57,845 bases of DNA from NCBI GenBank assembly GCA_934565775.1, contig CAKTIN010000003.1, positions 1 through 57,845 of the forward strand. The letters are read 5' to 3'. The notes under the pieces are model-generated. The model made no database searches, was not told where the DNA came from, and worked only from the letters and a program-made list of their open reading frames with translations. Positions within the stretch are counted from its first letter, which is position 1; every line of letters begins with the position of its first letter. The position numbers were made by a program, and so were the translations under genes. This document shows, in pieces, positions 1 through 57,845 of this stretch. The DNA comes from an uncultured Oscillospiraceae bacterium (lineage in GTDB: Bacteria; Bacillota; Clostridia; Oscillospirales; Oscillospiraceae).

Positions 1-1
1 C

Positions 2-745
2 TGCGGCGTTCCGGCCCGGTATGTGGAGGGCTATTTGGTGACAGCCGGGCAGGCCTCCGCCATGGCGGACGGCGAGAGCCTGGTTTTGACGGAGAAGAAC
101 GCCCACGCCTGGGCGGAGTTTTATCTGGACGGGGTGGGCTGGCTGCCCTTTGATACGACCCCGGCCCATACAGGGGAGCTGGTCTATGCGCTGCCCGCCG
201 GTGGCGATCTGGAGGGCCCGGACGGGTCCCAGACTCCGCCGGAGCTGCCGCAGACGCCTCAGGACCAGCCCCAGCTGGATCAGCAGGACACCGTGGAGGA
301 GGGCAAGACCCTGTTTGCCGAGAAGGCCCTGCGGATCCTGCTGCTGGTCCTGGCCCTGCTCCTTCTGGGAGCGCTCCTCCGGGCGGTGCTTCTGCGCCGC
401 CGCCTGCGCAGGCATCTGGCAGGGCTGCGCCGGGGCACGGGGCGCCGGGCCGTGGCTGGGCTGCTGGAGTATGCGGCCGTTGTTTTGGCGTGCCTGGGCT
501 TCCGGGGAGAAAACCTCCCCCTGGCCCGGCAGACCGCTGCAATTTCCGCACTGACCGGCTGCTCGGAGGAGCAGGCGGCGCGTGCCGTGGCGATGGAGGA
601 AGAGGCGCTGTTCAGCAGCCACCCCATGGCACAGCAGGTGCCGGAGGCTGCCGCAGCGCTGGACGCTGTGCTGGCGGCCTGGCGGGCGAAGCGCCCCTGG
701 CTTAAGAGAATCTGGGATCGTTGGTTTACCTGTCGGGTTTTATAA
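2..745 (+). CDS. Transglutaminase-like membrane protein, C-terminal part (5' end outside window)
   Basis: The reading frame is open from the window edge, so the gene is cut and its true start is not visible. The fragment opens with the CGVPARYVEGY stretch that follows the catalytic Cys in transglutaminase-core proteins; the Cys itself lies upstream. The catalytic His is in NAHAWAEFY (codon 104-106) and the Asp in PFDTTP (152-154). A Pro/Gln-rich linker, one strongly hydrophobic membrane span (about nt 330-390) and a helical tail like the DUF4129 end of TgpA-type proteins follow. By family this would be a membrane-anchored protein acting outside the cell as a protein cross-linking or protease-like enzyme. 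It is 39 nt upstream of the SLH protein and probably co-transcribed with it. Confidence 0.8.
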   Translation, partial: CGVPARYVEGYLVTAGQASAMADGESLVLTEKNAHAWAEFYLDGVGWLPFDTTPAHTGELVYALPAGGDLEGPDGSQTPPELPQTPQDQPQLDQQDTVEEGKTLFAEKALRILLLVLALLLLGALLRAVLLRRRLRRHLAGLRRGTGRRAVAGLLEYAAVVLACLGFRGENLPLARQTAAISALTGCSEEQAARAVAMEEEALFSSHPMAQQVPEAAAALDAVLAAWRAKRPWLKRIWDRWFTCRVL

Positions 746-784
746 ATTGTGGGTTCCGCAGTTCGCGGAGAAAGGATGGCTGTT

Positions 785-3700
785 ATGCGGAGATTCTTGT
801 CTGTACTTTTGGCCCTGGCTCTGCTGCTGGGGGCTCTGCCCGGAGCCGCTCTGGCGGCGGACCGGCCGGAGGGGACCTTTGTCCTGGCGGCAATGACAAA
901 GGATGGCTTTATCATTGAGCCGGAGTATGCTCCCTATACCCCCGGCCAGTCCGTGATGGAGGCGCTTCTGTCCGGGTCGCATACCTTTACGGGGCTGGAG
1001 ACCGGCTTCCTTTATGCCATTGACGGCATTTCGGACAATTTCGTGCGGTTTTATGACGGCGGTGGCTATGATTTGTCGGTTCCCGCCTCGGATATTTCGG
1101 TGCTGTGCTTCACCACCGTGGAGCCGAACGATTCTCCGGAGAAAATCGCCCTTCTGTCCCAGATGGCGGCGTATCGCGCGGAGACCAACGGCGTTCAGAA
1201 TTATGCCGCTGCGCAGAAGGCCTATGCCGCCGCCCTGTCCGGCTGCTATGAGGCGGACGGGACCCAGGCCCAGGCGCTGCTGGATGCCCTGAAGGACGCC
1301 ATGGACGCCTATGAGGCCTATCTGTCCGGAGAGAAAGTGACCCTCAGTCTCCAGGTGACCCAGGGAGAGCGCAGCGGCGTTCCCGTTGAGGTGACTCTGG
1401 TAGGGGAGTTCGGCAATACCGTTACCGCCCGGGACGCCACGCAGGTGGAGGCCGTACCGGGGCGCTATCAGTTTGACCTTTCCGACGGAGCGCTCAGTCA
1501 TGTGCGGGGTGAGGTGGAGATCATCGACGGCGGCGTCCTGAAAGCGACGCTGCCCGACGGAAACTGGATCGCCTCGGCAGAGATTGGCATTACCAACGGC
1601 GAGGGCTGGCAGGCCATGGAGAGAGCAGATCGCACCGCCGCAGGCGGGACCTATTATGTGCCGGATTATGCCCTGGGCACCCTGTACCCCTATGTGATCC
1701 CCGGAGAAGGCGTGGATGTGACAAAGGTCGGCCTGTATCTGGCGGGGAAAGAGACCCTGGCAAAGAACAAACGGGTCTGGGAGAGCAAGCAGACCGCTCT
1801 GGTCGGCGTTCTGGAGAAGGACAGCATGACCGGCGGCGACGTGGTCCTGGAGGCCCGGCTGGCGGACGGAGACTTTGAGCAGTACCAGACCTATACCTTC
1901 CATACCCTGCGAATTCCCACGCTTTCCGCTCTGACGGTAACCGGGGACGGGACGAAGCTGCCCCTGGCGCTGGAAAAGGAAAAGACGGACTATGAGATCG
2001 CCACGGTTTCCGACACCCTGGACGTCTGCGCTACGGCGCTTTGCGCGGGCAGCACCTTGACCCTTGCCGGGGCCGCTGCGGAGAGCGGTGTTTCCAGAAC
2101 CGTGGCCCTCGACAGCCTGACCCAGGAGGGAGGGCGGTATCTTCTGCCCCTGACCCTTACGGGGCGCAACGGTGTGAGCCGGAGCTACTTGCTTCGGGTG
2201 CGGCGGCAGGCGGCGGTGACGGTCACTCTGTCCCACGGGTCGGATGTATCCGTTGCGGTGTTTAACGCAGCCGGGGCCGAGATCGCCCCCAGCGCCTCAA
2301 CAGGCAGCCGGACCCAGTTCCGTCTGGTGCCCGGGGAGAGCTATACCTATCTTGCAACGAAGAACGAGTATTATCACACGACCGCAGCCTTTACTGCGGC
2401 GGCGGACTGGACGGTCTCCATCCCGACGCCGGATCCTGCGGACTACCTGGCATCCCTGGCGGCCCGGGAGAATATGAAAGGGGAGAACCTGCCGCAGACT
2501 CCGGCGGCCTTTGCGCCCCAGGTCCATGCCTATACCTATGAGGTGGGCTCCAACCAGCCGAATGTCGGTCTGCTGCCCCAGCTCACTGCCGCGGCCTCCG
2601 GCTATACCATGACGGCCTACTATGAGGATTATCGGACTTGGGACCCGATCTATGCCGGTCCTAAGACCCGGACCGTGCGCAACAATGCCTTTACGGCCCT
2701 GAACGCGCTGCTGGGTGCGTCCGGCATCGGCAGCCAGGTCCGCCTGGAGATCGCCCAGCCGGAGCGAAACGGTGTGAAGTATTATCAGGATTATATGCTT
2801 ACAGTCCAACGCCGGAGCCAGCTGAACAATTTGACCCTCTCCGCCAACGACCGGAGCGTGAATCTTTATCAGAAGGACAGCGGAAGCCAGGGTTTCTTTA
2901 AGAGCGTTATGGACTATACGGCCTCGGTGGGGCAGATGGTGCCCAGCCTTACCCTCAGCCTTCAGCTGCTCAGCACGGCGGCCGCCCAGGATTCGGATTT
3001 CACCGTGGAGGCCCGGTGCGGCAGCTGGAGCGAGACGCTTAGCTACGCCGGAACGGATGTGACCCAGAGCCGGGCCCTGACCGTGCCCCTGGATGCGGCA
3101 AAGGAGACGGAAAGCATTACTCTGACCGTGTCTCACCCCGGGGCAATTTCCCAAAGCTACACCCTGGAGCTGACCAAGCTGCCCCCGGTGACGACCCGGA
3201 TTGTTGTGCAGCCGGAGAGCGCGGGGGTGTTCCTCCGGGAGGAGGAGACGGGGCAGCGCGCCGTTTTGCGCCCGGACGGGACCTACAGCCTGGATACGGG
3301 GCTGGTCTATCTCTGCAATGTGACCGCCCACGGCTACCGGGGCAAGCAGGTGCGCTTCCTGGCAGGGGAGGAAAACGCCACCGTGACGGTGACGCTGGAG
3401 CCTGCGCCGGAGCAGCCCTACGCCGACCTTGCCAGGCCCGGGGACTGGACCAGCTTCCGGGGCAACGAGGAAAACAACGGGATCACCGATGCGCCTACCC
3501 CCATTCAGGCGGAGCAGGCCGTGCTGACCTGGGGAGTCCAGCTGGGCGAGGGCTACAGCTCCAATGCTGCGGGCTCTCCCATCCTTGTGGGCGGGAACCT
3601 CTACTCCTACGCCGCAAAACAGATTTTCAAGCTGGATAAGACCACCGGCGCGGTTCTGGAGGCCAAGCCTATGGCGGGCTCCTCCTCCTTTGCCATTACG

Positions 3701-5653
3701 CCGCCGGCCTATGCCGAGGGCATGATCTTTGTGGCCCTTTCCAACGGCACGATCCAGGCCTTTGACGCCGATACCCTGGACTCCCTCTGGATCTACCATG
3801 ACGCACTGGGCGGGCAGCCCAACTGCCCCATTGCGTACAAGAACGGCTGCCTTTACACCGGCTTCTGGAATGCGGAAATGCAGCAGGCGAACTTTGTCTG
3901 CCTGACGGTGACCGACGAGGACCTGGACAGCGGCAGCGAAGAAAAGCTGGCCTCCTGGACCTATACCCACAACGGCTTCTATTGGGCCGGGGCCTATGCG
4001 GCGGATGACTTTATCCTGGTCACCACGGACGACGGGGAAAACGGATATGTGACCGGCCACGGCTCAATCCTGTCCCTGGATCCGGGCAGCGGCGCGCTGC
4101 TGGACAGCCTGACGGCCACCGGTGTGGGCGACCTGCGCAGCAGCGTGTGCTATGACGTCCAGACCGACGCCTACTACTTTACCTCCAAGGGCGGCGATTT
4201 TTACCGGGTGAAGGTCAATCCGGACGGCACCTTCCAGGAGGGCTCTCTGAAGTCTCTCCATCTGAACAACGGCTCTGCCAATCCCGCAACGCCGCCTATG
4301 AGCACCTCAACCCCCGTGGTTTACAAGGGCAGGGCCTATATCGGCGTGTCCGGCGTGAGCCAGTTCGGGGCCTATTCCGGACACAATATGACGGTGATCG
4401 ATCTGGACCGCTGGACCATTGCCTACCAGGTCCCCACCCAGGGCTATCCCCAGACCAGCGGCCTGCTGACCACCTGCTATGAGGACGGCACGGAGTACGT
4501 CTATGTGTACTTCTTCGACAACTACACGCCTGGAAAGCTCCGGGTGATCCGGGACCGGGCGGGGCTGAAGGAGCTGGACCACGCCTATGCCACCGTGGAG
4601 ACCTATGTGGAGGCAGGGCAGACCAAGACTGTGGAGACGGGCTACGTTCTGTTTACTCCCAGCGGCGCCCAGGCCCAGTATGCCATTTGCAGCCCCATTG
4701 TAGATGAGGACGGCAATCTTTATTTCAAGAATGATTCGGCTTATCTCATGTGCTTGAGCAGCACTATTACGGCGCTGGAGGTCACGAAGCAGCCGGATAA
4801 GACCACTTATCAGGTGGGGCAGACCTTTGATGCCACGGGAATGCAGGTAACGGCGGTGTACGCCAACGGCGTGCGGAAGGATGTGACCAAGTACATCTCC
4901 TACAGCACGGACCCCCTGACCCTGGAGGATACGGAGCTGACCCTGACCTATTCCCTCGGAGCCAACGAGCTGATGTATCAGGACAAGGACGGGCAGTCCG
5001 GGGTGGACTATTTTGTGCCCACGGGAACGGTGGACCTGAAGGTGCAGCAGTCCCAGCCCGGCAAGTGCGACGGCGGCGAAAGCTGCCCCAGCCGGGACTT
5101 TGCGGACGTGCCCGGGCCGGAGTATTGGGGCCACGAGGCCATTGACTACGGGATCCGCACCGGCCTGTTCAAGGGCGTGGAGCCGGGCCTGTTTGGGCCG
5201 AATCAGCCGATGAACCGCGCCATGGCGGTGACGCTGCTGTGGCGGCTGGCCGGAGAGCCGGAGGGGAGCGGCAGCTTCCCGGATGTGGACGCGGGCGCTT
5301 ACTTTGCAAAGGCGGTGGCCTGGGCCAGCGAGACCGGGATCGTCAAGGGCTATCCCGAGGGCGTGTTCCTCCCCGGCCGGGAGATCACCCGGAGCGAAAT
5401 GGTGACTATGCTTTACCGGTATGCGGCCTACCAGGGTAAGGATGTGTCCGCCCGGGCCGATCTGAGCGTGTTCGCCGATGAGGGTCAGGTGCTGCCTTAC
5501 GCCGTGGAGACCATGCAGTGGGCCGTGGCGGTGGGCCTGATGAAGGGCAGCAATGAGGACGGCGTTGTGTATTTGCAGCCCAACGGCAGCGCGACCCGGG
5601 CCCAGATGGCCCAGATCCTCATGCGGTATATCGAGGATTTCCTGAAGCAGTGA
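785..5653 (+). CDS. Large secreted SLH-domain surface protein with PQQ-like beta-propeller and Ig-like domains
   Basis: 1622 residues. The ATG at 785 is chosen because GGAGAAAGG lies about 9 nt upstream and it gives a clean signal peptide (MRRFLSVLLALALLLGALPG, then AALA). The N-terminal ~100 residues (GQSVMEALLSG) weakly resemble a DUF4430-like fold. The middle has two cadherin-like beta-sandwich stretches (LSALTVTGDG, LNNLTLSAND). A PQQ/quinoprotein-like propeller runs from about residue 885 to 1325 (TSFRGNEENNG, then repeats such as VALSNGTIQAFDADTL), followed by a Big_3-like domain (ALEVTKQPDKTTYQVGQTFD). Three SLH repeats occupy about 1437 to the end (FADVPGPEYWGHEAIDYG, FPDVDAGAYFAKAVAWA, FADEGQVLPYAVETMQWA). 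SLH repeats normally tether proteins to pyruvylated cell-wall polymer. The ligand is unknown. Confidence 0.85.
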   Translation: MRRFLSVLLALALLLGALPGAALAADRPEGTFVLAAMTKDGFIIEPEYAPYTPGQSVMEALLSGSHTFTGLETGFLYAIDGISDNFVRFYDGGGYDLSVPASDISVLCFTTVEPNDSPEKIALLSQMAAYRAETNGVQNYAAAQKAYAAALSGCYEADGTQAQALLDALKDAMDAYEAYLSGEKVTLSLQVTQGERSGVPVEVTLVGEFGNTVTARDATQVEAVPGRYQFDLSDGALSHVRGEVEIIDGGVLKATLPDGNWIASAEIGITNGEGWQAMERADRTAAGGTYYVPDYALGTLYPYVIPGEGVDVTKVGLYLAGKETLAKNKRVWESKQTALVGVLEKDSMTGGDVVLEARLADGDFEQYQTYTFHTLRIPTLSALTVTGDGTKLPLALEKEKTDYEIATVSDTLDVCATALCAGSTLTLAGAAAESGVSRTVALDSLTQEGGRYLLPLTLTGRNGVSRSYLLRVRRQAAVTVTLSHGSDVSVAVFNAAGAEIAPSASTGSRTQFRLVPGESYTYLATKNEYYHTTAAFTAAADWTVSIPTPDPADYLASLAARENMKGENLPQTPAAFAPQVHAYTYEVGSNQPNVGLLPQLTAAASGYTMTAYYEDYRTWDPIYAGPKTRTVRNNAFTALNALLGASGIGSQVRLEIAQPERNGVKYYQDYMLTVQRRSQLNNLTLSANDRSVNLYQKDSGSQGFFKSVMDYTASVGQMVPSLTLSLQLLSTAAAQDSDFTVEARCGSWSETLSYAGTDVTQSRALTVPLDAAKETESITLTVSHPGAISQSYTLELTKLPPVTTRIVVQPESAGVFLREEETGQRAVLRPDGTYSLDTGLVYLCNVTAHGYRGKQVRFLAGEENATVTVTLEPAPEQPYADLARPGDWTSFRGNEENNGITDAPTPIQAEQAVLTWGVQLGEGYSSNAAGSPILVGGNLYSYAAKQIFKLDKTTGAVLEAKPMAGSSSFAITPPAYAEGMIFVALSNGTIQAFDADTLDSLWIYHDALGGQPNCPIAYKNGCLYTGFWNAEMQQANFVCLTVTDEDLDSGSEEKLASWTYTHNGFYWAGAYAADDFILVTTDDGENGYVTGHGSILSLDPGSGALLDSLTATGVGDLRSSVCYDVQTDAYYFTSKGGDFYRVKVNPDGTFQEGSLKSLHLNNGSANPATPPMSTSTPVVYKGRAYIGVSGVSQFGAYSGHNMTVIDLDRWTIAYQVPTQGYPQTSGLLTTCYEDGTEYVYVYFFDNYTPGKLRVIRDRAGLKELDHAYATVETYVEAGQTKTVETGYVLFTPSGAQAQYAICSPIVDEDGNLYFKNDSAYLMCLSSTITALEVTKQPDKTTYQVGQTFDATGMQVTAVYANGVRKDVTKYISYSTDPLTLEDTELTLTYSLGANELMYQDKDGQSGVDYFVPTGTVDLKVQQSQPGKCDGGESCPSRDFADVPGPEYWGHEAIDYGIRTGLFKGVEPGLFGPNQPMNRAMAVTLLWRLAGEPEGSGSFPDVDAGAYFAKAVAWASETGIVKGYPEGVFLPGREITRSEMVTMLYRYAAYQGKDVSARADLSVFADEGQVLPYAVETMQWAVAVGLMKGSNEDGVVYLQPNGSATRAQMAQILMRYIEDFLKQ

Positions 5654-5667
5654 CCGGAATGTAAAAA

Positions 5668-5706
5668 CCCCTGCCGTGGAAACCGGAATGGTTTCCACGG
5701 CAGGGG
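5668..5706. terminator. Bidirectional terminator between the SLH gene and the ABC permease
   Basis: Perfect 17-bp inverted repeat (arms 5668-5684 and 5690-5706, loop GGAAT). It is followed by a T-rich run on the plus strand (AATCTTTTTT) and preceded by AAAAA, which serves as the U-tract on the minus strand. It separates two convergent genes. Confidence 0.9.
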
Positions 5707-5720
5707 AATCTTTTTTGCAA

Positions 5721-7712
5721 TTATACGGATTTTGCTTGATTTTCCCGGCTTACGATTCGAAAATACGCATTGGCGGTTGCAACATACACGCCCACATAGA
5801 ACACGGCGAACAGCAGGAAGCAGCCCAGTGTGACCCAGCCGAAGAGGCGCACATTGGTCAGCCCCACAAGCTGGAGCAGCAGAGACATCATCTTAAAGGC
5901 AAAGCAGACATGGACCCCGGCGGCGGCCAGAGGCAGGAAGAATACCGTCAGCACCTGAGAATTGACGGAGGCGCGGATCTCCTGCCGGGTCATGCCGACC
6001 TTTTGCAGAATGGAGAAGGTGTGCTGATCCTCGTAGCCTTCGGTGATCTGCTTGTAGTACATAATGAGCACGGTGCCGATCAGGAAGGCCAGCCCCAGAA
6101 ACAGACCCAGGAACAGCAGTCCGCCGTTCAGGGCCATGGTATCGGCCCGCTTTTCAGCCATGGAGCTATAGGAGAGGGAAAAGCCGTTTTCCACCCGAAG
6201 ATCCTTCCGGTACCGCTCCAGGATTTCGTCAAGAAGCTTTAGCTGCATGGCGTTGGAGCAGCTGACATTGAAGCCATAGAAGTATTTGCAGTCTATTTCC
6301 TGCCCCAGCGCCTCCGCACAGGCCTTTTGGCAGGCCTGTAGGGATTCCATGGGAACAATAAAATAGAGATAATTGCTCGAGACCCAGGTGCCCTCATCGA
6401 CCCCCTTGAAGGAGACCTGCCGGAGGACCCGGAAGGAGGGGCCGGAGGAAAGGGTGACCGTTTCCTGCGGGAAGGGGGAATCGGAGCTGACCAGGGCCTC
6501 ACCGGGGGCCAGGGTGTAGTCGGTCCCGGCCAATTGGTTGTAATCCTCAAGGGCGACCAGCTCCAGCGTCAGGAAGGAGCCGCCCAGCTCCACCTCCTGG
6601 AGGTTATAATTTCCGTTCTGGTCCATCCAGCCATAGAGGGGGAGGTACCGGTAAGCGATCCGATCCTCCTGGGTCAGATTATAGGCCTTCAGCGTATCCT
6701 CCACCGCCTGATCCATGACCGGGGCGGGGTCCCGAGAGCCCGCTTCAAGAATCAAATCCCGGGGACAGCGTTCATTTACGCTGTCCTCTCCACCGAGATA
6801 CAGGCAGACCGTGGTGGACACCGTGACCAGCACCATGGTGCTCAGAATGCAGATGGAGGCCAGGCCCGCGCCGTTGCGCTTCATGCGGTAGAGCATGGTG
6901 GATACGGAGATAAAGTGCTTTGCCTTGTAGTAATAGCCCTTGCAGTATTGCAGCAGACGGTAAATGACCACAGAGCCGGAGATAAACAGCAGGTAAGTTG
7001 CGAGGATGACCATGACCACGGCAATGAGAAAGCCGTTCACGGCAGTCAGGGGGTCTTCCACTTTTCGGGCAATGTAGTACGCCGCGCCCAGGAGAATCAA
7101 CCCGGCCAGGGCCAGCAGGTAATTGGCCTTAGGCTTTTTCTCACCTGCAGAGGCGCTGCCCAGCAGCTCCGTGGTGCTGGAGAGGGAGACCTTGCGAAGG
7201 GCATTGAAGAAGATGAGCCCATGGATTGCCGCAAAAATAACCAAGGTCATAAGGAAAGCCATGGGCTGCACCGAGAAGGTGTAGCTGACCTCCCCCTGAA
7301 GCATGGCTGTTACGGCAAGCTGGCACAGCTTGGACAGCAGAATGCCCAGGCCGAGGCCCAGGATCACGGAGGAGCCGGCCAGGATTAGCGTCTCCCACAG
7401 GAGGATCCGGGCAATGTTGCCCTTGCCCATCCCCAGAACGTGGTACAGACCAAACTCCTGGAACCGGCGGCGAATGAGGAAGGAATTGCTGTAAAACAGA
7501 AACAGGAAGGAAAACAGGCACATGATCCCCGTGCCGAAGGACAGGAGGCCCTGAATGATCTCTCCGCCCCGGAAGGTGGAGATGACCGGATCGTGACACA
7601 GGGCGGCGATGATGTACTGCATCATGGTCATGAGCACGCAGGTCAGAAAATAGGGAAGGTAGGTCCGCTGGTTTTTGCGGATGCCGGTCCAGGCGAGCTT
7701 GGGATACATCAT
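5721..7712 (-). CDS. BceB-like ABC transporter permease (FtsX family)
   Basis: 663 residues, the normal size for BceB/VraG-type permeases. The N-terminus MMYPKLAWTGIRKNQRTYLP and the early spans match the peptide-antibiotic resistance permeases. About ten hydrophobic segments are visible. A long hydrophilic stretch (roughly residues 310-520) corresponds to the extracellular sensory domain of this family, and a C-terminal FtsX-type block follows (TEGYEDQHTFSILQKVGMT). The start codon overlaps the stop of the ATPase gene. With the upstream kinase and regulators this forms a BceRS-BceAB module, which in characterised relatives senses and removes cell-wall-active peptides such as bacitracin. The actual ligand cannot be read from sequence. 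Confidence 0.9.
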   Translation of the reverse strand: MMYPKLAWTGIRKNQRTYLPYFLTCVLMTMMQYIIAALCHDPVISTFRGGEIIQGLLSFGTGIMCLFSFLFLFYSNSFLIRRRFQEFGLYHVLGMGKGNIARILLWETLILAGSSVILGLGLGILLSKLCQLAVTAMLQGEVSYTFSVQPMAFLMTLVIFAAIHGLIFFNALRKVSLSSTTELLGSASAGEKKPKANYLLALAGLILLGAAYYIARKVEDPLTAVNGFLIAVVMVILATYLLFISGSVVIYRLLQYCKGYYYKAKHFISVSTMLYRMKRNGAGLASICILSTMVLVTVSTTVCLYLGGEDSVNERCPRDLILEAGSRDPAPVMDQAVEDTLKAYNLTQEDRIAYRYLPLYGWMDQNGNYNLQEVELGGSFLTLELVALEDYNQLAGTDYTLAPGEALVSSDSPFPQETVTLSSGPSFRVLRQVSFKGVDEGTWVSSNYLYFIVPMESLQACQKACAEALGQEIDCKYFYGFNVSCSNAMQLKLLDEILERYRKDLRVENGFSLSYSSMAEKRADTMALNGGLLFLGLFLGLAFLIGTVLIMYYKQITEGYEDQHTFSILQKVGMTRQEIRASVNSQVLTVFFLPLAAAGVHVCFAFKMMSLLLQLVGLTNVRLFGWVTLGCFLLFAVFYVGVYVATANAYFRIVSRENQAKSV

Positions 7713-8473
7713 GCCATCTCGCCCCCCGTTGCCAGCATGGTCAGGGTGTCGGAAATGCTCTGATACAGCTCCAGGTCAGAGTGGCCGCCGCGGTACAGCT
7801 GGTGGAAAACCCGGCCGTCCTTGATGAACAGCACCCGGGAGGCGTGGCTGGCGGCCTTGATGGAGTGGGTGACCATGAAAATGGTCTGTCCGCCGGCGTT
7901 GACCCGGCTGAACAGCTCCAGAAGCTCGTCGGTGGAGCGGCTGTCCAGCGCGCCCGTGGGCTCATCGGCCAGAATGAGCTCCGGCTTGGTGATCAGAGCC
8001 CGGGCGACGGCCGTCCGCTGCTTCTGCCCGCCGGAAATCTCATAGGGGTACTTGTCCAGCAGCTCCGTAATGCCCAGCTGCTCGGCCAGAGGCTCCAGCA
8101 GCAGACGCATTTGCATGGGCTTCATGCCGGAGAGCACCAGGGGCAGATAGATATTGTCTCTTACGGAAAAGTGGTCCAGCAGATTGAATTCCTGGAACAC
8201 AAAGCCCAGCTTCTCCCGGCGGAAGGCGGCCACCTGGCTGTCCCGCAGGGCGTGAATGGACTGTCCGCCCAGGAGCACCCGGCCGGCGGTGGGCTTGTCC
8301 AGAGCGGCAATGATGTTCAGCAGGGTGGTCTTGCCGGATCCGCTCTCGCCCATGACCGCCACATATTCCCCGGCGTCTACGGTAAAGCTCACATCCGTAA
8401 GAGCCTGGACCTGATGCCCGCCGAAGCGGGTGGTATAGATCTTCTTTACGTTTTGTACTTCCAAAACTGGCAT
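7709..8473 (-). CDS. BceA-like ABC transporter ATPase
   Basis: 254 residues. Walker A is GESGSGKTT at 42-50, then a Q-loop (FVFQEFNLLDHF), the signature ISGGQKQR and Walker B LILADEPTGALD. This is the MacB/LolD/BceA group of ATPases that work with FtsX-type permeases. The ATG has GGGAG about 9 nt upstream. The gene is separated by about 100 bp from the histidine kinase, and that gap holds its own promoter and operator-like repeats, so it is probably induced separately. It overlaps the permease gene by 4 nt. Confidence 0.93.
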   Translation of the reverse strand: MPVLEVQNVKKIYTTRFGGHQVQALTDVSFTVDAGEYVAVMGESGSGKTTLLNIIAALDKPTAGRVLLGGQSIHALRDSQVAAFRREKLGFVFQEFNLLDHFSVRDNIYLPLVLSGMKPMQMRLLLEPLAEQLGITELLDKYPYEISGGQKQRTAVARALITKPELILADEPTGALDSRSTDELLELFSRVNAGGQTIFMVTHSIKAASHASRVLFIKDGRVFHQLYRGGHSDLELYQSISDTLTMLATGGEMA

Positions 8474-8504
8474 CGTTCATTTCTCCCTTCGGATTTGTGC
8501 CTAT

Positions 8505-8568
8505 AGCATACCGCAAAACCCAAAGCCGTGCCATCGATTTCCCTTACACTTGGGAGTGGAACCTTACA
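8505..8568 (-). promoter_or_regulatory. Probable activator-dependent promoter of bceAB with paired direct repeats
   Basis: On the plus strand, CCTTACA occurs at 8542-8548 and again at 8562-8568, exactly 20 bp (two helical turns) apart. Reading the minus strand, the repeats (TGTAAGG) sit 8 bp upstream of a poor -35 (TGGCAC, 8528-8533), a 17-bp spacer and -10 TATGCT (8505-8510). A direct-repeat pair next to a weak -35 is the layout expected for OmpR-family activators; the local regulator is inferred to bind here. Confidence 0.6.
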
Positions 8569-8574
8569 GTTTTG

Positions 8575-9561
8575 TTAGTCTTGCTGGATTTTTGGGGTTT
8601 TCAGGGAGATCCGCACCTCCGTCCCCTGGCCGGGGAGGCTTCCGGCGGTAATGCTCTGGCCCAGACGCTGGCAGATCATCCGGCACAGGTACAGGCCGAT
8701 GCCGGTGGCCTGCTTGTCGGACCGGCCGTTCTGGCCGGTGAAGCCCTGCTCAAAGATGCGGGGCAGGTCGCCGGGGTCGATGCCGATGCCCGTGTCCCGG
8801 ATGCTCAGGGTCTCCGGCCCTGCCAGGGCGATGGTAATGCTGCCCTTCGGGGTATATTTCAGCGCGTTGGAGAGCACCTGCTCCAATACGAAAAGCAGCC
8901 ACTTTTCGTCGGTCAGCACGGTCTTGTGGATGGGCTCGTAATGCAGAGCCAACTTCTTCCGGATAAACAGGGGCGCATATTTCCGCAGGGCCTGGCGGAT
9001 GATCCCATCCAGGTCGCAGGGCTTGAACACATAGTCCGTGGCCGGGCTGCCCAGGCGCAGGTAGCACAGGACCATGTCCACATATTCCCGAATGCGGAAC
9101 AGCTCCGCTTCCAACGCCTTGGCATCTGCGGAGCAGGATTGCAGCAGCAGGTCCATGGCGGCGATGGGGGTTTTGATCTGGTGAGCCCAGAGGGTGAAAT
9201 AGTCCGTGGCCTCCTGGGCCTGCCGGGCGGCATCCACCGCCTGGGCCTGCTTGGCCTCAAAAAGGCCAGTGAGCAAGGCCTGATAGTCGGCCTCCGGCAG
9301 GGTGCCGGGGGCGGGAAGATTCTCCAGAGTGGACAGGACCTCCTGCCGGAGCCCCTCCAGTAGGCGGTGCTTTCGCCGGTAGGCCAGAAAGTCCGGAAGC
9401 ATGGCGAGGAGCCCGGCGGTGAGGCAGAGGGCGCCCGCATAGGCGGCCGGCTCCCAGGGCAGCCGGTACAGGGCGTTTACCGTGCAGCTCAGCCCGGCAA
9501 ACAGCAGCAGAAGAAGGAATGGGCGGCGCTTATCCCGGAGGTAAGAAAGCAGCAGCTTCAT
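8575..9561 (-). CDS. BceS-like intramembrane-sensing histidine kinase
   Basis: 328 residues. There are two closely spaced N-terminal membrane spans (about 13-57) with almost no external loop, typical of kinases that sense through a partner ABC transporter. The H-box is DYFTLWAHQIKTPIA with His127. The N-box lies around VLEQVLSNALKYTP and the G-boxes are RDTGIGIDPGDL and TGIGLYLCR. The start overlaps the upstream regulator stop (ATGA, 9558-9561). It is expected to phosphorylate the regulator encoded just upstream. Confidence 0.92.
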   Translation of the reverse strand: MKLLLSYLRDKRRPFLLLLLFAGLSCTVNALYRLPWEPAAYAGALCLTAGLLAMLPDFLAYRRKHRLLEGLRQEVLSTLENLPAPGTLPEADYQALLTGLFEAKQAQAVDAARQAQEATDYFTLWAHQIKTPIAAMDLLLQSCSADAKALEAELFRIREYVDMVLCYLRLGSPATDYVFKPCDLDGIIRQALRKYAPLFIRKKLALHYEPIHKTVLTDEKWLLFVLEQVLSNALKYTPKGSITIALAGPETLSIRDTGIGIDPGDLPRIFEQGFTGQNGRSDKQATGIGLYLCRMICQRLGQSITAGSLPGQGTEVRISLKTPKIQQD

Positions 9562-10241
9562 GGCTCCTCCTCCACAATCACATAACCGGCCCCCTTCCGG
9601 GTGGCGATCAGCTCCGGCAGGCCCAGGGCGTCCAGCTTCTTCCGCAGGCGGGCGACATTGACGGTGAGGGTGTTTTCATCCACAAAGCTGTCCGTTTCCC
9701 AAAGACGCTGCATAAGCGCGTCCCGGCTGACGATCTGCCCCTTCCGCTCCAGAAGGGTGAGCAGGATCCGGTTCTCGTTTTTGGTCAGAGACAGGCGCTT
9801 CCCGTCATAGGCAAGGCTGGCCCCCTTGGGGTCCAGCACGGCCCCCCGGCACTCCAGTACCGGCTCCGGCGCGCCGAAGTCATAGCTGCGGCGGAGCAAC
9901 GCCTGGAGCTTGGCCAGGAGCACATTCATATCAAAGGGCTTCGCCACAAAATCATCCCCGCCCATGTTCATGGCAATGACGATGTTCATATTGTCCGAGG
10001 CGGATGAGAGAAAGAGAATGGGGACCTTTGAGCTCTTTCGGATCTCGCTGCACCAGTGATAGCCGTTGAAAAAGGGCAGGGAAATATCCAGCAGCACCAG
10101 ATGGGGCTGCTGGGCCCGGAAGGCGGCGTCCACATGGCGCAGATCCTCCGGGCAGACGACCTCGTAGCCCCACCGGGTAAGCTCCCGGGTCAGGACGGAG
10201 ACAATGGTGGGGTCGTCCTCCACCAGCATGAGCTTATACAT
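9558..10241 (-). CDS. OmpR-family response regulator, BceR-like (intact receiver)
   Basis: 227 residues. The ATG at 10241 is chosen over a longer frame because AAAGGAG lies 8 nt upstream and it begins MYKLMLVEDD. The receiver keeps the acidic residues (D9, D10), the phospho-acceptor D52 (LVLLDISLP) and K101 (FVAKPF). The C-terminal winged helix contains GQIVSRDALMQRLWE and TVNVARLRKKL. The gene starts 8 nt before the end of the preceding regulator gene and overlaps the kinase gene by 4 nt. It is the likely partner of the kinase and the likely activator of the ABC genes. Confidence 0.93.
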   Translation of the reverse strand: MYKLMLVEDDPTIVSVLTRELTRWGYEVVCPEDLRHVDAAFRAQQPHLVLLDISLPFFNGYHWCSEIRKSSKVPILFLSSASDNMNIVIAMNMGGDDFVAKPFDMNVLLAKLQALLRRSYDFGAPEPVLECRGAVLDPKGASLAYDGKRLSLTKNENRILLTLLERKGQIVSRDALMQRLWETDSFVDENTLTVNVARLRKKLDALGLPELIATRKGAGYVIVEEEP

Positions 10242-10920
10242 GGGGCGCTCCTTTCCGCAGCTCCGCCCGGTAGCCAATGCCCCGGACGGTCTGAATGGTA
10301 AAATCCGGATTATTCTGGAATTTGGACCGGAGGCGATTGATGTGCACGTCCACGGTCCGGGTCTCCGAGTCGCTGCTGTGCGGCCAGAATTCATCCATGA
10401 GCTGCACCCGGGTGAAGGTCTTTTCCGGGAAGGACAGGAGCTTGAAGAGCACCTGAAACTCCTTTTTGGGGAGAATGACCGCGCTATCCCCCCGAATCAC
10501 GGAAAGCTGGGCATAATAAAGCTGTGTCCTTCCGACCAGAAGCTCCTGGGACCGGGCGATACGGGCCCGGCGCAGGAGGGCCCGCAGGCGGCAGAGCAGC
10601 TCCGTTTCGTCCGGCGGCATCTGCATATAGTCGTCCACCCCCCGGCGGAAAGCCTCGTATAGGTCCTCTCGCTCACTGCTGGCGGAGACGGCGAGGACGG
10701 GGGTCTCGTCTCCGGCATCCCGCAGGGCGCTGAGAAAGCTCCACCCGTCCGCCCCGGGGGAGAGCTCCAACAAGATCAGATCCGCGTGCTGCTCCGCCAG
10801 GAGGGACAGAGCCTCCTCGCTGCTTTTGGCATACTGGGGATGATAACCGACCTCCTGCAAAAGGATCCTGGCTCTTTTTAAGCGGTCCGCCGCCTGGCCG
10901 ACCAGGAGAATCTGAAACAT
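10234..10920 (-). CDS. Second OmpR-family regulator with a degenerate receiver domain
   Basis: 228 residues. The C-terminal half is a normal winged-helix DNA-binding domain (KTFTRVQLMDEFWPHSSD, RTVDVHINRLRSKF, TIQTVRGIGYRAEL). The receiver fold is recognisable but its active site is lost: the acidic pair is Gly8-Gln9 (LLVGQAAD), the phospho-acceptor is Glu52 (LILLELSPG) and the conserved Lys position reads Gln100-Met101 (YMQMPPD). It probably acts without phosphorylation; the Glu could mimic phospho-Asp, but that is inference. It is the first gene of the module; RBS AGGGAGG 5 nt upstream. Confidence 0.9.
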   Translation of the reverse strand: MFQILLVGQAADRLKRARILLQEVGYHPQYAKSSEEALSLLAEQHADLILLELSPGADGWSFLSALRDAGDETPVLAVSASSEREDLYEAFRRGVDDYMQMPPDETELLCRLRALLRRARIARSQELLVGRTQLYYAQLSVIRGDSAVILPKKEFQVLFKLLSFPEKTFTRVQLMDEFWPHSSDSETRTVDVHINRLRSKFQNNPDFTIQTVRGIGYRAELRKGAPHV

Positions 10921-10962
10921 AGCTGCCTCCCTGCTCTTGACACACGATGGTTTTTCATGGAT

Positions 10963-10991
10963 AGAATACCCCTTTTCTCTGCCGCCGTCAA
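10963..10991 (-). promoter_or_regulatory. Promoter of the two-regulator/kinase operon
   Basis: On the minus strand, -35 TTGACG (10986-10991), a 17-bp spacer and -10 TATTCT (10963-10968), about 40 nt upstream of the first regulator's ATG. Confidence 0.65.
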
Positions 10992-11087
10992 GGCCCGGAG
11001 ACGAATTTGTTTATCTAAAATTTATATTTCTTCGCTATACTAGAACAAAAATGGAAAGTAGGCCCATTCGGGCCCGTGGGGAATGTG

Positions 11088-11579
11088 ATGAGAGAGTTCT
11101 TTCTGTGCCTGCTGTATTACGCCGCCATCGGCGTAGTGTCTCAGCTGGTGGGAACGGCCCTGCCCAGAGAATGGTTCCACCCCGAGAAATTTCCCTATCG
11201 CCCGTACCGCTGGGAAAAGGACGGCGCGATTTATCAGAAAATCGGCATTCAGCACTGGAAGGATCATGTGCCGGATATGAGCAAGCTGGACAAGCGCATG
11301 GTGCGCAAGGCGATCCCCATGCAGGCGGACAGCGCCCGGATCTATCGCCTGGTCCAGGAGACCTGCGTTGCGGAGACGGTGCACTGGCTGCTGTGTGTGG
11401 CGGGGCTATGGGGCCTGCGCCTGTTTGGGGGATGGCCCGGGGTCCTTCTGTGGCTGTTTTACGCCCTGTTCTTGAACGTTACGTTTATCCTAATCCAGCG
11501 GTACAACCGGCCCCGGCTGCTGCGTCTGTACCGCAGTCTGCAAAGAAGGGAGATGCGCAAAAAAGCGTGCGAGTCTTAA
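11088..11579 (+). CDS. CrtO-like glycolipid/carotenoid acyltransferase family membrane protein
   Basis: 163 residues. Hydrophobic N-terminus, a central EKDGAIYQKIGIQHWKDHVP block, ETCVAETVHWLL, then a membrane pair and LIQRYNRPRLLRLY near the end. These blocks match my memory of the glycosyl-4,4'-diaponeurosporenoate acyltransferase (CrtO) family of staphyloxanthin synthesis. No carotenoid genes are nearby. Instead it overlaps a diglyceride-type glycosyltransferase gene, so a role in acylating a membrane glycolipid is plausible but unproven. ATG 11088 was preferred over the upstream GTG at 11076. Confidence 0.7.
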   Translation: MREFFLCLLYYAAIGVVSQLVGTALPREWFHPEKFPYRPYRWEKDGAIYQKIGIQHWKDHVPDMSKLDKRMVRKAIPMQADSARIYRLVQETCVAETVHWLLCVAGLWGLRLFGGWPGVLLWLFYALFLNVTFILIQRYNRPRLLRLYRSLQRREMRKKACES

Positions 11580-12694
11580 TTTTGTCCTGCAACACCGGCG
11601 AGGGGCACAATTCTACCGCCCGGGCCATTGCGGAGGTTCTGAAGGACCGGGGGGATGACAGCTACATCATGGACGCGCTGTCTCTGTGGTCTCCGAAGGC
11701 GTCAAAATTCATCTGCAATTGGCACGTCCGCCTGTACCGGGACGCGCCGAAGCTCTTTAATGCGGGGTACCGCTTTTCCGAGAAGCAGCCTGCGGAGCCG
11801 GAGGGGGAGGGCATGATCTATGACCTTCTGGCCAAGGGCGCGGAGCCTCTGTATCGTATGATGCAGGAAAATCAATTTGACGCCGTGATCTGTGTCCATA
11901 TTTTTGCGGCCATGATGCTCACCGAGGTGCGCCGGCAATTTGGTGTGGAGCTCCCCACCGGCCTGGTGGCAACCGATTACACCTGCTCGCCCTGTGCGGA
12001 GCGCTGCATTGTGGACGCCTTCTTCATTCCGGATGAACGCCTGATCCCCGAATTTGTGCAGCGGGGGATCCCGGAGGAAAAGCTGGTGGTGACCGGCATT
12101 CCCGTGCGGCAGAGCTTCTTCCAGCCGAAGGACAGCCTGCTGGCCCGGCGGACTCTGGGCCTGCCGGAGGAGAAAAAGATCCTTCTGTGTATGTCCGGCA
12201 GCATGGGCGCGGGACCGGTGAAGAAAATTGTGAAGGAAACCGTGGCGCGCCTTCCGGAGAATGCCCTGGCGGTGTGTGTCTGCGGGAATAATACCAAGCT
12301 GTATGACAGCCTGTCGGAGCTGGGCTCCAGGGAGAGGCTGAAGGTTCTGGGGTATACCAAGCAGGTGCCGCTCTATATGGATGCGGCGGATTTGATGCTG
12401 ACAAAGCCCGGCGGCCTGTCCTCCACCGAGGCGGCGGCAAAGCGGCTGCCCCTGGTGCTGGCGGATTTTGTCGGCGGCTGCGAGGGAAGAAATCTGGAGT
12501 TCTTCTGCGGCAACGGCTTTGCCTGGACCGCGCAGGATCCGGAGGACCTGCCGGAGCTGGTCTGTAAGACCCTGGCAGATGAGGCCGCCCTGGGGGCGAT
12601 GTCCGCTGCGCTGGAGCAGAATTTCCGGCATAACGGCGCTGCGGAGATCTGCGCGTATGTGGCCCGGGCCGTGGAGGCGAAGAAAGGGAACTGA
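11567..12694 (+). CDS. MGDG synthase/UgtP-like family 28 glycosyltransferase
   Basis: 375 residues from GTG 11567, which overlaps the previous gene by 13 nt; AGAAGGGAG lies about 14 nt upstream. The protein begins VRVLILSCNTGEGHNSTARA, the MGDG-synthase N-terminal acceptor domain signature. The C-terminal sugar-nucleotide domain contains LLCMSGSMGAG, KVLGYTKQVPLYMDAADLML and TKPGGLSSTEAAAKRLPLV. Relatives transfer glucose or galactose to diacylglycerol at the inner membrane face, or belong to the MurG-like group. The donor sugar is unknown. A longer same-frame reading upstream of 11567 was rejected because it lies over the CrtO-like gene. Confidence 0.88.
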   Translation: MRVLILSCNTGEGHNSTARAIAEVLKDRGDDSYIMDALSLWSPKASKFICNWHVRLYRDAPKLFNAGYRFSEKQPAEPEGEGMIYDLLAKGAEPLYRMMQENQFDAVICVHIFAAMMLTEVRRQFGVELPTGLVATDYTCSPCAERCIVDAFFIPDERLIPEFVQRGIPEEKLVVTGIPVRQSFFQPKDSLLARRTLGLPEEKKILLCMSGSMGAGPVKKIVKETVARLPENALAVCVCGNNTKLYDSLSELGSRERLKVLGYTKQVPLYMDAADLMLTKPGGLSSTEAAAKRLPLVLADFVGGCEGRNLEFFCGNGFAWTAQDPEDLPELVCKTLADEAALGAMSAALEQNFRHNGAAEICAYVARAVEAKKGN

Positions 12695-12697
12695 GTG

Positions 12698-12730
12698 GTC
12701 CCCGCAGCGCAAGGCTGCGGGGACTTTTTT
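12698..12730 (+). terminator. Terminator after the glycosyltransferase
   Basis: Perfect 11-bp stem (12698-12708 with 12714-12724, loop GCAAG) followed by TTTTTT. Confidence 0.9.
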
Positions 12731-12772
12731 GCCAAATCCTGTGGTTTTTCTCTAGTAAATTGGAGAAAAATC

Positions 12773-12781
12773 TGCTATAAT
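12773..12781 (+). promoter_or_regulatory. Extended -10 promoter for the cob operon
   Basis: TGCTATAAT, an extended -10 element without a recognisable -35, 32 nt before the cobT start. I saw no cobalamin riboswitch B12-box in the short leader. Confidence 0.5.
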
Positions 12782-12812
12782 AGAAAGAAGAATTTCGTTC
12801 GAGGTAAGAGAA

Positions 12813-13913
12813 ATGACCCAGGAAGAGCTTCAATCGATTTGTGACGCGATCCCGGCGGCAGACGCCGGTGCGATGGACCTGGCACGCCGGCGGCAGGCTC
12901 AGCTGGCGAAGCCCCCCGGCAGCCTGGGGGCTTTGGAGGAGATTTCCATTCGCCTGGCGGGGATTACCGGCTGGGTACACAATCAAATGGATCGCTGCCG
13001 GGTGACTGTCCTGGCAGCGGATAACGGCATTGTGGCGGAGGGCGTATCCTCTGCCCCTCAGTCGGTCACACTGGCCCAGGCCATCAATATGACCCTGCAT
13101 AAAACGGGAATGTCCGTTTTGGCTGCCTGCTTTGAAAACGATGTGCAGGTGGTGGACGTGGGAATTGCGGCGCAGTACCATTGCCCGGCGATTCTGGACC
13201 GGCGAATCCGGCATGGTACGGAGAGTTTTCTGAAGGCTCCCGCCATGACTCGGCAGGAGACCCTGGACGCCATCGCTGTTGGCCTGTCTCTGGCGGCTCA
13301 GGCCAAGGCCGAGGGATATGACGCTATGGGCGCGGGGGAAATGGGCATCGGAAATACCACTACCTCCGCCGCAGTCCTGGCTGCGCTGACCGGCGCGGCG
13401 GTGGAACAGGTGACGGGGAGAGGCGGCGGCGTGACGGATGCCGCCTTTGCAAAGAAGAAGCAGGTCATTGCCCGGGGCCTTGCCCTCCACCGGCCGGATC
13501 CGGCCGATCCGGTGGACGTGCTGTCTAAGGTCGGCGGACTGGACCTTGCGGCGATGACCGGCGTGTTTCTGGGCTGCGCCCGGGAGCGGCTGCCCGCCGT
13601 GGTGGACGGCTTCATCTCTGTCGTGGCCGCTCTTTGTGCGGTGCGGCTGTGTCCCAGGGTGCGCGACGTTCTGTTTTTGTCTCATATCTCTTATGAGATT
13701 GGCTATTCCCTTGCCGCGAAGGAGCTGGCCCTTCAGCCGTTTTTGCAGCTGGGGATGCGTTTGGGCGAGGGGAGCGGCTGCCCGCTGGCCTTCCAGATTC
13801 TCAAGGGCGCCTGCGCCGTTATGAACCGGATGGCGACCTTCCAGGAGGCGGCCATTCAGGACGACTACCTGGAAGAAATCCGCAAGGGCGATCAATTTAC
13901 GGTGAAAACATGA
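12813..13913 (+). CDS. cobT: Nicotinate-nucleotide--dimethylbenzimidazole phosphoribosyltransferase CobT
   Basis: 366 residues, full family length. It activates the lower-ligand base of cobamides to the alpha-ribotide. Visible motifs are KPPGSLGALEEI near the N-terminus, VLAADNGIVAEGVS, GAGEMGIGNTTTSAAV and GMRLGEGSGCPLAF, where Glu319 corresponds to the catalytic base of characterised CobT. RBS GAGGTAAGAG. It is the first gene of a tight cobT-cobU-cobS-x-cobC operon, overlapping cobU by 4 nt. Confidence 0.96.
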   Translation: MTQEELQSICDAIPAADAGAMDLARRRQAQLAKPPGSLGALEEISIRLAGITGWVHNQMDRCRVTVLAADNGIVAEGVSSAPQSVTLAQAINMTLHKTGMSVLAACFENDVQVVDVGIAAQYHCPAILDRRIRHGTESFLKAPAMTRQETLDAIAVGLSLAAQAKAEGYDAMGAGEMGIGNTTTSAAVLAALTGAAVEQVTGRGGGVTDAAFAKKKQVIARGLALHRPDPADPVDVLSKVGGLDLAAMTGVFLGCARERLPAVVDGFISVVAALCAVRLCPRVRDVLFLSHISYEIGYSLAAKELALQPFLQLGMRLGEGSGCPLAFQILKGACAVMNRMATFQEAAIQDDYLEEIRKGDQFTVKT

Positions 13914-14443
13914 AGATTTTACTATGCGGCGGAAGTAAAAGCGGAAAGAGCTATCTGGGCCAGCGCCTGGCCAAGAAGCTGGCCGGGGACGGGCCTATGT
14001 ATTATCTGGCGACTATGATCCCCGGCGATTCCGAGGACTTGGCCCGGATTGACCGGCACAGAGAGGACCGGGCCGGTTGGGGCTTTGAGACGGTGGAGTG
14101 CGGCCGCGATCTGTTCCAGGCCCTGGAGCGGATGGACCGGGCGGGGACCGTGCTGCTGGACAGTGTGACGGCTCTTCTGGCCAACGAAATGTTCAGCGGC
14201 GGGGAGATGGACCGGAACGCCCCCTGGCGCACCTCCGAGGAGCTGCGCTGCCTGGGGCAGAGATGCCGGAACGTTATCTATATTGCGGACGACATTTTTT
14301 CCGACGCCGGTCGCTATGAGGAGACCACGGAGTTTTACCGCAGGGGATTGGCACAGGTGGACCGGATCCTGGCGGAGCAGTGCGACACGGTGGCAGAGCT
14401 GTGCAGTGGGATTCCCGTTTTGTTCAAGGGGGAGCTGCCATGA
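13910..14443 (+). CDS. cobU: Adenosylcobinamide kinase/guanylyltransferase CobU
   Basis: 177 residues. P-loop GGSKSGKS (7-14), YLATMIPGDSED, and the guanylylation motif RIDRHREDR with His50. LLDSVTALLANEMF follows. The C-terminal half departs from the usual family block: the VP-x-x-x-x-x-RxFRDxxG segment is replaced by ADDIFSDAGRYEETTEFYR. A separate short CobU-like protein two genes downstream carries that segment. It phosphorylates and then GMP-activates adenosylcobinamide. ATGA overlaps at both ends. Confidence 0.93.
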   Translation: MKILLCGGSKSGKSYLGQRLAKKLAGDGPMYYLATMIPGDSEDLARIDRHREDRAGWGFETVECGRDLFQALERMDRAGTVLLDSVTALLANEMFSGGEMDRNAPWRTSEELRCLGQRCRNVIYIADDIFSDAGRYEETTEFYRRGLAQVDRILAEQCDTVAELCSGIPVLFKGELP

Positions 14444-15180
14444 AGAAGTGGTTTGACGGATTCTGGATGAGTTGGGGGATGTTTTTAGCCATACCCTGCC
14501 CCTGTAAACACTGGAATGAGGAGGCACGGGGGCAGATGCTCTGCTGCCTGCCTCTGGTGGGCGGCGTAGTCGGCGGGCTTTGGGCGCTTGTATTCTGGGC
14601 CCTGCGCCGCTTTGGGGCGCCCTGGCCGCTGGGGGCGTTCCTGGCGGCGATCCTGCCCTGGCTGGTGACCGGCTTTCTTCACCTGGACGGATACATGGAT
14701 GTGTGCGACGCGATCCTGTCCCGGCGAGATCAGGCGACCCGGCAGAAAATTCTGAAGGACTCCCACTGCGGGGCCTTTGCGGTGATCTGCATGGTCCTTC
14801 TGGCCGGTGGGCAGTGGAGCGCCTTCCTTTCCTTGGAAGCCTGCCCGCTGCCGGCGCTGGGGCTGATCCCTGTTGTGACCCGGGGCTGTGCTGCTCTGGC
14901 GGTCCAGCTGCTGCGCCCTATGGGGACCAGCCAGTATGCGGCGATGAGCCGGGCCAGGGGTGGAAATCTGATCTTTCTGATCGTTCTGACTGCCGCTGCG
15001 GCGGCTGTACCTATTACTCTGTATGGCCGCAAAGGTCTGGCACCTTTGGCCGCTGGCTGCGGCTACTGGGCTGCCGTTTCCGGTGCAAAAAACAATCTGG
15101 GCGGTATGTCCGGGGATATTTCCGGCTTTGGGCTGACTCTGGGGGAGGCCCTTGGGGTGGCGATGCTGCTGATTCAATAA
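14440..15180 (+). CDS. cobS: Adenosylcobinamide-GDP ribazoletransferase CobS
   Basis: 246 residues, an integral membrane enzyme that joins adenosylcobinamide-GDP to alpha-ribazole. Starts at MKKWFDGFWMSWGMFLAIPC within the cobU stop overlap. The signature FLHLDGYMDVCDAI followed by LSRRDQATRQKILKDSHCGAF is the conserved CobS acidic and substrate region. Several hydrophobic spans follow. Standard length. Confidence 0.96.
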   Translation: MKKWFDGFWMSWGMFLAIPCPCKHWNEEARGQMLCCLPLVGGVVGGLWALVFWALRRFGAPWPLGAFLAAILPWLVTGFLHLDGYMDVCDAILSRRDQATRQKILKDSHCGAFAVICMVLLAGGQWSAFLSLEACPLPALGLIPVVTRGCAALAVQLLRPMGTSQYAAMSRARGGNLIFLIVLTAAAAAVPITLYGRKGLAPLAAGCGYWAAVSGAKNNLGGMSGDISGFGLTLGEALGVAMLLIQ

Positions 15181-15190
15181 GGAGGAAACC

Positions 15191-15568
15191 ATGGATTTAG
15201 TGGTTGGCGGGGCCTATCAGGGAAAGCTGCACTGGGCCATGAAGGAATACAACATTGCGCAGGAGGAGACCTTTGACTGCGCAGGGGGGATCTCTGCGGA
15301 TGAGCCCCAGCGATGCCTGTTCCATATGGAGGAATTTTGTTGGTGGTGCATTCGCTGCGGTCTGGACCCCATTGAGGAAATCCAGAAAAAGGAGCCCATG
15401 TGGCGGGACGCGGTGATCGTGTGCCGGGATATTGGGCAGGGCGTCGTGCCCATAGATCATGCCCAGCGAATCTGGCGGGAGGCCAACGGCAGAATGGTCT
15501 CCTGGCTGGCTGCCAGGGCGAATCGGGTGACCCGGGTGTTCTGCGGGCTGCCCCAGGTGCTGAAATGA
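15191..15568 (+). CDS. Short CobU-family paralogue lacking catalytic motifs
   Basis: 125 residues. The N-terminus LVVGGAYQGKL resembles a decayed P-loop. The tail VPIDHAQRIWREANGRMVSWLAARANRVTRVFCGLPQVLK region (nt 15448-15565) follows the canonical CobU C-terminal pattern, which the full-length CobU in this operon has lost. There is no HRxxR guanylylation motif. It lies between cobS and cobC, with RBS GGAGG, and overlaps cobC by 4 nt. It may complement CobU structurally or be a regulatory remnant; its activity is unknown. Confidence 0.8.
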   Translation: MDLVVGGAYQGKLHWAMKEYNIAQEETFDCAGGISADEPQRCLFHMEEFCWWCIRCGLDPIEEIQKKEPMWRDAVIVCRDIGQGVVPIDHAQRIWREANGRMVSWLAARANRVTRVFCGLPQVLK

Positions 15569-16140
15569 AGCTGCACCTGATTCGACACGGTATGACGGAG
15601 GGGAACCTCCGCCGCCTGTATTACGGAAGCGCCGACCTCCCCCTGCTGCCGGAGGGGGAAGAGGAGCTGCGCCAGCGCCGGGAAAAGGGCGGCTATCCCG
15701 CCGCGCCCCGGTACTACACCAGCGGAATGCTCCGCACGGAGCAGACCCTCCGCTGCCTGTACGGGGAGGTTCCCTTTACGCCGCTGCCGGGGATGCGGGA
15801 GACTAATTTCGGCATTTTTGAAATGAAAACCTATGAAGAAATCAAGGATTGGCCGGAATATCAGCACTGGATTGAGGATATTGCAAAGAACCCCATTCCG
15901 GGAGGAGAGAGCGCCCCGGAGGTCTATGCCCGGGCTGTTGCCGCGCTGAAGCCCCTGCTGGAGGCAGGGGAGGACGCGGTTGTGATTACCCATGGGGGCG
16001 TGATCAGCGGACTGATGGACCTGTGGTTTCCGGGGCCGGAAAAGAATTTCTACCGCTGGGCTCCGAAGCCGGGCACCGGCTATACCGTAACCTTTGCGGG
16101 GCAAACGCCCCGATCCTGGGAAAAGCTGCCAAAAGAATAA
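15565..16140 (+). CDS. cobC: Histidine phosphatase, probable alpha-ribazole phosphatase CobC
   Basis: 191 residues. Starts MKLHLIRHGMTEGN with the RHG phosphatase motif (His8). YTSGMLRTEQTL, MRETNFGIFE and VVITHGGVISGLM complete the histidine-phosphatase pattern. The operon position after cobT, cobU and cobS supports alpha-ribazole-5'-phosphate dephosphorylation; by fold alone it could be any phosphoglycerate-mutase-like enzyme. ATGA overlap with the preceding gene. Confidence 0.88.
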   Translation: MKLHLIRHGMTEGNLRRLYYGSADLPLLPEGEEELRQRREKGGYPAAPRYYTSGMLRTEQTLRCLYGEVPFTPLPGMRETNFGIFEMKTYEEIKDWPEYQHWIEDIAKNPIPGGESAPEVYARAVAALKPLLEAGEDAVVITHGGVISGLMDLWFPGPEKNFYRWAPKPGTGYTVTFAGQTPRSWEKLPKE

Positions 16141-16145
16141 AAGGA

Positions 16146-16170
16146 CGCCGGAGCGCATTGCGCTCCGGCG
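16146..16170. terminator. Hairpin between convergent cobC and tcdA
   Basis: Perfect 11-bp stem (16146-16156 with 16160-16170, loop ATT). The plus-strand U-tract is poor; an A-rich stretch upstream (AAAAGAATAAAAGG) gives a moderate T-run on the minus strand. Confidence 0.65.
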
Positions 16171-16176
16171 CTTGCA

Positions 16177-16890
16177 TTACAAACCTTCGGTCAGGTCCCG
16201 GATGATGGCCCCGGCCAGGGTCAGCCCGGCTACGGAGGGGACCCAGGATACGGAGGCGGGGACGGTCCTGCGGCCGGGAGGCGGGGCCTCCATGGCAATG
16301 GGGGTCAGCGGCTCCTCCGGGCTGAACACCACCTTATGGTGGCGAATGTCCCGGTTGCGCAGCTCCCGCCGGACCACCCGGGCCAGGCCGCAGCCGGTGG
16401 TCTTGGAAATGTCCGTCACCTGGAAGGCGGTGGGATCCAGCTTATTGCCGGTCCCCAGGGCGCTGATAATGGGGATGCCCCGTTCCTTTGCGGTCTGAAT
16501 GAGACTGAGCTTGCAGGAGACCAGGTCAATGCAATCGGCGATATAATCAAAGCCTAGGGAGAAGAAGTCCTCCTTGACCTCCTCGTTATACAGCCGAACC
16601 ATGGGGTTCACCCGGCATTCCGGGTTAATATCCAGCACCCGCCGGGCCATGACCTCCGCCTTGGGCTGGCCCAGGGTGGAGTGCAGGGCGCAGAGCTGGC
16701 GATTCAGATTGCTCAGCCCCACCGTGTCGTTATCGACCAGGGTCAGCGCGCCGACGCCGGCCCGGGCCAGCGCCTCGGCCACATAGCTGCCCACGCCGCC
16801 GATCCCGAAAACGGCCACATGACTGGCCTTCAGCTTTTCCAGAGCCCCGGAACCAAGGGCCATTTCTTCACGAATAAAGGGATTTTCCAT
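16177..16890 (-). CDS. tcdA: tRNA threonylcarbamoyladenosine dehydratase (TcdA/CsdL, ThiF-like E1 superfamily)
   Basis: 237 residues from ATG 16890, which has AGGAG 6 nt upstream. Contains VFGIGGVGSYVAEALARAG (nucleotide-binding Rossmann loop), LVDNDTVGLSNLNRQ and QPKAEVMARRVLDINP, the TcdA/ThiF adenylation core. ISALGTGNKLDPTAFQVTDI and HKVVFSPEEP are typical of TcdA rather than of ubiquitin-like activators. The enzyme cyclises the t6A modification at position 37 of ANN-decoding tRNAs. Confidence 0.92.
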   Translation of the reverse strand: MENPFIREEMALGSGALEKLKASHVAVFGIGGVGSYVAEALARAGVGALTLVDNDTVGLSNLNRQLCALHSTLGQPKAEVMARRVLDINPECRVNPMVRLYNEEVKEDFFSLGFDYIADCIDLVSCKLSLIQTAKERGIPIISALGTGNKLDPTAFQVTDISKTTGCGLARVVRRELRNRDIRHHKVVFSPEEPLTPIAMEAPPPGRRTVPASVSWVPSVAGLTLAGAIIRDLTEGL

Positions 16891-16900
16891 AAAAACTCCT

Positions 16901-16930
16901 AGAAAACAGGGCCGCATTTGCGGCCCTGTT
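16901..16930 (-). terminator. Terminator of the PrsA-like gene
   Basis: 11-bp perfect stem (16905-16915 with 16920-16930, loop ATTT). Reading the minus strand it is followed by TTTTCT just before the TcdA ribosome binding site. Confidence 0.8.
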
Positions 16931-16942
16931 GTTGTGGTGGAT

Positions 16943-18508
16943 TTAGTTGCTGCTGGTTTGCAGGGTCAGCGCGGTGTTGACCCAGCGCAGGCCGCCCTTG
17001 CGGGTCTCGGTGTAGTTATCGGTGAGGCCCGTGAACCAGGCGTTGTAATCGTCGGAGATCAGAGCCTGGGTGATGAGGTAATCCCGGTAGGACTGCTCGC
17101 CCTTGCTGACAAAGTAGATCAGATGGCAGCCGTACTTGGTCTCCACGATGCCCACGTCCCCTTCCTTCCTGGCGGGGTCGAAGATCCAATCGTTGAATTC
17201 CTTCACCATGGCGCCCTCGTACACGTTCTCGTACAGGCCGCCGTTGTTCTTGGAGCCGGAGTCCTCGGATTTGCTGCTGGCCAGAGAGGCGAAGTTCTCC
17301 TCAGTGGGATTCTCCTCGTAAGAGGCCTTGATCTCTTCAATCTTCTCCCGGGCCTGCTCCATGGTGACGGTATCGCTGGTCTCGATGAGGATGTGACGCA
17401 CGTTGACCATCTTGGTCTCGGAGTTGTCCCGCTTGCTCAGGTAATAAACCACGATGAAGCCGGTCTCGGAGCCCTCGTCGCCCACGGGCAGCACGGCAAC
17501 GTCGCCGGCCTTCCGGCTGCTGTCGGAGACCCACTCCTGAATGGAGGAGGGGAGGTTTGCCCGTCTTACGTTCTGGGACAGCGTTGCATCGTCGTTCGTC
17601 GCGTAAGTATCCTGCTCCTTCTCGGTGCAGTGGGTCTTAACGGACTGGATAAAGGTGGTCTCATTGGTGGTGTCGGATTTGATCTCCTCGGCAACAGCCT
17701 TGGCCTTCTCCCGGCCTGCGGCATTGGCGGCGTCCTTGTCCTCGGCGCTGCTGTCGGCATAGTCGGTAAGCTTGACCTGATACATCCGGTAGGTATAGTC
17801 AGAGTAAGCATCGAAGTCCTCGGCTTCCTTATCCCGCAGCTGCTGATCGGTGTAGGTCAGGGAGTTGCGGAACTGGGTGTCGTAAGAGGAGGCCAGCTGG
17901 CAGACCTCCATGTACTTGCGGTAGGAGGCCTCGTTGCAGCCCCGGCCGTACATGGCGGCAATGTACTTGTTCACGCTGCTGTATCCCCGCATGGAGGCGT
18001 ACAGCTTCAGCATGGACAGATTGGATTCGATGGTTTTCTGATCGTCCTCGCTCAGGGTAATGCCCTTGGAGACGGCCTCGTCATACACGGCGTAGGTATT
18101 CCGGGCGTTGGTCAGAGCGGTGTCCATAAAGTAATCCGCCCAGGTCTTCGTATCGTCGTACTTCTGCTCGTTCAGAGGCTTGGAGGTGTCCAGGAAGTAG
18201 CTCAGATAGTTGCTGTTGTTCTGGGCAAAGGTGTTGACGCAGTCATTATAAAAATACTTCACTTCAACGGCGGTAAGCTTGTGATCCCCCAGGATCACGG
18301 CGGTGGAGTTCCGCTCGATCACACCGGTGCTCGTTACGCCGCCAATGATGACCACCAGCAGCAGGACCACAAGGACCGCAGAGAAAGAAATGGTCAGAAT
18401 CTTCAGCTTGCGGGCATCCTTTTTTGCCTGAGCGGCACGCTCCTGCTTGGGGTTGACAGCGGCGTCGGTCTGCTCCTGCCGGTTTTTCTTTTGTTGGGAA
18501 GCGCTCAT
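16943..18508 (-). CDS. Membrane-anchored PrsA/SurA-like peptidyl-prolyl isomerase (parvulin)
   Basis: 521 residues from ATG 18508 (GAGAGGA 9 nt upstream; a TTG 9 nt earlier is less likely). A charged, Lys/Gln-rich cytoplasmic head is followed by one membrane span (ILTISFSAVLVVLLLVVIIG). A SurA_N-like helical region and a parvulin domain follow (VNVRHILIETSDTVTMEQAR, FASLASSKSEDSGSKNNGG, GDVGIVETKYGCHLIYF). There is no lipobox, so it is a signal-anchored rather than lipid-anchored foldase for exported proteins. It stands alone with its own promoter and terminator. Confidence 0.88.
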   Translation of the reverse strand: MSASQQKKNRQEQTDAAVNPKQERAAQAKKDARKLKILTISFSAVLVVLLLVVIIGGVTSTGVIERNSTAVILGDHKLTAVEVKYFYNDCVNTFAQNNSNYLSYFLDTSKPLNEQKYDDTKTWADYFMDTALTNARNTYAVYDEAVSKGITLSEDDQKTIESNLSMLKLYASMRGYSSVNKYIAAMYGRGCNEASYRKYMEVCQLASSYDTQFRNSLTYTDQQLRDKEAEDFDAYSDYTYRMYQVKLTDYADSSAEDKDAANAAGREKAKAVAEEIKSDTTNETTFIQSVKTHCTEKEQDTYATNDDATLSQNVRRANLPSSIQEWVSDSSRKAGDVAVLPVGDEGSETGFIVVYYLSKRDNSETKMVNVRHILIETSDTVTMEQAREKIEEIKASYEENPTEENFASLASSKSEDSGSKNNGGLYENVYEGAMVKEFNDWIFDPARKEGDVGIVETKYGCHLIYFVSKGEQSYRDYLITQALISDDYNAWFTGLTDNYTETRKGGLRWVNTALTLQTSSN

Positions 18509-18565
18509 AGTTATCAATCCTCTCGTTTTCCCCCGAAAAAGACGGGGGGCTGCATAATCTTTGAT

Positions 18566-18594
18566 ATTATAGCGTATTCCAGCGGCAGTTTCAA
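18566..18594 (-). promoter_or_regulatory. Promoter of the PrsA-like gene
   Basis: Minus strand -35 TTGAAA (18589-18594), a 17-bp spacer, -10 TATAAT (18566-18571). The leader contains a small C5G/CG5 hairpin (18530-18548) just before the ribosome binding site. Confidence 0.75.
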
Positions 18595-18659
18595 GTAGGA
18601 AAATCGAAAGTTATGAATCTGTTCAAAAATTGAGTGGATTTTGGTATCCGGATAGATAG

Positions 18660-18690
18660 AAAGGACCCGGCGGCAGAATCTGCCGCCGGG
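18660..18690 (-). terminator. Strong hairpin downstream of the 6S-like RNA
   Basis: 10-bp perfect GC-rich stem (18666-18675 with 18681-18690, loop GAATC). On the minus strand it is followed by TCCTTTCT, a weak U-tract. Confidence 0.6.
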
Positions 18691-18702
18691 CTCTAAACCA
18701 GA

Positions 18703-18900
18703 TACCCCACTTTGGCCGTGCACGCCCATTTATAACCTGCACAGATGGCAGGTGGGTTGCCGCTCTAAACCTTAGCTGCTTCCAACTTCCACCGCATCTC
18801 AAAGGAGCGGCGGGAGGCCTGCAATCCAGCATAGAAGCTTTGCGTCCCGAAGATAAGATGTGGGTTTAAAAGAGCGCGTCACGCACCAAGCAGGGCAAGG
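18703..18900 (-). ncRNA. ssrS: Probable 6S RNA (SsrS)
   Basis: This fills most of the roughly 400 bp gene-free stretch 18509-18904. On the minus strand the two ends pair in a long closing stem (5' arm 18880-18897, 3' arm 18703-18720) with single-base bulges. Inside is a large asymmetric bubble (AACCCACAUCUUAUCUUC on the 5' side; CGGCAACCCACCUGCC on the 3' side with a small ACCUGC/GCAGGU hairpin). A terminal stem-loop (CCGCCGC/GCGGUGG) closes it. Closing stem, central bubble and apical arm with a total near 200 nt is the 6S architecture that binds housekeeping RNA polymerase. The family assignment is by structure and memory of Firmicutes examples. A c-di-GMP-I riboswitch was considered and rejected. 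Confidence 0.62.
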
Positions 18901-18904
18901 CTGA

Positions 18905-19189
18905 TTATTCGGTTGTGTCCTCGTCCTCGTAGAGCTGCTCCAGGATCAGCCGGTTTACCGTCTCCAGCTCCTGCTCATCTTGAATCGCCTCGAGAATGGG
19001 CTCCCCGTCCTCCTCCACGTTTTTCAGAATGCTGATCTCCGGCAGGCCGTTCTCCTGCTCTTCGCCGGCCAGGCAGACGGCAAGATAGGTGCAGCCGTTG
19101 TATTCCAGCTCAGACAGGACCTCCAGCTCATACTCGGTGCCGTCCTCGTCTTCGATGGTGATAAAATCGGAGCCAAATTCATCCAACAT
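18905..19189 (-). CDS. DUF1292 family small acidic protein (YrzB-like)
   Basis: 94 residues, strongly acidic. The start MLDEFGSDFITIEDEDGTEY with ELEVLSELEYNGCTYLAV is the DUF1292/UPF0473 pattern that in many Firmicutes sits near yrrK and yrrL. The function is unknown. RBS GGAGG 7 nt upstream of the ATG. Its stop is 5 nt from the apparent 5' end of the 6S-like RNA. Confidence 0.85.
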   Translation of the reverse strand: MLDEFGSDFITIEDEDGTEYELEVLSELEYNGCTYLAVCLAGEEQENGLPEISILKNVEEDGEPILEAIQDEQELETVNRLILEQLYEDEDTTE

Positions 19190-19236
19190 GGCAGTTCCTC
19201 CGGGGAAACAGGAGCGCTTGCTCCTGAAGTGTCTCT

Positions 19237-19265
19237 ATTTTAACTGATTGCGGAGGAAAAATCAA
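19237..19265 (-). promoter_or_regulatory. Promoter of the DUF1292 gene
   Basis: Minus strand TTGATT (19260-19265), 17-bp spacer, TAAAAT (19237-19242). The leader carries a perfect CAGGAGC/GCTCCTG hairpin (about 19209-19226) before the ribosome binding site. Confidence 0.6.
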
Positions 19266-19289
19266 GTCCAAATTGTGAATTATGCTGAC

Positions 19290-19517
19290 TTAGGAACAGA
19301 AGTCCTCCAGGGCTCGCTGGAGCGCCGCCTCATCGTCCAGGCGGATCCCCGCCTCCAGCAGAGCCCGGTCCGCAGGCGGCAGCGCCTGCACCGGGGCATC
19401 GGTGATGAGCTGGGGCTGCGGATCCTCCCCCCGCCATACCGCTACATACCCCCGGGATATGCCCAGCAGGATCCCTGCCAGAAGCACAATGGCGCTCATG
19501 CGTTCTTTCTTTCTCAT
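19290..19517 (-). CDS. Small single-span membrane protein, unknown
   Basis: 75 residues. A Lys/Arg-rich start (MRKKERM) and one hydrophobic span (about 8-25, IVLLAGILLGISRGYVAVW) are followed by a short soluble tail with Leu/Ala-rich helix (DRALLEAGIRLDDEAALQRA). GGGAGGGA lies 6 nt before the ATG, which supports translation. I do not recognise the family. Confidence 0.65.
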   Translation of the reverse strand: MRKKERMSAIVLLAGILLGISRGYVAVWRGEDPQPQLITDAPVQALPPADRALLEAGIRLDDEAALQRALEDFCS

Positions 19518-19601
19518 ATTACGTCCCTCCCTTGTTCATCATGCCCCAAAGCAGGCGGATTATTTCAAAAAAATTTACTTTCGTTTTTTATATGGGTATG
19601 C

Positions 19602-19726
19602 TATAATAGAGGATGAATTGTGCGCTTTTGCGCTGCCGACCGGATCGGCGGCAAGCCTTCCTGAAAGAAATTACGGCGGCCTTCGCCGGTGGATATGCCG
19701 CGTTTGCGGCGGAACGGAGGAATACA
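19602..19726 (+). promoter_or_regulatory. Extended -10 and structured leader of the PBP1A gene
   Basis: TGCTATAAT (TATAAT at 19602-19607) with no good -35, followed by a leader of over 100 nt. The leader can form several short GC hairpins, for example GCCGA/TCGGC near 19635-19650 and CCGC/GCGG near 19699-19710, before GGAGG and the ATG. No known riboswitch class was recognised. Confidence 0.45.
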
Positions 19727-22258
19727 ATGGCCATTCGAAAGAAAAAGCAGGAGCAGCAGGACGTGGAATACCGGGCCCCGGCGGCCCTTCGGGTGCTTTA
19801 CCGGATCTGGCGCGTTGCCTGGACGGCGATTAAGGTCGCCCTGGGCGTCTGCGGGACGGTGCTGGGCGTCTTGGCTGTGACGGCGATCATTTTTGTGTGT
19901 CTGCTGGGCAACTATTTGCAGCAGGATGTCATTCCCAATACGGATTTCAACGTGGAGAGCTTTAACCTGGACCAGACCTCCTTTATTTACTACAAGGATC
20001 ACGGCGAGGTCAAGGTTCTTCAGCAAATCTACGCCGTGACCGACCGGGTGTGGGTCTCCTATGAGGATATTCCGGAGAATCTGGTCCATGCGGCGGTGGC
20101 CATTGAGGACAAGCGCTTTTATGAGCACCAGGGCGTGGACTGGTTCCGGACCATCAAGGCCTGCACCAAGATGTTCATGGGGCAGGCGGACTTTGGCGGC
20201 TCCACCATTACCCAGCAGCTGATCAAAAACGTCACCAAGGAGGACGATGTGACCGTCCGCCGGAAGGTGCTGGAGATTTTCCGGGCCCTGCAATTTGAGA
20301 AAAACTACTCCAAGGAGGAGATCATGGAGTGGTATCTCAACTATATCTACCTGGGCGAGGGCTGCTACGGTGTGCAGAGCGCCGCGCGGCACTATTTCGG
20401 CAAGAACGTGAGGGATCTGACGGCGGCGGAGTGCGCCAGTCTTGTAAGTATTACCAACAATCCCTCCCTCTATGACCCCTATATCAGCATCGACCGAAAC
20501 CGGGACCGGCAGCTTCTGGTGCTGGGAGAGATGCACAGCCAGGGGTATCTGAACGATACGCAGTATCAGCAGGCTCTGGAGCAGCCCATGGTGTTCACCA
20601 GTGAGGACCCCAATGCGGATAAATACACCTGCAAGAACTGCGGCTTCTCCGGCAGCATCGACGCCTATAAAAAGGACGAGGAAACCGGCCTTTACCAGTG
20701 CCCCATGTGCGGCGAGATGAACATTTTTGAGGTGGAGGAAAAGAGCCCCTACTATTCTTATTATGTGGACGCGGTTATTGAGGATGTCATTGAGGCGCTG
20801 ATGGAAAAGACGGGGTATTCCTACGACGTCTGCTTCCAGATGCTGAAAACCGGCGGCTACCATATTTACTGCAACATCGATATGGATGTGCAGAAGGAGG
20901 TGGACAAGGTCTTTACCAACCTGGACGGCTTGCCCACCACCGCCAGCAACCAGCAGCTCCAGGCTGCCATTGTCATTACCGACAATGAAACCGGGGATAT
21001 TGTGGCTCTTTCCGGCGGCACCGGAGAGAAGAAGGGCTATCTGAACTGGAACCGCGCGACCCAGTCCACCCTCCAGCCCGGCTCCTCCATCAAGCCCCTG
21101 ACGGTTTACAGCCCGGCCATGGAGCTGGGCCGGATCAATCCCGGCTCTCCTTGCTTTGACGGGCCGCTGTACGACGGCTACCCTCTGAACGATTCCCGGA
21201 CCTATTCCGGCATGACAACAATTCTGAACGGCGTGTCTCAGTCTCTGAACACCGTCGCCGTCCGGACGCTGGACAGCATCGGCTCTGAGTACAGCTTTGA
21301 CTTTGCCAAGAACCGCTTTGGTCTGAGCACCCTGGAAGAGGGCATGGAGATCGGCGGCGAGGTCAAGAACGATATGGGCTATTCGTCCCTGGGCATGGGC
21401 CAGCTCACCTATGGCGTGACCGTCCGGGATATGACGGATGCCTATGGCACCTTCAGTAACAACGGCGTATGGCGCAAGGGCCGCACCTTTACCGTCGTAT
21501 ACGACAGCGACGGCAATGTGGTCATTGACAATGTGCAGGAAAGCCGCCAGATCCTCAGCGAGGATACGGTCCTGTATATGGACTATATGCTCCAGTATGC
21601 GGTGGATAACGGCACGGGCTATCCCGGCAAGCTCAGCGGCATGAACTGCGCCGCCAAGACCGGTACCTCCAACAATAACTGCGACCGCTGGTTCGCCGGC
21701 TTTACGCCCTATTATACGGCGGTTCTGTGGTGCGGTTACGATCTGCCGGAGCAGGTAATCCCCACCGGCATTAAGACCAGCCCGGCCTCCCGGATGTGGA
21801 AGGCGGTTATGGACCCCATCCATGCGGACCTGGAAAACAAGCCCCTGTATGACGGCTCCCGGCTGACCTCCGTGACCATTTGCTCCGAGTCCGGCCTTCG
21901 GGCGACGGACGCCTGCAAAAAGGATCTGCGGGGAGACTGCACCATTACCGTCCGCGTCCTTCCGAAGGATGTGCCCACCGCCTCCTGCGAGCAGCACGTA
22001 GTCGTGCGGTACTGCACGGAGGGGCATGGCATCGCCACGCCGTTCTGCGAGCTGGCGGGGACCGTGGAAGAGGTCGCCCTGTTCAAGTTTACGGAAAAGC
22101 AGGAGGCCATGTACAAAAACGCGGATGTGGATATTGAAGAGGCCAAATACACGGAGGAGACCTGCCCGGTGCATAACGAGCACACGGTGCCCACGGAACC
22201 CACCGGCCCCAGCGATCCCACCGCACCGACTGCGCCAACGACGCCGCGCACACCTTAA
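19727..22258 (+). CDS. Class A penicillin-binding protein (PBP1A-type) with a zinc-ribbon-like insertion
   Basis: 843 residues from ATG 19727 (GGAGG just upstream). A short cytoplasmic head and one membrane span (about 30-60) precede a GT51 glycosyltransferase (AAVAIEDKRFYEHQGVDW with the catalytic Glu near residue 126, GGSTITQQLIKN). The transpeptidase has PGSSIKPL (active Ser near 455), SLNT and KTGTSNNN near 644. Between the two enzyme domains sits C302-x2-C305 ... C325-x2-C328, a rubredoxin/zinc-ribbon-like knuckle pair not expected in PBPs. The C-terminus is a Thr/Pro-rich tail. It polymerises and cross-links peptidoglycan on the outer membrane face. Confidence 0.93.
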   Translation: MAIRKKKQEQQDVEYRAPAALRVLYRIWRVAWTAIKVALGVCGTVLGVLAVTAIIFVCLLGNYLQQDVIPNTDFNVESFNLDQTSFIYYKDHGEVKVLQQIYAVTDRVWVSYEDIPENLVHAAVAIEDKRFYEHQGVDWFRTIKACTKMFMGQADFGGSTITQQLIKNVTKEDDVTVRRKVLEIFRALQFEKNYSKEEIMEWYLNYIYLGEGCYGVQSAARHYFGKNVRDLTAAECASLVSITNNPSLYDPYISIDRNRDRQLLVLGEMHSQGYLNDTQYQQALEQPMVFTSEDPNADKYTCKNCGFSGSIDAYKKDEETGLYQCPMCGEMNIFEVEEKSPYYSYYVDAVIEDVIEALMEKTGYSYDVCFQMLKTGGYHIYCNIDMDVQKEVDKVFTNLDGLPTTASNQQLQAAIVITDNETGDIVALSGGTGEKKGYLNWNRATQSTLQPGSSIKPLTVYSPAMELGRINPGSPCFDGPLYDGYPLNDSRTYSGMTTILNGVSQSLNTVAVRTLDSIGSEYSFDFAKNRFGLSTLEEGMEIGGEVKNDMGYSSLGMGQLTYGVTVRDMTDAYGTFSNNGVWRKGRTFTVVYDSDGNVVIDNVQESRQILSEDTVLYMDYMLQYAVDNGTGYPGKLSGMNCAAKTGTSNNNCDRWFAGFTPYYTAVLWCGYDLPEQVIPTGIKTSPASRMWKAVMDPIHADLENKPLYDGSRLTSVTICSESGLRATDACKKDLRGDCTITVRVLPKDVPTASCEQHVVVRYCTEGHGIATPFCELAGTVEEVALFKFTEKQEAMYKNADVDIEEAKYTEETCPVHNEHTVPTEPTGPSDPTAPTAPTTPRTP

Positions 22259-22270
22259 GGAGAGGATCCC

Positions 22271-23161
22271 ATGATCTGGATTTCTGACCAATGGAAGGAC
22301 TATGAGGTTCTGGACGCCACAGACGGTGAGCGCCTGGAGCGGTGGGGGAAGTATTACCTGGTGCGCCCGGACCCCCAGGTGATCTGGAGCACTCCTCACG
22401 ATGCGCCGGAGTGGAAAAAGTATGACGCCCGGTATATCCGTTCCGCCACCGGCGGCGGGCACTGGTCGGACCACCATCTGCCGGAGCGCTGGCAGGTGTC
22501 TTACGGTGGATACCTGACCTTTAACGTAAAGCCCATGAATTTCAAGCATACCGGCGTTTTTCCGGAGCAGGCCGCCAACTGGGACTTTATCCGGGAGAAG
22601 GTCGCCTCTGCCGGCCGGCCGGTGAAGGTGCTGAATCTGTTCGCCTACTCCGGCGGCGCGACCCTGGCGGCTGCGGCCGGGGGTGCGGAGGTCTGGCACG
22701 TGGACGCGGCCAAGGGAATGGTCGCCTGGGCGAAGGAAAATGCCCAGGCCTCCGGCCTGGCGGACCGGCCGATCCACTGGATTGTGGACGACTGCGGGAA
22801 GTTTATCCAGCGGGAGATTCGCCGGGGCCGCCGGTACGACGGGATCATCATGGATCCGCCCAGCTACGGCCGGGGTCCTTCCGGTGAGATCTGGAAGATG
22901 GAGACCAGCTTTTATCCGTTCTTGCAGTCGGTTTTGCAGGTGCTCTCCGACAACCCCCTGTTCGTAATCATTAACTCTTATACCACCGGCCTTGCCCCCT
23001 CTGCGGTGGGGTATGTCTCCGATACCGTCTTTGGCGGAAAATTCGGCGGCCATACCCGGTGCGGGGAGCTGGGGCTGCCGGTCAAAAGCTCCGGCCTGAT
23101 GTTGCCCTGCGGGGCGGCCGGCCGCTGGACTCCCGATGCGGGAAAGGAAGAAACAGATTGA
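22271..23161 (+). CDS. Class I SAM-dependent methyltransferase, RlmI/RlmK-like
   Basis: 296 residues. The SAM-binding loop VLNLFAYSGGATLAAAAGGAE, acidic end of strand 2 (VWHVDAAKGMV) and catalytic-type motif IIMDPPSYGRGP match the rRNA cytosine methyltransferase group. The PUA domain of full RlmI is absent, and the N-terminus is a short strand-rich segment. The target RNA or other substrate is unknown. RBS AAGGAGAGG. The stop overlaps the TTG start of ecfA1. Confidence 0.82.
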   Translation: MIWISDQWKDYEVLDATDGERLERWGKYYLVRPDPQVIWSTPHDAPEWKKYDARYIRSATGGGHWSDHHLPERWQVSYGGYLTFNVKPMNFKHTGVFPEQAANWDFIREKVASAGRPVKVLNLFAYSGGATLAAAAGGAEVWHVDAAKGMVAWAKENAQASGLADRPIHWIVDDCGKFIQREIRRGRRYDGIIMDPPSYGRGPSGEIWKMETSFYPFLQSVLQVLSDNPLFVIINSYTTGLAPSAVGYVSDTVFGGKFGGHTRCGELGLPVKSSGLMLPCGAAGRWTPDAGKEETD

Positions 23162-24003
23162 CACAAGCAATTACCGCCAGAGATCTGGCTTATACCTATG
23201 CCGCCGGGGAGGGGGAGATCCCGCTGCCGGTGTTCTCCGGGTTGGACCTGGAGATTGAAGAGGGCTCCTTTGTGGCGGTGCTGGGGCGCAACGGCTGCGG
23301 CAAGTCCACCCTGGCTAAGCACCTGAATGCGATTCTGCTTCCCTCCGGGGGCAGCGTTACCGTATTCGGATTGGACACCCGGCAGGAGGAGAATCTGATC
23401 CCCATTCGCCGCCAGGTCGGTATGGTGTTTCAGAACCCCGATAATCAGATTGTCGCCAATGTGGTGGAGGAGGATGTGGCCTTTGCCCCGGAGAATCTCG
23501 GAATCCCCACGGAGGAGATCCGCCGCAGGGTGGATGAGGCACTGAAGCAGGTGGGGATGTATGAATACCGAGAGCACGCGCCCCATTTGCTCTCCGGCGG
23601 GCAGAAGCAGCGGGTGGCCATTGCGGGCGTGATCGCCATGCGTCCCAAGTGCATCGTCCTGGATGAGCCCACTGCCATGCTGGACCCCCAGGGCAGGCGG
23701 GACGTCATGGAGATTGTGACCCGGCTGAACCGGGAAGAGGGCATCACTGTGGTGCTCATTACCCACCATATGGAGGAGGCCGCGCAGGCCGGGCGGGTGA
23801 TCGTTCTGGACCGGGGAAAAATTGCCCTGGACGGACCTCCCAAAGAGGTCTTTTCCCATGTGCAGGTGCTTCACGATCTGGGCCTCCGGGCGCCGGAGAC
23901 GGTGGAGCTCTGCTGGGCGCTGCACGCAGAGGGGTATCCGATGGTGACGGCGCTGTCCGTAGAAGAATGCGCGCAGGCACTTTACAAGGCGGTAAAGGCT
24001 TGA
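23158..24003 (+). CDS. ecfA1: Energy-coupling factor transporter ATPase EcfA1
   Basis: 281 residues from TTG 23158 (overlapping the previous stop, AAAGGAAG upstream). ITARDLAYTY opens the protein. Walker A is GRNGCGKST, then the Q-loop VFQNPDNQIVANVVEEDVAFAPENLG typical of EcfA, signature LSGGQKQRVAIAG and Walker B CIVLDEPTAMLDP. It forms the shared ECF module with EcfA2 and EcfT and powers vitamin-specific S components encoded elsewhere. A longer reading starting at 23059 is rejected because it lies over the methyltransferase. Confidence 0.95.
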   Translation: MTQAITARDLAYTYAAGEGEIPLPVFSGLDLEIEEGSFVAVLGRNGCGKSTLAKHLNAILLPSGGSVTVFGLDTRQEENLIPIRRQVGMVFQNPDNQIVANVVEEDVAFAPENLGIPTEEIRRRVDEALKQVGMYEYREHAPHLLSGGQKQRVAIAGVIAMRPKCIVLDEPTAMLDPQGRRDVMEIVTRLNREEGITVVLITHHMEEAAQAGRVIVLDRGKIALDGPPKEVFSHVQVLHDLGLRAPETVELCWALHAEGYPMVTALSVEECAQALYKAVKA

Positions 24004-24024
24004 CCGCAGGGCGGAGGAAATAGT

Positions 24025-24882
24025 TTGGAACCGATATTAGAAGTCAAGGATCTTACGCATATTTACAGCAAGGGCACGCCCTTTGAGCATACTGCGATTC
24101 AAAATGCGAATTTTGTCCTGTACCCCGGGGAATTTGTGGGCGTGATCGGGCACACGGGCTCCGGAAAATCGACCCTGATCCAGCATATGAACGGACTGCT
24201 GAATCCGACCCAGGGAGACGTTCTGTTCCGCGGCAAGAGCATTTGGTCGGAAAAGACCTTCACCCGGGAGTGCCGGTTCCATATCGGCCTGGTGTTCCAG
24301 TATCCGGAGTACCAACTCTTTGAGGAGACGGTCTATAAGGATATTGCCTTCGGCCCGGGGAATATGGGCCTGGAGGAGCAGGAGATTCGGCGCCGGGTCC
24401 GGGAGGCGGCCGGGTTTGTGGGCATCACCCCGGAGCAGCTGGAAAAATCTCCCTTTGATCTCTCCGGCGGGCAGAAGCGCCGGGTGGCAATCGCCGGTGT
24501 GATTGCCATGGAGCCGGAGATCCTCATCCTAGACGAGCCCACCGCCGGGCTGGACCCTGCCGGGCGGGCGGAGATTCTGGAAAATATTGAAAGCTATCGC
24601 CGGGCTAAGGGCGCGACGGTGGTTATGGTCAGCCATTCCATGGAGGACGTAGCCCGGCTGTCCGACCGGATGCTGGTGCTGAACCGGGGGACCATCGCCA
24701 TGAGCGGGACGCCTGCGGAGGTGTTCCGGCAAGCGGACCGGCTGTTGGAAATGGGCCTGGATATTCCCCAGGTGACCCGGGTGCTGCTGCGCCTGCGGGA
24801 GCTGGGGCTGCCCGTGGATCCGGCGTGCTATACAGTGGAGCAGGCGGTCTCCGCGCTGAAGGAGGTGGCCCGCCATGCTTAA
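24025..24882 (+). CDS. ecfA2: Energy-coupling factor transporter ATPase EcfA2
   Basis: 285 residues from TTG 24025 with GGAGG 7 nt upstream. Contains the EcfA2 hallmark HIYSKGTPFEHTAIQN, Walker A GHTGSGKST, FQYPEYQLFEETVYKDIAFGP, LSGGQKRRVAIAG and LILDEPTAGLDP. Lies 21 nt after ecfA1 and overlaps ecfT by 8 nt, so the three are co-translated. Confidence 0.96.
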   Translation: MEPILEVKDLTHIYSKGTPFEHTAIQNANFVLYPGEFVGVIGHTGSGKSTLIQHMNGLLNPTQGDVLFRGKSIWSEKTFTRECRFHIGLVFQYPEYQLFEETVYKDIAFGPGNMGLEEQEIRRRVREAAGFVGITPEQLEKSPFDLSGGQKRRVAIAGVIAMEPEILILDEPTAGLDPAGRAEILENIESYRRAKGATVVMVSHSMEDVARLSDRMLVLNRGTIAMSGTPAEVFRQADRLLEMGLDIPQVTRVLLRLRELGLPVDPACYTVEQAVSALKEVARHA

Positions 24883-25681
24883 GGACATTACCCTGGGGCA
24901 GTTTTTCCCCGGGAAGTCTCCCATCCACAAGCTGGACCCCCGGACCAAGCTCCTGGGCCTGATCGGCTATATTGTTGCGCTGTTTACGGCAAAGGGCTGG
25001 GTCGCCTATGGCCTGGTTCTGGCCTTTCTGATTTTTGTGGTGGCGCTGTCCCGGATCTCTCTGAAGGCCATTCTCCACGGGCTGAAGCCCGTGGTATTTA
25101 TCGTCACCTTTACCGGAATTCTGAACCTGTTCCTCACCGGGGGAGAGCACGTCCTGGTGCAGCTCTGGGGGTTGAAGATCACCCTGGAGGGGTTGAAGCA
25201 GGCGATTTTTATGGCCAGCCGAATTTTAATGCTGATTGTCGGCACCTTCCTGATGACCTATACCACCTCGCCCATTGCTCTGACGGACGCGCTGGAGGCG
25301 TTGCTGCACCCGCTGACCTATGTGCGCTTTCCGGTCCACGAGCTGTCTATGATGATGTGCATCGCTCTGCGCTTTATTCCCACTCTGATCGAAGAGACAG
25401 ATAAGATCATTGCCGCCCAGAAGGCGCGGGGCGCGGATTTTGAGACCGGCAGCCTGCTCCATCGGGCCAAGGCTCTGGTGCCGGTGCTGGTGCCGCTGTT
25501 TATCAGCGCCTTCCGGCGGGCAGATGAGCTGGCGGTGGCCATGGAGTGCCGCTGCTATCAGGGCGGCTCCGGCCGAACCAAGCTGAAGGTCCTGCGCTTC
25601 GCCGGGCGGGACTACCTGGCCTTTGCCGCAATGGCGGCCTTGATTGCCGGGACGATTTTACTGAAGGTCTTTGGAATTTAG
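24875..25681 (+). CDS. ecfT: Energy-coupling factor transmembrane subunit EcfT
   Basis: 268 residues. The start MLKDITLGQFFPGKSPIHKLDPRTKL region is the conserved EcfT N-terminus. Five or so membrane spans follow. The coupling motifs appear as AQKARGADF and AMECRCYQGG, variants of the two Ala-Arg-Gly signatures that contact the ATPases. The usual order ecfA1-ecfA2-ecfT-truA of Firmicutes is kept. Confidence 0.95.
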   Translation: MLKDITLGQFFPGKSPIHKLDPRTKLLGLIGYIVALFTAKGWVAYGLVLAFLIFVVALSRISLKAILHGLKPVVFIVTFTGILNLFLTGGEHVLVQLWGLKITLEGLKQAIFMASRILMLIVGTFLMTYTTSPIALTDALEALLHPLTYVRFPVHELSMMMCIALRFIPTLIEETDKIIAAQKARGADFETGSLLHRAKALVPVLVPLFISAFRRADELAVAMECRCYQGGSGRTKLKVLRFAGRDYLAFAAMAALIAGTILLKVFGI

Positions 25682-25689
25682 GAGGGCCT

Positions 25690-26454
25690 ATGCGGAACAT
25701 CGCTTTGGAGCTGACTTATTTGGGGACGGCCTATCACGGCTGGCAGATTCAGAAAAAACTGGCCACGGTGGAGCAGACCCTGGAAAATGCCGCTGGGGCG
25801 GTGGTCGGGCACCCGGTGCATATGACCGGCTGCGGCCGGACGGACGCCGGGGTCCATGCCCGGCACTATATTGCGAATTTCCGCACGACCTCCACCATTC
25901 CCTGCGACCGGCTGCCCTATGCCCTGAATACCAAGCTGCCGCCGGATATTGTGGTGGTGCGGGCCATGGAGGTGCATGAGGGCTTTAATGCCATCGGCTC
26001 CTGCGTGAAGAAGGAATACACCTACTATATTTATAATTCCAATATCCGGGACCCGTTTTATGTGGACCGGGCCTGGTTTTACCCCCGCCATCTGGAGGAG
26101 GGAATCATGGCCCGGGCGGCGGCCCAGTTTGTGGGAACCCACGATTTTTCCGCCGTGCGGTCCGTGGGGACCGATGTGAAATCCACCGTCCGCACCGTAT
26201 ACTATTATGAGGTGGAGCGGCGGGAGCAGCTGGTCATCCTGCGGGTCTGCGCCAACGGCTTTCTGTATAATATGGCCCGGGCCATGGCCGGTACGGTGGT
26301 ATATGCGGCGGAGGGAAAATTCCCCCCGGAGGAAATCGGGGAGATTCTCCGCTCCGGCAATCGCACCGCCGCCGGTCCGACGGTTCCCCCGGGGGGCCTG
26401 TATATGACGAAGCTGTGGTATGACGATGGAAAGGCGGTCTTTGAGATTGGCTGA
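25690..26454 (+). CDS. truA: tRNA pseudouridine(38-40) synthase TruA
   Basis: 254 residues from ATG 25690 (AGGAGG 6 nt upstream). Contains LTYLGTAYHGWQ, the catalytic GCGRTDAGVHA with Asp52, KKEYTYYIYN, FVGTHDFSAV and GFLYNMARAMAGT. Family length. Its 3' end overlaps the start of the next gene by about 30 nt. Confidence 0.96.
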   Translation: MRNIALELTYLGTAYHGWQIQKKLATVEQTLENAAGAVVGHPVHMTGCGRTDAGVHARHYIANFRTTSTIPCDRLPYALNTKLPPDIVVVRAMEVHEGFNAIGSCVKKEYTYYIYNSNIRDPFYVDRAWFYPRHLEEGIMARAAAQFVGTHDFSAVRSVGTDVKSTVRTVYYYEVERREQLVILRVCANGFLYNMARAMAGTVVYAAEGKFPPEEIGEILRSGNRTAAGPTVPPGGLYMTKLWYDDGKAVFEIG

Positions 26455-27589
26455 CCGTGGGCCGCGGGAACGCGGCAAAATCATTGCGTTTTCTCCCAAG
26501 CGGGGGGAGCGCAGACGGCTGGGCTTTTTCTTTCTGGGAGTGCTGCTGGCTGCGGCGGTTTTGTGGTATGTTCTGTCTCCGGGGCTGCGCAATACCCTGC
26601 GCCGCAGGTCGGCCTACGATCCGGATACGGTGATTGCTCTGGAAAGCGGCGGCGCGCACCGCAGCGTCAGCTTTCGGGCGGGCCTGGTCGTGGCCGGGCA
26701 GTCCGGTATGGAGCTGTACGACAAGGACGGCGTGCTTCTGACCATGACGGCTGCGGCCCTGGAAACCCCCGCCGTGCGTGCGGCAGGGGACTATGCGCTG
26801 TGCTTTGACGTGGGCGGAAAGACCCTGACCCTGTACCGGTATCAAAAGGGCGTGGTGCTGGATGCGGCTCCGGATGGGGCGGTGCTGGATGCGGACCTGT
26901 CTCAGGACGGTTATGTGGCGGCAGTGACCCAGGGGGAAACCACGAAATCCGTCCTGCAAATCTACAATCAAAACCATGTCGTCAGCTATACCGTCTACTC
27001 TGGCACTCGTTATCTGGCTCTTTGTGCCGTGGCAAAGGGTGGGAGCCATGGGGCGGCGGTGGCTCTGGGCCAGGCGGACGGCCTGTTCCAGTCCACGGCT
27101 GTGGTTTATGACACCGGCCGGGAGGAGCCTGTCGCCGAGGTTCCCCTTGGCAACCAGCTGATATTCGACCTGCTGTTTTTGGACGCCAAAACTCTCTGCG
27201 CCATCGGGGAGACGGAGGCGGTGTTTTTCACCGTAAGTGGCTCCGTTTTGGGGCGGTACGGCTATTCGGACCTGCTGGCCTACGCCTCGGCCCCCTGGGG
27301 AGCTGCGGTGCTCACCGGAACGGCCTCCGGCGGGTCCCTGACTACCGTGGGGACCAAGGGCCAGATTCTGGGCCAGATCCCCGTGGGGAGCGGCGCGGCT
27401 GACCTGCGGGCGGCAGGGAACTATGTGGCGCTGCTGCAAGGCGGCAGCCTCTCCCTCTATAACAAGAAGCTTACCCTTTTGGGGCAGACTCAAGAGGTTT
27501 ACGACGCCTCCCAGGTTGCGCTGTGGGACGACGGCTCCGCCTTTTTGGTGGGTAGCCAGCGGGCCTACCGGTATCTGCCGGAGGGATAA
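26420..27589 (+). CDS. DUF5711-like membrane-anchored beta-propeller protein
   Basis: 389 residues. A basic cytoplasmic head is followed by one membrane span (GFFFLGVLLAAAVLWYVLS) and an external domain of repeated short beta strands (for example YDKDGVLL, QIYNQNHVVSYT, VYDTGREEPVAEV, YRYLPEG), as in PQQ-like propellers. It fits the uncharacterised DUF5711 family of Clostridia. Start is ATG 26420 or 26426; neither has a clear ribosome binding site, which suggests coupling to truA. Function unknown. Confidence 0.75.
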   Translation: MTMERRSLRLADRGPRERGKIIAFSPKRGERRRLGFFFLGVLLAAAVLWYVLSPGLRNTLRRRSAYDPDTVIALESGGAHRSVSFRAGLVVAGQSGMELYDKDGVLLTMTAAALETPAVRAAGDYALCFDVGGKTLTLYRYQKGVVLDAAPDGAVLDADLSQDGYVAAVTQGETTKSVLQIYNQNHVVSYTVYSGTRYLALCAVAKGGSHGAAVALGQADGLFQSTAVVYDTGREEPVAEVPLGNQLIFDLLFLDAKTLCAIGETEAVFFTVSGSVLGRYGYSDLLAYASAPWGAAVLTGTASGGSLTTVGTKGQILGQIPVGSGAADLRAAGNYVALLQGGSLSLYNKKLTLLGQTQEVYDASQVALWDDGSAFLVGSQRAYRYLPEG

Positions 27590-27613
27590 ATCCAATTCTC
27601 GAGGAGAATGAAT

Positions 27614-29911
27614 ATGAAACCGAAGCTTTGTGTCAAATGCAAAAAGAATGTCGCCGTGATCTTCATCACCCGGATGGAGAACGGCGTGACGCTGAACGAG
27701 GGCTACTGTATCAAGTGCGCCCGGAGTCTGGGGATTCCGCAGATCGACGACGCGGTGAAGCAGATGGGCCTTTCCGAGGAGGACCTGGACCGCCTGACGG
27801 AGGAAATGAGCGATATGTTCCCCGCGCCCCAGGAGGAAGAGGACAACGGAGACGAGGAAATCGAAAGCCAGACCGCGACCTTCCCTCTGCTCAACCAGCT
27901 CTTTGGCGGGGAGCAGAAGCCGGAGGCAAAGGACAATCTGCCGGAGAAGGCGGCGCCACGGCAGGAGCAGGGGCGGGATCCTCAGAAGCCCAGGGGGAAG
28001 AAGCATAAATTTTTGGATACCTACTGCCTGGACCTTACCCAGCGGGCCCGGGAGGACAAGCTGGATCAGATGATCGGCCGGGACGTGGAAATTGAGCGGG
28101 TGGTGCAGATTCTGAACCGCCGTCAGAAGAACAACCCCTGCCTGATCGGCGAGCCCGGCGTGGGCAAGACGGCCATCGCCGAGGGCCTGGCGCAGCGCAT
28201 CGCCAAGGGGGATGTGCCCTTCAAGCTCCGGGACAAGGAGGTCTATCTTCTGGATATGACCGCCATGGTGGCCGGCACGCAGTTCCGGGGACAGTTTGAA
28301 AGCCGGATGAAGAGCCTGATCGGGGAGATCAAGGCCTGCGGGAATATCATTCTGGTCATTGACGAGGTCCACAATCTGGTGGGCGCAGGCGACGCAGAGG
28401 GCTCCATGAACGCGGCGAATATCCTGAAGCCCGCGCTGTCCCGGGGCGAGGTCCAGGTGATCGGCGCGACGACCTTCAAGGAATACCGGAAGTATATTGA
28501 AAAGGACGCCGCCCTGGAGCGCCGCTTCCAGCCGGTGACGGTAAACGAGCCGACTATGGAGGAGGCCGTGCAGATCATGCTGGGCGTGGCCCATTATTAC
28601 GAGCAGTTCCATGGGGTCCATATTTCCCCGGAAATTGCCCGGCAGACCGTGGTGCTTTCCGAGCGGTATATTACCGACCGCTATCTGCCCGATAAGGCCA
28701 TTGACCTTCTGGATGAGGCCTGCTCCGACGTGAACCTTCGCTCCAAGGAAATCTCCAGAATGGGCGAGCTGAAAAAGGAACGGGACGATCTGGAGCTGGA
28801 GCTGCGGATGCTCACGGAGGACACGGAGCACGAGAATTATGAGCGCCTGGCCCTGATCCGCACCCGCCTGTGCCAGACAGCCCAGGAGATCGAGGCTCTG
28901 GACCAATTGCCCAAGCCGGAGGTGACCATGGAGAACCTGGCCCGGATCATTGAGCTGTGGACCAAGATCCCCGCCAGCAAGATCAAGGCCCAGGAGTATG
29001 AGCAGCTGAAGCACCTGGAGGAGCGGCTGAAAGCGCATATCATTGGCCAGGATCAGGCTGTGGAGGCGGTTTCCCGGGCCATTCGCCGGAGCCGGGTGGG
29101 CATTTCACCCAAGAAGCGGCCGGTTTCCTTCATCTTTGTGGGCCCCACCGGCGTAGGCAAGACGGAGCTGGTCAAGCGGCTGGCGGATGAAATGTTTGAC
29201 TCGGTGGATTCTCTGATCCGTCTGGATATGTCCGAGTACATGGAAAAGCACACGGTTTCCAAGCTCATCGGGTCCCCTCCGGGCTATGTGGGATACGACG
29301 AGGCGGGCCAGCTGACAGAGAAGATTCGCCGCCGCCCCTACAGCGTCATTCTCTTTGACGAGATCGAAAAGGCGCACCCGGATGTGCTGAATATTCTGCT
29401 CCAGGTTCTGGACGACGGACGGATCACAGATTCCCAGGGACGGACCGTGAGCTTTGAGAACACCATCATTGTCATGACCTCCAATGCTGGCTCGGACCGG
29501 AAGGGCGGCTCCATGGGCTTCGGCCGGACCTCCACCGATCTCATGAAGGATAGCGCCATGAAGGCCCTGTCCGAGTTCCTGCGGCCGGAGTTTCTGAACC
29601 GGGTGGATGAGGTCATCTGCTTCAACCGCCTGTCCCAGGAGGACTTCCGGGGCATTGCCAAGATCATGCTGAAGGAATTGCAGGACGCCCTGGCAGAGCG
29701 CGGCCTGCCCTTTACCTGGACGGAGGGAGTGGAGGAGTACCTGACTCAGAAGGCCTATTCCATCACCTACGGAGCCCGCAATCTCCGCCGGACGATCCAG
29801 CGGGAGATTGAGGACCCCATTGCCGAGGCAATCATCAACAGCTTCGAGGCGCCTATTTCCGCTGTACAGGCGGACATGACAGACGGCAAGCTCAGCATTA
29901 CAACAAAATAA
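27614..29911 (+). CDS. ClpE-like AAA+ unfoldase with N-terminal zinc finger
   Basis: 765 residues. The ATG at 27614 is 7 nt after GAGGAG; the ATG at 27608 is too close to it. A zinc finger C6-x2-C9 ... C32-x2-C35 replaces the usual Clp_N repeats, as in ClpE. Then come an acidic linker, AAA-1 with GEPGVGKT (about 179) and [12 protein letters not shown], a short coiled middle domain (about 375-440) and AAA-2 with GPTGVGKT (about 510), [12 protein letters not shown] and [13 protein letters not shown]. By family it unfolds substrates for ClpP and is stress-induced; no clpP or CIRCE element is in the window. Class: ClpE or ClpC-like. Confidence 0.88.
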
Positions 29912-29912
29912 G

Positions 29913-29954
29913 AAGGAGCGGCGATTTCACTTTGAAATCGCCGCTCCTTTATTT
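29913..29954. terminator. Bidirectional terminator between the clpE-like gene and the GNAT gene
   Basis: 17-bp perfect stem (29913-29929 with 29933-29949, loop CTT), then TTATTTTT. The stem includes part of the stop codon of the minus-strand acetyltransferase. Confidence 0.9.
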
Positions 29955-30482
29955 TTGCGGATAGAGGACATTCTCAATGGCCTCAATGGGCCCATCCGGG
30001 GTGGGAATCTGGACGGAGGTCAAAAACTGAAAGCCCAGCTTTTCCTGGAGCCGTTTGGAGGCCTCATTAAAGGCCAGGTAGCCGCAGTGAAGATAGTCCA
30101 TATGCTCCTGCCGGAACAGTTGATCAATGATCGCGCCGACAGCCTCCAGCATCAGCCCCTGCCGCCGGTAGGCGCGCCCGATGCAGAACGAGAGGCTTTT
30201 CCCCTTCTTCCCGCGGAGGGGCTCCAGGGGAATCAGCTCTCTGGGGACGGCGCAGACGGTCAGGTTTCCGATCACCCGGCCATCGGTCCGGTCTACCAGC
30301 GCATAGCAGCGCTCTTCCTTATCCAGCAGCCAGTGGAATAGCGGCCAGACGTCCTGCTCCGTGCGGAGCAGAGGCCGGCCCATCATTTGACTCATCTCAT
30401 CATCCATGGAATAGGCGCAGAAGTCCCGAAAATCCTGCTCTTGCAGCTTGCGGATGGTGAGGCGCGGTGTTTGCAGTTCCAT
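29949..30482 (-). CDS. GNAT family N-acetyltransferase (RimJ/RimL-like)
   Basis: 177 residues. MELQTPRLTIRKLQEQDFRDF is the RimJ/RimL-type start. Acetyl-CoA binding lies at CIGRAYRRQGLMLEAVGAII, followed by LHCGYLAFNEASKRLQEKLGF. The substrate is unknown. It starts 12 nt after asd and is the last gene of the hom-lysC-asd operon, which may be coincidental. Confidence 0.88.
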   Translation of the reverse strand: MELQTPRLTIRKLQEQDFRDFCAYSMDDEMSQMMGRPLLRTEQDVWPLFHWLLDKEERCYALVDRTDGRVIGNLTVCAVPRELIPLEPLRGKKGKSLSFCIGRAYRRQGLMLEAVGAIIDQLFRQEHMDYLHCGYLAFNEASKRLQEKLGFQFLTSVQIPTPDGPIEAIENVLYPQK

Positions 30483-30494
30483 GCTTTGCTCCTC

Positions 30495-31496
30495 TTATCC
30501 CAGCAGCAGCCCCAGGATCTGCACCGCGTTGGCGGCGGCTCCCTTGCGGAGCTGGTCGCCGCAGCACCAGAGGGTCAGCCCGTTTTCCTGGGTCAGATCC
30601 CGGCGCACCCGGCCCACCCAGACCGCGTCCTGCCCGCTGGTGTCCAGAGGCGTGGGGTAGCAGCGGCCCTCATAGTCCTCGATCAGGCGGCAGCCGGGGA
30701 AGGTGCGGATGGCCTCCTTTGCCTCCTCCACGGAGACGGGGCGCTCGGTCCGCAGGGTGACGGCAATGGAGTGGGAGCGCATGACCGGGACGCGGACGCA
30801 GGTACAGGTCACGGTGAGCTCCGGCAGGTGGAGAATCCGGCGGCCCTCGTTCTGCATCTTCATTTCCTCATCGGTATAGAGGTTTTCCGTCATGGAGCCG
30901 ATAAAGGGAATGACATTCAAAGCAATTTGGGCAGGGAACACCCGGTGCTCCAGGGGCTCGCCGCGGGACGCGGCGTCCATTTGCGCCTCCAGCTCCCGGA
31001 TGCCCTGAACCCCCGCGCCGGAAACGGCCTGGTAGGTGCAGGCCACGGCGGACCGGATGGGGCTCAGCTTGGCAATGCCGCCCAGCGCCATCAGCGTAAT
31101 GATGGTGGAGCAGTTGGGATTGGCGATCAGACCCCGGTGGGTCAGGGCGTCCGCCCCGTTGATTTCCGGTACCACCAGAGGAACGGTGGGGTCCATGCGG
31201 AAGGCAGAGCTGTTATCGATGTAGACCGCGCCCGCCGCCCAAATGGCAGGGGCATACTGCCGGGACTGGGCGGCGTCCACCGCGCCCAGAACGAAGTCCA
31301 GGTCCCGGAAGCGGTCCGGGGTGGTTTCCAGAATGGTTAGTTCCCTACCGCGGAAGGGGAGGGCTTTTCCGGCGCTGTTGGCGCTGGCCAGCAGCCGCAG
31401 CTCCGCTACCGGCAGGTCATATTCTTCCAGGATTTGGAGCATTTCCCGGCCCACTGCGCCGGTTGCTCCAAGAATTCCGATTCTTTTTCCGTTCAT
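30495..31496 (-). CDS. asd: Aspartate-semialdehyde dehydrogenase
   Basis: 333 residues from ATG 31496 (GGAGG 6 nt upstream). Contains the NADP loop GILGATGAVGREML, the active-site NPNCSTI with Cys129, AVSGAGVQGIRELE and VTCTCVRVPVMRSHSIAV. Reduces aspartyl phosphate to the semialdehyde, the branch point to lysine and to homoserine. Follows lysC by 10 nt. Confidence 0.96.
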   Translation of the reverse strand: MNGKRIGILGATGAVGREMLQILEEYDLPVAELRLLASANSAGKALPFRGRELTILETTPDRFRDLDFVLGAVDAAQSRQYAPAIWAAGAVYIDNSSAFRMDPTVPLVVPEINGADALTHRGLIANPNCSTIITLMALGGIAKLSPIRSAVACTYQAVSGAGVQGIRELEAQMDAASRGEPLEHRVFPAQIALNVIPFIGSMTENLYTDEEMKMQNEGRRILHLPELTVTCTCVRVPVMRSHSIAVTLRTERPVSVEEAKEAIRTFPGCRLIEDYEGRCYPTPLDTSGQDAVWVGRVRRDLTQENGLTLWCCGDQLRKGAAANAVQILGLLLG

Positions 31497-31506
31497 CGGG
31501 TACCTC

Positions 31507-32820
31507 CTATTCTCCAAAGCCGTCATACAAAATGCGGATGGCGGTCTCAAACTGGCTGTTATCCACGCCTACGATGATGGAAAGCTCATCGGCCCCCTGG
31601 GCAATGGTGCGGATGTTGACGCCCTTGTCGCCCAGAGCCTTAAAGACCCGGCCGGAGGCGCCGGGGCGGAAGGTCATTTTCCGGCCTACGGCGGCGACCA
31701 GAGCGATATGCTCCTGTACGGAAATATCGTCCGGCTTGCAGAGCTTTTTAATGTCGGCGAGAAGATCATAGAGACTGTCTCCCAGAGCGGCCGCAGAGGC
31801 AACCAGGGCAAAGGAATCCAGTCCCATGGTAATGTGCTCCACCGGCACCCGGAAGCGGTCGAACAGCTCCAGAACGGTGCGCAGGTCCTGGGTTCCGGAC
31901 AGCTCCCGCTTTCGAATGGTGAGAATGTCAAAATTGCGCCGGCCGGCGATGCCCGTCAGCAAATGCCCGGGGCCCTCCTCCGGGGCGGCGGACTCCACGA
32001 TCAGGGTCCCGGGGTCCTGGGGCCGGTCCGTATTCCGGATATTCAGGGGGATACCCTTTTCCTTCACCGGCAGAACGGACTCCTCATGCAGCACGGAGGC
32101 CCCCATAAAGGCCAGCTCCCGGAGCTCCCCATAGGTAATCCGCTGGATGGGCTTGGGATGAGGGACGATCTTCGGGTCCGCCATGAGGATTCCGGACACA
32201 TCGGTCCAGTTTTCGTAAACCTCCGCGTCTACGGCTGCCGCCGCCAGGGCGCCGGTAATGTCGCTGCCGCCCCGGGTCATGACCTTGCAACGCCCCGAGG
32301 GAAGACTGCCGTAAAAGCCGGGCAGGACCATGCTGCCGTGCTCCTTGAGCTGCTGGCGGATCGCCTCATAGGTCCGCTCCCGGTCAATCTGTCCGTCATA
32401 GCGGAAAAAGACGCAGGATGCGGCGTCGATAAAGGGAAAGTCCAGAAAATCCGCCATCATCCGAGCGGTGAAATACTCGCCCCGGGACACCAGGTCGTCC
32501 ACGGAGGTGTCCTTGCTCAGGCCGGCCTTCAGGGCATCCAGCTCCTGCTCCAGGTCGGTGCGCAGGCCCAGACTGTCCCGGATCTCCAGCAGACGGCTGC
32601 GGATCACCGAGAAGATCTCGTCGCAGGGCACGCCGTAGGTTAAATGCGCGTGGCAGAGATAGAGCAGGTCCGTCAGCTTGTGGTCTTCGGCGGAGCGCTT
32701 TCCGGCGGCGGAGACGACAATCAACCGCCGGGCGGGGTCCGCCTGGACAATGGCCTTGACCTTTTGAAACTGGGCGGCGTCGGAGACCGAAGAACCGCCA
32801 AATTTTGCAACTTTTATCAT
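31507..32820 (-). CDS. lysC: Aspartate kinase
   Basis: 437 residues. KFGGSSVSDAAQF opens the kinase domain, with VSRGEYFTARMMADFL and TRGGSDITGALAAAAVDAE. Two ACT regulatory domains follow (DILTIRKRELSGTQ, IALVAAVGRKMTFRPG). It overlaps the homoserine dehydrogenase gene by 4 nt, so a threonine-sensitive isozyme is plausible; the sequence alone does not settle the inhibitor. Confidence 0.94.
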   Translation of the reverse strand: MIKVAKFGGSSVSDAAQFQKVKAIVQADPARRLIVVSAAGKRSAEDHKLTDLLYLCHAHLTYGVPCDEIFSVIRSRLLEIRDSLGLRTDLEQELDALKAGLSKDTSVDDLVSRGEYFTARMMADFLDFPFIDAASCVFFRYDGQIDRERTYEAIRQQLKEHGSMVLPGFYGSLPSGRCKVMTRGGSDITGALAAAAVDAEVYENWTDVSGILMADPKIVPHPKPIQRITYGELRELAFMGASVLHEESVLPVKEKGIPLNIRNTDRPQDPGTLIVESAAPEEGPGHLLTGIAGRRNFDILTIRKRELSGTQDLRTVLELFDRFRVPVEHITMGLDSFALVASAAALGDSLYDLLADIKKLCKPDDISVQEHIALVAAVGRKMTFRPGASGRVFKALGDKGVNIRTIAQGADELSIIVGVDNSQFETAIRILYDGFGE

Positions 32821-33971
32821 ACTGTTTCCTCAATTCCTGCAAAAAAGACGGATTGCCCGGCTTTTCTGCCCTCTCCTATGATTCTGTGCAGCTCCGGGAC
32901 GGGCATGGGCTTGGTGCGCAGACGTACCGCTCCATCCTCCCGGAGTACCGCCGCCACAGGCAGCTCAGCTGCCAGCTCCGGGGAGCAGCGCACATAGTAT
33001 TGCCGGTGCAGGTCTTGATTCTCCGCCCGGCAAACCGTGCAGCCCTCCGGCAGCTGATGGCGCTGCCCCTGGGCAATGCCGGTCAGATCCCGCAGGACGG
33101 CGGAGGCAGTGGGCCACCGCCCGGCTCCCTGGCCGAGGAGGGTAATGGTCCCGGCAGCGCTGCCTTCGTAATAGGCCAGGTTGCCGTTGAGCGCCACGCA
33201 GCAGGCCGGATGACCGGGGGGCAGCAGAGTAGGCTCCACCACAGCGAACAGCGCGCCGCTGTCCGTCCGACCGGCCTTGGCCATCAGGCGGCAGGTCAGG
33301 CCCAGACTCTGAAAATGGGCCGCATCCGCCAGAGTCAGGGATTCAATCCCCTCCAGGGCAAAGCCCTCCCGGGGGAGCCTTCCATAGGCCACGGCGCAGG
33401 CCAATGCCAGCTTCCTCTGGGCATCCAGCCCGGAGACGTCGGCAGTGGGGTCCGCCTCCGCGTAGCCTAGCGCCTGGGCCTGGGCCAGGGCGGCAGAATA
33501 GTCTATGCCTTGGGTCTGGATTCTGTCCAGCATAAAGTTGGTGGTTCCATTGAGGATTCCGCCGAGGACCAGAATCCGGTCGCTCTGGGCCGCAAGGGCC
33601 AGATTGTGCGGGAAGGGGACCCCGCCTCCGCAGGCGGCAGAAAAGAGAAAGGCGACATGATGGGTCCGGGCCAGGGCGTCCAGCTCCGGGCCGTGGGCCG
33701 CCACCAGGGCCTTATTGGCAGTGACAAAATGCCGGCCAGCAGACAGGGCGGCCTTTGCATAGGAATAGGCGGGCTCTACCCCTCCGATGGCCTCCACCAC
33801 GGCCTCCACTGCAGGATCGTCCAGCAGAGCGGCAAAGCTGGAAACATGGAAGGGCAGACATTCCTTGCCGGGGCGCACCAGCACAGGCCCCGGCTCCAGC
33901 CCCGGGGTCTGCCGGAGCAGCGTATAAACCCCGCCGCCGACCGTCCCGCAGCCCAGTACCGCAACTTTCAT
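32817..33971 (-). CDS. hom: Homoserine dehydrogenase
   Basis: 384 residues from ATG 33971 (AGGAGG 5 nt upstream). MKVAVLGCGTVGGGVYTLL is the NAD(P) loop; LGGILNGTTNFMLDRI and EADPTADVSGLDAQRKLALA are the catalytic signature. The C-terminal ACT domain of many Gram-positive enzymes is absent or reduced, so feedback control may rest on lysC. First gene of the minus-strand operon. Confidence 0.95.
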   Translation of the reverse strand: MKVAVLGCGTVGGGVYTLLRQTPGLEPGPVLVRPGKECLPFHVSSFAALLDDPAVEAVVEAIGGVEPAYSYAKAALSAGRHFVTANKALVAAHGPELDALARTHHVAFLFSAACGGGVPFPHNLALAAQSDRILVLGGILNGTTNFMLDRIQTQGIDYSAALAQAQALGYAEADPTADVSGLDAQRKLALACAVAYGRLPREGFALEGIESLTLADAAHFQSLGLTCRLMAKAGRTDSGALFAVVEPTLLPPGHPACCVALNGNLAYYEGSAAGTITLLGQGAGRWPTASAVLRDLTGIAQGQRHQLPEGCTVCRAENQDLHRQYYVRCSPELAAELPVAAVLREDGAVRLRTKPMPVPELHRIIGEGRKAGQSVFFAGIEETV

Positions 33972-34001
33972 AAAAACCTCCTGTCCGCATAAAAAAGACA
34001 C

Positions 34002-34030
34002 TTGTATTTTTAACGGAAACAGTGTATCAT
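34002..34030 (+). promoter_or_regulatory. Promoter of the ACT regulator-thrC-thrB operon
   Basis: TTGTAT (34002-34007), 17-bp spacer, TATCAT (34025-34030), in the 117-bp gap between divergent hom and the ACT gene. No T-box or riboswitch fits in this short gap. Confidence 0.6.
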
Positions 34031-34088
34031 ATTGAAGAAGGAAAAACAAGAGGTTTTTCAACGAAATTTTATCTAGCGGAGAATGAAT

Positions 34089-34526
34089 ATGCTGGACAAT
34101 TATCTAATCATCCATAAGAGCATCCTGCCGGAATACTACGAAAAGGTCGTGGAGGCCAAGCGCCTGCTGGAGACCGGCGAGGTCCGGGACGTCAGCCAGG
34201 CCGTGCAGATGACCGGAATCTCCCGGAGCACCTTTTACAAATATAAGGATTACATTTTGGAGCCCACTGAGATGGCAGACGGCCGCAGGGCCGTGATTTC
34301 GGTTACTCTGAGCCATGAGAACGGCGTGCTCAGCGCGCTGCTGGCGAAGATTTCGGAGCTGGGCGGGAGCATTCTGACCATTACCCAGAGTATGCCCATC
34401 CGGAATCTTGCCAGCGTAACGGTAACGGTGGACATCAGCGCCATTGCCGGGACGCCGGAGGCCTTTTTGGGGGCGCTCAAGACGGTGCCAGGGGTGGAGA
34501 GCCCGCGCCTGGTCGCGGTGGAGTGA
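34089..34526 (+). CDS. ACT domain protein (PheB/UPF0735-like) with a helix-turn-helix
   Basis: 145 residues from ATG 34089 (GCGGAG about 7 nt upstream; the ATG at 34083 is too close). The N-terminal half has DVSQAVQMTGISRSTFYKYK, a helix-turn-helix. The C-terminal half is an ACT domain (ISVTLSHENGVLSALLAKIS). The arrangement suggests an amino-acid-sensing transcription regulator. In other Firmicutes this family is found beside homoserine-pathway genes, and here it leads thrC and thrB, so threonine sensing is likely but inferred. Confidence 0.85.
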   Translation: MLDNYLIIHKSILPEYYEKVVEAKRLLETGEVRDVSQAVQMTGISRSTFYKYKDYILEPTEMADGRRAVISVTLSHENGVLSALLAKISELGGSILTITQSMPIRNLASVTVTVDISAIAGTPEAFLGALKTVPGVESPRLVAVE

Positions 34527-34534
34527 GGCGAAGC

Positions 34535-36016
34535 ATGGAATATCAAAGCACGCGAAGCACGCAGACCGCCTCCCCCCGGGAGGCGGTGCTCCGGGGGATC
34601 GCCCCGGACGGGGGGCTCTATCTCCTGCCCCACATGGAGGCTCTGAGCTTCGACTGGCAGGCCTGCCTGAAGCAGAATTTTCTGGGAGCTGCCAATGAGA
34701 TTCTGTCTGCGCTCCTGCCGGATATTGGCGGGATGGAGGACCTGGTCCGCCGGGCCTATACGGGCCGGTTTGAGACCCCGGAAATCGCGCCGCTGGTCCC
34801 GGTAGGGGAGGACTATGTGCTGGAGCTCTTCCACGGCCCTACGGCGGCGTTTAAGGATGTGGCCCTGTCCATGCTGCCCCAGCTGCTCTCCGCAGCCCGG
34901 GCTCAGACCGGAGACTCGGCAGAGACGGCCATTCTCACCGCTACCTCCGGGGATACGGGAAAGGCTGCCCTGGAGGGATTCCGGGACGTTCCCGGGACGC
35001 AGATTCTGGTTTTTTACCCCTCGGAGGGAGTATCACCCATTCAGCAGGCCCAGATGGTCACCCAGGAGGGGCGAAATGTGACGGTTTGCGCCGTCCGTGG
35101 AAACTTTGACGACTGCCAGCGGGGAGTGAAGGAGGCCTTTGCGGCCCTGCCCCGGGAGGCGCTCCGCCGGGCGGGAGTGGAGCTGTCCTCGGCAAACTCC
35201 ATCAATATTGGCCGCCTTGCGCCTCAGATTCCTTATTATTTTACCGCCTACCGGGCGCTTCTGGACCGGGGGGCGGTGGGCCTGGGGGACCCGGTGGACT
35301 TTGTGGTCCCCACCGGCAATTTCGGAGATATTCTCGCCGGGTATCTGGCAAAGGCCCTGGGGCTGCCGGTGGGGCGGCTAATCTGCGCCTCCAACAGCAA
35401 CCGGGTGCTGACGGACTTCCTGACCACCGGACGCTATGACAGCCGCCGTCCCTTCCTGAAAACCTCCTCGCCCTCCATGGACATTCTGGTGTCCTCCAAT
35501 CTGGAGCGGCTGCTGTTTCTGGCCTCCGGCGGGGATTCCGCGGCTGTGGCGGGCTGGATGGACCGCCTGGGGAAACAGGGGGCTTATGAGGTGCCAAAGG
35601 GAGTCCTGGCCCGGATCCAGGAGGACTTTTCCGCCTATTTCTGTGACGAGGCTCAGACAACGGCAACCATCGGCGAGGTCTGGCGGGCGCACCGGTATCT
35701 GATCGACCCGCACACGGCGGTGGCCTTTTCCGCCGCCCGGCAGGACCGGCAGGCGCGGAAGAGCCGCGGCCCCCGGGTGATTCTTTCCACGGCCTCCGCC
35801 TTCAAATTCCCGGAGCCGGTGCTCCGGGGGCTGGGAGCCGAGGCGAAAGGGGACGCCTTTGACCAAATGGACGCCCTGGCCAGCCTGACCGGGCAGCCGG
35901 TTCCCGGGAGCCTGGCCAGGCTTCGGGAGAAGCCCCGGCTACACCGGGACTGCATCGGCCGGGAGGAGATCGTGCCCTATATCCGGAAACGGCTGGGGCT
36001 GGAGGACAGAGTATGA
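34535..36016 (+). CDS. thrC: Threonine synthase
   Basis: 493 residues from ATG 34535. Contains LRGIAPDGGLYLLP, the PLP lysine in GPTAAFKDVALSM (Lys107), ILTATSGDTGKAALEGF, ANSINIGRLAPQIPYYF and VVPTGNFGDILAGYLAKAL. Converts O-phosphohomoserine to threonine. ATGA overlap with thrB. The GTG at 34523 was not chosen because it overlaps the preceding stop. Confidence 0.96.
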   Translation: MEYQSTRSTQTASPREAVLRGIAPDGGLYLLPHMEALSFDWQACLKQNFLGAANEILSALLPDIGGMEDLVRRAYTGRFETPEIAPLVPVGEDYVLELFHGPTAAFKDVALSMLPQLLSAARAQTGDSAETAILTATSGDTGKAALEGFRDVPGTQILVFYPSEGVSPIQQAQMVTQEGRNVTVCAVRGNFDDCQRGVKEAFAALPREALRRAGVELSSANSINIGRLAPQIPYYFTAYRALLDRGAVGLGDPVDFVVPTGNFGDILAGYLAKALGLPVGRLICASNSNRVLTDFLTTGRYDSRRPFLKTSSPSMDILVSSNLERLLFLASGGDSAAVAGWMDRLGKQGAYEVPKGVLARIQEDFSAYFCDEAQTTATIGEVWRAHRYLIDPHTAVAFSAARQDRQARKSRGPRVILSTASAFKFPEPVLRGLGAEAKGDAFDQMDALASLTGQPVPGSLARLREKPRLHRDCIGREEIVPYIRKRLGLEDRV

Positions 36017-36888
36017 TTCGGGTGCGGGTCCCCGGGACCTCAGCCAATCTTGGCCCCGGTTTTGACTGCTTCGGGATCGCCTGGCAGCTGTATCAGGAGC
36101 TGACCTTTTCCCCCTGCGGTCAATTGGAAATTACCGGCTGCCCGGCGGCCTATCAAAATGCCGGGAATCTGGCCTATGTAGCCTTCTGCCGGACCCTGGA
36201 GGCGAAGGGGATCCCCCTGCCGGAGGGGCTCCGGATTGCGTTTGTCCGTTCGGAAATTCCAATTTCCCGGGGCCTTGGGTCCTCCGCCGCGCTGATCTGC
36301 GCGGGAATCGCAGGAGCGGACGGAATGTACGGCCTGGGGCTGAGCCCTGCGGAGAAGCTTGCTCTGGCGGCCCGGCTTGAAGGGCATCCGGACAATGCGG
36401 CCCCGGCCCTTTTGGGGGGCTTTACCGTCTGCGCCGCCCTGGGCGGGGAGGCGACGGCTGCGGCCTATGGGGTCAGCGGCCGGCTGCACTTTGCCGCAAT
36501 GATCCCGGATTTTGAGCTGAGCACCCGGCGGGCCCGGGCCGCCCTGCCGGAGCAGGTCCCCCTGCGGGACGCCGTGTTCGATCTCTCCCGGGCGGCGCTG
36601 CTGCCTCGGGCCCTGGAACAGGGGGATTGGGCGCTTTTGTCCCGGTGTATGGACGACCGGCTGCATCAGCCCTACCGGTTTCCCCTGATCCCGGGGAGCG
36701 ACCGGGCAATCGCTCTGGCCCGGGAACAGGGAGCCGTGGTGTGCATTTCCGGCGCCGGGCCGACGCTTTTGTGCGTCAGTCCGGAGGAGGGCTTCGCGGC
36801 GGCTCTGGGAGCAGCCCTGAGACCTGTGCTCCCGGGGTGGCAGGTCCGGCGGCTGCTGCCGGACCACTCCGGAACGGTTCTTCTGTAA
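36013..36888 (+). CDS. thrB: Homoserine kinase
   Basis: 291 residues, GHMP kinase fold. MIRVRVPGTSANLGPGFDC, the ATP loop SRGLGSSAALICAGI, HPDNAAPALLGGFTV and ISGAGPTLLCV are all present. Supplies phosphohomoserine to ThrC; the operon order thrC-thrB supports this. Confidence 0.96.
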   Translation: MIRVRVPGTSANLGPGFDCFGIAWQLYQELTFSPCGQLEITGCPAAYQNAGNLAYVAFCRTLEAKGIPLPEGLRIAFVRSEIPISRGLGSSAALICAGIAGADGMYGLGLSPAEKLALAARLEGHPDNAAPALLGGFTVCAALGGEATAAAYGVSGRLHFAAMIPDFELSTRRARAALPEQVPLRDAVFDLSRAALLPRALEQGDWALLSRCMDDRLHQPYRFPLIPGSDRAIALAREQGAVVCISGAGPTLLCVSPEEGFAAALGAALRPVLPGWQVRRLLPDHSGTVLL

Positions 36889-36892
36889 ATCG

Positions 36893-36922
36893 AAAGCGCT
36901 GCCGCCTCCGGCAGCGCTTTTT
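36893..36922 (+). terminator. Terminator after thrB
   Basis: 12-bp perfect stem (36893-36904 with 36909-36920, loop CCTC) ending in TTTTT. Confidence 0.88.
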
Positions 36923-36924
36923 GA

Positions 36925-36953
36925 TTGACGAATGGGGTCGGATTTGCTACAAT
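36925..36953 (+). promoter_or_regulatory. Promoter of larE-larB-larC
   Basis: TTGACG (36925-36930), 17-bp spacer, TACAAT (36948-36953) with a TGC extension; directly after the thrB terminator. Confidence 0.75.
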
Positions 36954-36977
36954 AAAACCCGAAATGAGGTGACGCTT

Positions 36978-37733
36978 TTGGAACTCAAGGATTTTTTTGC
37001 CCAGCATCCGAAGGTCGCGGTCGCTTTTTCCGGCGGGGTGGATTCGGCCTATTTGCTTTACGCCGCCAGGGCCGCCGGAGCGCAGACCATGGCCTATTAT
37101 GTACACTCGCCTTTTCAGCCGGCCTTTGAGCTGGAGGACGCGGAGCGCCTGTGCCGGGAGCTGAACCAGCCTCTGCGGATTCTGGAGGCGGACCCCCTTG
37201 GGGACCCCAGAGTCCGGGCGAACCCCGACAACCGCTGCTATTACTGTAAGCAGACCATTTTCGGCCTGATCCGGCGGGCGGCGGCGGAGGACGGTTATAG
37301 CGTGCTTCTGGACGGCACCAACGCCTCGGACGACGCGGCGGACCGGCCGGGGATGCGCGCTCTGACGGAGCTGGAGGTGCTCTCGCCTCTGCGGCTGTGC
37401 GGCATTACAAAGGCCCAGGTCCGCGCTCTTTCCCGGGAGGCGGGACTGTTCACCTGGGACAAGCCTGCCTATGCCTGCCTGGCGACGCGGATCCCCACAG
37501 GGCAGGAGATCACGGCAGAGGCCCTGCGCCGGGTGGAGCAAGCAGAGACAGCCCTGGCCCGGCTGGGCTTCCGGGATTTCCGGGTGCGGCTGGTGGGCGA
37601 CGCGGCAAAGCTTCAGGTCACCTGCGGGCAGCTGCCAATGGTCCTGGAGCATAGAGAGCAAATTCTGGAGACCCTGTCGCCACTGTTCGGAGCGGTCACA
37701 CTGGACCTCCAGCCCAGAAAGGCGAGTCAATAA
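36978..37733 (+). CDS. larE: LarE, ATP-dependent sulfur transferase of nickel-pincer cofactor synthesis
   Basis: 251 residues from TTG 36978 with GAGGTGA upstream; a longer upstream frame is rejected because it runs over thrB and its terminator. PP-loop FSGGVDSAYLLY, a CYYCKQ pair (Cys87, Cys90) and KPAYACLATRIPTG, whose Cys167 corresponds to the sacrificed or cluster-binding Cys of LarE. It sulfurates the pyridinium bis-carboxylate made by LarB. Whether the enzyme uses one Cys or a 4Fe-4S route cannot be decided by eye. Confidence 0.93.
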   Translation: MELKDFFAQHPKVAVAFSGGVDSAYLLYAARAAGAQTMAYYVHSPFQPAFELEDAERLCRELNQPLRILEADPLGDPRVRANPDNRCYYCKQTIFGLIRRAAAEDGYSVLLDGTNASDDAADRPGMRALTELEVLSPLRLCGITKAQVRALSREAGLFTWDKPAYACLATRIPTGQEITAEALRRVEQAETALARLGFRDFRVRLVGDAAKLQVTCGQLPMVLEHREQILETLSPLFGAVTLDLQPRKASQ

Positions 37734-38489
37734 ATGGAACATATGGATTTGGAGGCGCTTTTGCAGGCGGTAGCCGCAGGGAAGGTCAGCGTGGAGGAGG
37801 CCATGCTGCAAATGAAGCAGCAGCCCTTTGAGGATCTGGGCTATGCCAAGGTGGACTTCCACCGGTCCCTGCGCCAGGGCAGCCAGGAGGTCCTTTACGG
37901 CGCGGGAAAGACCCCGGAGCAGATGATCGGAATCCTCAGAGCCATGGGCGCCCGGGATTGCAAAAATATACTGGTGACCCGGCTGAGCCCAGAGGCGGCG
38001 GAGGCCGTAGGGGCGCAGATCGAGCTGGACTATCATAAAGAGGCAAGGCTTGCCGTGGCGTTCCCCGGACCGCACCCCAGCGTCGGTTCAATTGTGATTG
38101 CCACCGGCGGGACCAGCGATATTCCCGTGGCCGAAGAGGCGGCGGTGACGGCGGAGAGCCTGGGGAACCGGGTGACGCGGCTGTATGACGTGGGCGTGGC
38201 CGGAATCCACCGGCTGCTGCAAAATCTGGAGCCCATTATGACGGCCCGGGTGATCATTGCGGTGGCTGGGATGGAGGGGGCTCTGGCCTCCGTGGTGGGA
38301 GGCCTGGCCTCCTGCCCGGTGATCGCCGTGCCCACCAGCGTGGGCTATGGCGCCAGCTTCGGCGGCGTTTCCGCTCTGCTATCTATGCTGAACTCCTGCG
38401 CCTCCGGGGTCAGTGTGGTAAATATCGATAACGGCTTTGGGGCCGGGTTCCTGGCCAGCCGGATCAACCAAATGGAGGGTCTGAAATGA
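37734..38489 (+). CDS. larB: LarB, nickel-pincer cofactor biosynthesis carboxylase/hydrolase
   Basis: 251 residues. MDLEALLQAVAAGKVSVEEA opens, then GYAKVDFHRSLRQG and the PurE-like C-terminal domain (IVIATGGTSDIPVAEEA, VIIAVAGMEGALASVVGG, VPTSVGYGASFGG). It carboxylates and hydrolyses nicotinic acid adenine dinucleotide. The start is directly after the larE stop; ATGA overlap with larC. Confidence 0.94.
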   Translation: MEHMDLEALLQAVAAGKVSVEEAMLQMKQQPFEDLGYAKVDFHRSLRQGSQEVLYGAGKTPEQMIGILRAMGARDCKNILVTRLSPEAAEAVGAQIELDYHKEARLAVAFPGPHPSVGSIVIATGGTSDIPVAEEAAVTAESLGNRVTRLYDVGVAGIHRLLQNLEPIMTARVIIAVAGMEGALASVVGGLASCPVIAVPTSVGYGASFGGVSALLSMLNSCASGVSVVNIDNGFGAGFLASRINQMEGLK

Positions 38490-39691
38490 AAACGCTGTAT
38501 TTGCAGTGCGCCATGGGCGCGGCGGGGGATATGCTGACGGCGGCGCTGTATGAGCTGCTGCCGGATCAGGTGGGATTTTTGAAGGCCATGAACGCCGCCG
38601 GCCTTCCCGGCGTGACCTTTTCTGCGGAAAAAACCCAAAACGGGGGCATTTCCGGGACGCACATCTCCGTCCTGGTTGCCGGGCACGAAGAGCATGAGCA
38701 CGCCGGTGCGCCCCACCATCCCCACCACTTTCACCTTTCCGACCTTTACGCCCTTATGGAGGGGACCGGCCTGCCAGAGGCGGTGATCGCCCGGGGCAAG
38801 CGGGTTTATGACCGGATCGCCCGGGCGGAGGCCCAGGTCCACGGCGCGCCGGTGGAGGAGGTCCATTTCCACGAGGTGGGCGCGCTGGACGCGGTGGCGG
38901 ATGTGCTGGGAGCGTGCTACGCGCTGTATCTGCTGGGCCCGGACCGGGTGGTGGTATCTCCGGTCCATGTGGGCTACGGTACTGTGCGCTGCGCCCATGG
39001 GCTCCTGCCGGTCCCGGCTCCGGCTACCGCCCGGCTCCTGCTGGGTGTCCCGACCTATGCCGGAGAAATCGAGGGGGAGCTGTGCACGCCCACCGGCGCC
39101 GCTCTGCTGACGGAATTTGCCAACTGCTATGGGCAAATGCCGCCTATGACGGTCTCCAGCATCGGCATCGGCCTGGGGAGGAAGGAATTTGTGGCCCCCA
39201 ATTGCCTGCGGGCATTCCTTGGACAGGAACAGGGGCAGCAGGGGCAGATCACGGAGCTGGTGTGCAACCTGGATGATATGACCCCAGAGGCCCTGGCATA
39301 TGCCTGCCGGGCGATTCTGGCCGGGGGCGCGCTGGATGTGTATACGGTGCCGGGTACCATGAAAAAGGGCCGCCCGGGGTGGGTCCTGACGGTCCTGTGC
39401 CAGCCCGAGCGGGTAGGGGAGCTGCTGCCCCTGATCTTCCAGGAGACCTCCAGCAACGGGGTCCGCGCCCGGCAGTGCGGGAAGTATTTCCTCCGCCCCG
39501 AGACGCAGACGGTCTCCACCGCCTTTGGCCCGGTCCGGCGAAAGACTGCCGCCGGTTATGGGGCCGTGCATCAAAAGCCGGAGTTTGAGGACGTGGCCCG
39601 GCTGTCGGAAAGTGCGGGCGTTCCCTTTGAAACGGTCTGGCAACAGGCCATGCAGGGAGAGACGGTAGAGGCAGGTTCTTCCAATTTTTAA
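38486..39691 (+). CDS. larC: LarC, nickel-insertion protein (single open frame)
   Basis: 401 residues. MKTLYLQCAMGAAGDMLTAAL, a His-rich stretch (HEEHEHAGAPHHPHHFH) likely to bind nickel, VEEVHFHEVGALDAVADVLG and CNLDDMTPEALAYACRAIL near the C-terminal LarC2 domain. In some lactobacilli LarC1/LarC2 are joined by frameshifting; here one uninterrupted frame covers both. No lactate racemase (LarA) is in the window, so the client is encoded elsewhere. Confidence 0.94.
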   Translation: MKTLYLQCAMGAAGDMLTAALYELLPDQVGFLKAMNAAGLPGVTFSAEKTQNGGISGTHISVLVAGHEEHEHAGAPHHPHHFHLSDLYALMEGTGLPEAVIARGKRVYDRIARAEAQVHGAPVEEVHFHEVGALDAVADVLGACYALYLLGPDRVVVSPVHVGYGTVRCAHGLLPVPAPATARLLLGVPTYAGEIEGELCTPTGAALLTEFANCYGQMPPMTVSSIGIGLGRKEFVAPNCLRAFLGQEQGQQGQITELVCNLDDMTPEALAYACRAILAGGALDVYTVPGTMKKGRPGWVLTVLCQPERVGELLPLIFQETSSNGVRARQCGKYFLRPETQTVSTAFGPVRRKTAAGYGAVHQKPEFEDVARLSESAGVPFETVWQQAMQGETVEAGSSNF

Positions 39692-39773
39692 CGGGATTAC
39701 ATAAAAAATCCTGATTTTACGGGAAAAAAGTTCAAAGCTTGTTCATATCCTGTTCACAGTGCTCCGATATGAT

Positions 39774-39902
39774 AGCACCGTGGAGAGTAGCTTAGGTTCA
39801 CTGAGCCCTTCCTCTCCGCACCTCTTCCTTTCTCTCTTTTCTTTTTTCCAACCAATACTTCCCTGTATTCAAAGCGCTCCGGTCCGCCGGGGCGCTTTGA
39901 AT
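39774..39902 (+). other. Structured non-coding stretch between larC and tRNA-Ser
   Basis: No gene was found in 39692-40013. Two elements stand out. One is a nested hairpin: an outer GTGGAGAG/CTCTCCGC stem (about 39780-39820) enclosing GCTTAG/CTGAGC, followed by a long pyrimidine run. The other is a 15-bp stem with one G-U pair (39868-39882 with 39887-39901). A possible -10 (TATGAT, 39768-39773) precedes them. Possibly a small RNA with a terminator, or only decayed sequence; I do not recognise a family. Confidence 0.35.
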
Positions 39903-39925
39903 TTGAAAAAAAGCGAAAAAAGGGC

Positions 39926-39957
39926 TTGACATTTCTCGCCAAATCGTGTAATATAAT
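39926..39957 (+). promoter_or_regulatory. Promoter of tRNA-Ser
   Basis: Consensus -35 TTGACA (39926-39931), then TAATAT (39949-39954, 17-bp spacer) overlapping TATAAT (39952-39957). Confidence 0.75.
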
Positions 39958-40013
39958 GAGGCTGATTTGAGTTCAGCAAATGAATAGAGCTGAGTTTTCA
40001 GTTCAGCCAGTAT

Positions 40014-40105
40014 GGAGAAGTCGCGTAGCTGGCCGAGCGCGCACGATTGGAAATCGTGTATACCTCAAAAGGGTATCGAGGGTTCAAATCCCTCCTTCTC
40101 CGCCA
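40014..40105 (+). tRNA. tRNA-Ser (GGA)
   Basis: 92 nt with encoded CCA. Acceptor GGAGAAG pairs with CTTCTCC. Anticodon stem CACGA/TCGTG holds loop TTGGAAA with anticodon GGA at 40049-40051. There is a long class II variable arm (TATACC...GGGTATC) and a T-arm GAGGGTTCAAATCCCTC. Reads UCC and UCU. Confidence 0.97.
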
Positions 40106-40106
40106 T

Positions 40107-40137
40107 AAAAAGCACTTGCGAAAGCAAGTGCTTTTTT
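40107..40137 (+). terminator. Terminator after tRNA-Ser
   Basis: AAAAAGCACTTGC paired with GCAAGTGCTTTTT around a GAAA loop, immediately downstream of CCA. Confidence 0.9.
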
Positions 40138-40236
40138 CTAAGGCTTTCAAAACCATGAGCTTTTAGAAAATTTGGAAGCTCTTTTTCTTTGAGGTTTTCA
40201 TTTTGAAGGAAGCCTTCGGGCGCGGGGGAGTCGGGT

Positions 40237-40953
40237 ATGTTTACTTTGGAGCATTTTCTTTGGATGGGTCTGTGCGCCGTCCTGATCGCGGGGCTAACCC
40301 TGGTGAGCATTCGGAAAAAGCTGAGCCTCCATGGGGCGGGCTGCATCATGACGGGGATCTGCCTGCTCAGCGAACTGAGCAAAATCCTAAGCAATATGCT
40401 CCCCAGCGAGGGCGGCGGGATGCACCTGGACCCGGGCTGCCTGCCCTTCCATCTGTGCAGCTTGATGATTTTTGTGGTGCTGTATCTGACCTTCGGTAAG
40501 GCGGGCGGATTGCGGCTGCTGATGATGAACTTTCTTGCCGTGGCCGGTCTTTTAGGCAGCGTCAGCGCCATTCTGATTCCCACCAACGGGACGGACTTCT
40601 CGTCCCTTCCGGCGTATCAGTGCTTTGTGTACCATGCCGGGCTGCTGTGGTTTGCCCTTTATCTGATCCTGTCCGGGCAGGCGCAGCTGGGGACCCTGGG
40701 CAGCCTGGCAAAGAACCTTGCCCTTATGCTCGGGCTCTGTGTTGGGATGCTGTACGGCAACAGCGCCCTTTCCGCCTATGATACGAATTTCTTTTATCTG
40801 ACCCGTCCGCCCATGGAAAATCTGCCGTATCTGAATCTGGACCAGGGGTGGTATGTGTATTTCCTGCGGCTTCTGATTCTGGGGGCCGGGCTGGTCGCCC
40901 TGCTGCATTTGCCGTTCCTTCTTCTGCATCGAAAAAAGGCGCCGGAGGCATGA
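40237..40953 (+). CDS. YwaF-like integral membrane protein
   Basis: 238 residues with about six or seven hydrophobic spans. PGCLPFHLCSLMIF and DTNFFYLTRPPMENLPYLNL match the YwaF/TIGR02206 (TMEM164-like) family. Function is not established in bacteria. RBS GGGGGAG about 6 nt before the ATG. Its last codons lie inside the shared terminator. Confidence 0.8.
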   Translation: MFTLEHFLWMGLCAVLIAGLTLVSIRKKLSLHGAGCIMTGICLLSELSKILSNMLPSEGGGMHLDPGCLPFHLCSLMIFVVLYLTFGKAGGLRLLMMNFLAVAGLLGSVSAILIPTNGTDFSSLPAYQCFVYHAGLLWFALYLILSGQAQLGTLGSLAKNLALMLGLCVGMLYGNSALSAYDTNFFYLTRPPMENLPYLNLDQGWYVYFLRLLILGAGLVALLHLPFLLLHRKKAPEA

Positions 40954-40968
40954 GCCCCCGGCGCTTTT
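40939..40968. terminator. Shared terminator of the YwaF-like gene and asnB
   Basis: 11-bp stem with one mismatch (40939-40949 with 40954-40964), T-run TTTTCTT on plus and A-run AAAAAA upstream for the minus strand. Confidence 0.75.
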
Positions 40969-40969
40969 C

Positions 40970-42790
40970 TTAGACAAGCGCCACCCGGTAGTGCTTCAGC
41001 CAGAAATTGATCTGGAGCATATAGGCCATGGTTTGTGGGATGTTCATAAGCTGGCCGTACCAGGGCCAGGCGGTCTGTGCCGTCTTGAGCCCCTCCAGGG
41101 CCACGCGGTCTACCAGAGCGTGGATCGGAGCGCTCGGGTCGGCAAGAACCTCGTCCAGACGTTGGGTGACGGCCGCCAGATAGGCGGGGTTGTGGGTCTT
41201 GGGATAGGGGCTCTTCTTCCGCCAGAGGACCTCCTCCGGCAGAAACTCCGCCATTGCCCTGCGGAGCAGACCCTTTTCATAGCCGTCCTTGTCCTTAAAG
41301 GCCCAGGGGACGCTGTACAGATATTCGGCAATGCGCCAGTCGCAGAAGGGGACCCGGACCTCCAGCCCGGAGAACATACTCATTCGGTCCTTGCGGTCCA
41401 GAAGGGTCTGCATAAACCAGCGGAAGTTGAGATTGACCATCTCCTGCATCCGCCGCTCCTCCGGGGGCGTATCCGGCAGAATCAGGCTCTCTGCGCAGGT
41501 GGCGCGGTAGCGGCTGTTTACATAGTCTGCCGGATCGATCCGGTCTCGATAGTCCCTGTGCAGGAAGGACGCCCGCCAGGCCGTGGACTGAGCCCAGGGA
41601 AAGCCCGCCTTTGCCCGGACCTCCGGATCCCGGTACCAGGGGTACCCGCCGAAGATCTCGTCGGCGCACTCCCCGGATAGGGCGACGGTTGCGGTTTTCT
41701 TGATTTCCCGGCAGAAGAGCAGCAGGGAGGAATCCACATCGGCCATGCCGGGCAGGTCCCGGGCCAGAACCGCCTCTTCCAGGGCGTCGGTGAGCTCCGG
41801 CGTATCCAGAGTGACCGGGTGATGGTCGGAATCCAGATAGGATACCATGCGGCGGATATAGGCGCTGTCGCTGTTGGGCTGGAACTTGGAGGCGTGGAAG
41901 AATTCCTCGTTTTTTGCGTAATCTACGGAGAAGGTGACCAGCCGCTCTCCCCGCCGGGCCAGATACCGGGCGGCGACGGAGGAAATCAGGCTGGAATCCA
42001 GCCCGCCGGACAGGAAAGTGCACACCGGCACATCAGAGACCAGCTGGCGCTCAATGGCGTCCTTCACCAGATACCGGACGTGCTCGGCGGTCTCCGCAAA
42101 GGTCTCCCGATGCTCCCGGGGGGTGAGCTGCCAGTAGCGCCGGAGCGTCAAGCGGCTGCCGTCCCAATAGCCGCAGCAGCCGGGCTCCACCTCTAGAATA
42201 TCCCGGAAAACCCCGCAGCCAGGGGTGCGCCCAGGGCCGATGAGCAGCAGCTCCGATACGCCCTGGGAGTCGATCCGGGGCCGGACCTGGGGATGGGCCA
42301 GGAGCGTCTTGATCTCGGAGGCAAAGGCCAGGCCGCCGCCCACCCGGGTGTAAAACAGGGGCTTCACCCCGATGCGGTCTCGGGCCAGGAACAGCCGCCC
42401 TGCGCCGCATTCCCAGATACCAAAGGCGAAAATGCCGTTCAGGCGGTCCACGCAGTCCCGCCCCCACTGGGCATAGCTGTGGAGCAGCACCTCCGTGTCG
42501 GAGTGAGTGCGGAAGCCGTGCCCTAGGGCCTCCAGCTCCCGGCGCAGCTCCGGCGTATTGTATAGCTCGCCGTTATAGACCAGGACCAGCTTCTGCCCGC
42601 CCCACTCCAGCTCCATGGGCTGGCGGCCTCCCGCCGGGTCCACCACAGCCAGCCGGGCGTGCAGCAGGGCAAGATCCGGCGCCAGATAGGAGCCCTGCTG
42701 ATCCGGGCCCCGGCGCTCCATGGTGGAGCGCATGGCGCATAAAATTCTTTCGTCATAGGATACGCCGATCAGACCCGCTATGGCGCACAT
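40970..42790 (-). CDS. asnB: Asparagine synthase (glutamine-hydrolysing), AsnB
   Basis: 606 residues from ATG 42790, chosen because AAAGGAG lies 8 nt upstream and it exposes Cys2, the glutaminase nucleophile (MCAIAGLIG). RGPDQQG, VVDPAGGRQPM and VYNGELYN belong to the Ntn glutaminase domain (1 to about 200). The synthetase domain has the PP-loop FLSGGLDSSLI and SGECADEIFGGYPWYRD. Single gene with its own promoter. Confidence 0.93.
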   Translation of the reverse strand: MCAIAGLIGVSYDERILCAMRSTMERRGPDQQGSYLAPDLALLHARLAVVDPAGGRQPMELEWGGQKLVLVYNGELYNTPELRRELEALGHGFRTHSDTEVLLHSYAQWGRDCVDRLNGIFAFGIWECGAGRLFLARDRIGVKPLFYTRVGGGLAFASEIKTLLAHPQVRPRIDSQGVSELLLIGPGRTPGCGVFRDILEVEPGCCGYWDGSRLTLRRYWQLTPREHRETFAETAEHVRYLVKDAIERQLVSDVPVCTFLSGGLDSSLISSVAARYLARRGERLVTFSVDYAKNEEFFHASKFQPNSDSAYIRRMVSYLDSDHHPVTLDTPELTDALEEAVLARDLPGMADVDSSLLLFCREIKKTATVALSGECADEIFGGYPWYRDPEVRAKAGFPWAQSTAWRASFLHRDYRDRIDPADYVNSRYRATCAESLILPDTPPEERRMQEMVNLNFRWFMQTLLDRKDRMSMFSGLEVRVPFCDWRIAEYLYSVPWAFKDKDGYEKGLLRRAMAEFLPEEVLWRKKSPYPKTHNPAYLAAVTQRLDEVLADPSAPIHALVDRVALEGLKTAQTAWPWYGQLMNIPQTMAYMLQINFWLKHYRVALV

Positions 42791-42812
42791 GAGCATCACT
42801 CCTTTACCCGGT

Positions 42813-42843
42813 ATTCTATGCAGCGGTGGACCGCAGCGTGCAA
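42813..42843 (-). promoter_or_regulatory. asnB promoter with palindrome in the spacer
   Basis: Minus strand TTGCAC (42838-42843), a 19-bp spacer and TAGAAT (42813-42818). The spacer is filled by an imperfect 8+8 inverted repeat (42820-42827 with 42830-42837, GCAGCGGT/ACCGCAGC on plus), a possible operator. Confidence 0.5.
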
Positions 42844-42869
42844 TTCCAAATTTTTCCCCCTTTTTCGCC

Positions 42870-42899
42870 GTATAGGCCCGCCGGTTCCGACCATACTAG
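42870..42899 (+). promoter_or_regulatory. Possible sporulation-type (SigE/SigK-like) promoter
   Basis: CATACTAG (42892-42899) preceded, 15 bp upstream, by GTATAGG (42870-42876). It resembles the SigE -10 (CATACAAT) and -35 (ATA core) but is not a full match. It fits the spore-type products downstream. Confidence 0.35.
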
Positions 42900-42915
42900 T
42901 GCCGGGTGATGCAAT

Positions 42916-43344
42916 ATGAAAACAAGCAAGGAATTGCTGGATAATCTTCTGAAAACCACACAGATGGGGCAGTCCGGGATTCGCAGCGTCCTTGACGCGC
43001 CCATGCGTCCGGCTCTGCGCCAGGCTCTGGAAAGCCAGCTCCGGGAATACGACGCCATTGAGCAGGAGGCTCAGGACATTATGCGCCGGCGGAATTGGCC
43101 GGCAGCCGAGGCGGACCCGGTGGTCCAGGGCCTAAGCGCCATGGTCAGCCGGGCGAAGCTGTCTTATGGTAATACGGACTCGAAGATCGCCTCCATGATG
43201 ATCCAGGGCAATACCAAGGGCATGATCTCCGGCATCCGGGATATGCACCAGTTCCCCCAGCAGGATACGGCGGTCAGTACCCTGGCGCAGAAGCTGATCG
43301 ATACGGAAACCAGCAATATTCGGCAAATGAAAACCTTTTTGTAA
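42916..43344 (+). CDS. Small all-helical protein of unknown function
   Basis: 142 residues, mostly helical and Gln/Met-rich (LLDNLLKTTQMGQSGIR, QALESQLREYDAIEQEAQDI, MMIQGNTKGMISGIRDMHQ). The pattern of four long helices could be ferritin-like or DUF2383-like, but no metal-ligand set is obvious. ATG has GGGTGAT upstream. It heads a four-gene run with spore-cortex-type proteins, suggesting a spore or coat role by context only. Confidence 0.75.
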   Translation: MKTSKELLDNLLKTTQMGQSGIRSVLDAPMRPALRQALESQLREYDAIEQEAQDIMRRRNWPAAEADPVVQGLSAMVSRAKLSYGNTDSKIASMMIQGNTKGMISGIRDMHQFPQQDTAVSTLAQKLIDTETSNIRQMKTFL

Positions 43345-43348
43345 AGAG

Positions 43349-43370
43349 GGCCCGCCCGGAAAGGCGGGCC
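43349..43370 (+). terminator. Hairpin after the helical-protein gene
   Basis: 8-bp GC stem (43349-43356 with 43363-43370, loop CGGAAA) followed by TTCACATTTT; may be a weak terminator or processing site that lowers expression of the next genes. Confidence 0.5.
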
Positions 43371-43431
43371 TTCACATTTTGATCCCGGGGAGCATAGATT
43401 GGGGATAGCTTTTGGAAAGGAGGAATGCCAG

Positions 43432-43812
43432 TTGCAGGCAACCGGCTATCTTCAGGTCGCCGCCTTCAGCTCCCAGGCGCAGATCCCCGTAAAAGGTGCG
43501 CTGATCTCCGTTTTTGACCTGAATGGAGCGCTTCTGGCGGTGCGTATTACCGATGAAAGCGGATTGATCACTCCCATTGAGGTGGAGGTTCCGCCGATGT
43601 CGGAGAGTCTGGACCCGGAGTTTCAGGGCAAGCCCTTTACCCAGGTGAATCTGCGGGCCTATAAGGCGGACTATGAGCTGCTGGAGGTGAACAGCGTCCA
43701 GGTTTTTCCCGGCACCGTGTCCGTGCAGAACCTTATGTTTGTACCCCTGTCGGAATTTCCCTCATCCTACGATAAGCTTGAGCGGTTTGAAATTCCGCCC
43801 CAGAATTTGTGA
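43432..43812 (+). CDS. Small beta-sandwich (carboxypeptidase-regulatory-like) protein
   Basis: 126 residues from TTG 43432, supported by AAAGGAGG 8 nt upstream (an upstream TTG at 43399 has no such site). ATGYLQVAAFSSQAQIPVKG, VFDLNGALLAVRITDESG and LRAYKADYELLEV show the strand pattern of a CarboxypepD_reg/Cna-B-like fold. It precedes the SleC-like gene, whose relatives often carry such a domain; a structural or adaptor role is inferred. Confidence 0.75.
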   Translation: MQATGYLQVAAFSSQAQIPVKGALISVFDLNGALLAVRITDESGLITPIEVEVPPMSESLDPEFQGKPFTQVNLRAYKADYELLEVNSVQVFPGTVSVQNLMFVPLSEFPSSYDKLERFEIPPQNL

Positions 43813-43820
43813 GGTGCCTC

Positions 43821-45077
43821 ATGATTACTGTGACGCCTTATGTACCGGAGCGCATTACCGTTCATCTCGGCACGCCCAGCAGCTATGCCGCCAATGTGAC
43901 CGTGCCCTTTTCCGACTATGTGAAGAACGTCGCCTCCAGCGAAATCTACCCCACCTGGGACGAGAGCGCCCTGCGGGCCAATATTCTGGCGATTATTTCC
44001 TTTGCCCTGAACCGGGTCTATACGGAATTCTACCGCAGCCGGGGCTATGATTTTGACATTACCAACTCCACGGCCTATGACCAGGCCTTTGTGAACGGGC
44101 GGAACTTCTTCCAGAATGTGTCCGCAATTGTGGATGACATTTTCAACAATTACATTAGAAGGCAGAATTATGTGGAACCACTGGCTGCAAAGTTCTGCAA
44201 CGGGACCACGGTCACCTGCGAGGGGCTGAGCCAGTGGGGCTCCCAGTATCTGGCCACGCAGGGCTACAATTCCGTTCAGATTCTGCGGAATTATTACGGA
44301 AATAACATTGAAATCGTACAGAATGCCCCGGTGCGGGGCGTGAGCACCTCCTATCCCGGAACGCCGCTGCGCCGCGGCAGCACGGGGCAGTATGTCACCG
44401 TGGTCCAGGTGGAGCTGAACCGCATTTCCCAGAATTATCCGGCCATCCCCAAGGTGGGGACGGTGGACGGCGTGTTCGGCTCCAAAACCGAAGCGGCGGT
44501 GCGGAAATTCCAGGAGATCTTCAACCTGACGCCGGACGGCATCGTGGGGAAGGCCACCTGGTATGAGCTGGTGCGCATCTATGTGGCGGTGACCCATCTG
44601 GCGGAGCTGCGGTCCGAGGGGCAGCAGTTCTACGCCATATCCGGCCAGTTCCCGGGAACGCTCCAGGTGGGCTCCACCGGGGAGAGCGTCCGCCAGCTGC
44701 AATATATGCTGGCAGTCCTGGCGGAATATATCCGCTCCATTCCCACAATCCAGATGGACGGGGTCTTCGGCTCCGTGACCCGAACGGCGGTCCTGGCGGC
44801 TCAGGGCTGGCTGGGGCTGCCGGAGACGGGAGTGGTGGACGCGGCTACCTGGAACGGCATTTCCGAGCAGTTCGGTGGGATCCGAAATGTGGCCAACAGC
44901 CGGGAGCTGAATCCTTATGGAGTGGGCTCCGGCGCAGTCGCCGCCTTCGCTCCGGCAGCCGCAAAGCGCCAGACCCCCGCCAGGGGCGGCAATCCCACCC
45001 AGCGCTATTCCAAAACCACAACGCTGACCCAATTCCCGGGAAACGAGCTGTCCCTGGGAATGCGGGACCCGCTGTAA
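43821..45077 (+). CDS. SleC-like spore-cortex protein: SpoIID-like N-terminus plus two peptidoglycan-binding domains
   Basis: 418 residues from ATG 43821 (GAGGTG 6 nt upstream). No signal peptide is seen. The N-terminal ~180 residues (VKNVASSEIYPTWDESALRA, LNRVYTEFYRSRGYDFDIT, LSQWGSQYLATQGY) match the SpoIID/SleC-type domain. Two PG_binding_1 domains follow (GSTGQYVTVVQVELNRI..., GSTGESVRQLQYMLAVLAE... with FGSKTEAAVRKFQ and FGSVTRTAVLAAQ). The last ~60 residues are low-complexity. SleC itself is a cortex-lytic enzyme of Clostridium; catalysis here is unproven. Confidence 0.85.
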   Translation: MITVTPYVPERITVHLGTPSSYAANVTVPFSDYVKNVASSEIYPTWDESALRANILAIISFALNRVYTEFYRSRGYDFDITNSTAYDQAFVNGRNFFQNVSAIVDDIFNNYIRRQNYVEPLAAKFCNGTTVTCEGLSQWGSQYLATQGYNSVQILRNYYGNNIEIVQNAPVRGVSTSYPGTPLRRGSTGQYVTVVQVELNRISQNYPAIPKVGTVDGVFGSKTEAAVRKFQEIFNLTPDGIVGKATWYELVRIYVAVTHLAELRSEGQQFYAISGQFPGTLQVGSTGESVRQLQYMLAVLAEYIRSIPTIQMDGVFGSVTRTAVLAAQGWLGLPETGVVDAATWNGISEQFGGIRNVANSRELNPYGVGSGAVAAFAPAAAKRQTPARGGNPTQRYSKTTTLTQFPGNELSLGMRDPL

Positions 45078-45089
45078 GGAGGGATCGCC

Positions 45090-45629
45090 ATGAGGGAACG
45101 GGAAGAATTCATTGCACGGCCGATTCTAAGTCTACAAACCATGCTGCGCATGGTGGCGCTGGGTAACGCCCGGCTGGTTCCGGTGATCCCCGACGGCATA
45201 TTCGGAACCAATACCACCGCCGCCGTTACGGCCTTCCAGCGGCACTACCGCCTGCCGGTCACCGGCGTGGTGGACCACGACACCTGGATGCGCCTGGTCC
45301 GGGAATACAACGGGGCCCTGATCACTTACGGCCCGGCAGAGTCCCTGGAGCTGCTTTTCGCGCCGGGGCAGATTCTGGCGGCAGGGGAGCGCAACGACCA
45401 TGTGTACCTCGTTCAGGCGCTGCTCACCGTGCTCAGTGAAAAAAATCTGGGCCTGCCCGCCCCGGGTCTTACGGGGGCGATGGACCCGGAGACCGTCCGG
45501 TCGGTCAAAGCCTTTCAGCACCGGGCCGATCTGCCGGAAAACGGAGAGGTCGATCGAAAAACCTGGCAGCATCTGTCGAAATTCTATACCGCTGCGACGG
45601 GGGACGGCTGCGCCCGGCGGGAGAAATAA
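45090..45629 (+). CDS. Two-domain peptidoglycan-binding protein
   Basis: 179 residues, two PG_binding_1 repeats (FGTNTTAAVTAFQRHYRLP, MDPETVRSVKAFQHRADLP). No signal peptide and no enzyme domain. RBS AAGGAGGGAT. It follows the SleC-like gene by 12 nt and probably binds cortex peptidoglycan in the same assembly. Confidence 0.85.
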   Translation: MREREEFIARPILSLQTMLRMVALGNARLVPVIPDGIFGTNTTAAVTAFQRHYRLPVTGVVDHDTWMRLVREYNGALITYGPAESLELLFAPGQILAAGERNDHVYLVQALLTVLSEKNLGLPAPGLTGAMDPETVRSVKAFQHRADLPENGEVDRKTWQHLSKFYTAATGDGCARREK

Positions 45630-45635
45630 AGGAGG

Positions 45636-45663
45636 CCCGGCGGAAGTTGCATTTTCCGCCGGG
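45636..45663 (+). terminator. Hairpin after the spore-type cassette
   Basis: 10-bp perfect stem (45636-45645 with 45654-45663) with an 8-nt loop and a poor U-tract (TTAT). Confidence 0.55.
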
Positions 45664-45675
45664 TTATGCTATAAT
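45647..45675 (+). promoter_or_regulatory. Promoter of the CmpB-like gene, embedded in the hairpin
   Basis: TTGCAT (45647-45652) lies in the hairpin loop; after 17 bp TATAAT (45670-45675) with TGC extension. Confidence 0.7.
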
Positions 45676-45709
45676 CTCCCCAGAGAACTGACGGCTGGAG
45701 GACCCCAGA

Positions 45710-46582
45710 ATGAACGCATATGAGGCGCTTTGGACTTTCTTTGTATTTAGCTTTCTGGGCTGGTGCTGCGAGGTGATTTTTGCGGCGTTTAAGTCCGGGA
45801 AATTTGTCAACCGCGGATTTCTCTTTGGCCCGGTTTGCCCGATTTACGGCATGGGCGTGGTGGCCGTGGCGGAGATTTTGAAGCCCATCGGGAACCAGCC
45901 GGTGCTGGAATATCTGGTGTGCGTCATTGTGCCCACGGTGATCGAGTATCTTCTCGGCGTGATCTCTTACCGGGTGCTCCATGAGCGGCTCTGGGATTAT
46001 TCCCGGCTGCCTCTGAATATCGGCGGGCACGTCTGCCTGCTGTTCTCGGTCATTTGGGGCTTTGGGGCAATGCTGATTGTGGACTATGTCCAGCCCCTGA
46101 ATCTGAAGCTGCTGCACCTGCTGCCGGCATGGCTGGGCTGGGTGCTGATCGGCCTGTTCAGCGCCGCCTGGCTGACGGATTTCATCCTGACCGGCCTGGG
46201 CGTGCTGAAGCTGCCGAAAATGTGGAAGGCGGCGGAGGAAATGGAGAAGGCCCTGCGCCAGGTCTCCGATTCCATCGGCGAGGGGCTGTCGGATAAGGCC
46301 CTGGAGCTTCGGGAGCGAGAGCTGGAGCGTCTGCCCCAGCAGCTGGAAAAGCTGGAAAAAATGCGCAGCACCATGGACCAGAAGCACAAGGAGGCTATGG
46401 AGCGCGCGGACGCGGCGGCGGAGCGCTTCCGCGCCCTGTCGGAGCGGTCCCGCCGGACCTATCATCATATTTCCGAGGCCTTCCCCAATCTGCGCAGGTC
46501 CAAGTCCTATAACCGCACCAAGCGGCTGCAGGAGATCTATGCCAAGTGGAAGAAGCGCGGCGGGGAGCCGGATGCGCATTAA
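45710..46582 (+). CDS. Putative ABC-transporter-like membrane protein, CmpB family
   Basis: 290 residues. Five or so spans in the first 170 residues with FSFLGWCCEVIFAAFKSGKF, NRGFLFGPVCPIYGMG and LWDYSRLPLNIGGHVCLLFS match the PF06541/CmpB-type family. A long charged coiled-coil tail follows (RERELERLPQQLEKLEKMRS). It has no ATPase partner nearby; transport is a family label, not shown. Confidence 0.82.
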   Translation: MNAYEALWTFFVFSFLGWCCEVIFAAFKSGKFVNRGFLFGPVCPIYGMGVVAVAEILKPIGNQPVLEYLVCVIVPTVIEYLLGVISYRVLHERLWDYSRLPLNIGGHVCLLFSVIWGFGAMLIVDYVQPLNLKLLHLLPAWLGWVLIGLFSAAWLTDFILTGLGVLKLPKMWKAAEEMEKALRQVSDSIGEGLSDKALELRERELERLPQQLEKLEKMRSTMDQKHKEAMERADAAAERFRALSERSRRTYHHISEAFPNLRRSKSYNRTKRLQEIYAKWKKRGGEPDAH

Positions 46583-46608
46583 GAAATCTTAAATTTCCTT
46601 TGGAGCTC

Positions 46609-46637
46609 TTGACCCCCGGGCGGGGGTATGGTACAAT
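46609..46637 (+). promoter_or_regulatory. Promoter of the first lipoprotein gene
   Basis: TTGACC (46609-46614), 17-bp spacer, TACAAT (46632-46637). A CCCCC-GGGC-GGGGG palindrome (46613-46626) overlaps the -35 and spacer. Confidence 0.7.
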
Positions 46638-46667
46638 CCTGGCACAAAGCCCAAAGGAGGAGTCGGA

Positions 46668-47336
46668 ATGAAAGGAACGTGGAAGCGCGTGCTGACCGTG
46701 CTGTTTGCAGCGGCAAGTTTAGGCCTGGGGGCCTGCCGGGCCGCAGATACGCCGGGCCCAACGGAGGCTTTGCCCTCGGAGACGCAGCTGGTGCTTACCC
46801 CTACGCAGCTCCCGTCGGATTCGCTCATCCGGCCGGGCCATCCGGTGGAAGAGCCCGGCGAAGGGGAGGGAACTCCCGTGGAGGCGGAGGTCCTGCGCTA
46901 TCGGGATCAGTTATCTACCTTCCGCAGCTGGCTGCACCAGTGGGAGGACCCCTCCGGCCTGGGTTTCGTGAAAATTTCCTCCAGGCAGGAGCTGGACGAT
47001 TTTCTGGGACAGATCCGCTTCGAGGAGCTGACCCAGGCGGCGGATTTTGACGACGCTTTTTTTGAAACGTATCTTTTGCTGGTGCTGCTTCAGGAGACCG
47101 GGACCGGCTCGGTGCGACACTCGGTCAATCTGGTGGAGGAGGCCGACGCTATGACGGTCGTTGTCCACGCGGACGCACCGGAGTATGCCACGGACGATAT
47201 GGCCCAATGGTTCCTTCTGGTACCCGTGGAAAAAGCGGCAGCCGAAGGGAAAACCTTGCACCTGCGGCTGACCGGCGGCGTCGACACCGGGGAAAACAGT
47301 GTGACCGGTTCCACCATTCCCCTGGAGGCACAATAA
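46668..47336 (+). CDS. Lipoprotein, unknown function
   Basis: 222 residues. Signal peptide with lipobox LGAC (Cys23), then a Pro/Thr/Glu-rich spacer and a small alpha/beta domain (LGFVKISSRQELDDFLGQ, FFETYLLLVLLQETG). RBS AAAGGAGGAG. I do not recognise the family. Confidence 0.8.
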   Translation: MKGTWKRVLTVLFAAASLGLGACRAADTPGPTEALPSETQLVLTPTQLPSDSLIRPGHPVEEPGEGEGTPVEAEVLRYRDQLSTFRSWLHQWEDPSGLGFVKISSRQELDDFLGQIRFEELTQAADFDDAFFETYLLLVLLQETGTGSVRHSVNLVEEADAMTVVVHADAPEYATDDMAQWFLLVPVEKAAAEGKTLHLRLTGGVDTGENSVTGSTIPLEAQ

Positions 47337-47463
47337 AAGGCGCGGTTCTGCCGGGGCCCGGCGGGGCATATTGTTTTTAGAAAAGATCGGGCAGGGGACC
47401 GTTCAAATGCCGTTTCTCTGCTGTCACAATCTGGATTTATAGAGAAAGAAGGGAGTTTCTGCG

Positions 47464-48246
47464 GTGAAGCGATTGGCTTTTGCTCTGTCAGTTTTGCTGC
47501 TGGTGAGCCTACTGGGTGGATGCAATCTGCAAAAAGCGGCGCATCAAGCGTCCCGTGAGCTGTCCCGGCTGGATGAAAAATACCTCTGGATCACCTCGGA
47601 GACCAAAGATGAGACAAAGCCCGGCCAGCGCAGCGCTACAGACTATGTGGTGACCCAGCTGAATGAATCCGGCTGGAGCGATCAGGTCGGGGTGTACAAC
47701 TTCCGGCTGCCCAAGCTGACCGTTCAGAGCGAGGAGGCCTCCCGGATCAACACTACTATTACCAGCGATTTCCTGGATGAGGCTCAGGATTCTCTGGAGT
47801 GCTATCGGGACGGGAAGGGGAATCCCTATTATTCCCAGATGAATTTTCAGGTCTATCTGAACGGCTCCGTGCTGTCCCTGCTCATCGAGAGCACCGAGCG
47901 CGTCTCCGGTCTGACGGAATACCGGGTGTACAATCTGGATGTGGAGACCGGGGAGCTGCCTACCAAGGACAATCTGATGCGCATGACCGGCTGGTCCGAT
48001 GACCGGCTGAACAGCAAGGTGGATGACGCCATTCAGCAGGAGACCCTCTCTGTCCTGCGGGAGTATTACGGGCCGGACGCTACGGATGAGCACATTTCCG
48101 GCACTTATGAGTATGCCCGGACTATGGACACGGTAAACCTCTCCAAGGCAAAGCCATATTTTACCGACGATCAGGTGATGTGGCTGCTCATGGATATGTA
48201 TATGCCGGGAGCCGGGATGCGGCAGCATCTGGTCGAGGTGCGGTAA
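47464..48246 (+). CDS. Lipoprotein, RsiV/DUF4163-like external domain
   Basis: 260 residues from GTG 47464 (AAGGGAG upstream). Lipobox LGGC (Cys20). The region VYNFRLPKLTVQSEEASRIN and QMNFQVYLNGSVLSLLIES resembles the DUF4163/DUF3298 domain of RsiV-type anti-sigma factors and PdaC, but there is no sigma factor nearby. Family assignment is tentative. Confidence 0.7.
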   Translation: MKRLAFALSVLLLVSLLGGCNLQKAAHQASRELSRLDEKYLWITSETKDETKPGQRSATDYVVTQLNESGWSDQVGVYNFRLPKLTVQSEEASRINTTITSDFLDEAQDSLECYRDGKGNPYYSQMNFQVYLNGSVLSLLIESTERVSGLTEYRVYNLDVETGELPTKDNLMRMTGWSDDRLNSKVDDAIQQETLSVLREYYGPDATDEHISGTYEYARTMDTVNLSKAKPYFTDDQVMWLLMDMYMPGAGMRQHLVEVR

Positions 48247-48298
48247 TTGGGAAAAAGCAGGGCCCGCCGGTGTTCCCGGCAGGCCCTTTGCAAAAGAG

Positions 48299-48327
48299 CC
48301 GGCGGTGGAGCTCCACCGCCGGTTTTT
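48299..48327. terminator. Bidirectional terminator at the gdhA end
   Basis: Perfect 12+12 palindromic stem (48299-48310 with 48311-48322), TTTTT on plus and CTCTTTTG on minus. A second hairpin (about 48258-48284, one mismatch) belongs to the plus-strand lipoprotein gene. Confidence 0.75.
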
Positions 48328-48336
48328 CTTTCAAAA

Positions 48337-49689
<1,353 letters not shown>

Positions 49690-49718
49690 TCACCCTTTCT
49701 TTATTACGTTCTGGCGCT

Positions 49719-49748
49719 ATTATAGCAGAGCATTGCACCCCTGCGCAA
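49719..49748 (-). promoter_or_regulatory. Promoter of gdhA
   Basis: Minus strand TTGCGC (49743-49748), 18-bp spacer, TATAAT (49719-49724) with TGC extension. Confidence 0.6.
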
Positions 49749-49832
49749 TTGTAGAATTAGACAAAGATTCTCCCCGGATTTTCCATTTTCTACTTTAATT
49801 GTACACACCAAAACAATGCTGCCGGTTTGCCC

Positions 49833-49860
49833 TTGAAAGCATAGGAAATTCTGCTATAAT
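49833..49860 (+). promoter_or_regulatory. Promoter of nagB
   Basis: TTGAAA (49833-49838), 16-bp spacer, TATAAT (49855-49860) with TGC extension. Confidence 0.75.
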
Positions 49861-49919
49861 GGATTTGTAAAGTTGGGTCCAAATTGGGACTTTGAACTGA
49901 AATTCAGGAGGTTATTACC

Positions 49920-50654
49920 ATGCGTGTGATTGTAAAAGATACTTATGCAGAGGTTTGTGAAGTTGCAGGCGGCATGATCACCAAGGTCGTGCAGGACGAT
50001 CCCCATGCCACGCTGGGCCTGGCGACGGGCAGCAGCGCGCAGGCGGTCTATCCCTATATCATCCGCGCCTATGAGCGCGGCGAGGTGGATTTCTCCCAGG
50101 TCCATTCCGTGAATCTGGACGAGTATATCGGCCTGACGCCCGATCATGACCAGAGCTATCGCTACTTCATGAACACCAACTTCTTCGACCATGTGAACAT
50201 CAAGAAGGAGAACACCTTCGTCGCCTCCGGCATCGGCAAGGAGGAGGACATCGTAAAGCAGTTCCGTGCTGTGCTGGCCGCCTCCAAGGTGGACGTGCAG
50301 CTGCTGGGCATCGGTGTGGACGGCCATGTGGGCTTCAACGAGCCCGGTAAGGTTCTGCACAGCGAGGCGCACATTGAGGTCCTGGACGAGAGCACCATTA
50401 AGGCCAACTCCCGGTTCTTCGCCAGCGAGGACGAGGTGCCCAAGAAGGCGGTCACCATGGGCATGGGCGACATTATGCGGGCCAAGAAGCTGATCCTGGT
50501 CGCCTCCGGCGCGCCCAAGGCCAATGCCATCAAGGAGCTCATTATGAACGATGAGATCACGGTAAGCAACCCCTCCACCATGATCAAGATGCACCCCGAC
50601 TGCACCGTGATCATTGACCGGCCTCTGGCCGACCTGGTGGGCTACCAGGGCTAA
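49920..50654 (+). CDS. nagB: Glucosamine-6-phosphate deaminase NagB
   Basis: 244 residues. LGLATGSSAQAVYPYI, SVNLDEYIGL (catalytic Asp), GIGVDGHVGFNEPG and SIGLGDIMRAKK-like MGMGDIMRAKKL are the family signatures. Converts glucosamine-6-phosphate to fructose-6-phosphate and ammonia. RBS AGGAGG 7 nt upstream. Single gene; no nagA nearby. Confidence 0.95.
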   Translation: MRVIVKDTYAEVCEVAGGMITKVVQDDPHATLGLATGSSAQAVYPYIIRAYERGEVDFSQVHSVNLDEYIGLTPDHDQSYRYFMNTNFFDHVNIKKENTFVASGIGKEEDIVKQFRAVLAASKVDVQLLGIGVDGHVGFNEPGKVLHSEAHIEVLDESTIKANSRFFASEDEVPKKAVTMGMGDIMRAKKLILVASGAPKANAIKELIMNDEITVSNPSTMIKMHPDCTVIIDRPLADLVGYQG

Positions 50655-50672
50655 GCCTCAAATAAAAAATGC

Positions 50673-50704
50673 AGCGGCGGAGAATATTTGGATTCTCCGC
50701 CGCT
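50673..50704. terminator. Terminator between nagB and the TIM-barrel gene
   Basis: 13-bp perfect stem (50673-50685 with 50692-50704); A-run AATAAAAAATG upstream gives the minus-strand U-tract, TTTCCTT follows on plus. Confidence 0.85.
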
Positions 50705-50722
50705 TTCCTTATCATGGCCGCG

Positions 50723-51484
50723 TTATAAAAATCCCTCGTCCTTCAAAAAGCGAACGGAGGGCTCTGCGTGCATAGTCTCGATGGTATAGGTAGCCGCCGG
50801 GCAGAGGGCCTCCGCCTGGCGAATCAGCTCCGATACGGGCAGCACGCCGTCCCCCAGATTCTGGTGCAGGTCCCAGTCGCCGTCGTTATTGTGCAAATGC
50901 AGATGAGACAGCCAGGGGGCCATGGCCCGAATCCAGTCGGCGACCGGGGCCTTGGACAGCCGGGTGTTGGCATGGCCAATATCCAGGCACAGGCGCAGCC
51001 GGGGGTCGTTTACGTCTCTGGCAATGGAAACGGGAATCTCCGCCGTATCCTCCATCACATTCTCCAGAAGGATGGTCATGCCATCGGGCAGCTTCGGCAG
51101 GAGCTGCTTCCAGAATGCCACGGACTGCTCGATCATCCAGACGGGATAGTACACCATGGGAATATACCCCGTATGGATGACCATGCGGTGGATTCCCAAG
51201 GACTCCGCCTGCGCCGCCGCCTGTAAATAGCGGCGTTCCGTGACCTCCCGGACCAGCGGATCGATGGCCGCCGGGCAGAGCTCCGCAAAGGGACCGTGGA
51301 ACACAAACCGGCTGGCATACTGCATTTTTTTCCGGACAATGGGCGCATATTCCGGCAAATCCCGATCCAGATTGGAGGCAGTGCAGAATTCTGCCAGCTC
51401 CAGGCCCAGGCCGTTATCCCGGGCCAGCGGGCAGGCGTCGTCTGCAATGGTGGAGAGGTAAAGCCGCTGCCGAAACTCACTCAT
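50723..51484 (-). CDS. Sugar phosphate isomerase/epimerase (xylose-isomerase-like TIM barrel)
   Basis: 253 residues from ATG 51484, which overlaps the stop of the transporter gene by 4 nt. LARDNGLGLELAEFCTA, SRFVFHGPFAELCP, GIHRMVIHTGYIPMV, ILLENVMEDTAEIP, RLCLDIGHANTRLS and LSHLHLHNNDGDWDLHQNLGDG are the AP_endonuc_2 fold metal-site motifs. The substrate is unknown. It is the last gene of the ECF-fusion operon, which is an unusual partner. Confidence 0.85.
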   Translation of the reverse strand: MSEFRQRLYLSTIADDACPLARDNGLGLELAEFCTASNLDRDLPEYAPIVRKKMQYASRFVFHGPFAELCPAAIDPLVREVTERRYLQAAAQAESLGIHRMVIHTGYIPMVYYPVWMIEQSVAFWKQLLPKLPDGMTILLENVMEDTAEIPVSIARDVNDPRLRLCLDIGHANTRLSKAPVADWIRAMAPWLSHLHLHNNDGDWDLHQNLGDGVLPVSELIRQAEALCPAATYTIETMHAEPSVRFLKDEGFL

Positions 51485-54084
51485 AGGGCGCCTCCCAATA
51501 GGCCGTATTTTACCTTGACCCGCTCCAGCTTTTCCAGCAGGGGCTCCGACAGGAACCAGAGAAACAGAGCTGTAGCACCGGCGTGGATCAGATCTGCCGG
51601 GACACCGGTGAGATAAGCGGTCAGAAACATCTGCCAATTGGGGGCAGACTGATACATCAGCACGGAAGCCGGGTTCATGATTCCGCCGTAAACGAGCAGC
51701 ACGACCGCGCCGCCGAATACGGCCAGAGACAGCCGACCGGTCCCCAGGAGCCCGGTGCGGGACAGGAGCCCGGTAAGCAGGCCAATCAGGCCCATGGCGA
51801 ACATTTGCCACGGGGTCCAGGGCCCCTGTCCGAAAAGCATATTGGAAACGAACATGGACATGGCCCCCATCAGGAAGCCGGTCTCCCCGCCGAAGGCCAC
51901 CGCAGCTATAATGACCAGTGCCGCCACCGGCTTGAACCCGGGAAGCGCGAAGAACACGGCCCGCCCGGCCACCGCCAGGGCGCAGAGCACGGCCAGAAGC
52001 ACCAGCTCCCGCGCCTGGGGCCGCCGCCCCTCAAAGAGCAGGAAGAAGGGCAGCATGGTCTCTACGAGAATTAGAATCGACAAAAGCAGATACTTTTTTT
52101 CTCCGAAATACCGGCTCCCAAGGAAGAGCGTCAGCGGGATTGCCAGAAGGCTGAGCCCGGCAGCAAGCCACACCTTGGGCCGAATTGGGCTTCGCCGGCG
52201 CTTGGCGGGGCGAACGCCCTGACCGGCGCAGACGCTTAGAAGAAACAGAGCCAGGCAGGCAAATAGCGCCCCGTAGACGCCATAGAGCAGGCCCCGATTG
52301 CCGCCAGACTGAAACAGGCCGGTCAGATTCAGCCCATAAATGGAATAGAGCGCCAGCGCCAGAGTTCCAGCGCCGGAAAATAGACCGGCCAGCTTCCGCC
52401 AGAGGGGCAGAGGCTTCTTTTTTTGCGGAGGCGGTGGGGGCGGCGGCGCCGGTTGGTCCGGCGGCTGCTGCTTTTTGGGCGGGAGCTGCCCGCCGCAGGC
52501 GGTAATCACATCCTCCGCTGTCACCGCCTCCGGCAGCAGATGCCGGGCCATGCGGTTTGCTGCGGTGGTATAGAAGCGCTTGCCTGAGAAGAAGGTCTGG
52601 GGGTCGCCCTGGGCCGTGATCCCGCCGTCAAAAAACAGACAGCAGCGGTCGGCATAGGCGGCGCAGAACTCCACGTCATGGCTTACCATGACAATGCCCA
52701 CGCCGGAGGCTTTCACCTGTGCCAGAATCCCGGCAAAGGTCTCCTTGAAGGCGGCATCCAGGCCCTTAGTGGGCTCATCCAGGAGCAGAAGCCTCGGCTC
52801 GGTGAGAAGGACCTTCGCCAGGGCCGCCCGCTGCTGCTCACCGCCGGACAGGTCATAGGGATGCCGGTCCAAAAGACCGCCCAGGCCGCATAGGCCGCAG
52901 ATCCGGTTCCAGACCTCCGGGGCGGGGGACAGCTCCTCCAGCTCCTGGCGCAGGGTGCTTCGGGCAAACAGGGACCGGGGGTTCTGCGGCAGAAATGCAA
53001 ACTGCGTTTCCTGGGTGCGGATCGTGCCGCGATAGGGCTTCCTGGCCCCGGAAAGCACCGCAAGGGTCGTGGTCTTTCCTGCGCCGTTGCCTCCCAGAAT
53101 GCAGACCAGCTCCCCGGAATAGACGGAAAAATTCAGCCCCTTCAGAATATCCCGGCCGTCCTTTTCATACCGGAACCAGACCTCCTTCGCCTCCAGGACC
53201 GGCGCGCCGCCGGGCGCAAAGGACGGGCGGCGGGGGACGGGAGACAGCGGGTGGTTCTGGGCATATTGGGACAGAAACTGCCGCCCCTGGCCCACGGTCA
53301 TGGGGCAGGGCAGGGACGTTTTCACGCTGGCCCAGACGCGCATGGGGGCTGGCATGGCCCGAAGCATGGGGCTCCCGGCGGCTCGCAGCGCGGCAAAGGC
53401 CTCCTCAGGGGTCCCATCACAGAGGAGCTTTCCCTCCTCCATGAAAATGGCCCGGGTGGCCATGGGCATGGCTTCCTCCAGGCGGTGCTCCGTCAGCAGG
53501 ACGGTCGTCCCCAGCTCCCGGTTGATCTTTCCCACGGTTGCCAGGAAATCAGCGGCGGCGATGGGGTCCAGCTGACTGGTGGGCTCATCCAGCAGGAGCA
53601 CCTCCGGCTGCATGACCATAACGGAGGCCAGATTCAGCAGCTGCTTCTGCCCGCCGGACAGCTCCGAGACATCCTTATAAAACCAGCTCTCCATGCCGAA
53701 AAAGCAGGCCATTTCCGACACCCGGCCCCGGATGGTATCCGTATCCAGCCCCAGGCTCTCCAGGCCGAAGGCCAGCTCGTGCCAAACCTTGTCCGTTACG
53801 ATCTGGCTGTCCGGGTCCTGCTGCACAAAGCCGATGCACTCCGCCTGCGCCCGCAGATCAAGGGCGTCCAGCGGGGCGCCCCGGAAGAGCAGAGTCCCGC
53901 TCCGCGCCCCGTGGGGGGCAAGGGCAGGCTTCAGCTGCCGCAGAAGCGTGGATTTTCCGCAGCCGGAGGGGCCGGCCAGAAGGACGCATTCCCCGGGAAA
54001 TAGGGACAGGGTCACGCCGCTCAGGGCTGGGTGTTCCTGCCCCGGGTAGGTAAAGCTCAGGTCGCGGAGGGTAAAGAGTTCCAT
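51481..54084 (-). CDS. Fused ECF transporter: ATPase-ATPase-substrate-binding membrane domain
   Basis: 867 residues. ATPase 1 has GPSGCGKST (about 38-46), FVQQDPDSQIVTDKVWHELAF and ELSGGQKQLLNL. ATPase 2 has GGNGAGKTT (about 331), DLSGGEQQRAAL and LLLDEPTKGLDA. A Pro-rich linker (about 535-560) leads to a membrane part with about nine spans. Its end is S-component-like (PGFKPVAALVIIAAVAFGGE, GAMSMFVSNMLFGQGPWTPW). This is a stand-alone ECF transporter in which both ATPases and S component are one chain; EcfT is the gene before it. Substrate unknown, corrinoid suggested by the DUF4430 partner. Confidence 0.88.
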   Translation of the reverse strand: MELFTLRDLSFTYPGQEHPALSGVTLSLFPGECVLLAGPSGCGKSTLLRQLKPALAPHGARSGTLLFRGAPLDALDLRAQAECIGFVQQDPDSQIVTDKVWHELAFGLESLGLDTDTIRGRVSEMACFFGMESWFYKDVSELSGGQKQLLNLASVMVMQPEVLLLDEPTSQLDPIAAADFLATVGKINRELGTTVLLTEHRLEEAMPMATRAIFMEEGKLLCDGTPEEAFAALRAAGSPMLRAMPAPMRVWASVKTSLPCPMTVGQGRQFLSQYAQNHPLSPVPRRPSFAPGGAPVLEAKEVWFRYEKDGRDILKGLNFSVYSGELVCILGGNGAGKTTTLAVLSGARKPYRGTIRTQETQFAFLPQNPRSLFARSTLRQELEELSPAPEVWNRICGLCGLGGLLDRHPYDLSGGEQQRAALAKVLLTEPRLLLLDEPTKGLDAAFKETFAGILAQVKASGVGIVMVSHDVEFCAAYADRCCLFFDGGITAQGDPQTFFSGKRFYTTAANRMARHLLPEAVTAEDVITACGGQLPPKKQQPPDQPAPPPPPPPQKKKPLPLWRKLAGLFSGAGTLALALYSIYGLNLTGLFQSGGNRGLLYGVYGALFACLALFLLSVCAGQGVRPAKRRRSPIRPKVWLAAGLSLLAIPLTLFLGSRYFGEKKYLLLSILILVETMLPFFLLFEGRRPQARELVLLAVLCALAVAGRAVFFALPGFKPVAALVIIAAVAFGGETGFLMGAMSMFVSNMLFGQGPWTPWQMFAMGLIGLLTGLLSRTGLLGTGRLSLAVFGGAVVLLVYGGIMNPASVLMYQSAPNWQMFLTAYLTGVPADLIHAGATALFLWFLSEPLLEKLERVKVKYGLLGGAL

Positions 54085-54944
54085 TTTAGATCCTCGCAGA
54101 AATCAAGTATCACAGGGAAAAAGCACAGCAGGCCAAAGGCCCCCTGGGCAAGCAGGGTAAGGGGAGCGGTCAGGTCCCCGGAAATGGTGGGATAGTATTG
54201 AAAGTCCAGGGCTCCCAGGAGCTTTCCGGCCAATACCACGCCGGTCAGCCCCAGGCAGAGACCCAGGCAAAGCCCATCCCGCCGGGTAAAGCGGAAGTTG
54301 TGGAAGGCGGTGCGGCCCTTCAGGCCGTAGCCCCGGCTTTTCATGCTGTCGGCGGTCTGAATGGCGGATTCCAGCGCCCAGGTGACGGTTGCGGAAAAGG
54401 CTGCCATCGCTGCCCGAAGCCGCCGGAGGCGGCCCTTCTCCCCGGGATGCAGTCCGGCTCGGGCCTGGGCGATCTGCTGCATCTGCCGGTGGAAGTGGGG
54501 GACAAACCGCAGGGTCATGGACAGCAGCAGCGAGAGGGCCGGCGCCGCCCGGCCGAAGAGGTAGATGAATTTATCGGAGGTCAGCACCTCGTTGCAGCAG
54601 GCAAACCAGCTGACCACGGCTGCCAGAAGGACCGCAGCAGACGCACCGTAGGCCATGGACTCCAGAGTCAAGGGATTGCCGTTGGGCAGGTACAGAAGGA
54701 TCGTCGCACCCTCATGGCTGAACAAGGGATTCAGAAGCAGCGTCAGCACCAGCAGGGGGAGCAGATAAACAAGCTGAAACCGCAGGGCCTTTGCGCCCTT
54801 CAGGCGAAGGTTATACAAGGCCGCCCCGGCCAGGGACAGGAGCAGGCACACCGGCTGGGTCAGAAACATACTCAGCAGCAGCACCGAGAGAAAAAATTCG
54901 AAGTTGACCAGAGGGTGGCACCCGGAGAAGGCGTCGTTTTTCAT
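54057..54944 (-). CDS. EcfT/CbiQ-like transmembrane subunit of the fused ECF transporter
   Basis: 295 residues from ATG 54944 (ATGA overlap with the DUF4430 gene). Spans about 15-50, 62-82, 100-130 and a C-terminal pair. The coupling helix has LESAIQTADSMKSRGYGLKGRT, the SRG variant of EcfT, and AQARAGLHPGEKGRLRRLRA. Overlaps the fused gene by 28 nt. Distinct from the general EcfT at 24875. Confidence 0.88.
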   Translation of the reverse strand: MKNDAFSGCHPLVNFEFFLSVLLLSMFLTQPVCLLLSLAGAALYNLRLKGAKALRFQLVYLLPLLVLTLLLNPLFSHEGATILLYLPNGNPLTLESMAYGASAAVLLAAVVSWFACCNEVLTSDKFIYLFGRAAPALSLLLSMTLRFVPHFHRQMQQIAQARAGLHPGEKGRLRRLRAAMAAFSATVTWALESAIQTADSMKSRGYGLKGRTAFHNFRFTRRDGLCLGLCLGLTGVVLAGKLLGALDFQYYPTISGDLTAPLTLLAQGAFGLLCFFPVILDFCEDLKWNSLPSAT

Positions 54945-55432
54945 GAGAAATCCCCGCCCCCTACATCCTTGCCCAGGTCCCGGGTATAGGCGAATACCAC
55001 CTGATCCCCGTCGGACAGGGTGTAGCCGGAGCAGCCCAGATTGGGAAACTGCCCGTTCACACTGTAGACCCATCCGGACTGGGGCCCGCAGTCAAACTCA
55101 TACAGGTTGCAGATTCCCTCGATATAGATGGATTTATAGAGATTGGCGTCGGTGTATTCAAAGTGGAGCTTTCGGGCGGTGAGCTCCCGGCGGAGCAGGT
55201 CAAAGACCGTATCGCCCTCATAGGCGGTGACCGGCCCCGTGGAGAGCAGCACGCCGCTTTCCGGGACCAGGCTTCGCTTCTCCGCCTTCAGCTCGTCCAT
55301 GTGCTCCAGCAAAACGTCACAGCGGATCTCCAGGGAGACGGTGATGGGCGCGCCGTGGCCAGCCTCCTTGGCGCAGCCGGCGAAAAGCAGCAGCGCCAGG
55401 AGCGCTGCAATACAGGCAAGAAAACGTTTCAT
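54941..55432 (-). CDS. DUF4430 lipoprotein, candidate substrate-capture protein
   Basis: 163 residues. Signal peptide with lipobox FAGC (Cys20). The domain GDTVFDLLRRELTARKLHFEY, SGWVYSVNGQFPNLGC and GYTLSDGDQVVFAYTRDLG is DUF4430, a fold related to the C-terminal (beta) domain of transcobalamin and intrinsic factor. It is first in the operon with EcfT-like and fused ECF proteins. An external cobamide- or other ligand-capture function is inferred; the family is also found on unrelated surface proteins. Confidence 0.85.
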   Translation of the reverse strand: MKRFLACIAALLALLLFAGCAKEAGHGAPITVSLEIRCDVLLEHMDELKAEKRSLVPESGVLLSTGPVTAYEGDTVFDLLRRELTARKLHFEYTDANLYKSIYIEGICNLYEFDCGPQSGWVYSVNGQFPNLGCSGYTLSDGDQVVFAYTRDLGKDVGGGDFS

Positions 55433-55464
55433 TGTGGACCTCGTTCTGCATAAAATTCCAAATT

Positions 55465-55493
55465 ATTTTATCACGTTTCACCGGGAAAAACAA
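55465..55493 (-). promoter_or_regulatory. Promoter of the DUF4430/ECF operon
   Basis: Minus strand TTGTTT (55488-55493), 17-bp spacer, TAAAAT (55465-55470). The short leader shows no B12 riboswitch. Confidence 0.7.
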
Positions 55494-55506
55494 CCCCGGA
55501 GGACAG

Positions 55507-55534
55507 AAAAGGTCCCCACCCATGGGGCGGGGAC
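55507..55534 (-). terminator. Terminator of the rhomboid-like gene
   Basis: 10-bp stem with one mismatch (55512-55521 with 55525-55534); minus-strand tail CCTTTTCTG. Confidence 0.75.
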
Positions 55535-55539
55535 GAATG

Positions 55540-56412
55540 CTACTGGATATGCACATGGTTGTTGATGTGATCGCTGCAATAGCAGTAATAGCCCTTGCAC
55601 TTGGAGCAATAGCGGAATTCCAGCTCCGGATTGGTCACATCCGTCCGGCCACAGACGGTGCATTTGTGGGTATAGGGGGCCTCGGCCCGGGGGGATGAGG
55701 CGTGTGCCCCGCCGGGGAAGGGAATGGTCTTATTGCGGGGGGAACGCTTCCGGGTCAGATTGACCCGCCAGGAGACCGGCAGCAGGTTGGCAATCTCCTT
55801 TCCAAAGTGCAGGAAGTAATTCAGAAGGGCGATCATGGGGACCAGATAGGTGAAGGAGGTGGGCGCGGTCAGCAGGCCGGAAAGCACGCTCCAGGCGGAG
55901 AGCCCCAACTCGATCAGACCCAGCCACCGGGCCTTGACCGGTATAAACCAGAAAAGCAGAAAGCGGGTCTCCGGATATAAGGTGGCATAGGCCAGGAAAA
56001 GGCTCAGATTGATATACTCCACGCTCATAGGGATCCGGAAAAGGAGCCCGACCAGGTCGGAAAGCAAAACGCCGGAAAAATAATAGAGATTAAATCGCAG
56101 CCGTCCCCAGGTGGCCTCCAGCGAATTGCCCAGGCTGTAATACACCAGAAGCAGCAGCGCTCCCAGCAGCAGACCTGTGGCATTCACGCCGCACAGCACC
56201 GTAAAGATGTAGGTGAACAGCCGCCAGACCTGCCCCTTTAGGATCAGCGCCGGGGAAAAGGCCAGGGCGCTGTAGGTAAGCCCGCTGGGGTCCATAGTAG
56301 AGATCAGAAAAACGATCAGATTGCCCACGGCGATCCACAGCATGAGGTTGGGCACGCCCCGATTGCGATTGCGCTGGCAGAAGGCTGCATATTTGCGCCG
56401 AAGATTCTTCAA
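55540..56412 (-). CDS. Rhomboid-like membrane protein with C-terminal zinc ribbon, probably not a protease
   Basis: 290 residues from TTG 56412 (AAAGGAG 9 nt upstream). Six-span rhomboid pattern (WRLFTYIFT, YYSLGNSLEATWGRLRFNLYYF). The usual catalytic GxSG is replaced by INLSLFLAYATLYPE and no clear catalytic His is seen, so it is likely a pseudo-rhomboid. The tail has CTVCGRTDV ... YCSKCKGYYCYCSDHINNH, a zinc-ribbon-like Cys/His cluster. Function unknown; a substrate-binding or membrane-chaperone role is possible. Confidence 0.75.
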   Translation of the reverse strand: MKNLRRKYAAFCQRNRNRGVPNLMLWIAVGNLIVFLISTMDPSGLTYSALAFSPALILKGQVWRLFTYIFTVLCGVNATGLLLGALLLLVYYSLGNSLEATWGRLRFNLYYFSGVLLSDLVGLLFRIPMSVEYINLSLFLAYATLYPETRFLLFWFIPVKARWLGLIELGLSAWSVLSGLLTAPTSFTYLVPMIALLNYFLHFGKEIANLLPVSWRVNLTRKRSPRNKTIPFPGGAHASSPRAEAPYTHKCTVCGRTDVTNPELEFRYCSKCKGYYCYCSDHINNHVHIQ

Positions 56413-56459
56413 GAGAGGTCGCTCCTTTCCGGCCGGAGCCGCAGGAAAATGATAGTCCT

Positions 56460-56488
56460 ATTCTACCCGATTTTCAGGAAAAAGTCTA
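56460..56488 (-). promoter_or_regulatory. Promoter of the rhomboid-like gene
   Basis: Minus strand TAGACT (56483-56488), 17-bp spacer, TAGAAT (56460-56465). Confidence 0.5.
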
Positions 56489-56559
56489 CCTGGATTTCAT
56501 GAATTTTCCAAGAACCGCTGGCAATCGGGAAAATAGTCGAAAAAGATAGGAGTTTTCTC

Positions 56560-56587
56560 TTGACATTCGGCGAATTATCGCTATAAT
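56560..56587 (+). promoter_or_regulatory. Promoter of metK
   Basis: Consensus TTGACA (56560-56565), 16-bp spacer, TATAAT (56582-56587), about 20 nt before the riboswitch. Confidence 0.85.
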
Positions 56588-56607
56588 AGTTATGCAATTG
56601 AATAGAA

Positions 56608-56699
56608 CCTTATCAAGAGTGGCGGAGGGAACGGCCCGATGAAGCCCGGCAACCTGTTAGTTTCAAGGTGCTAATTCCGGCGTATGACGAAAGATGAGG
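56608..56699 (+). ncRNA. SAM-I (S-box) riboswitch
   Basis: P1 CCTTATC pairs with GATGAGG (56693-56699). Conserved AAGAGTGGCGGAGGGA, GGCCCGATGAAGCCCGGCAA (pseudoknot loop and kink-turn side), AACC and AAGGTGCTAATTCC are all present. A terminator follows at 56712, so binding of SAM should stop transcription before metK. Confidence 0.96.
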
Positions 56700-56711
56700 A
56701 TGCTGTGTTTG

Positions 56712-56742
56712 AAGCGTTCCGTCTGTGCGGAATGCTTTTTTT
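56712..56742 (+). terminator. Riboswitch-controlled terminator
   Basis: 10-bp stem with one G-T pair (56712-56721 with 56728-56737), then TTTTTT. The alternative antiterminator would use the 3' strand of P1. Confidence 0.88.
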
Positions 56743-56774
56743 GTTGTATGGAATGTTCTGAAAGGATTAAAAAT

Positions 56775-57845
56775 ATGGAAAAAAGACTGTTTACTTCCGA
56801 GTGCGTGACCCAAGGCCATCCCGACAAGGTGGCCGACTCTATCTCCGATGCCATTTTGGACGCCTGCCTGGCCCAGGATCCCGGCTCCCGGGTGGCCTGT
56901 GAGACCATGGTGACCACGGATTACTGCTGCATCTGCGGCGAGATCACCACCAAGGCCCAGGTGGACTATGCCGCCGTGGCCCGGGAGACCATCCGCCGCA
57001 TCGGCTACACCCACCCCGAGGACGGCTTCGCCGCAGATACGGTGAAGATCGAGTGCCGGATCCACACCCAGTCTCCGGACATTGCCATGGGCACCAACGA
57101 CGCCGTGGGCGGTGCAGGGGACCAGGGCATGATGTTCGGCGGCGCCTGCAACCAGACCAAGGAGCTGATGCCCCTGCCCGCCGCCATGGCCCGGGCGCTG
57201 ACCACCCAGCTCACCCGCTGCATCCGGGAGAACGACAAGCTTCGCCCCGACGGCAAGACTCAGGTGACCGTGGAATTTGACGAGGCCGGGAAGCCCGTGG
57301 GGATCGACGCCGTGGTGGTTTCCGTGCAGCACACCGAGGACTTTGCCATGGAGGAGCTGCGGACCTATATCCGGGAGAATGTGATCGCGCCGGTGCTGGA
57401 GCGGTATGGCTTCCGTATGAGCCAGGTGGGCGCGGTCTATATCAATCCCACCGGGAAGTTTGTTGTGGGCGGCCCGGCGGGCGACACCGGTCTGACCGGC
57501 CGGAAGATCATTGTGGATACCTACGGCGGCTATTTCTCCCACGGCGGCGGCGCTTTCTCCGGAAAGGACCCCACGAAGGTGGACCGCAGCGCGGCCTATA
57601 TGGCCCGCTACATGGCCAAGAATGTGGTGGCTGCCGGTCTGGCGGACCGGGTGCAGGTGCAGCTGGCCTATGCCATCGGCGTGGCCCATCCGGTCTCCGT
57701 CCGGGTGGATACCTACGGCACCGGAAAGATCCGCGACGAAAAGCTGACGGACCTCCTGCGCCGGGTGTTTGATCTGACCCCCGCCGGAATCATTCGGACC
57801 CTGGACCTCCGGCGGCCGATCTATGAAGAGACGGCCTCCCGCGGC
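56775..57845 (+). CDS. metK: S-adenosylmethionine synthetase MetK (3' end outside window)
   Basis: 357 codons visible, frame open to the window edge. [26 protein letters not shown] region, [49 protein letters not shown] and [19 protein letters not shown] are the MetK signatures. RBS AAAGGA. Makes SAM from methionine and ATP and is feedback-controlled by the riboswitch in its leader. Confidence 0.97.

Follow-up and report, generated by a model that had tools for sequence, protein, structure and literature searches.

What does a TIM-barrel enzyme do in a transport operon, and what does the operon import? Both questions are raised by a 57,845-nt stretch of DNA from an uncultured Oscillospiraceae bacterium, which we analyzed as a whole and refer to as the window. 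Four overlapping genes lie on its minus strand at positions 50723..55432. The first encodes a DUF4430 lipoprotein of 163 amino acids with one transcobalamin beta-type domain (54941..55432), identified from its open reading frame, its ATGA overlap and Pfam. The second, which starts at 54944 within this ATGA overlap, encodes EcfT, the CbiQ-type transmembrane coupling subunit (54057..54944, 295 amino acids; Pfam CbiQ, 1.6e-7). After an overlap of 28 nt follows the gene for a single chain of 867 amino acids that joins the EcfA and EcfA' ATPases, a Pro-rich linker and a CbrT-like S component (51481..54084). The last gene overlaps that of the fused chain by another ATGA, has its start at 51484 and encodes a TIM barrel of the AP-endonuclease-2 superfamily (50723..51484, 253 amino acids; AP_endonuc_2, 1.5e-18), a proposed cobamide phosphodiesterase. 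The open reading frame coordinates and the two ATGA overlaps confirm the original prediction of four overlapping genes ending in an ATGA-coupled TIM barrel. The co-occurrence of the four families in Clostridia, suggested there as a check, was also found: the exact four-gene order is present again in loci L035 and L044, and the trio of lipoprotein, EcfT and fused chain recurs widely. The arrangement is therefore not a chance one.

We interpret the operon as a unit for corrinoid capture, import and remodelling, with a probability of roughly 0.7. This reading draws on computed evidence: the gene order, the predicted fold of the lipoprotein, an S domain related to CbrT, the conserved metal site of the TIM barrel and, at related loci, cobalamin riboswitches and linkage to cobTUSC. 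Outside the membrane, the lipoprotein, as a stand-alone transcobalamin beta domain, would bind corrinoids and may pass them to the CbrT-like S domain, while import would be powered by ATP through the operon's own EcfT and the two ATPases fused to S. Once cobamides have reached the cytoplasm, the TIM barrel would act as a metal-dependent phosphodiesterase and cleave their nucleotide loop, with cobinamide phosphate as the probable product, and CobU, CobS, CobT and CobC would rebuild the loop with the cell's preferred lower ligand. That the importer carries a corrinoid is very probable, and cobamide phosphodiester cleavage is the favoured reaction of the TIM enzyme by a modest degree.

The reaction proposed for the TIM barrel is suggested by its metal site. 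Nine ligands of the endonuclease IV/CbiR type (His, Asp and Glu) are invariant in the window protein, in all 80 relatives (the best 80 of 201 loci encoding one, partly close kin) and in 17 out of 17 CbiR proteins, and the HxH pair (H196, H198) is also common to the TIM family and all 17 CbiR proteins. CbiR of Akkermansia muciniphila is a cobamide remodelling phosphodiesterase (PMC7733943), and shares with the TIM family the superfamily, the metal ligands and, for many of the window protein's relatives, the linkage to cobamide biosynthesis genes. We therefore weighed whether the TIM gene is a strongly diverged CbiR orthologue, novel only in its company. The CbiR model (NF041277) is the best NCBIfam match of the window protein (26.2 bits, cut-off 105) and the best or joint-best in 11 out of 11 family members tested, but ten relatives score between 29.9 and 55.5 bits, all below 105. 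In a tree of the window protein, proteins from 25 of the 80 TIM loci, 10 of the 17 CbiR proteins, 12 proteins from L083-L100 and three Escherichia coli proteins (omitting L082, L084-L086, L090, L092 and L093, several of which have unclear frames), the TIM family and CbiR each form their own supported clade (99/95 and 98/91, respectively). A single clade of the two is rejected without the long-branch relative L098 (AU test, p 0.013) and is not rejected when L098 is allowed in (p 0.17), with long branches weakening the test in both directions. The closest solved structures, the TIM barrels TTHB071 (3ayt/3ayv) and MJ1311 (3wqo), are not named CbiR either. Direct orthology is rather unlikely. We also dropped the filing of the window protein as CbiR, since its score is far below the cut-off, other AP-endonuclease-2 proteins score higher on the same model (L087, for instance, with 84 bits) and the tree keeps the groups apart. 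The TIM barrel is thus no demonstrated CbiR.

Among 35 TIM-bearing genomes, taken from those of the 80 loci, none encodes a CbiR over the cut-off and 34 have no CbiZ (one has it), absences that carry little weight because many of these genomes are MAGs of unstated completeness. We tentatively propose, at somewhat less than even odds, that the TIM family is a second lineage of the AP-endonuclease-2 superfamily, recruited independently to cobamide remodelling as a phosphodiesterase. It would stand in for CbiR and CbiZ in Oscillospiraceae and their kin, and in some of these bacteria it would share an operon with a transcobalamin-type capture lipoprotein and a one-chain ECF importer, for lower-ligand exchange on entry. 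The family differs from Akkermansia CbiR in what appears to be a separate clade, in scores below the model cut-off and in its position directly behind ECF genes in 26 out of 80 loci (best 80 of 201).

The TIM gene is linked to cobT more often than to the importer: a cobT start lies within 400 nt downstream of it in 59 of the same 80 loci (best 80 of 201). A relative at L192 (126.8 bits to the family profile) lies beside cobyric acid synthase. Furthermore, 13 of the 35 TIM-bearing genomes have both CbiC and CbiD, and may make corrinoids de novo. These data would fit a corrinoid importer whose neighbouring TIM enzyme has a different place in cobamide salvage and acts not on the intact cobamide but, for instance, on a degradation product, on alpha-ribazole or on another of the lower-ligand nucleotides that CobT makes. 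We consider this unlikely, as the metal ligands match those of CbiR, which cuts intact cobamides (PMC7733943), and the TIM gene lies directly 3' of the importer chain in the window, L035 and L044. The original prediction had treated poor conservation of the TIM gene in the operon as evidence against itself, and here the outcome is divided. The gene follows ECF genes at the 26 loci above, and it occurs in none of 40 loci selected by their S domain, within the stretch examined per locus; Clostridia widely carry the lipoprotein-EcfT-ATPase-S set with no TIM gene alongside, and the tie of the TIM gene to cobT is more frequent than that to the importer. The description of the uptake system as self-contained was for the same reasons too strong, although the four-gene set is real.

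In a sample of 391 genomes of the class, 12 have a strong TIM match (> 160 bits, after dropping four weaker ones at 110-127 bits, and counting G001, the genome at the centre of the sample). An S domain is present in 8 of these 12 genomes and in 131 of all 391 (p 0.018, hypergeometric test, kinship ignored), and CobT in 9 of the 12 and in 153 of the 391 (p 0.012, kinship ignored). Class-wide matches to the TIM profile outside the family mostly have other neighbours, such as glycerol genes (L182), pcrA-ligA (L183) or a sensor kinase (L188), and a Paracoccus relative adjoins a phosphodiesterase and a HAD hydrolase, with no cob genes. Using phmmer with the window's proteins, we found no cob gene near the high-scoring Bacillota CbiR at L102 or in a 17-kb stretch (L101) for L098, on whose inclusion the outcome of the AU test depends. 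On pTT27, TTHB071 is separated from the end of the Thermus cobalamin cluster by about 5 kb with unrelated genes. This position is suggestive only, and we did not retain TTHB071 as a gene of that cluster.

In the window itself, the TIM gene has no adjacent cobamide biosynthesis genes; such adjacency is seen in its relatives. The cobTUSC genes that had been described as nearby are present on the plus strand at 12813-16140, about 35 kb from the operon and on the other strand. CobT alone passes its NCBIfam cut-off (12813..13913; TIGR03160, 400.6 bits, cut-off 319.3). The other three are best matches below theirs: a cobU-like kinase/guanylyltransferase (13910..14443; NF004469, 1.2e-22, 80.4 bits, cut-off 161), a cobS-like cobamide synthase (14380..15180, from the first start codon of the frame; cobS models, 8.1e-19 and 4.2e-18) and a cobC-like alpha-ribazole phosphatase (15400..16140, also from the first start codon; TIGR03162, 2.8e-32, 111.6 bits, cut-off 162.9).

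Relatives of the TIM barrel are often annotated as 'sugar phosphate isomerase/epimerase', and the window protein had been called sugar-phosphate-isomerase-like. The fold fits this name: after TTHB071 and MJ1311, ketose epimerases and xylose isomerases make up most of the structural neighbours. The metal site, however, resembles that of endonuclease IV and CbiR and not that of the epimerases. Of the nine ligands invariant in the family, UlaE retains four and Hyi five, and the only epimerase or isomerase match in NCBIfam is to fructoselysine 3-epimerase (NF007360, 21.5 of 305 bits, below cut-off). A sugar-phosphate isomerase or epimerase co-transcribed by happenstance is a very unlikely identity for the TIM barrel, also because the frequent linkage to cobT (59 out of 80 loci, best 80 of 201) is hard to reconcile with a passenger gene.

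The importer has the complete parts list of an ECF transporter (two ABC ATPases, EcfT and an S component), as judged from Pfam and motifs. In the fused chain, ABC_tran matches in two stretches and ECF-ribofla_trS at residues 691-841 (7.9e-12), and the translation contains the Pro-rich linker and intact Walker and LSGGQ/LSGGE motifs in both ATPases, which bears out the 867-residue chain with both ATPases and an S-like domain. Such fusions are common, with an open frame of at least 700 amino acids in 59 of the 131 class genomes that have an S match. They are found in 23 of the 40 S-selected loci, a biased rate since these loci were picked by hand from the 131 genomes, and the first 20 came from the head of a list in which long frames dominate at that end. 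The best match of the S domain in the PDB is 6fnp_A of ECF-CbrT (7.5e-11 with a single sequence), and the profile E-values are 4.8e-18 for 6fnp, 7.6e-6 for RibU and 1.4e-4 for 4hzu. The S domain, which could have clustered with a non-corrinoid family, groups therefore with CbrT.

The lipoprotein has a lipobox that, read by eye, ends in ...FAGC, and matches Pfam DUF4430 at 7.2e-18 (65.2 bits, cut-off 23.8). A sequence search of solved structures for transcobalamin returned chance hits only, so that a fold comparison was needed. In the AlphaFold2 model (pLDDT 91.8), the nearest folds are the beta domains of the animal proteins transcobalamin, haptocorrin and intrinsic factor, which rank above other beta-grasp folds. 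The Pfam match and this comparison agree with the transcobalamin-like domain of the original prediction.

We also searched for cobalamin riboswitches. None was found in the window at the gathering threshold, nor in positions 54500-57845 at E-values up to 5. Rfam scans covered 49 related loci, of which 33 belong to the 80 selected by the TIM gene (chiefly ones that have ECF genes) and 16 to the 40 selected by the S domain. Of these 49 loci, 34 have no riboswitch, and those found are of the cobalamin type only, with 8 out of 18 read away from the ECF genes. The expected B12 riboswitches are thus present at part of the related loci and absent from the window. Together with the match to CbrT, they support corrinoids as the ligand and, with the fold of the lipoprotein, the reading that a lipid-anchored protein of transcobalamin type captures corrinoids and delivers them to an ECF importer. 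It is most improbable that the system imports, and DUF4430 binds, a different ligand (cobalt, for example, or a vitamin other than B12). Several ligands may be bound within the transcobalamin-like superfamily (PMC1796856, reviewer remark and author reply) and Pfam names the S domain after the riboflavin family, but the E-value for CbrT is twelve orders of magnitude lower than that for RibU, only cobalamin riboswitches were found and, at many loci, the importer-TIM set has cob genes next to it.

Parts of the proposed corrinoid capture, import and remodelling unit have precedents. Bacterial transcobalamin-like SLBB proteins in operons with a CbiO-like ATPase and a CbiQ-like permease were predicted to be B12 scavengers in 2007 (Burroughs 2007; PMC1796856). 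The window operon likewise has a surface transcobalamin beta-type protein beside CbiO/CbiQ-like genes and leads to the same prediction; it also has an S component and a TIM-barrel gene, whereas neither an S component nor a riboswitch or TIM-barrel gene is mentioned in the passages on the 2007 operons. ECF-CbrT of Lactobacillus delbrueckii (PDB 6FNP) was proven in 2018 to transport vitamin B12 and cobinamide (PMC5997447), and CbrUVT gene sets have been reported in gut surveys (PMC6593275). CbrT is the nearest solved relative of the window's S domain and both systems have EcfT and two ATPases, but the ECF module used by CbrT in L. delbrueckii also serves other S components, while in the window the ATPases are fused to S, EcfT is co-encoded and a DUF4430 lipoprotein comes first. 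Among the matches listed from open-licence PMC texts, we found no publication joining DUF4430, a CbrT-like ECF transporter and a CbiR-like enzyme, and the proposed role of the TIM family in cobamide salvage appears new.

The lower ligand of a cobamide affects which B12-dependent enzymes function in a given organism (PMC7733943). With this operon, it would be possible to test directly the proposal of 2007 that the B12-binding domain of animal transcobalamin has working bacterial counterparts. Since CbiR over the cut-off and, with one exception, CbiZ are missing from the 35 TIM-bearing genomes, the TIM family is a concrete candidate for cobamide remodelling in Oscillospiraceae and their kin.

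The four overlapping genes that the original prediction read as an operon were confirmed, together with their domains, on the minus strand of the window from 55432 to 50723. They encode a lipoprotein (55432-54941, Pfam DUF4430), an EcfT protein (54944-54057, Pfam CbiQ), a fused chain of 867 residues in which Pfam recognizes two ABC ATPase stretches and an ECF S domain (54084-51481), and a TIM-barrel protein (51484-50723, Pfam AP_endonuc_2), with ATGA overlaps at two junctions and a 28-nt overlap at the third. The operon is directly adjoined on the same strand by an ORF for a weakly rhomboid-like membrane protein (below the Pfam cut-off) with a cysteine-rich tail (56412-55540). Because this ORF ends 107 nt upstream of the lipoprotein gene, the operon transcript may begin ahead of it. 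The window also hosts cobT, cobU-like, cobS-like and cobC-like genes (12813-16140, plus strand), consecutive LarE, LarB and LarC genes for the nickel-pincer cofactor (36627-39691, plus strand) and a 6S RNA (18700-18899, minus strand). A second ECF module (23059-25681, plus strand) is composed of separate EcfA1- and EcfA2-type ATPase genes, both above their cut-offs, followed by a 268-aa ORF that received no name at the same threshold.

The best solved relative of the S domain is 6fnp_A (7.5e-11 with the single sequence, 4.8e-18 with a 43-row profile), far ahead of RibU and 4hzu. 6FNP is described as ECF-CbrT, a transporter of cobalamin and cobinamide (PMC5997447). A search of 391 class genomes found relatives of the S domain in 131, and 59 of these have them in an open frame of at least 700 aa. 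Among 40 S-domain loci of our own choice from the 131 genomes, 36 had a DUF4430 ORF and 23 an ATPase-ATPase-S fusion; none had the TIM gene or cob genes within the stretch fetched. Given these frequencies, neither the fusion nor the pairing with a lipoprotein is unusual in Clostridia. The importer resembles operons already described by Burroughs et al. 2007 (PMC1796856), where transcobalamin-like proteins are paired with CbiO- and CbiQ-like genes and B12 scavenging is proposed.

Searches around the window operon revealed no B12 riboswitch; a SAM riboswitch (56607-56700, plus strand, 77.9 bits) lies on the opposite strand and points away from it. We scanned 49 related loci (L numbers below; 859,966 bases) with Rfam, 33 selected by the TIM protein and 16 by the S domain, and detected 18 cobalamin riboswitches in 15 of them (12 and 3 loci, respectively). 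No other riboswitch family was found in these loci, the remaining matches being tRNAs, one 5S rRNA and one T-box leader. The gene after 10 of the 18 riboswitches encodes DUF4430, eight times by profile at 12-315 nt and twice by Pfam (L045, L047). Three of these genes, those of L012 (plus strand), L032 and L139, encode the lipoprotein at the head of the ECF genes, and the chain in L139 shows the same fusion as that of the window. An S-layer DUF4430 protein follows the riboswitch of L065, and 1.7 kb further along this strand comes a lipoprotein-EcfT-fused-chain set. Eight riboswitches face away from the ECF genes (L009, L012 minus strand, L016, L024, L031, L045, L047 and L075). Overall, the corrinoid substrate, initially a guess, is now well supported.

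Very long DUF4430 proteins (804-1892 aa) occur in L036, L054, L065, L139 and L142, four of them S-layer anchored according to Pfam, and those of L065, L139 and L142 sit right behind cobalamin riboswitches. Collagen-repeat proteins lie directly downstream of the riboswitches in L009 (3621-3825) and L028 (2447-2662), and possibly represent an unexpected B12-controlled class. In L031 a PQQ-repeat protein follows.

Close relatives of the TIM barrel come mostly from Oscillospiraceae and other Clostridia. We selected 80 loci by the TIM protein alone (the best 80 of 201), and 70 of these contain at least one cob gene. The start of cobT lies within 400 nt downstream of the TIM gene on the same strand in 59 loci and at 459 nt in one more; it is divergent in eight (12-1226 nt away), convergent in one and absent from the available stretch in 11. 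In 26 of the same best 80 loci, an ECF gene ends within 200 nt of the TIM-gene start. The exact gene order of the window recurs in L035 and L044, while in L036 a fused-chain operon is joined on one strand by a further ORF, the TIM gene and cobT-U-S-C. In the RefSeq record of Vescimonas fastidiosa, a 'TIM barrel protein' gene and cobT overlap by 4 nt and are followed by cobU and cobS. A second CbiQ/EcfT-like gene lies between the S and TIM genes in L009 (9111-9998, confirmed by Pfam), and likewise in L012, L016, L028, L031, L032, L037, L063, L068, L073, L074 and L079. L060 (9929-11663) has two tandem TIM genes, with no cob gene recognized within its 12-kb stretch. In the wider class the cob link of TIM-profile matches is weaker: most of the 14 loci viewed outside the main group have neighbors recognized as something else or none, with matches adjoining cobyric acid synthase in L192, near a DUF4430 protein in L184 and separated from S and ATPase genes by about 6 kb in L182. 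The solved fold closest to the TIM protein, TTHB071 of Thermus (L178, pTT27, 22973-23737), is encoded beside surE, about 5 kb beyond the cobalamin gene cluster.

Among 35 TIM-bearing genomes, many of them MAGs of unstated completeness, 13 have both CbiC and CbiD and the other 22 have neither, and a protein with a B12-binding domain is present in 28. Of the known remodeling enzymes, CbiZ occurs in one of the 35 and CbiR, above its cut-off (NF041277, 105 bits), in none of these often MAG-derived genomes. Among the 391 class genomes, sampled separately from these 35, the 12 with a strong match to the TIM family had the S domain in eight and CobT in nine, both somewhat more than expected with kinship not controlled.

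The original prediction left the role of the TIM barrel open, and the likely answer is a cobamide-salvage enzyme. Judging from gene context and active-site conservation, it is most plausibly a phosphodiesterase acting on the cobamide nucleotide loop. Such an enzyme would open the loop, which CobU, CobS, CobT and CobC could then rebuild.
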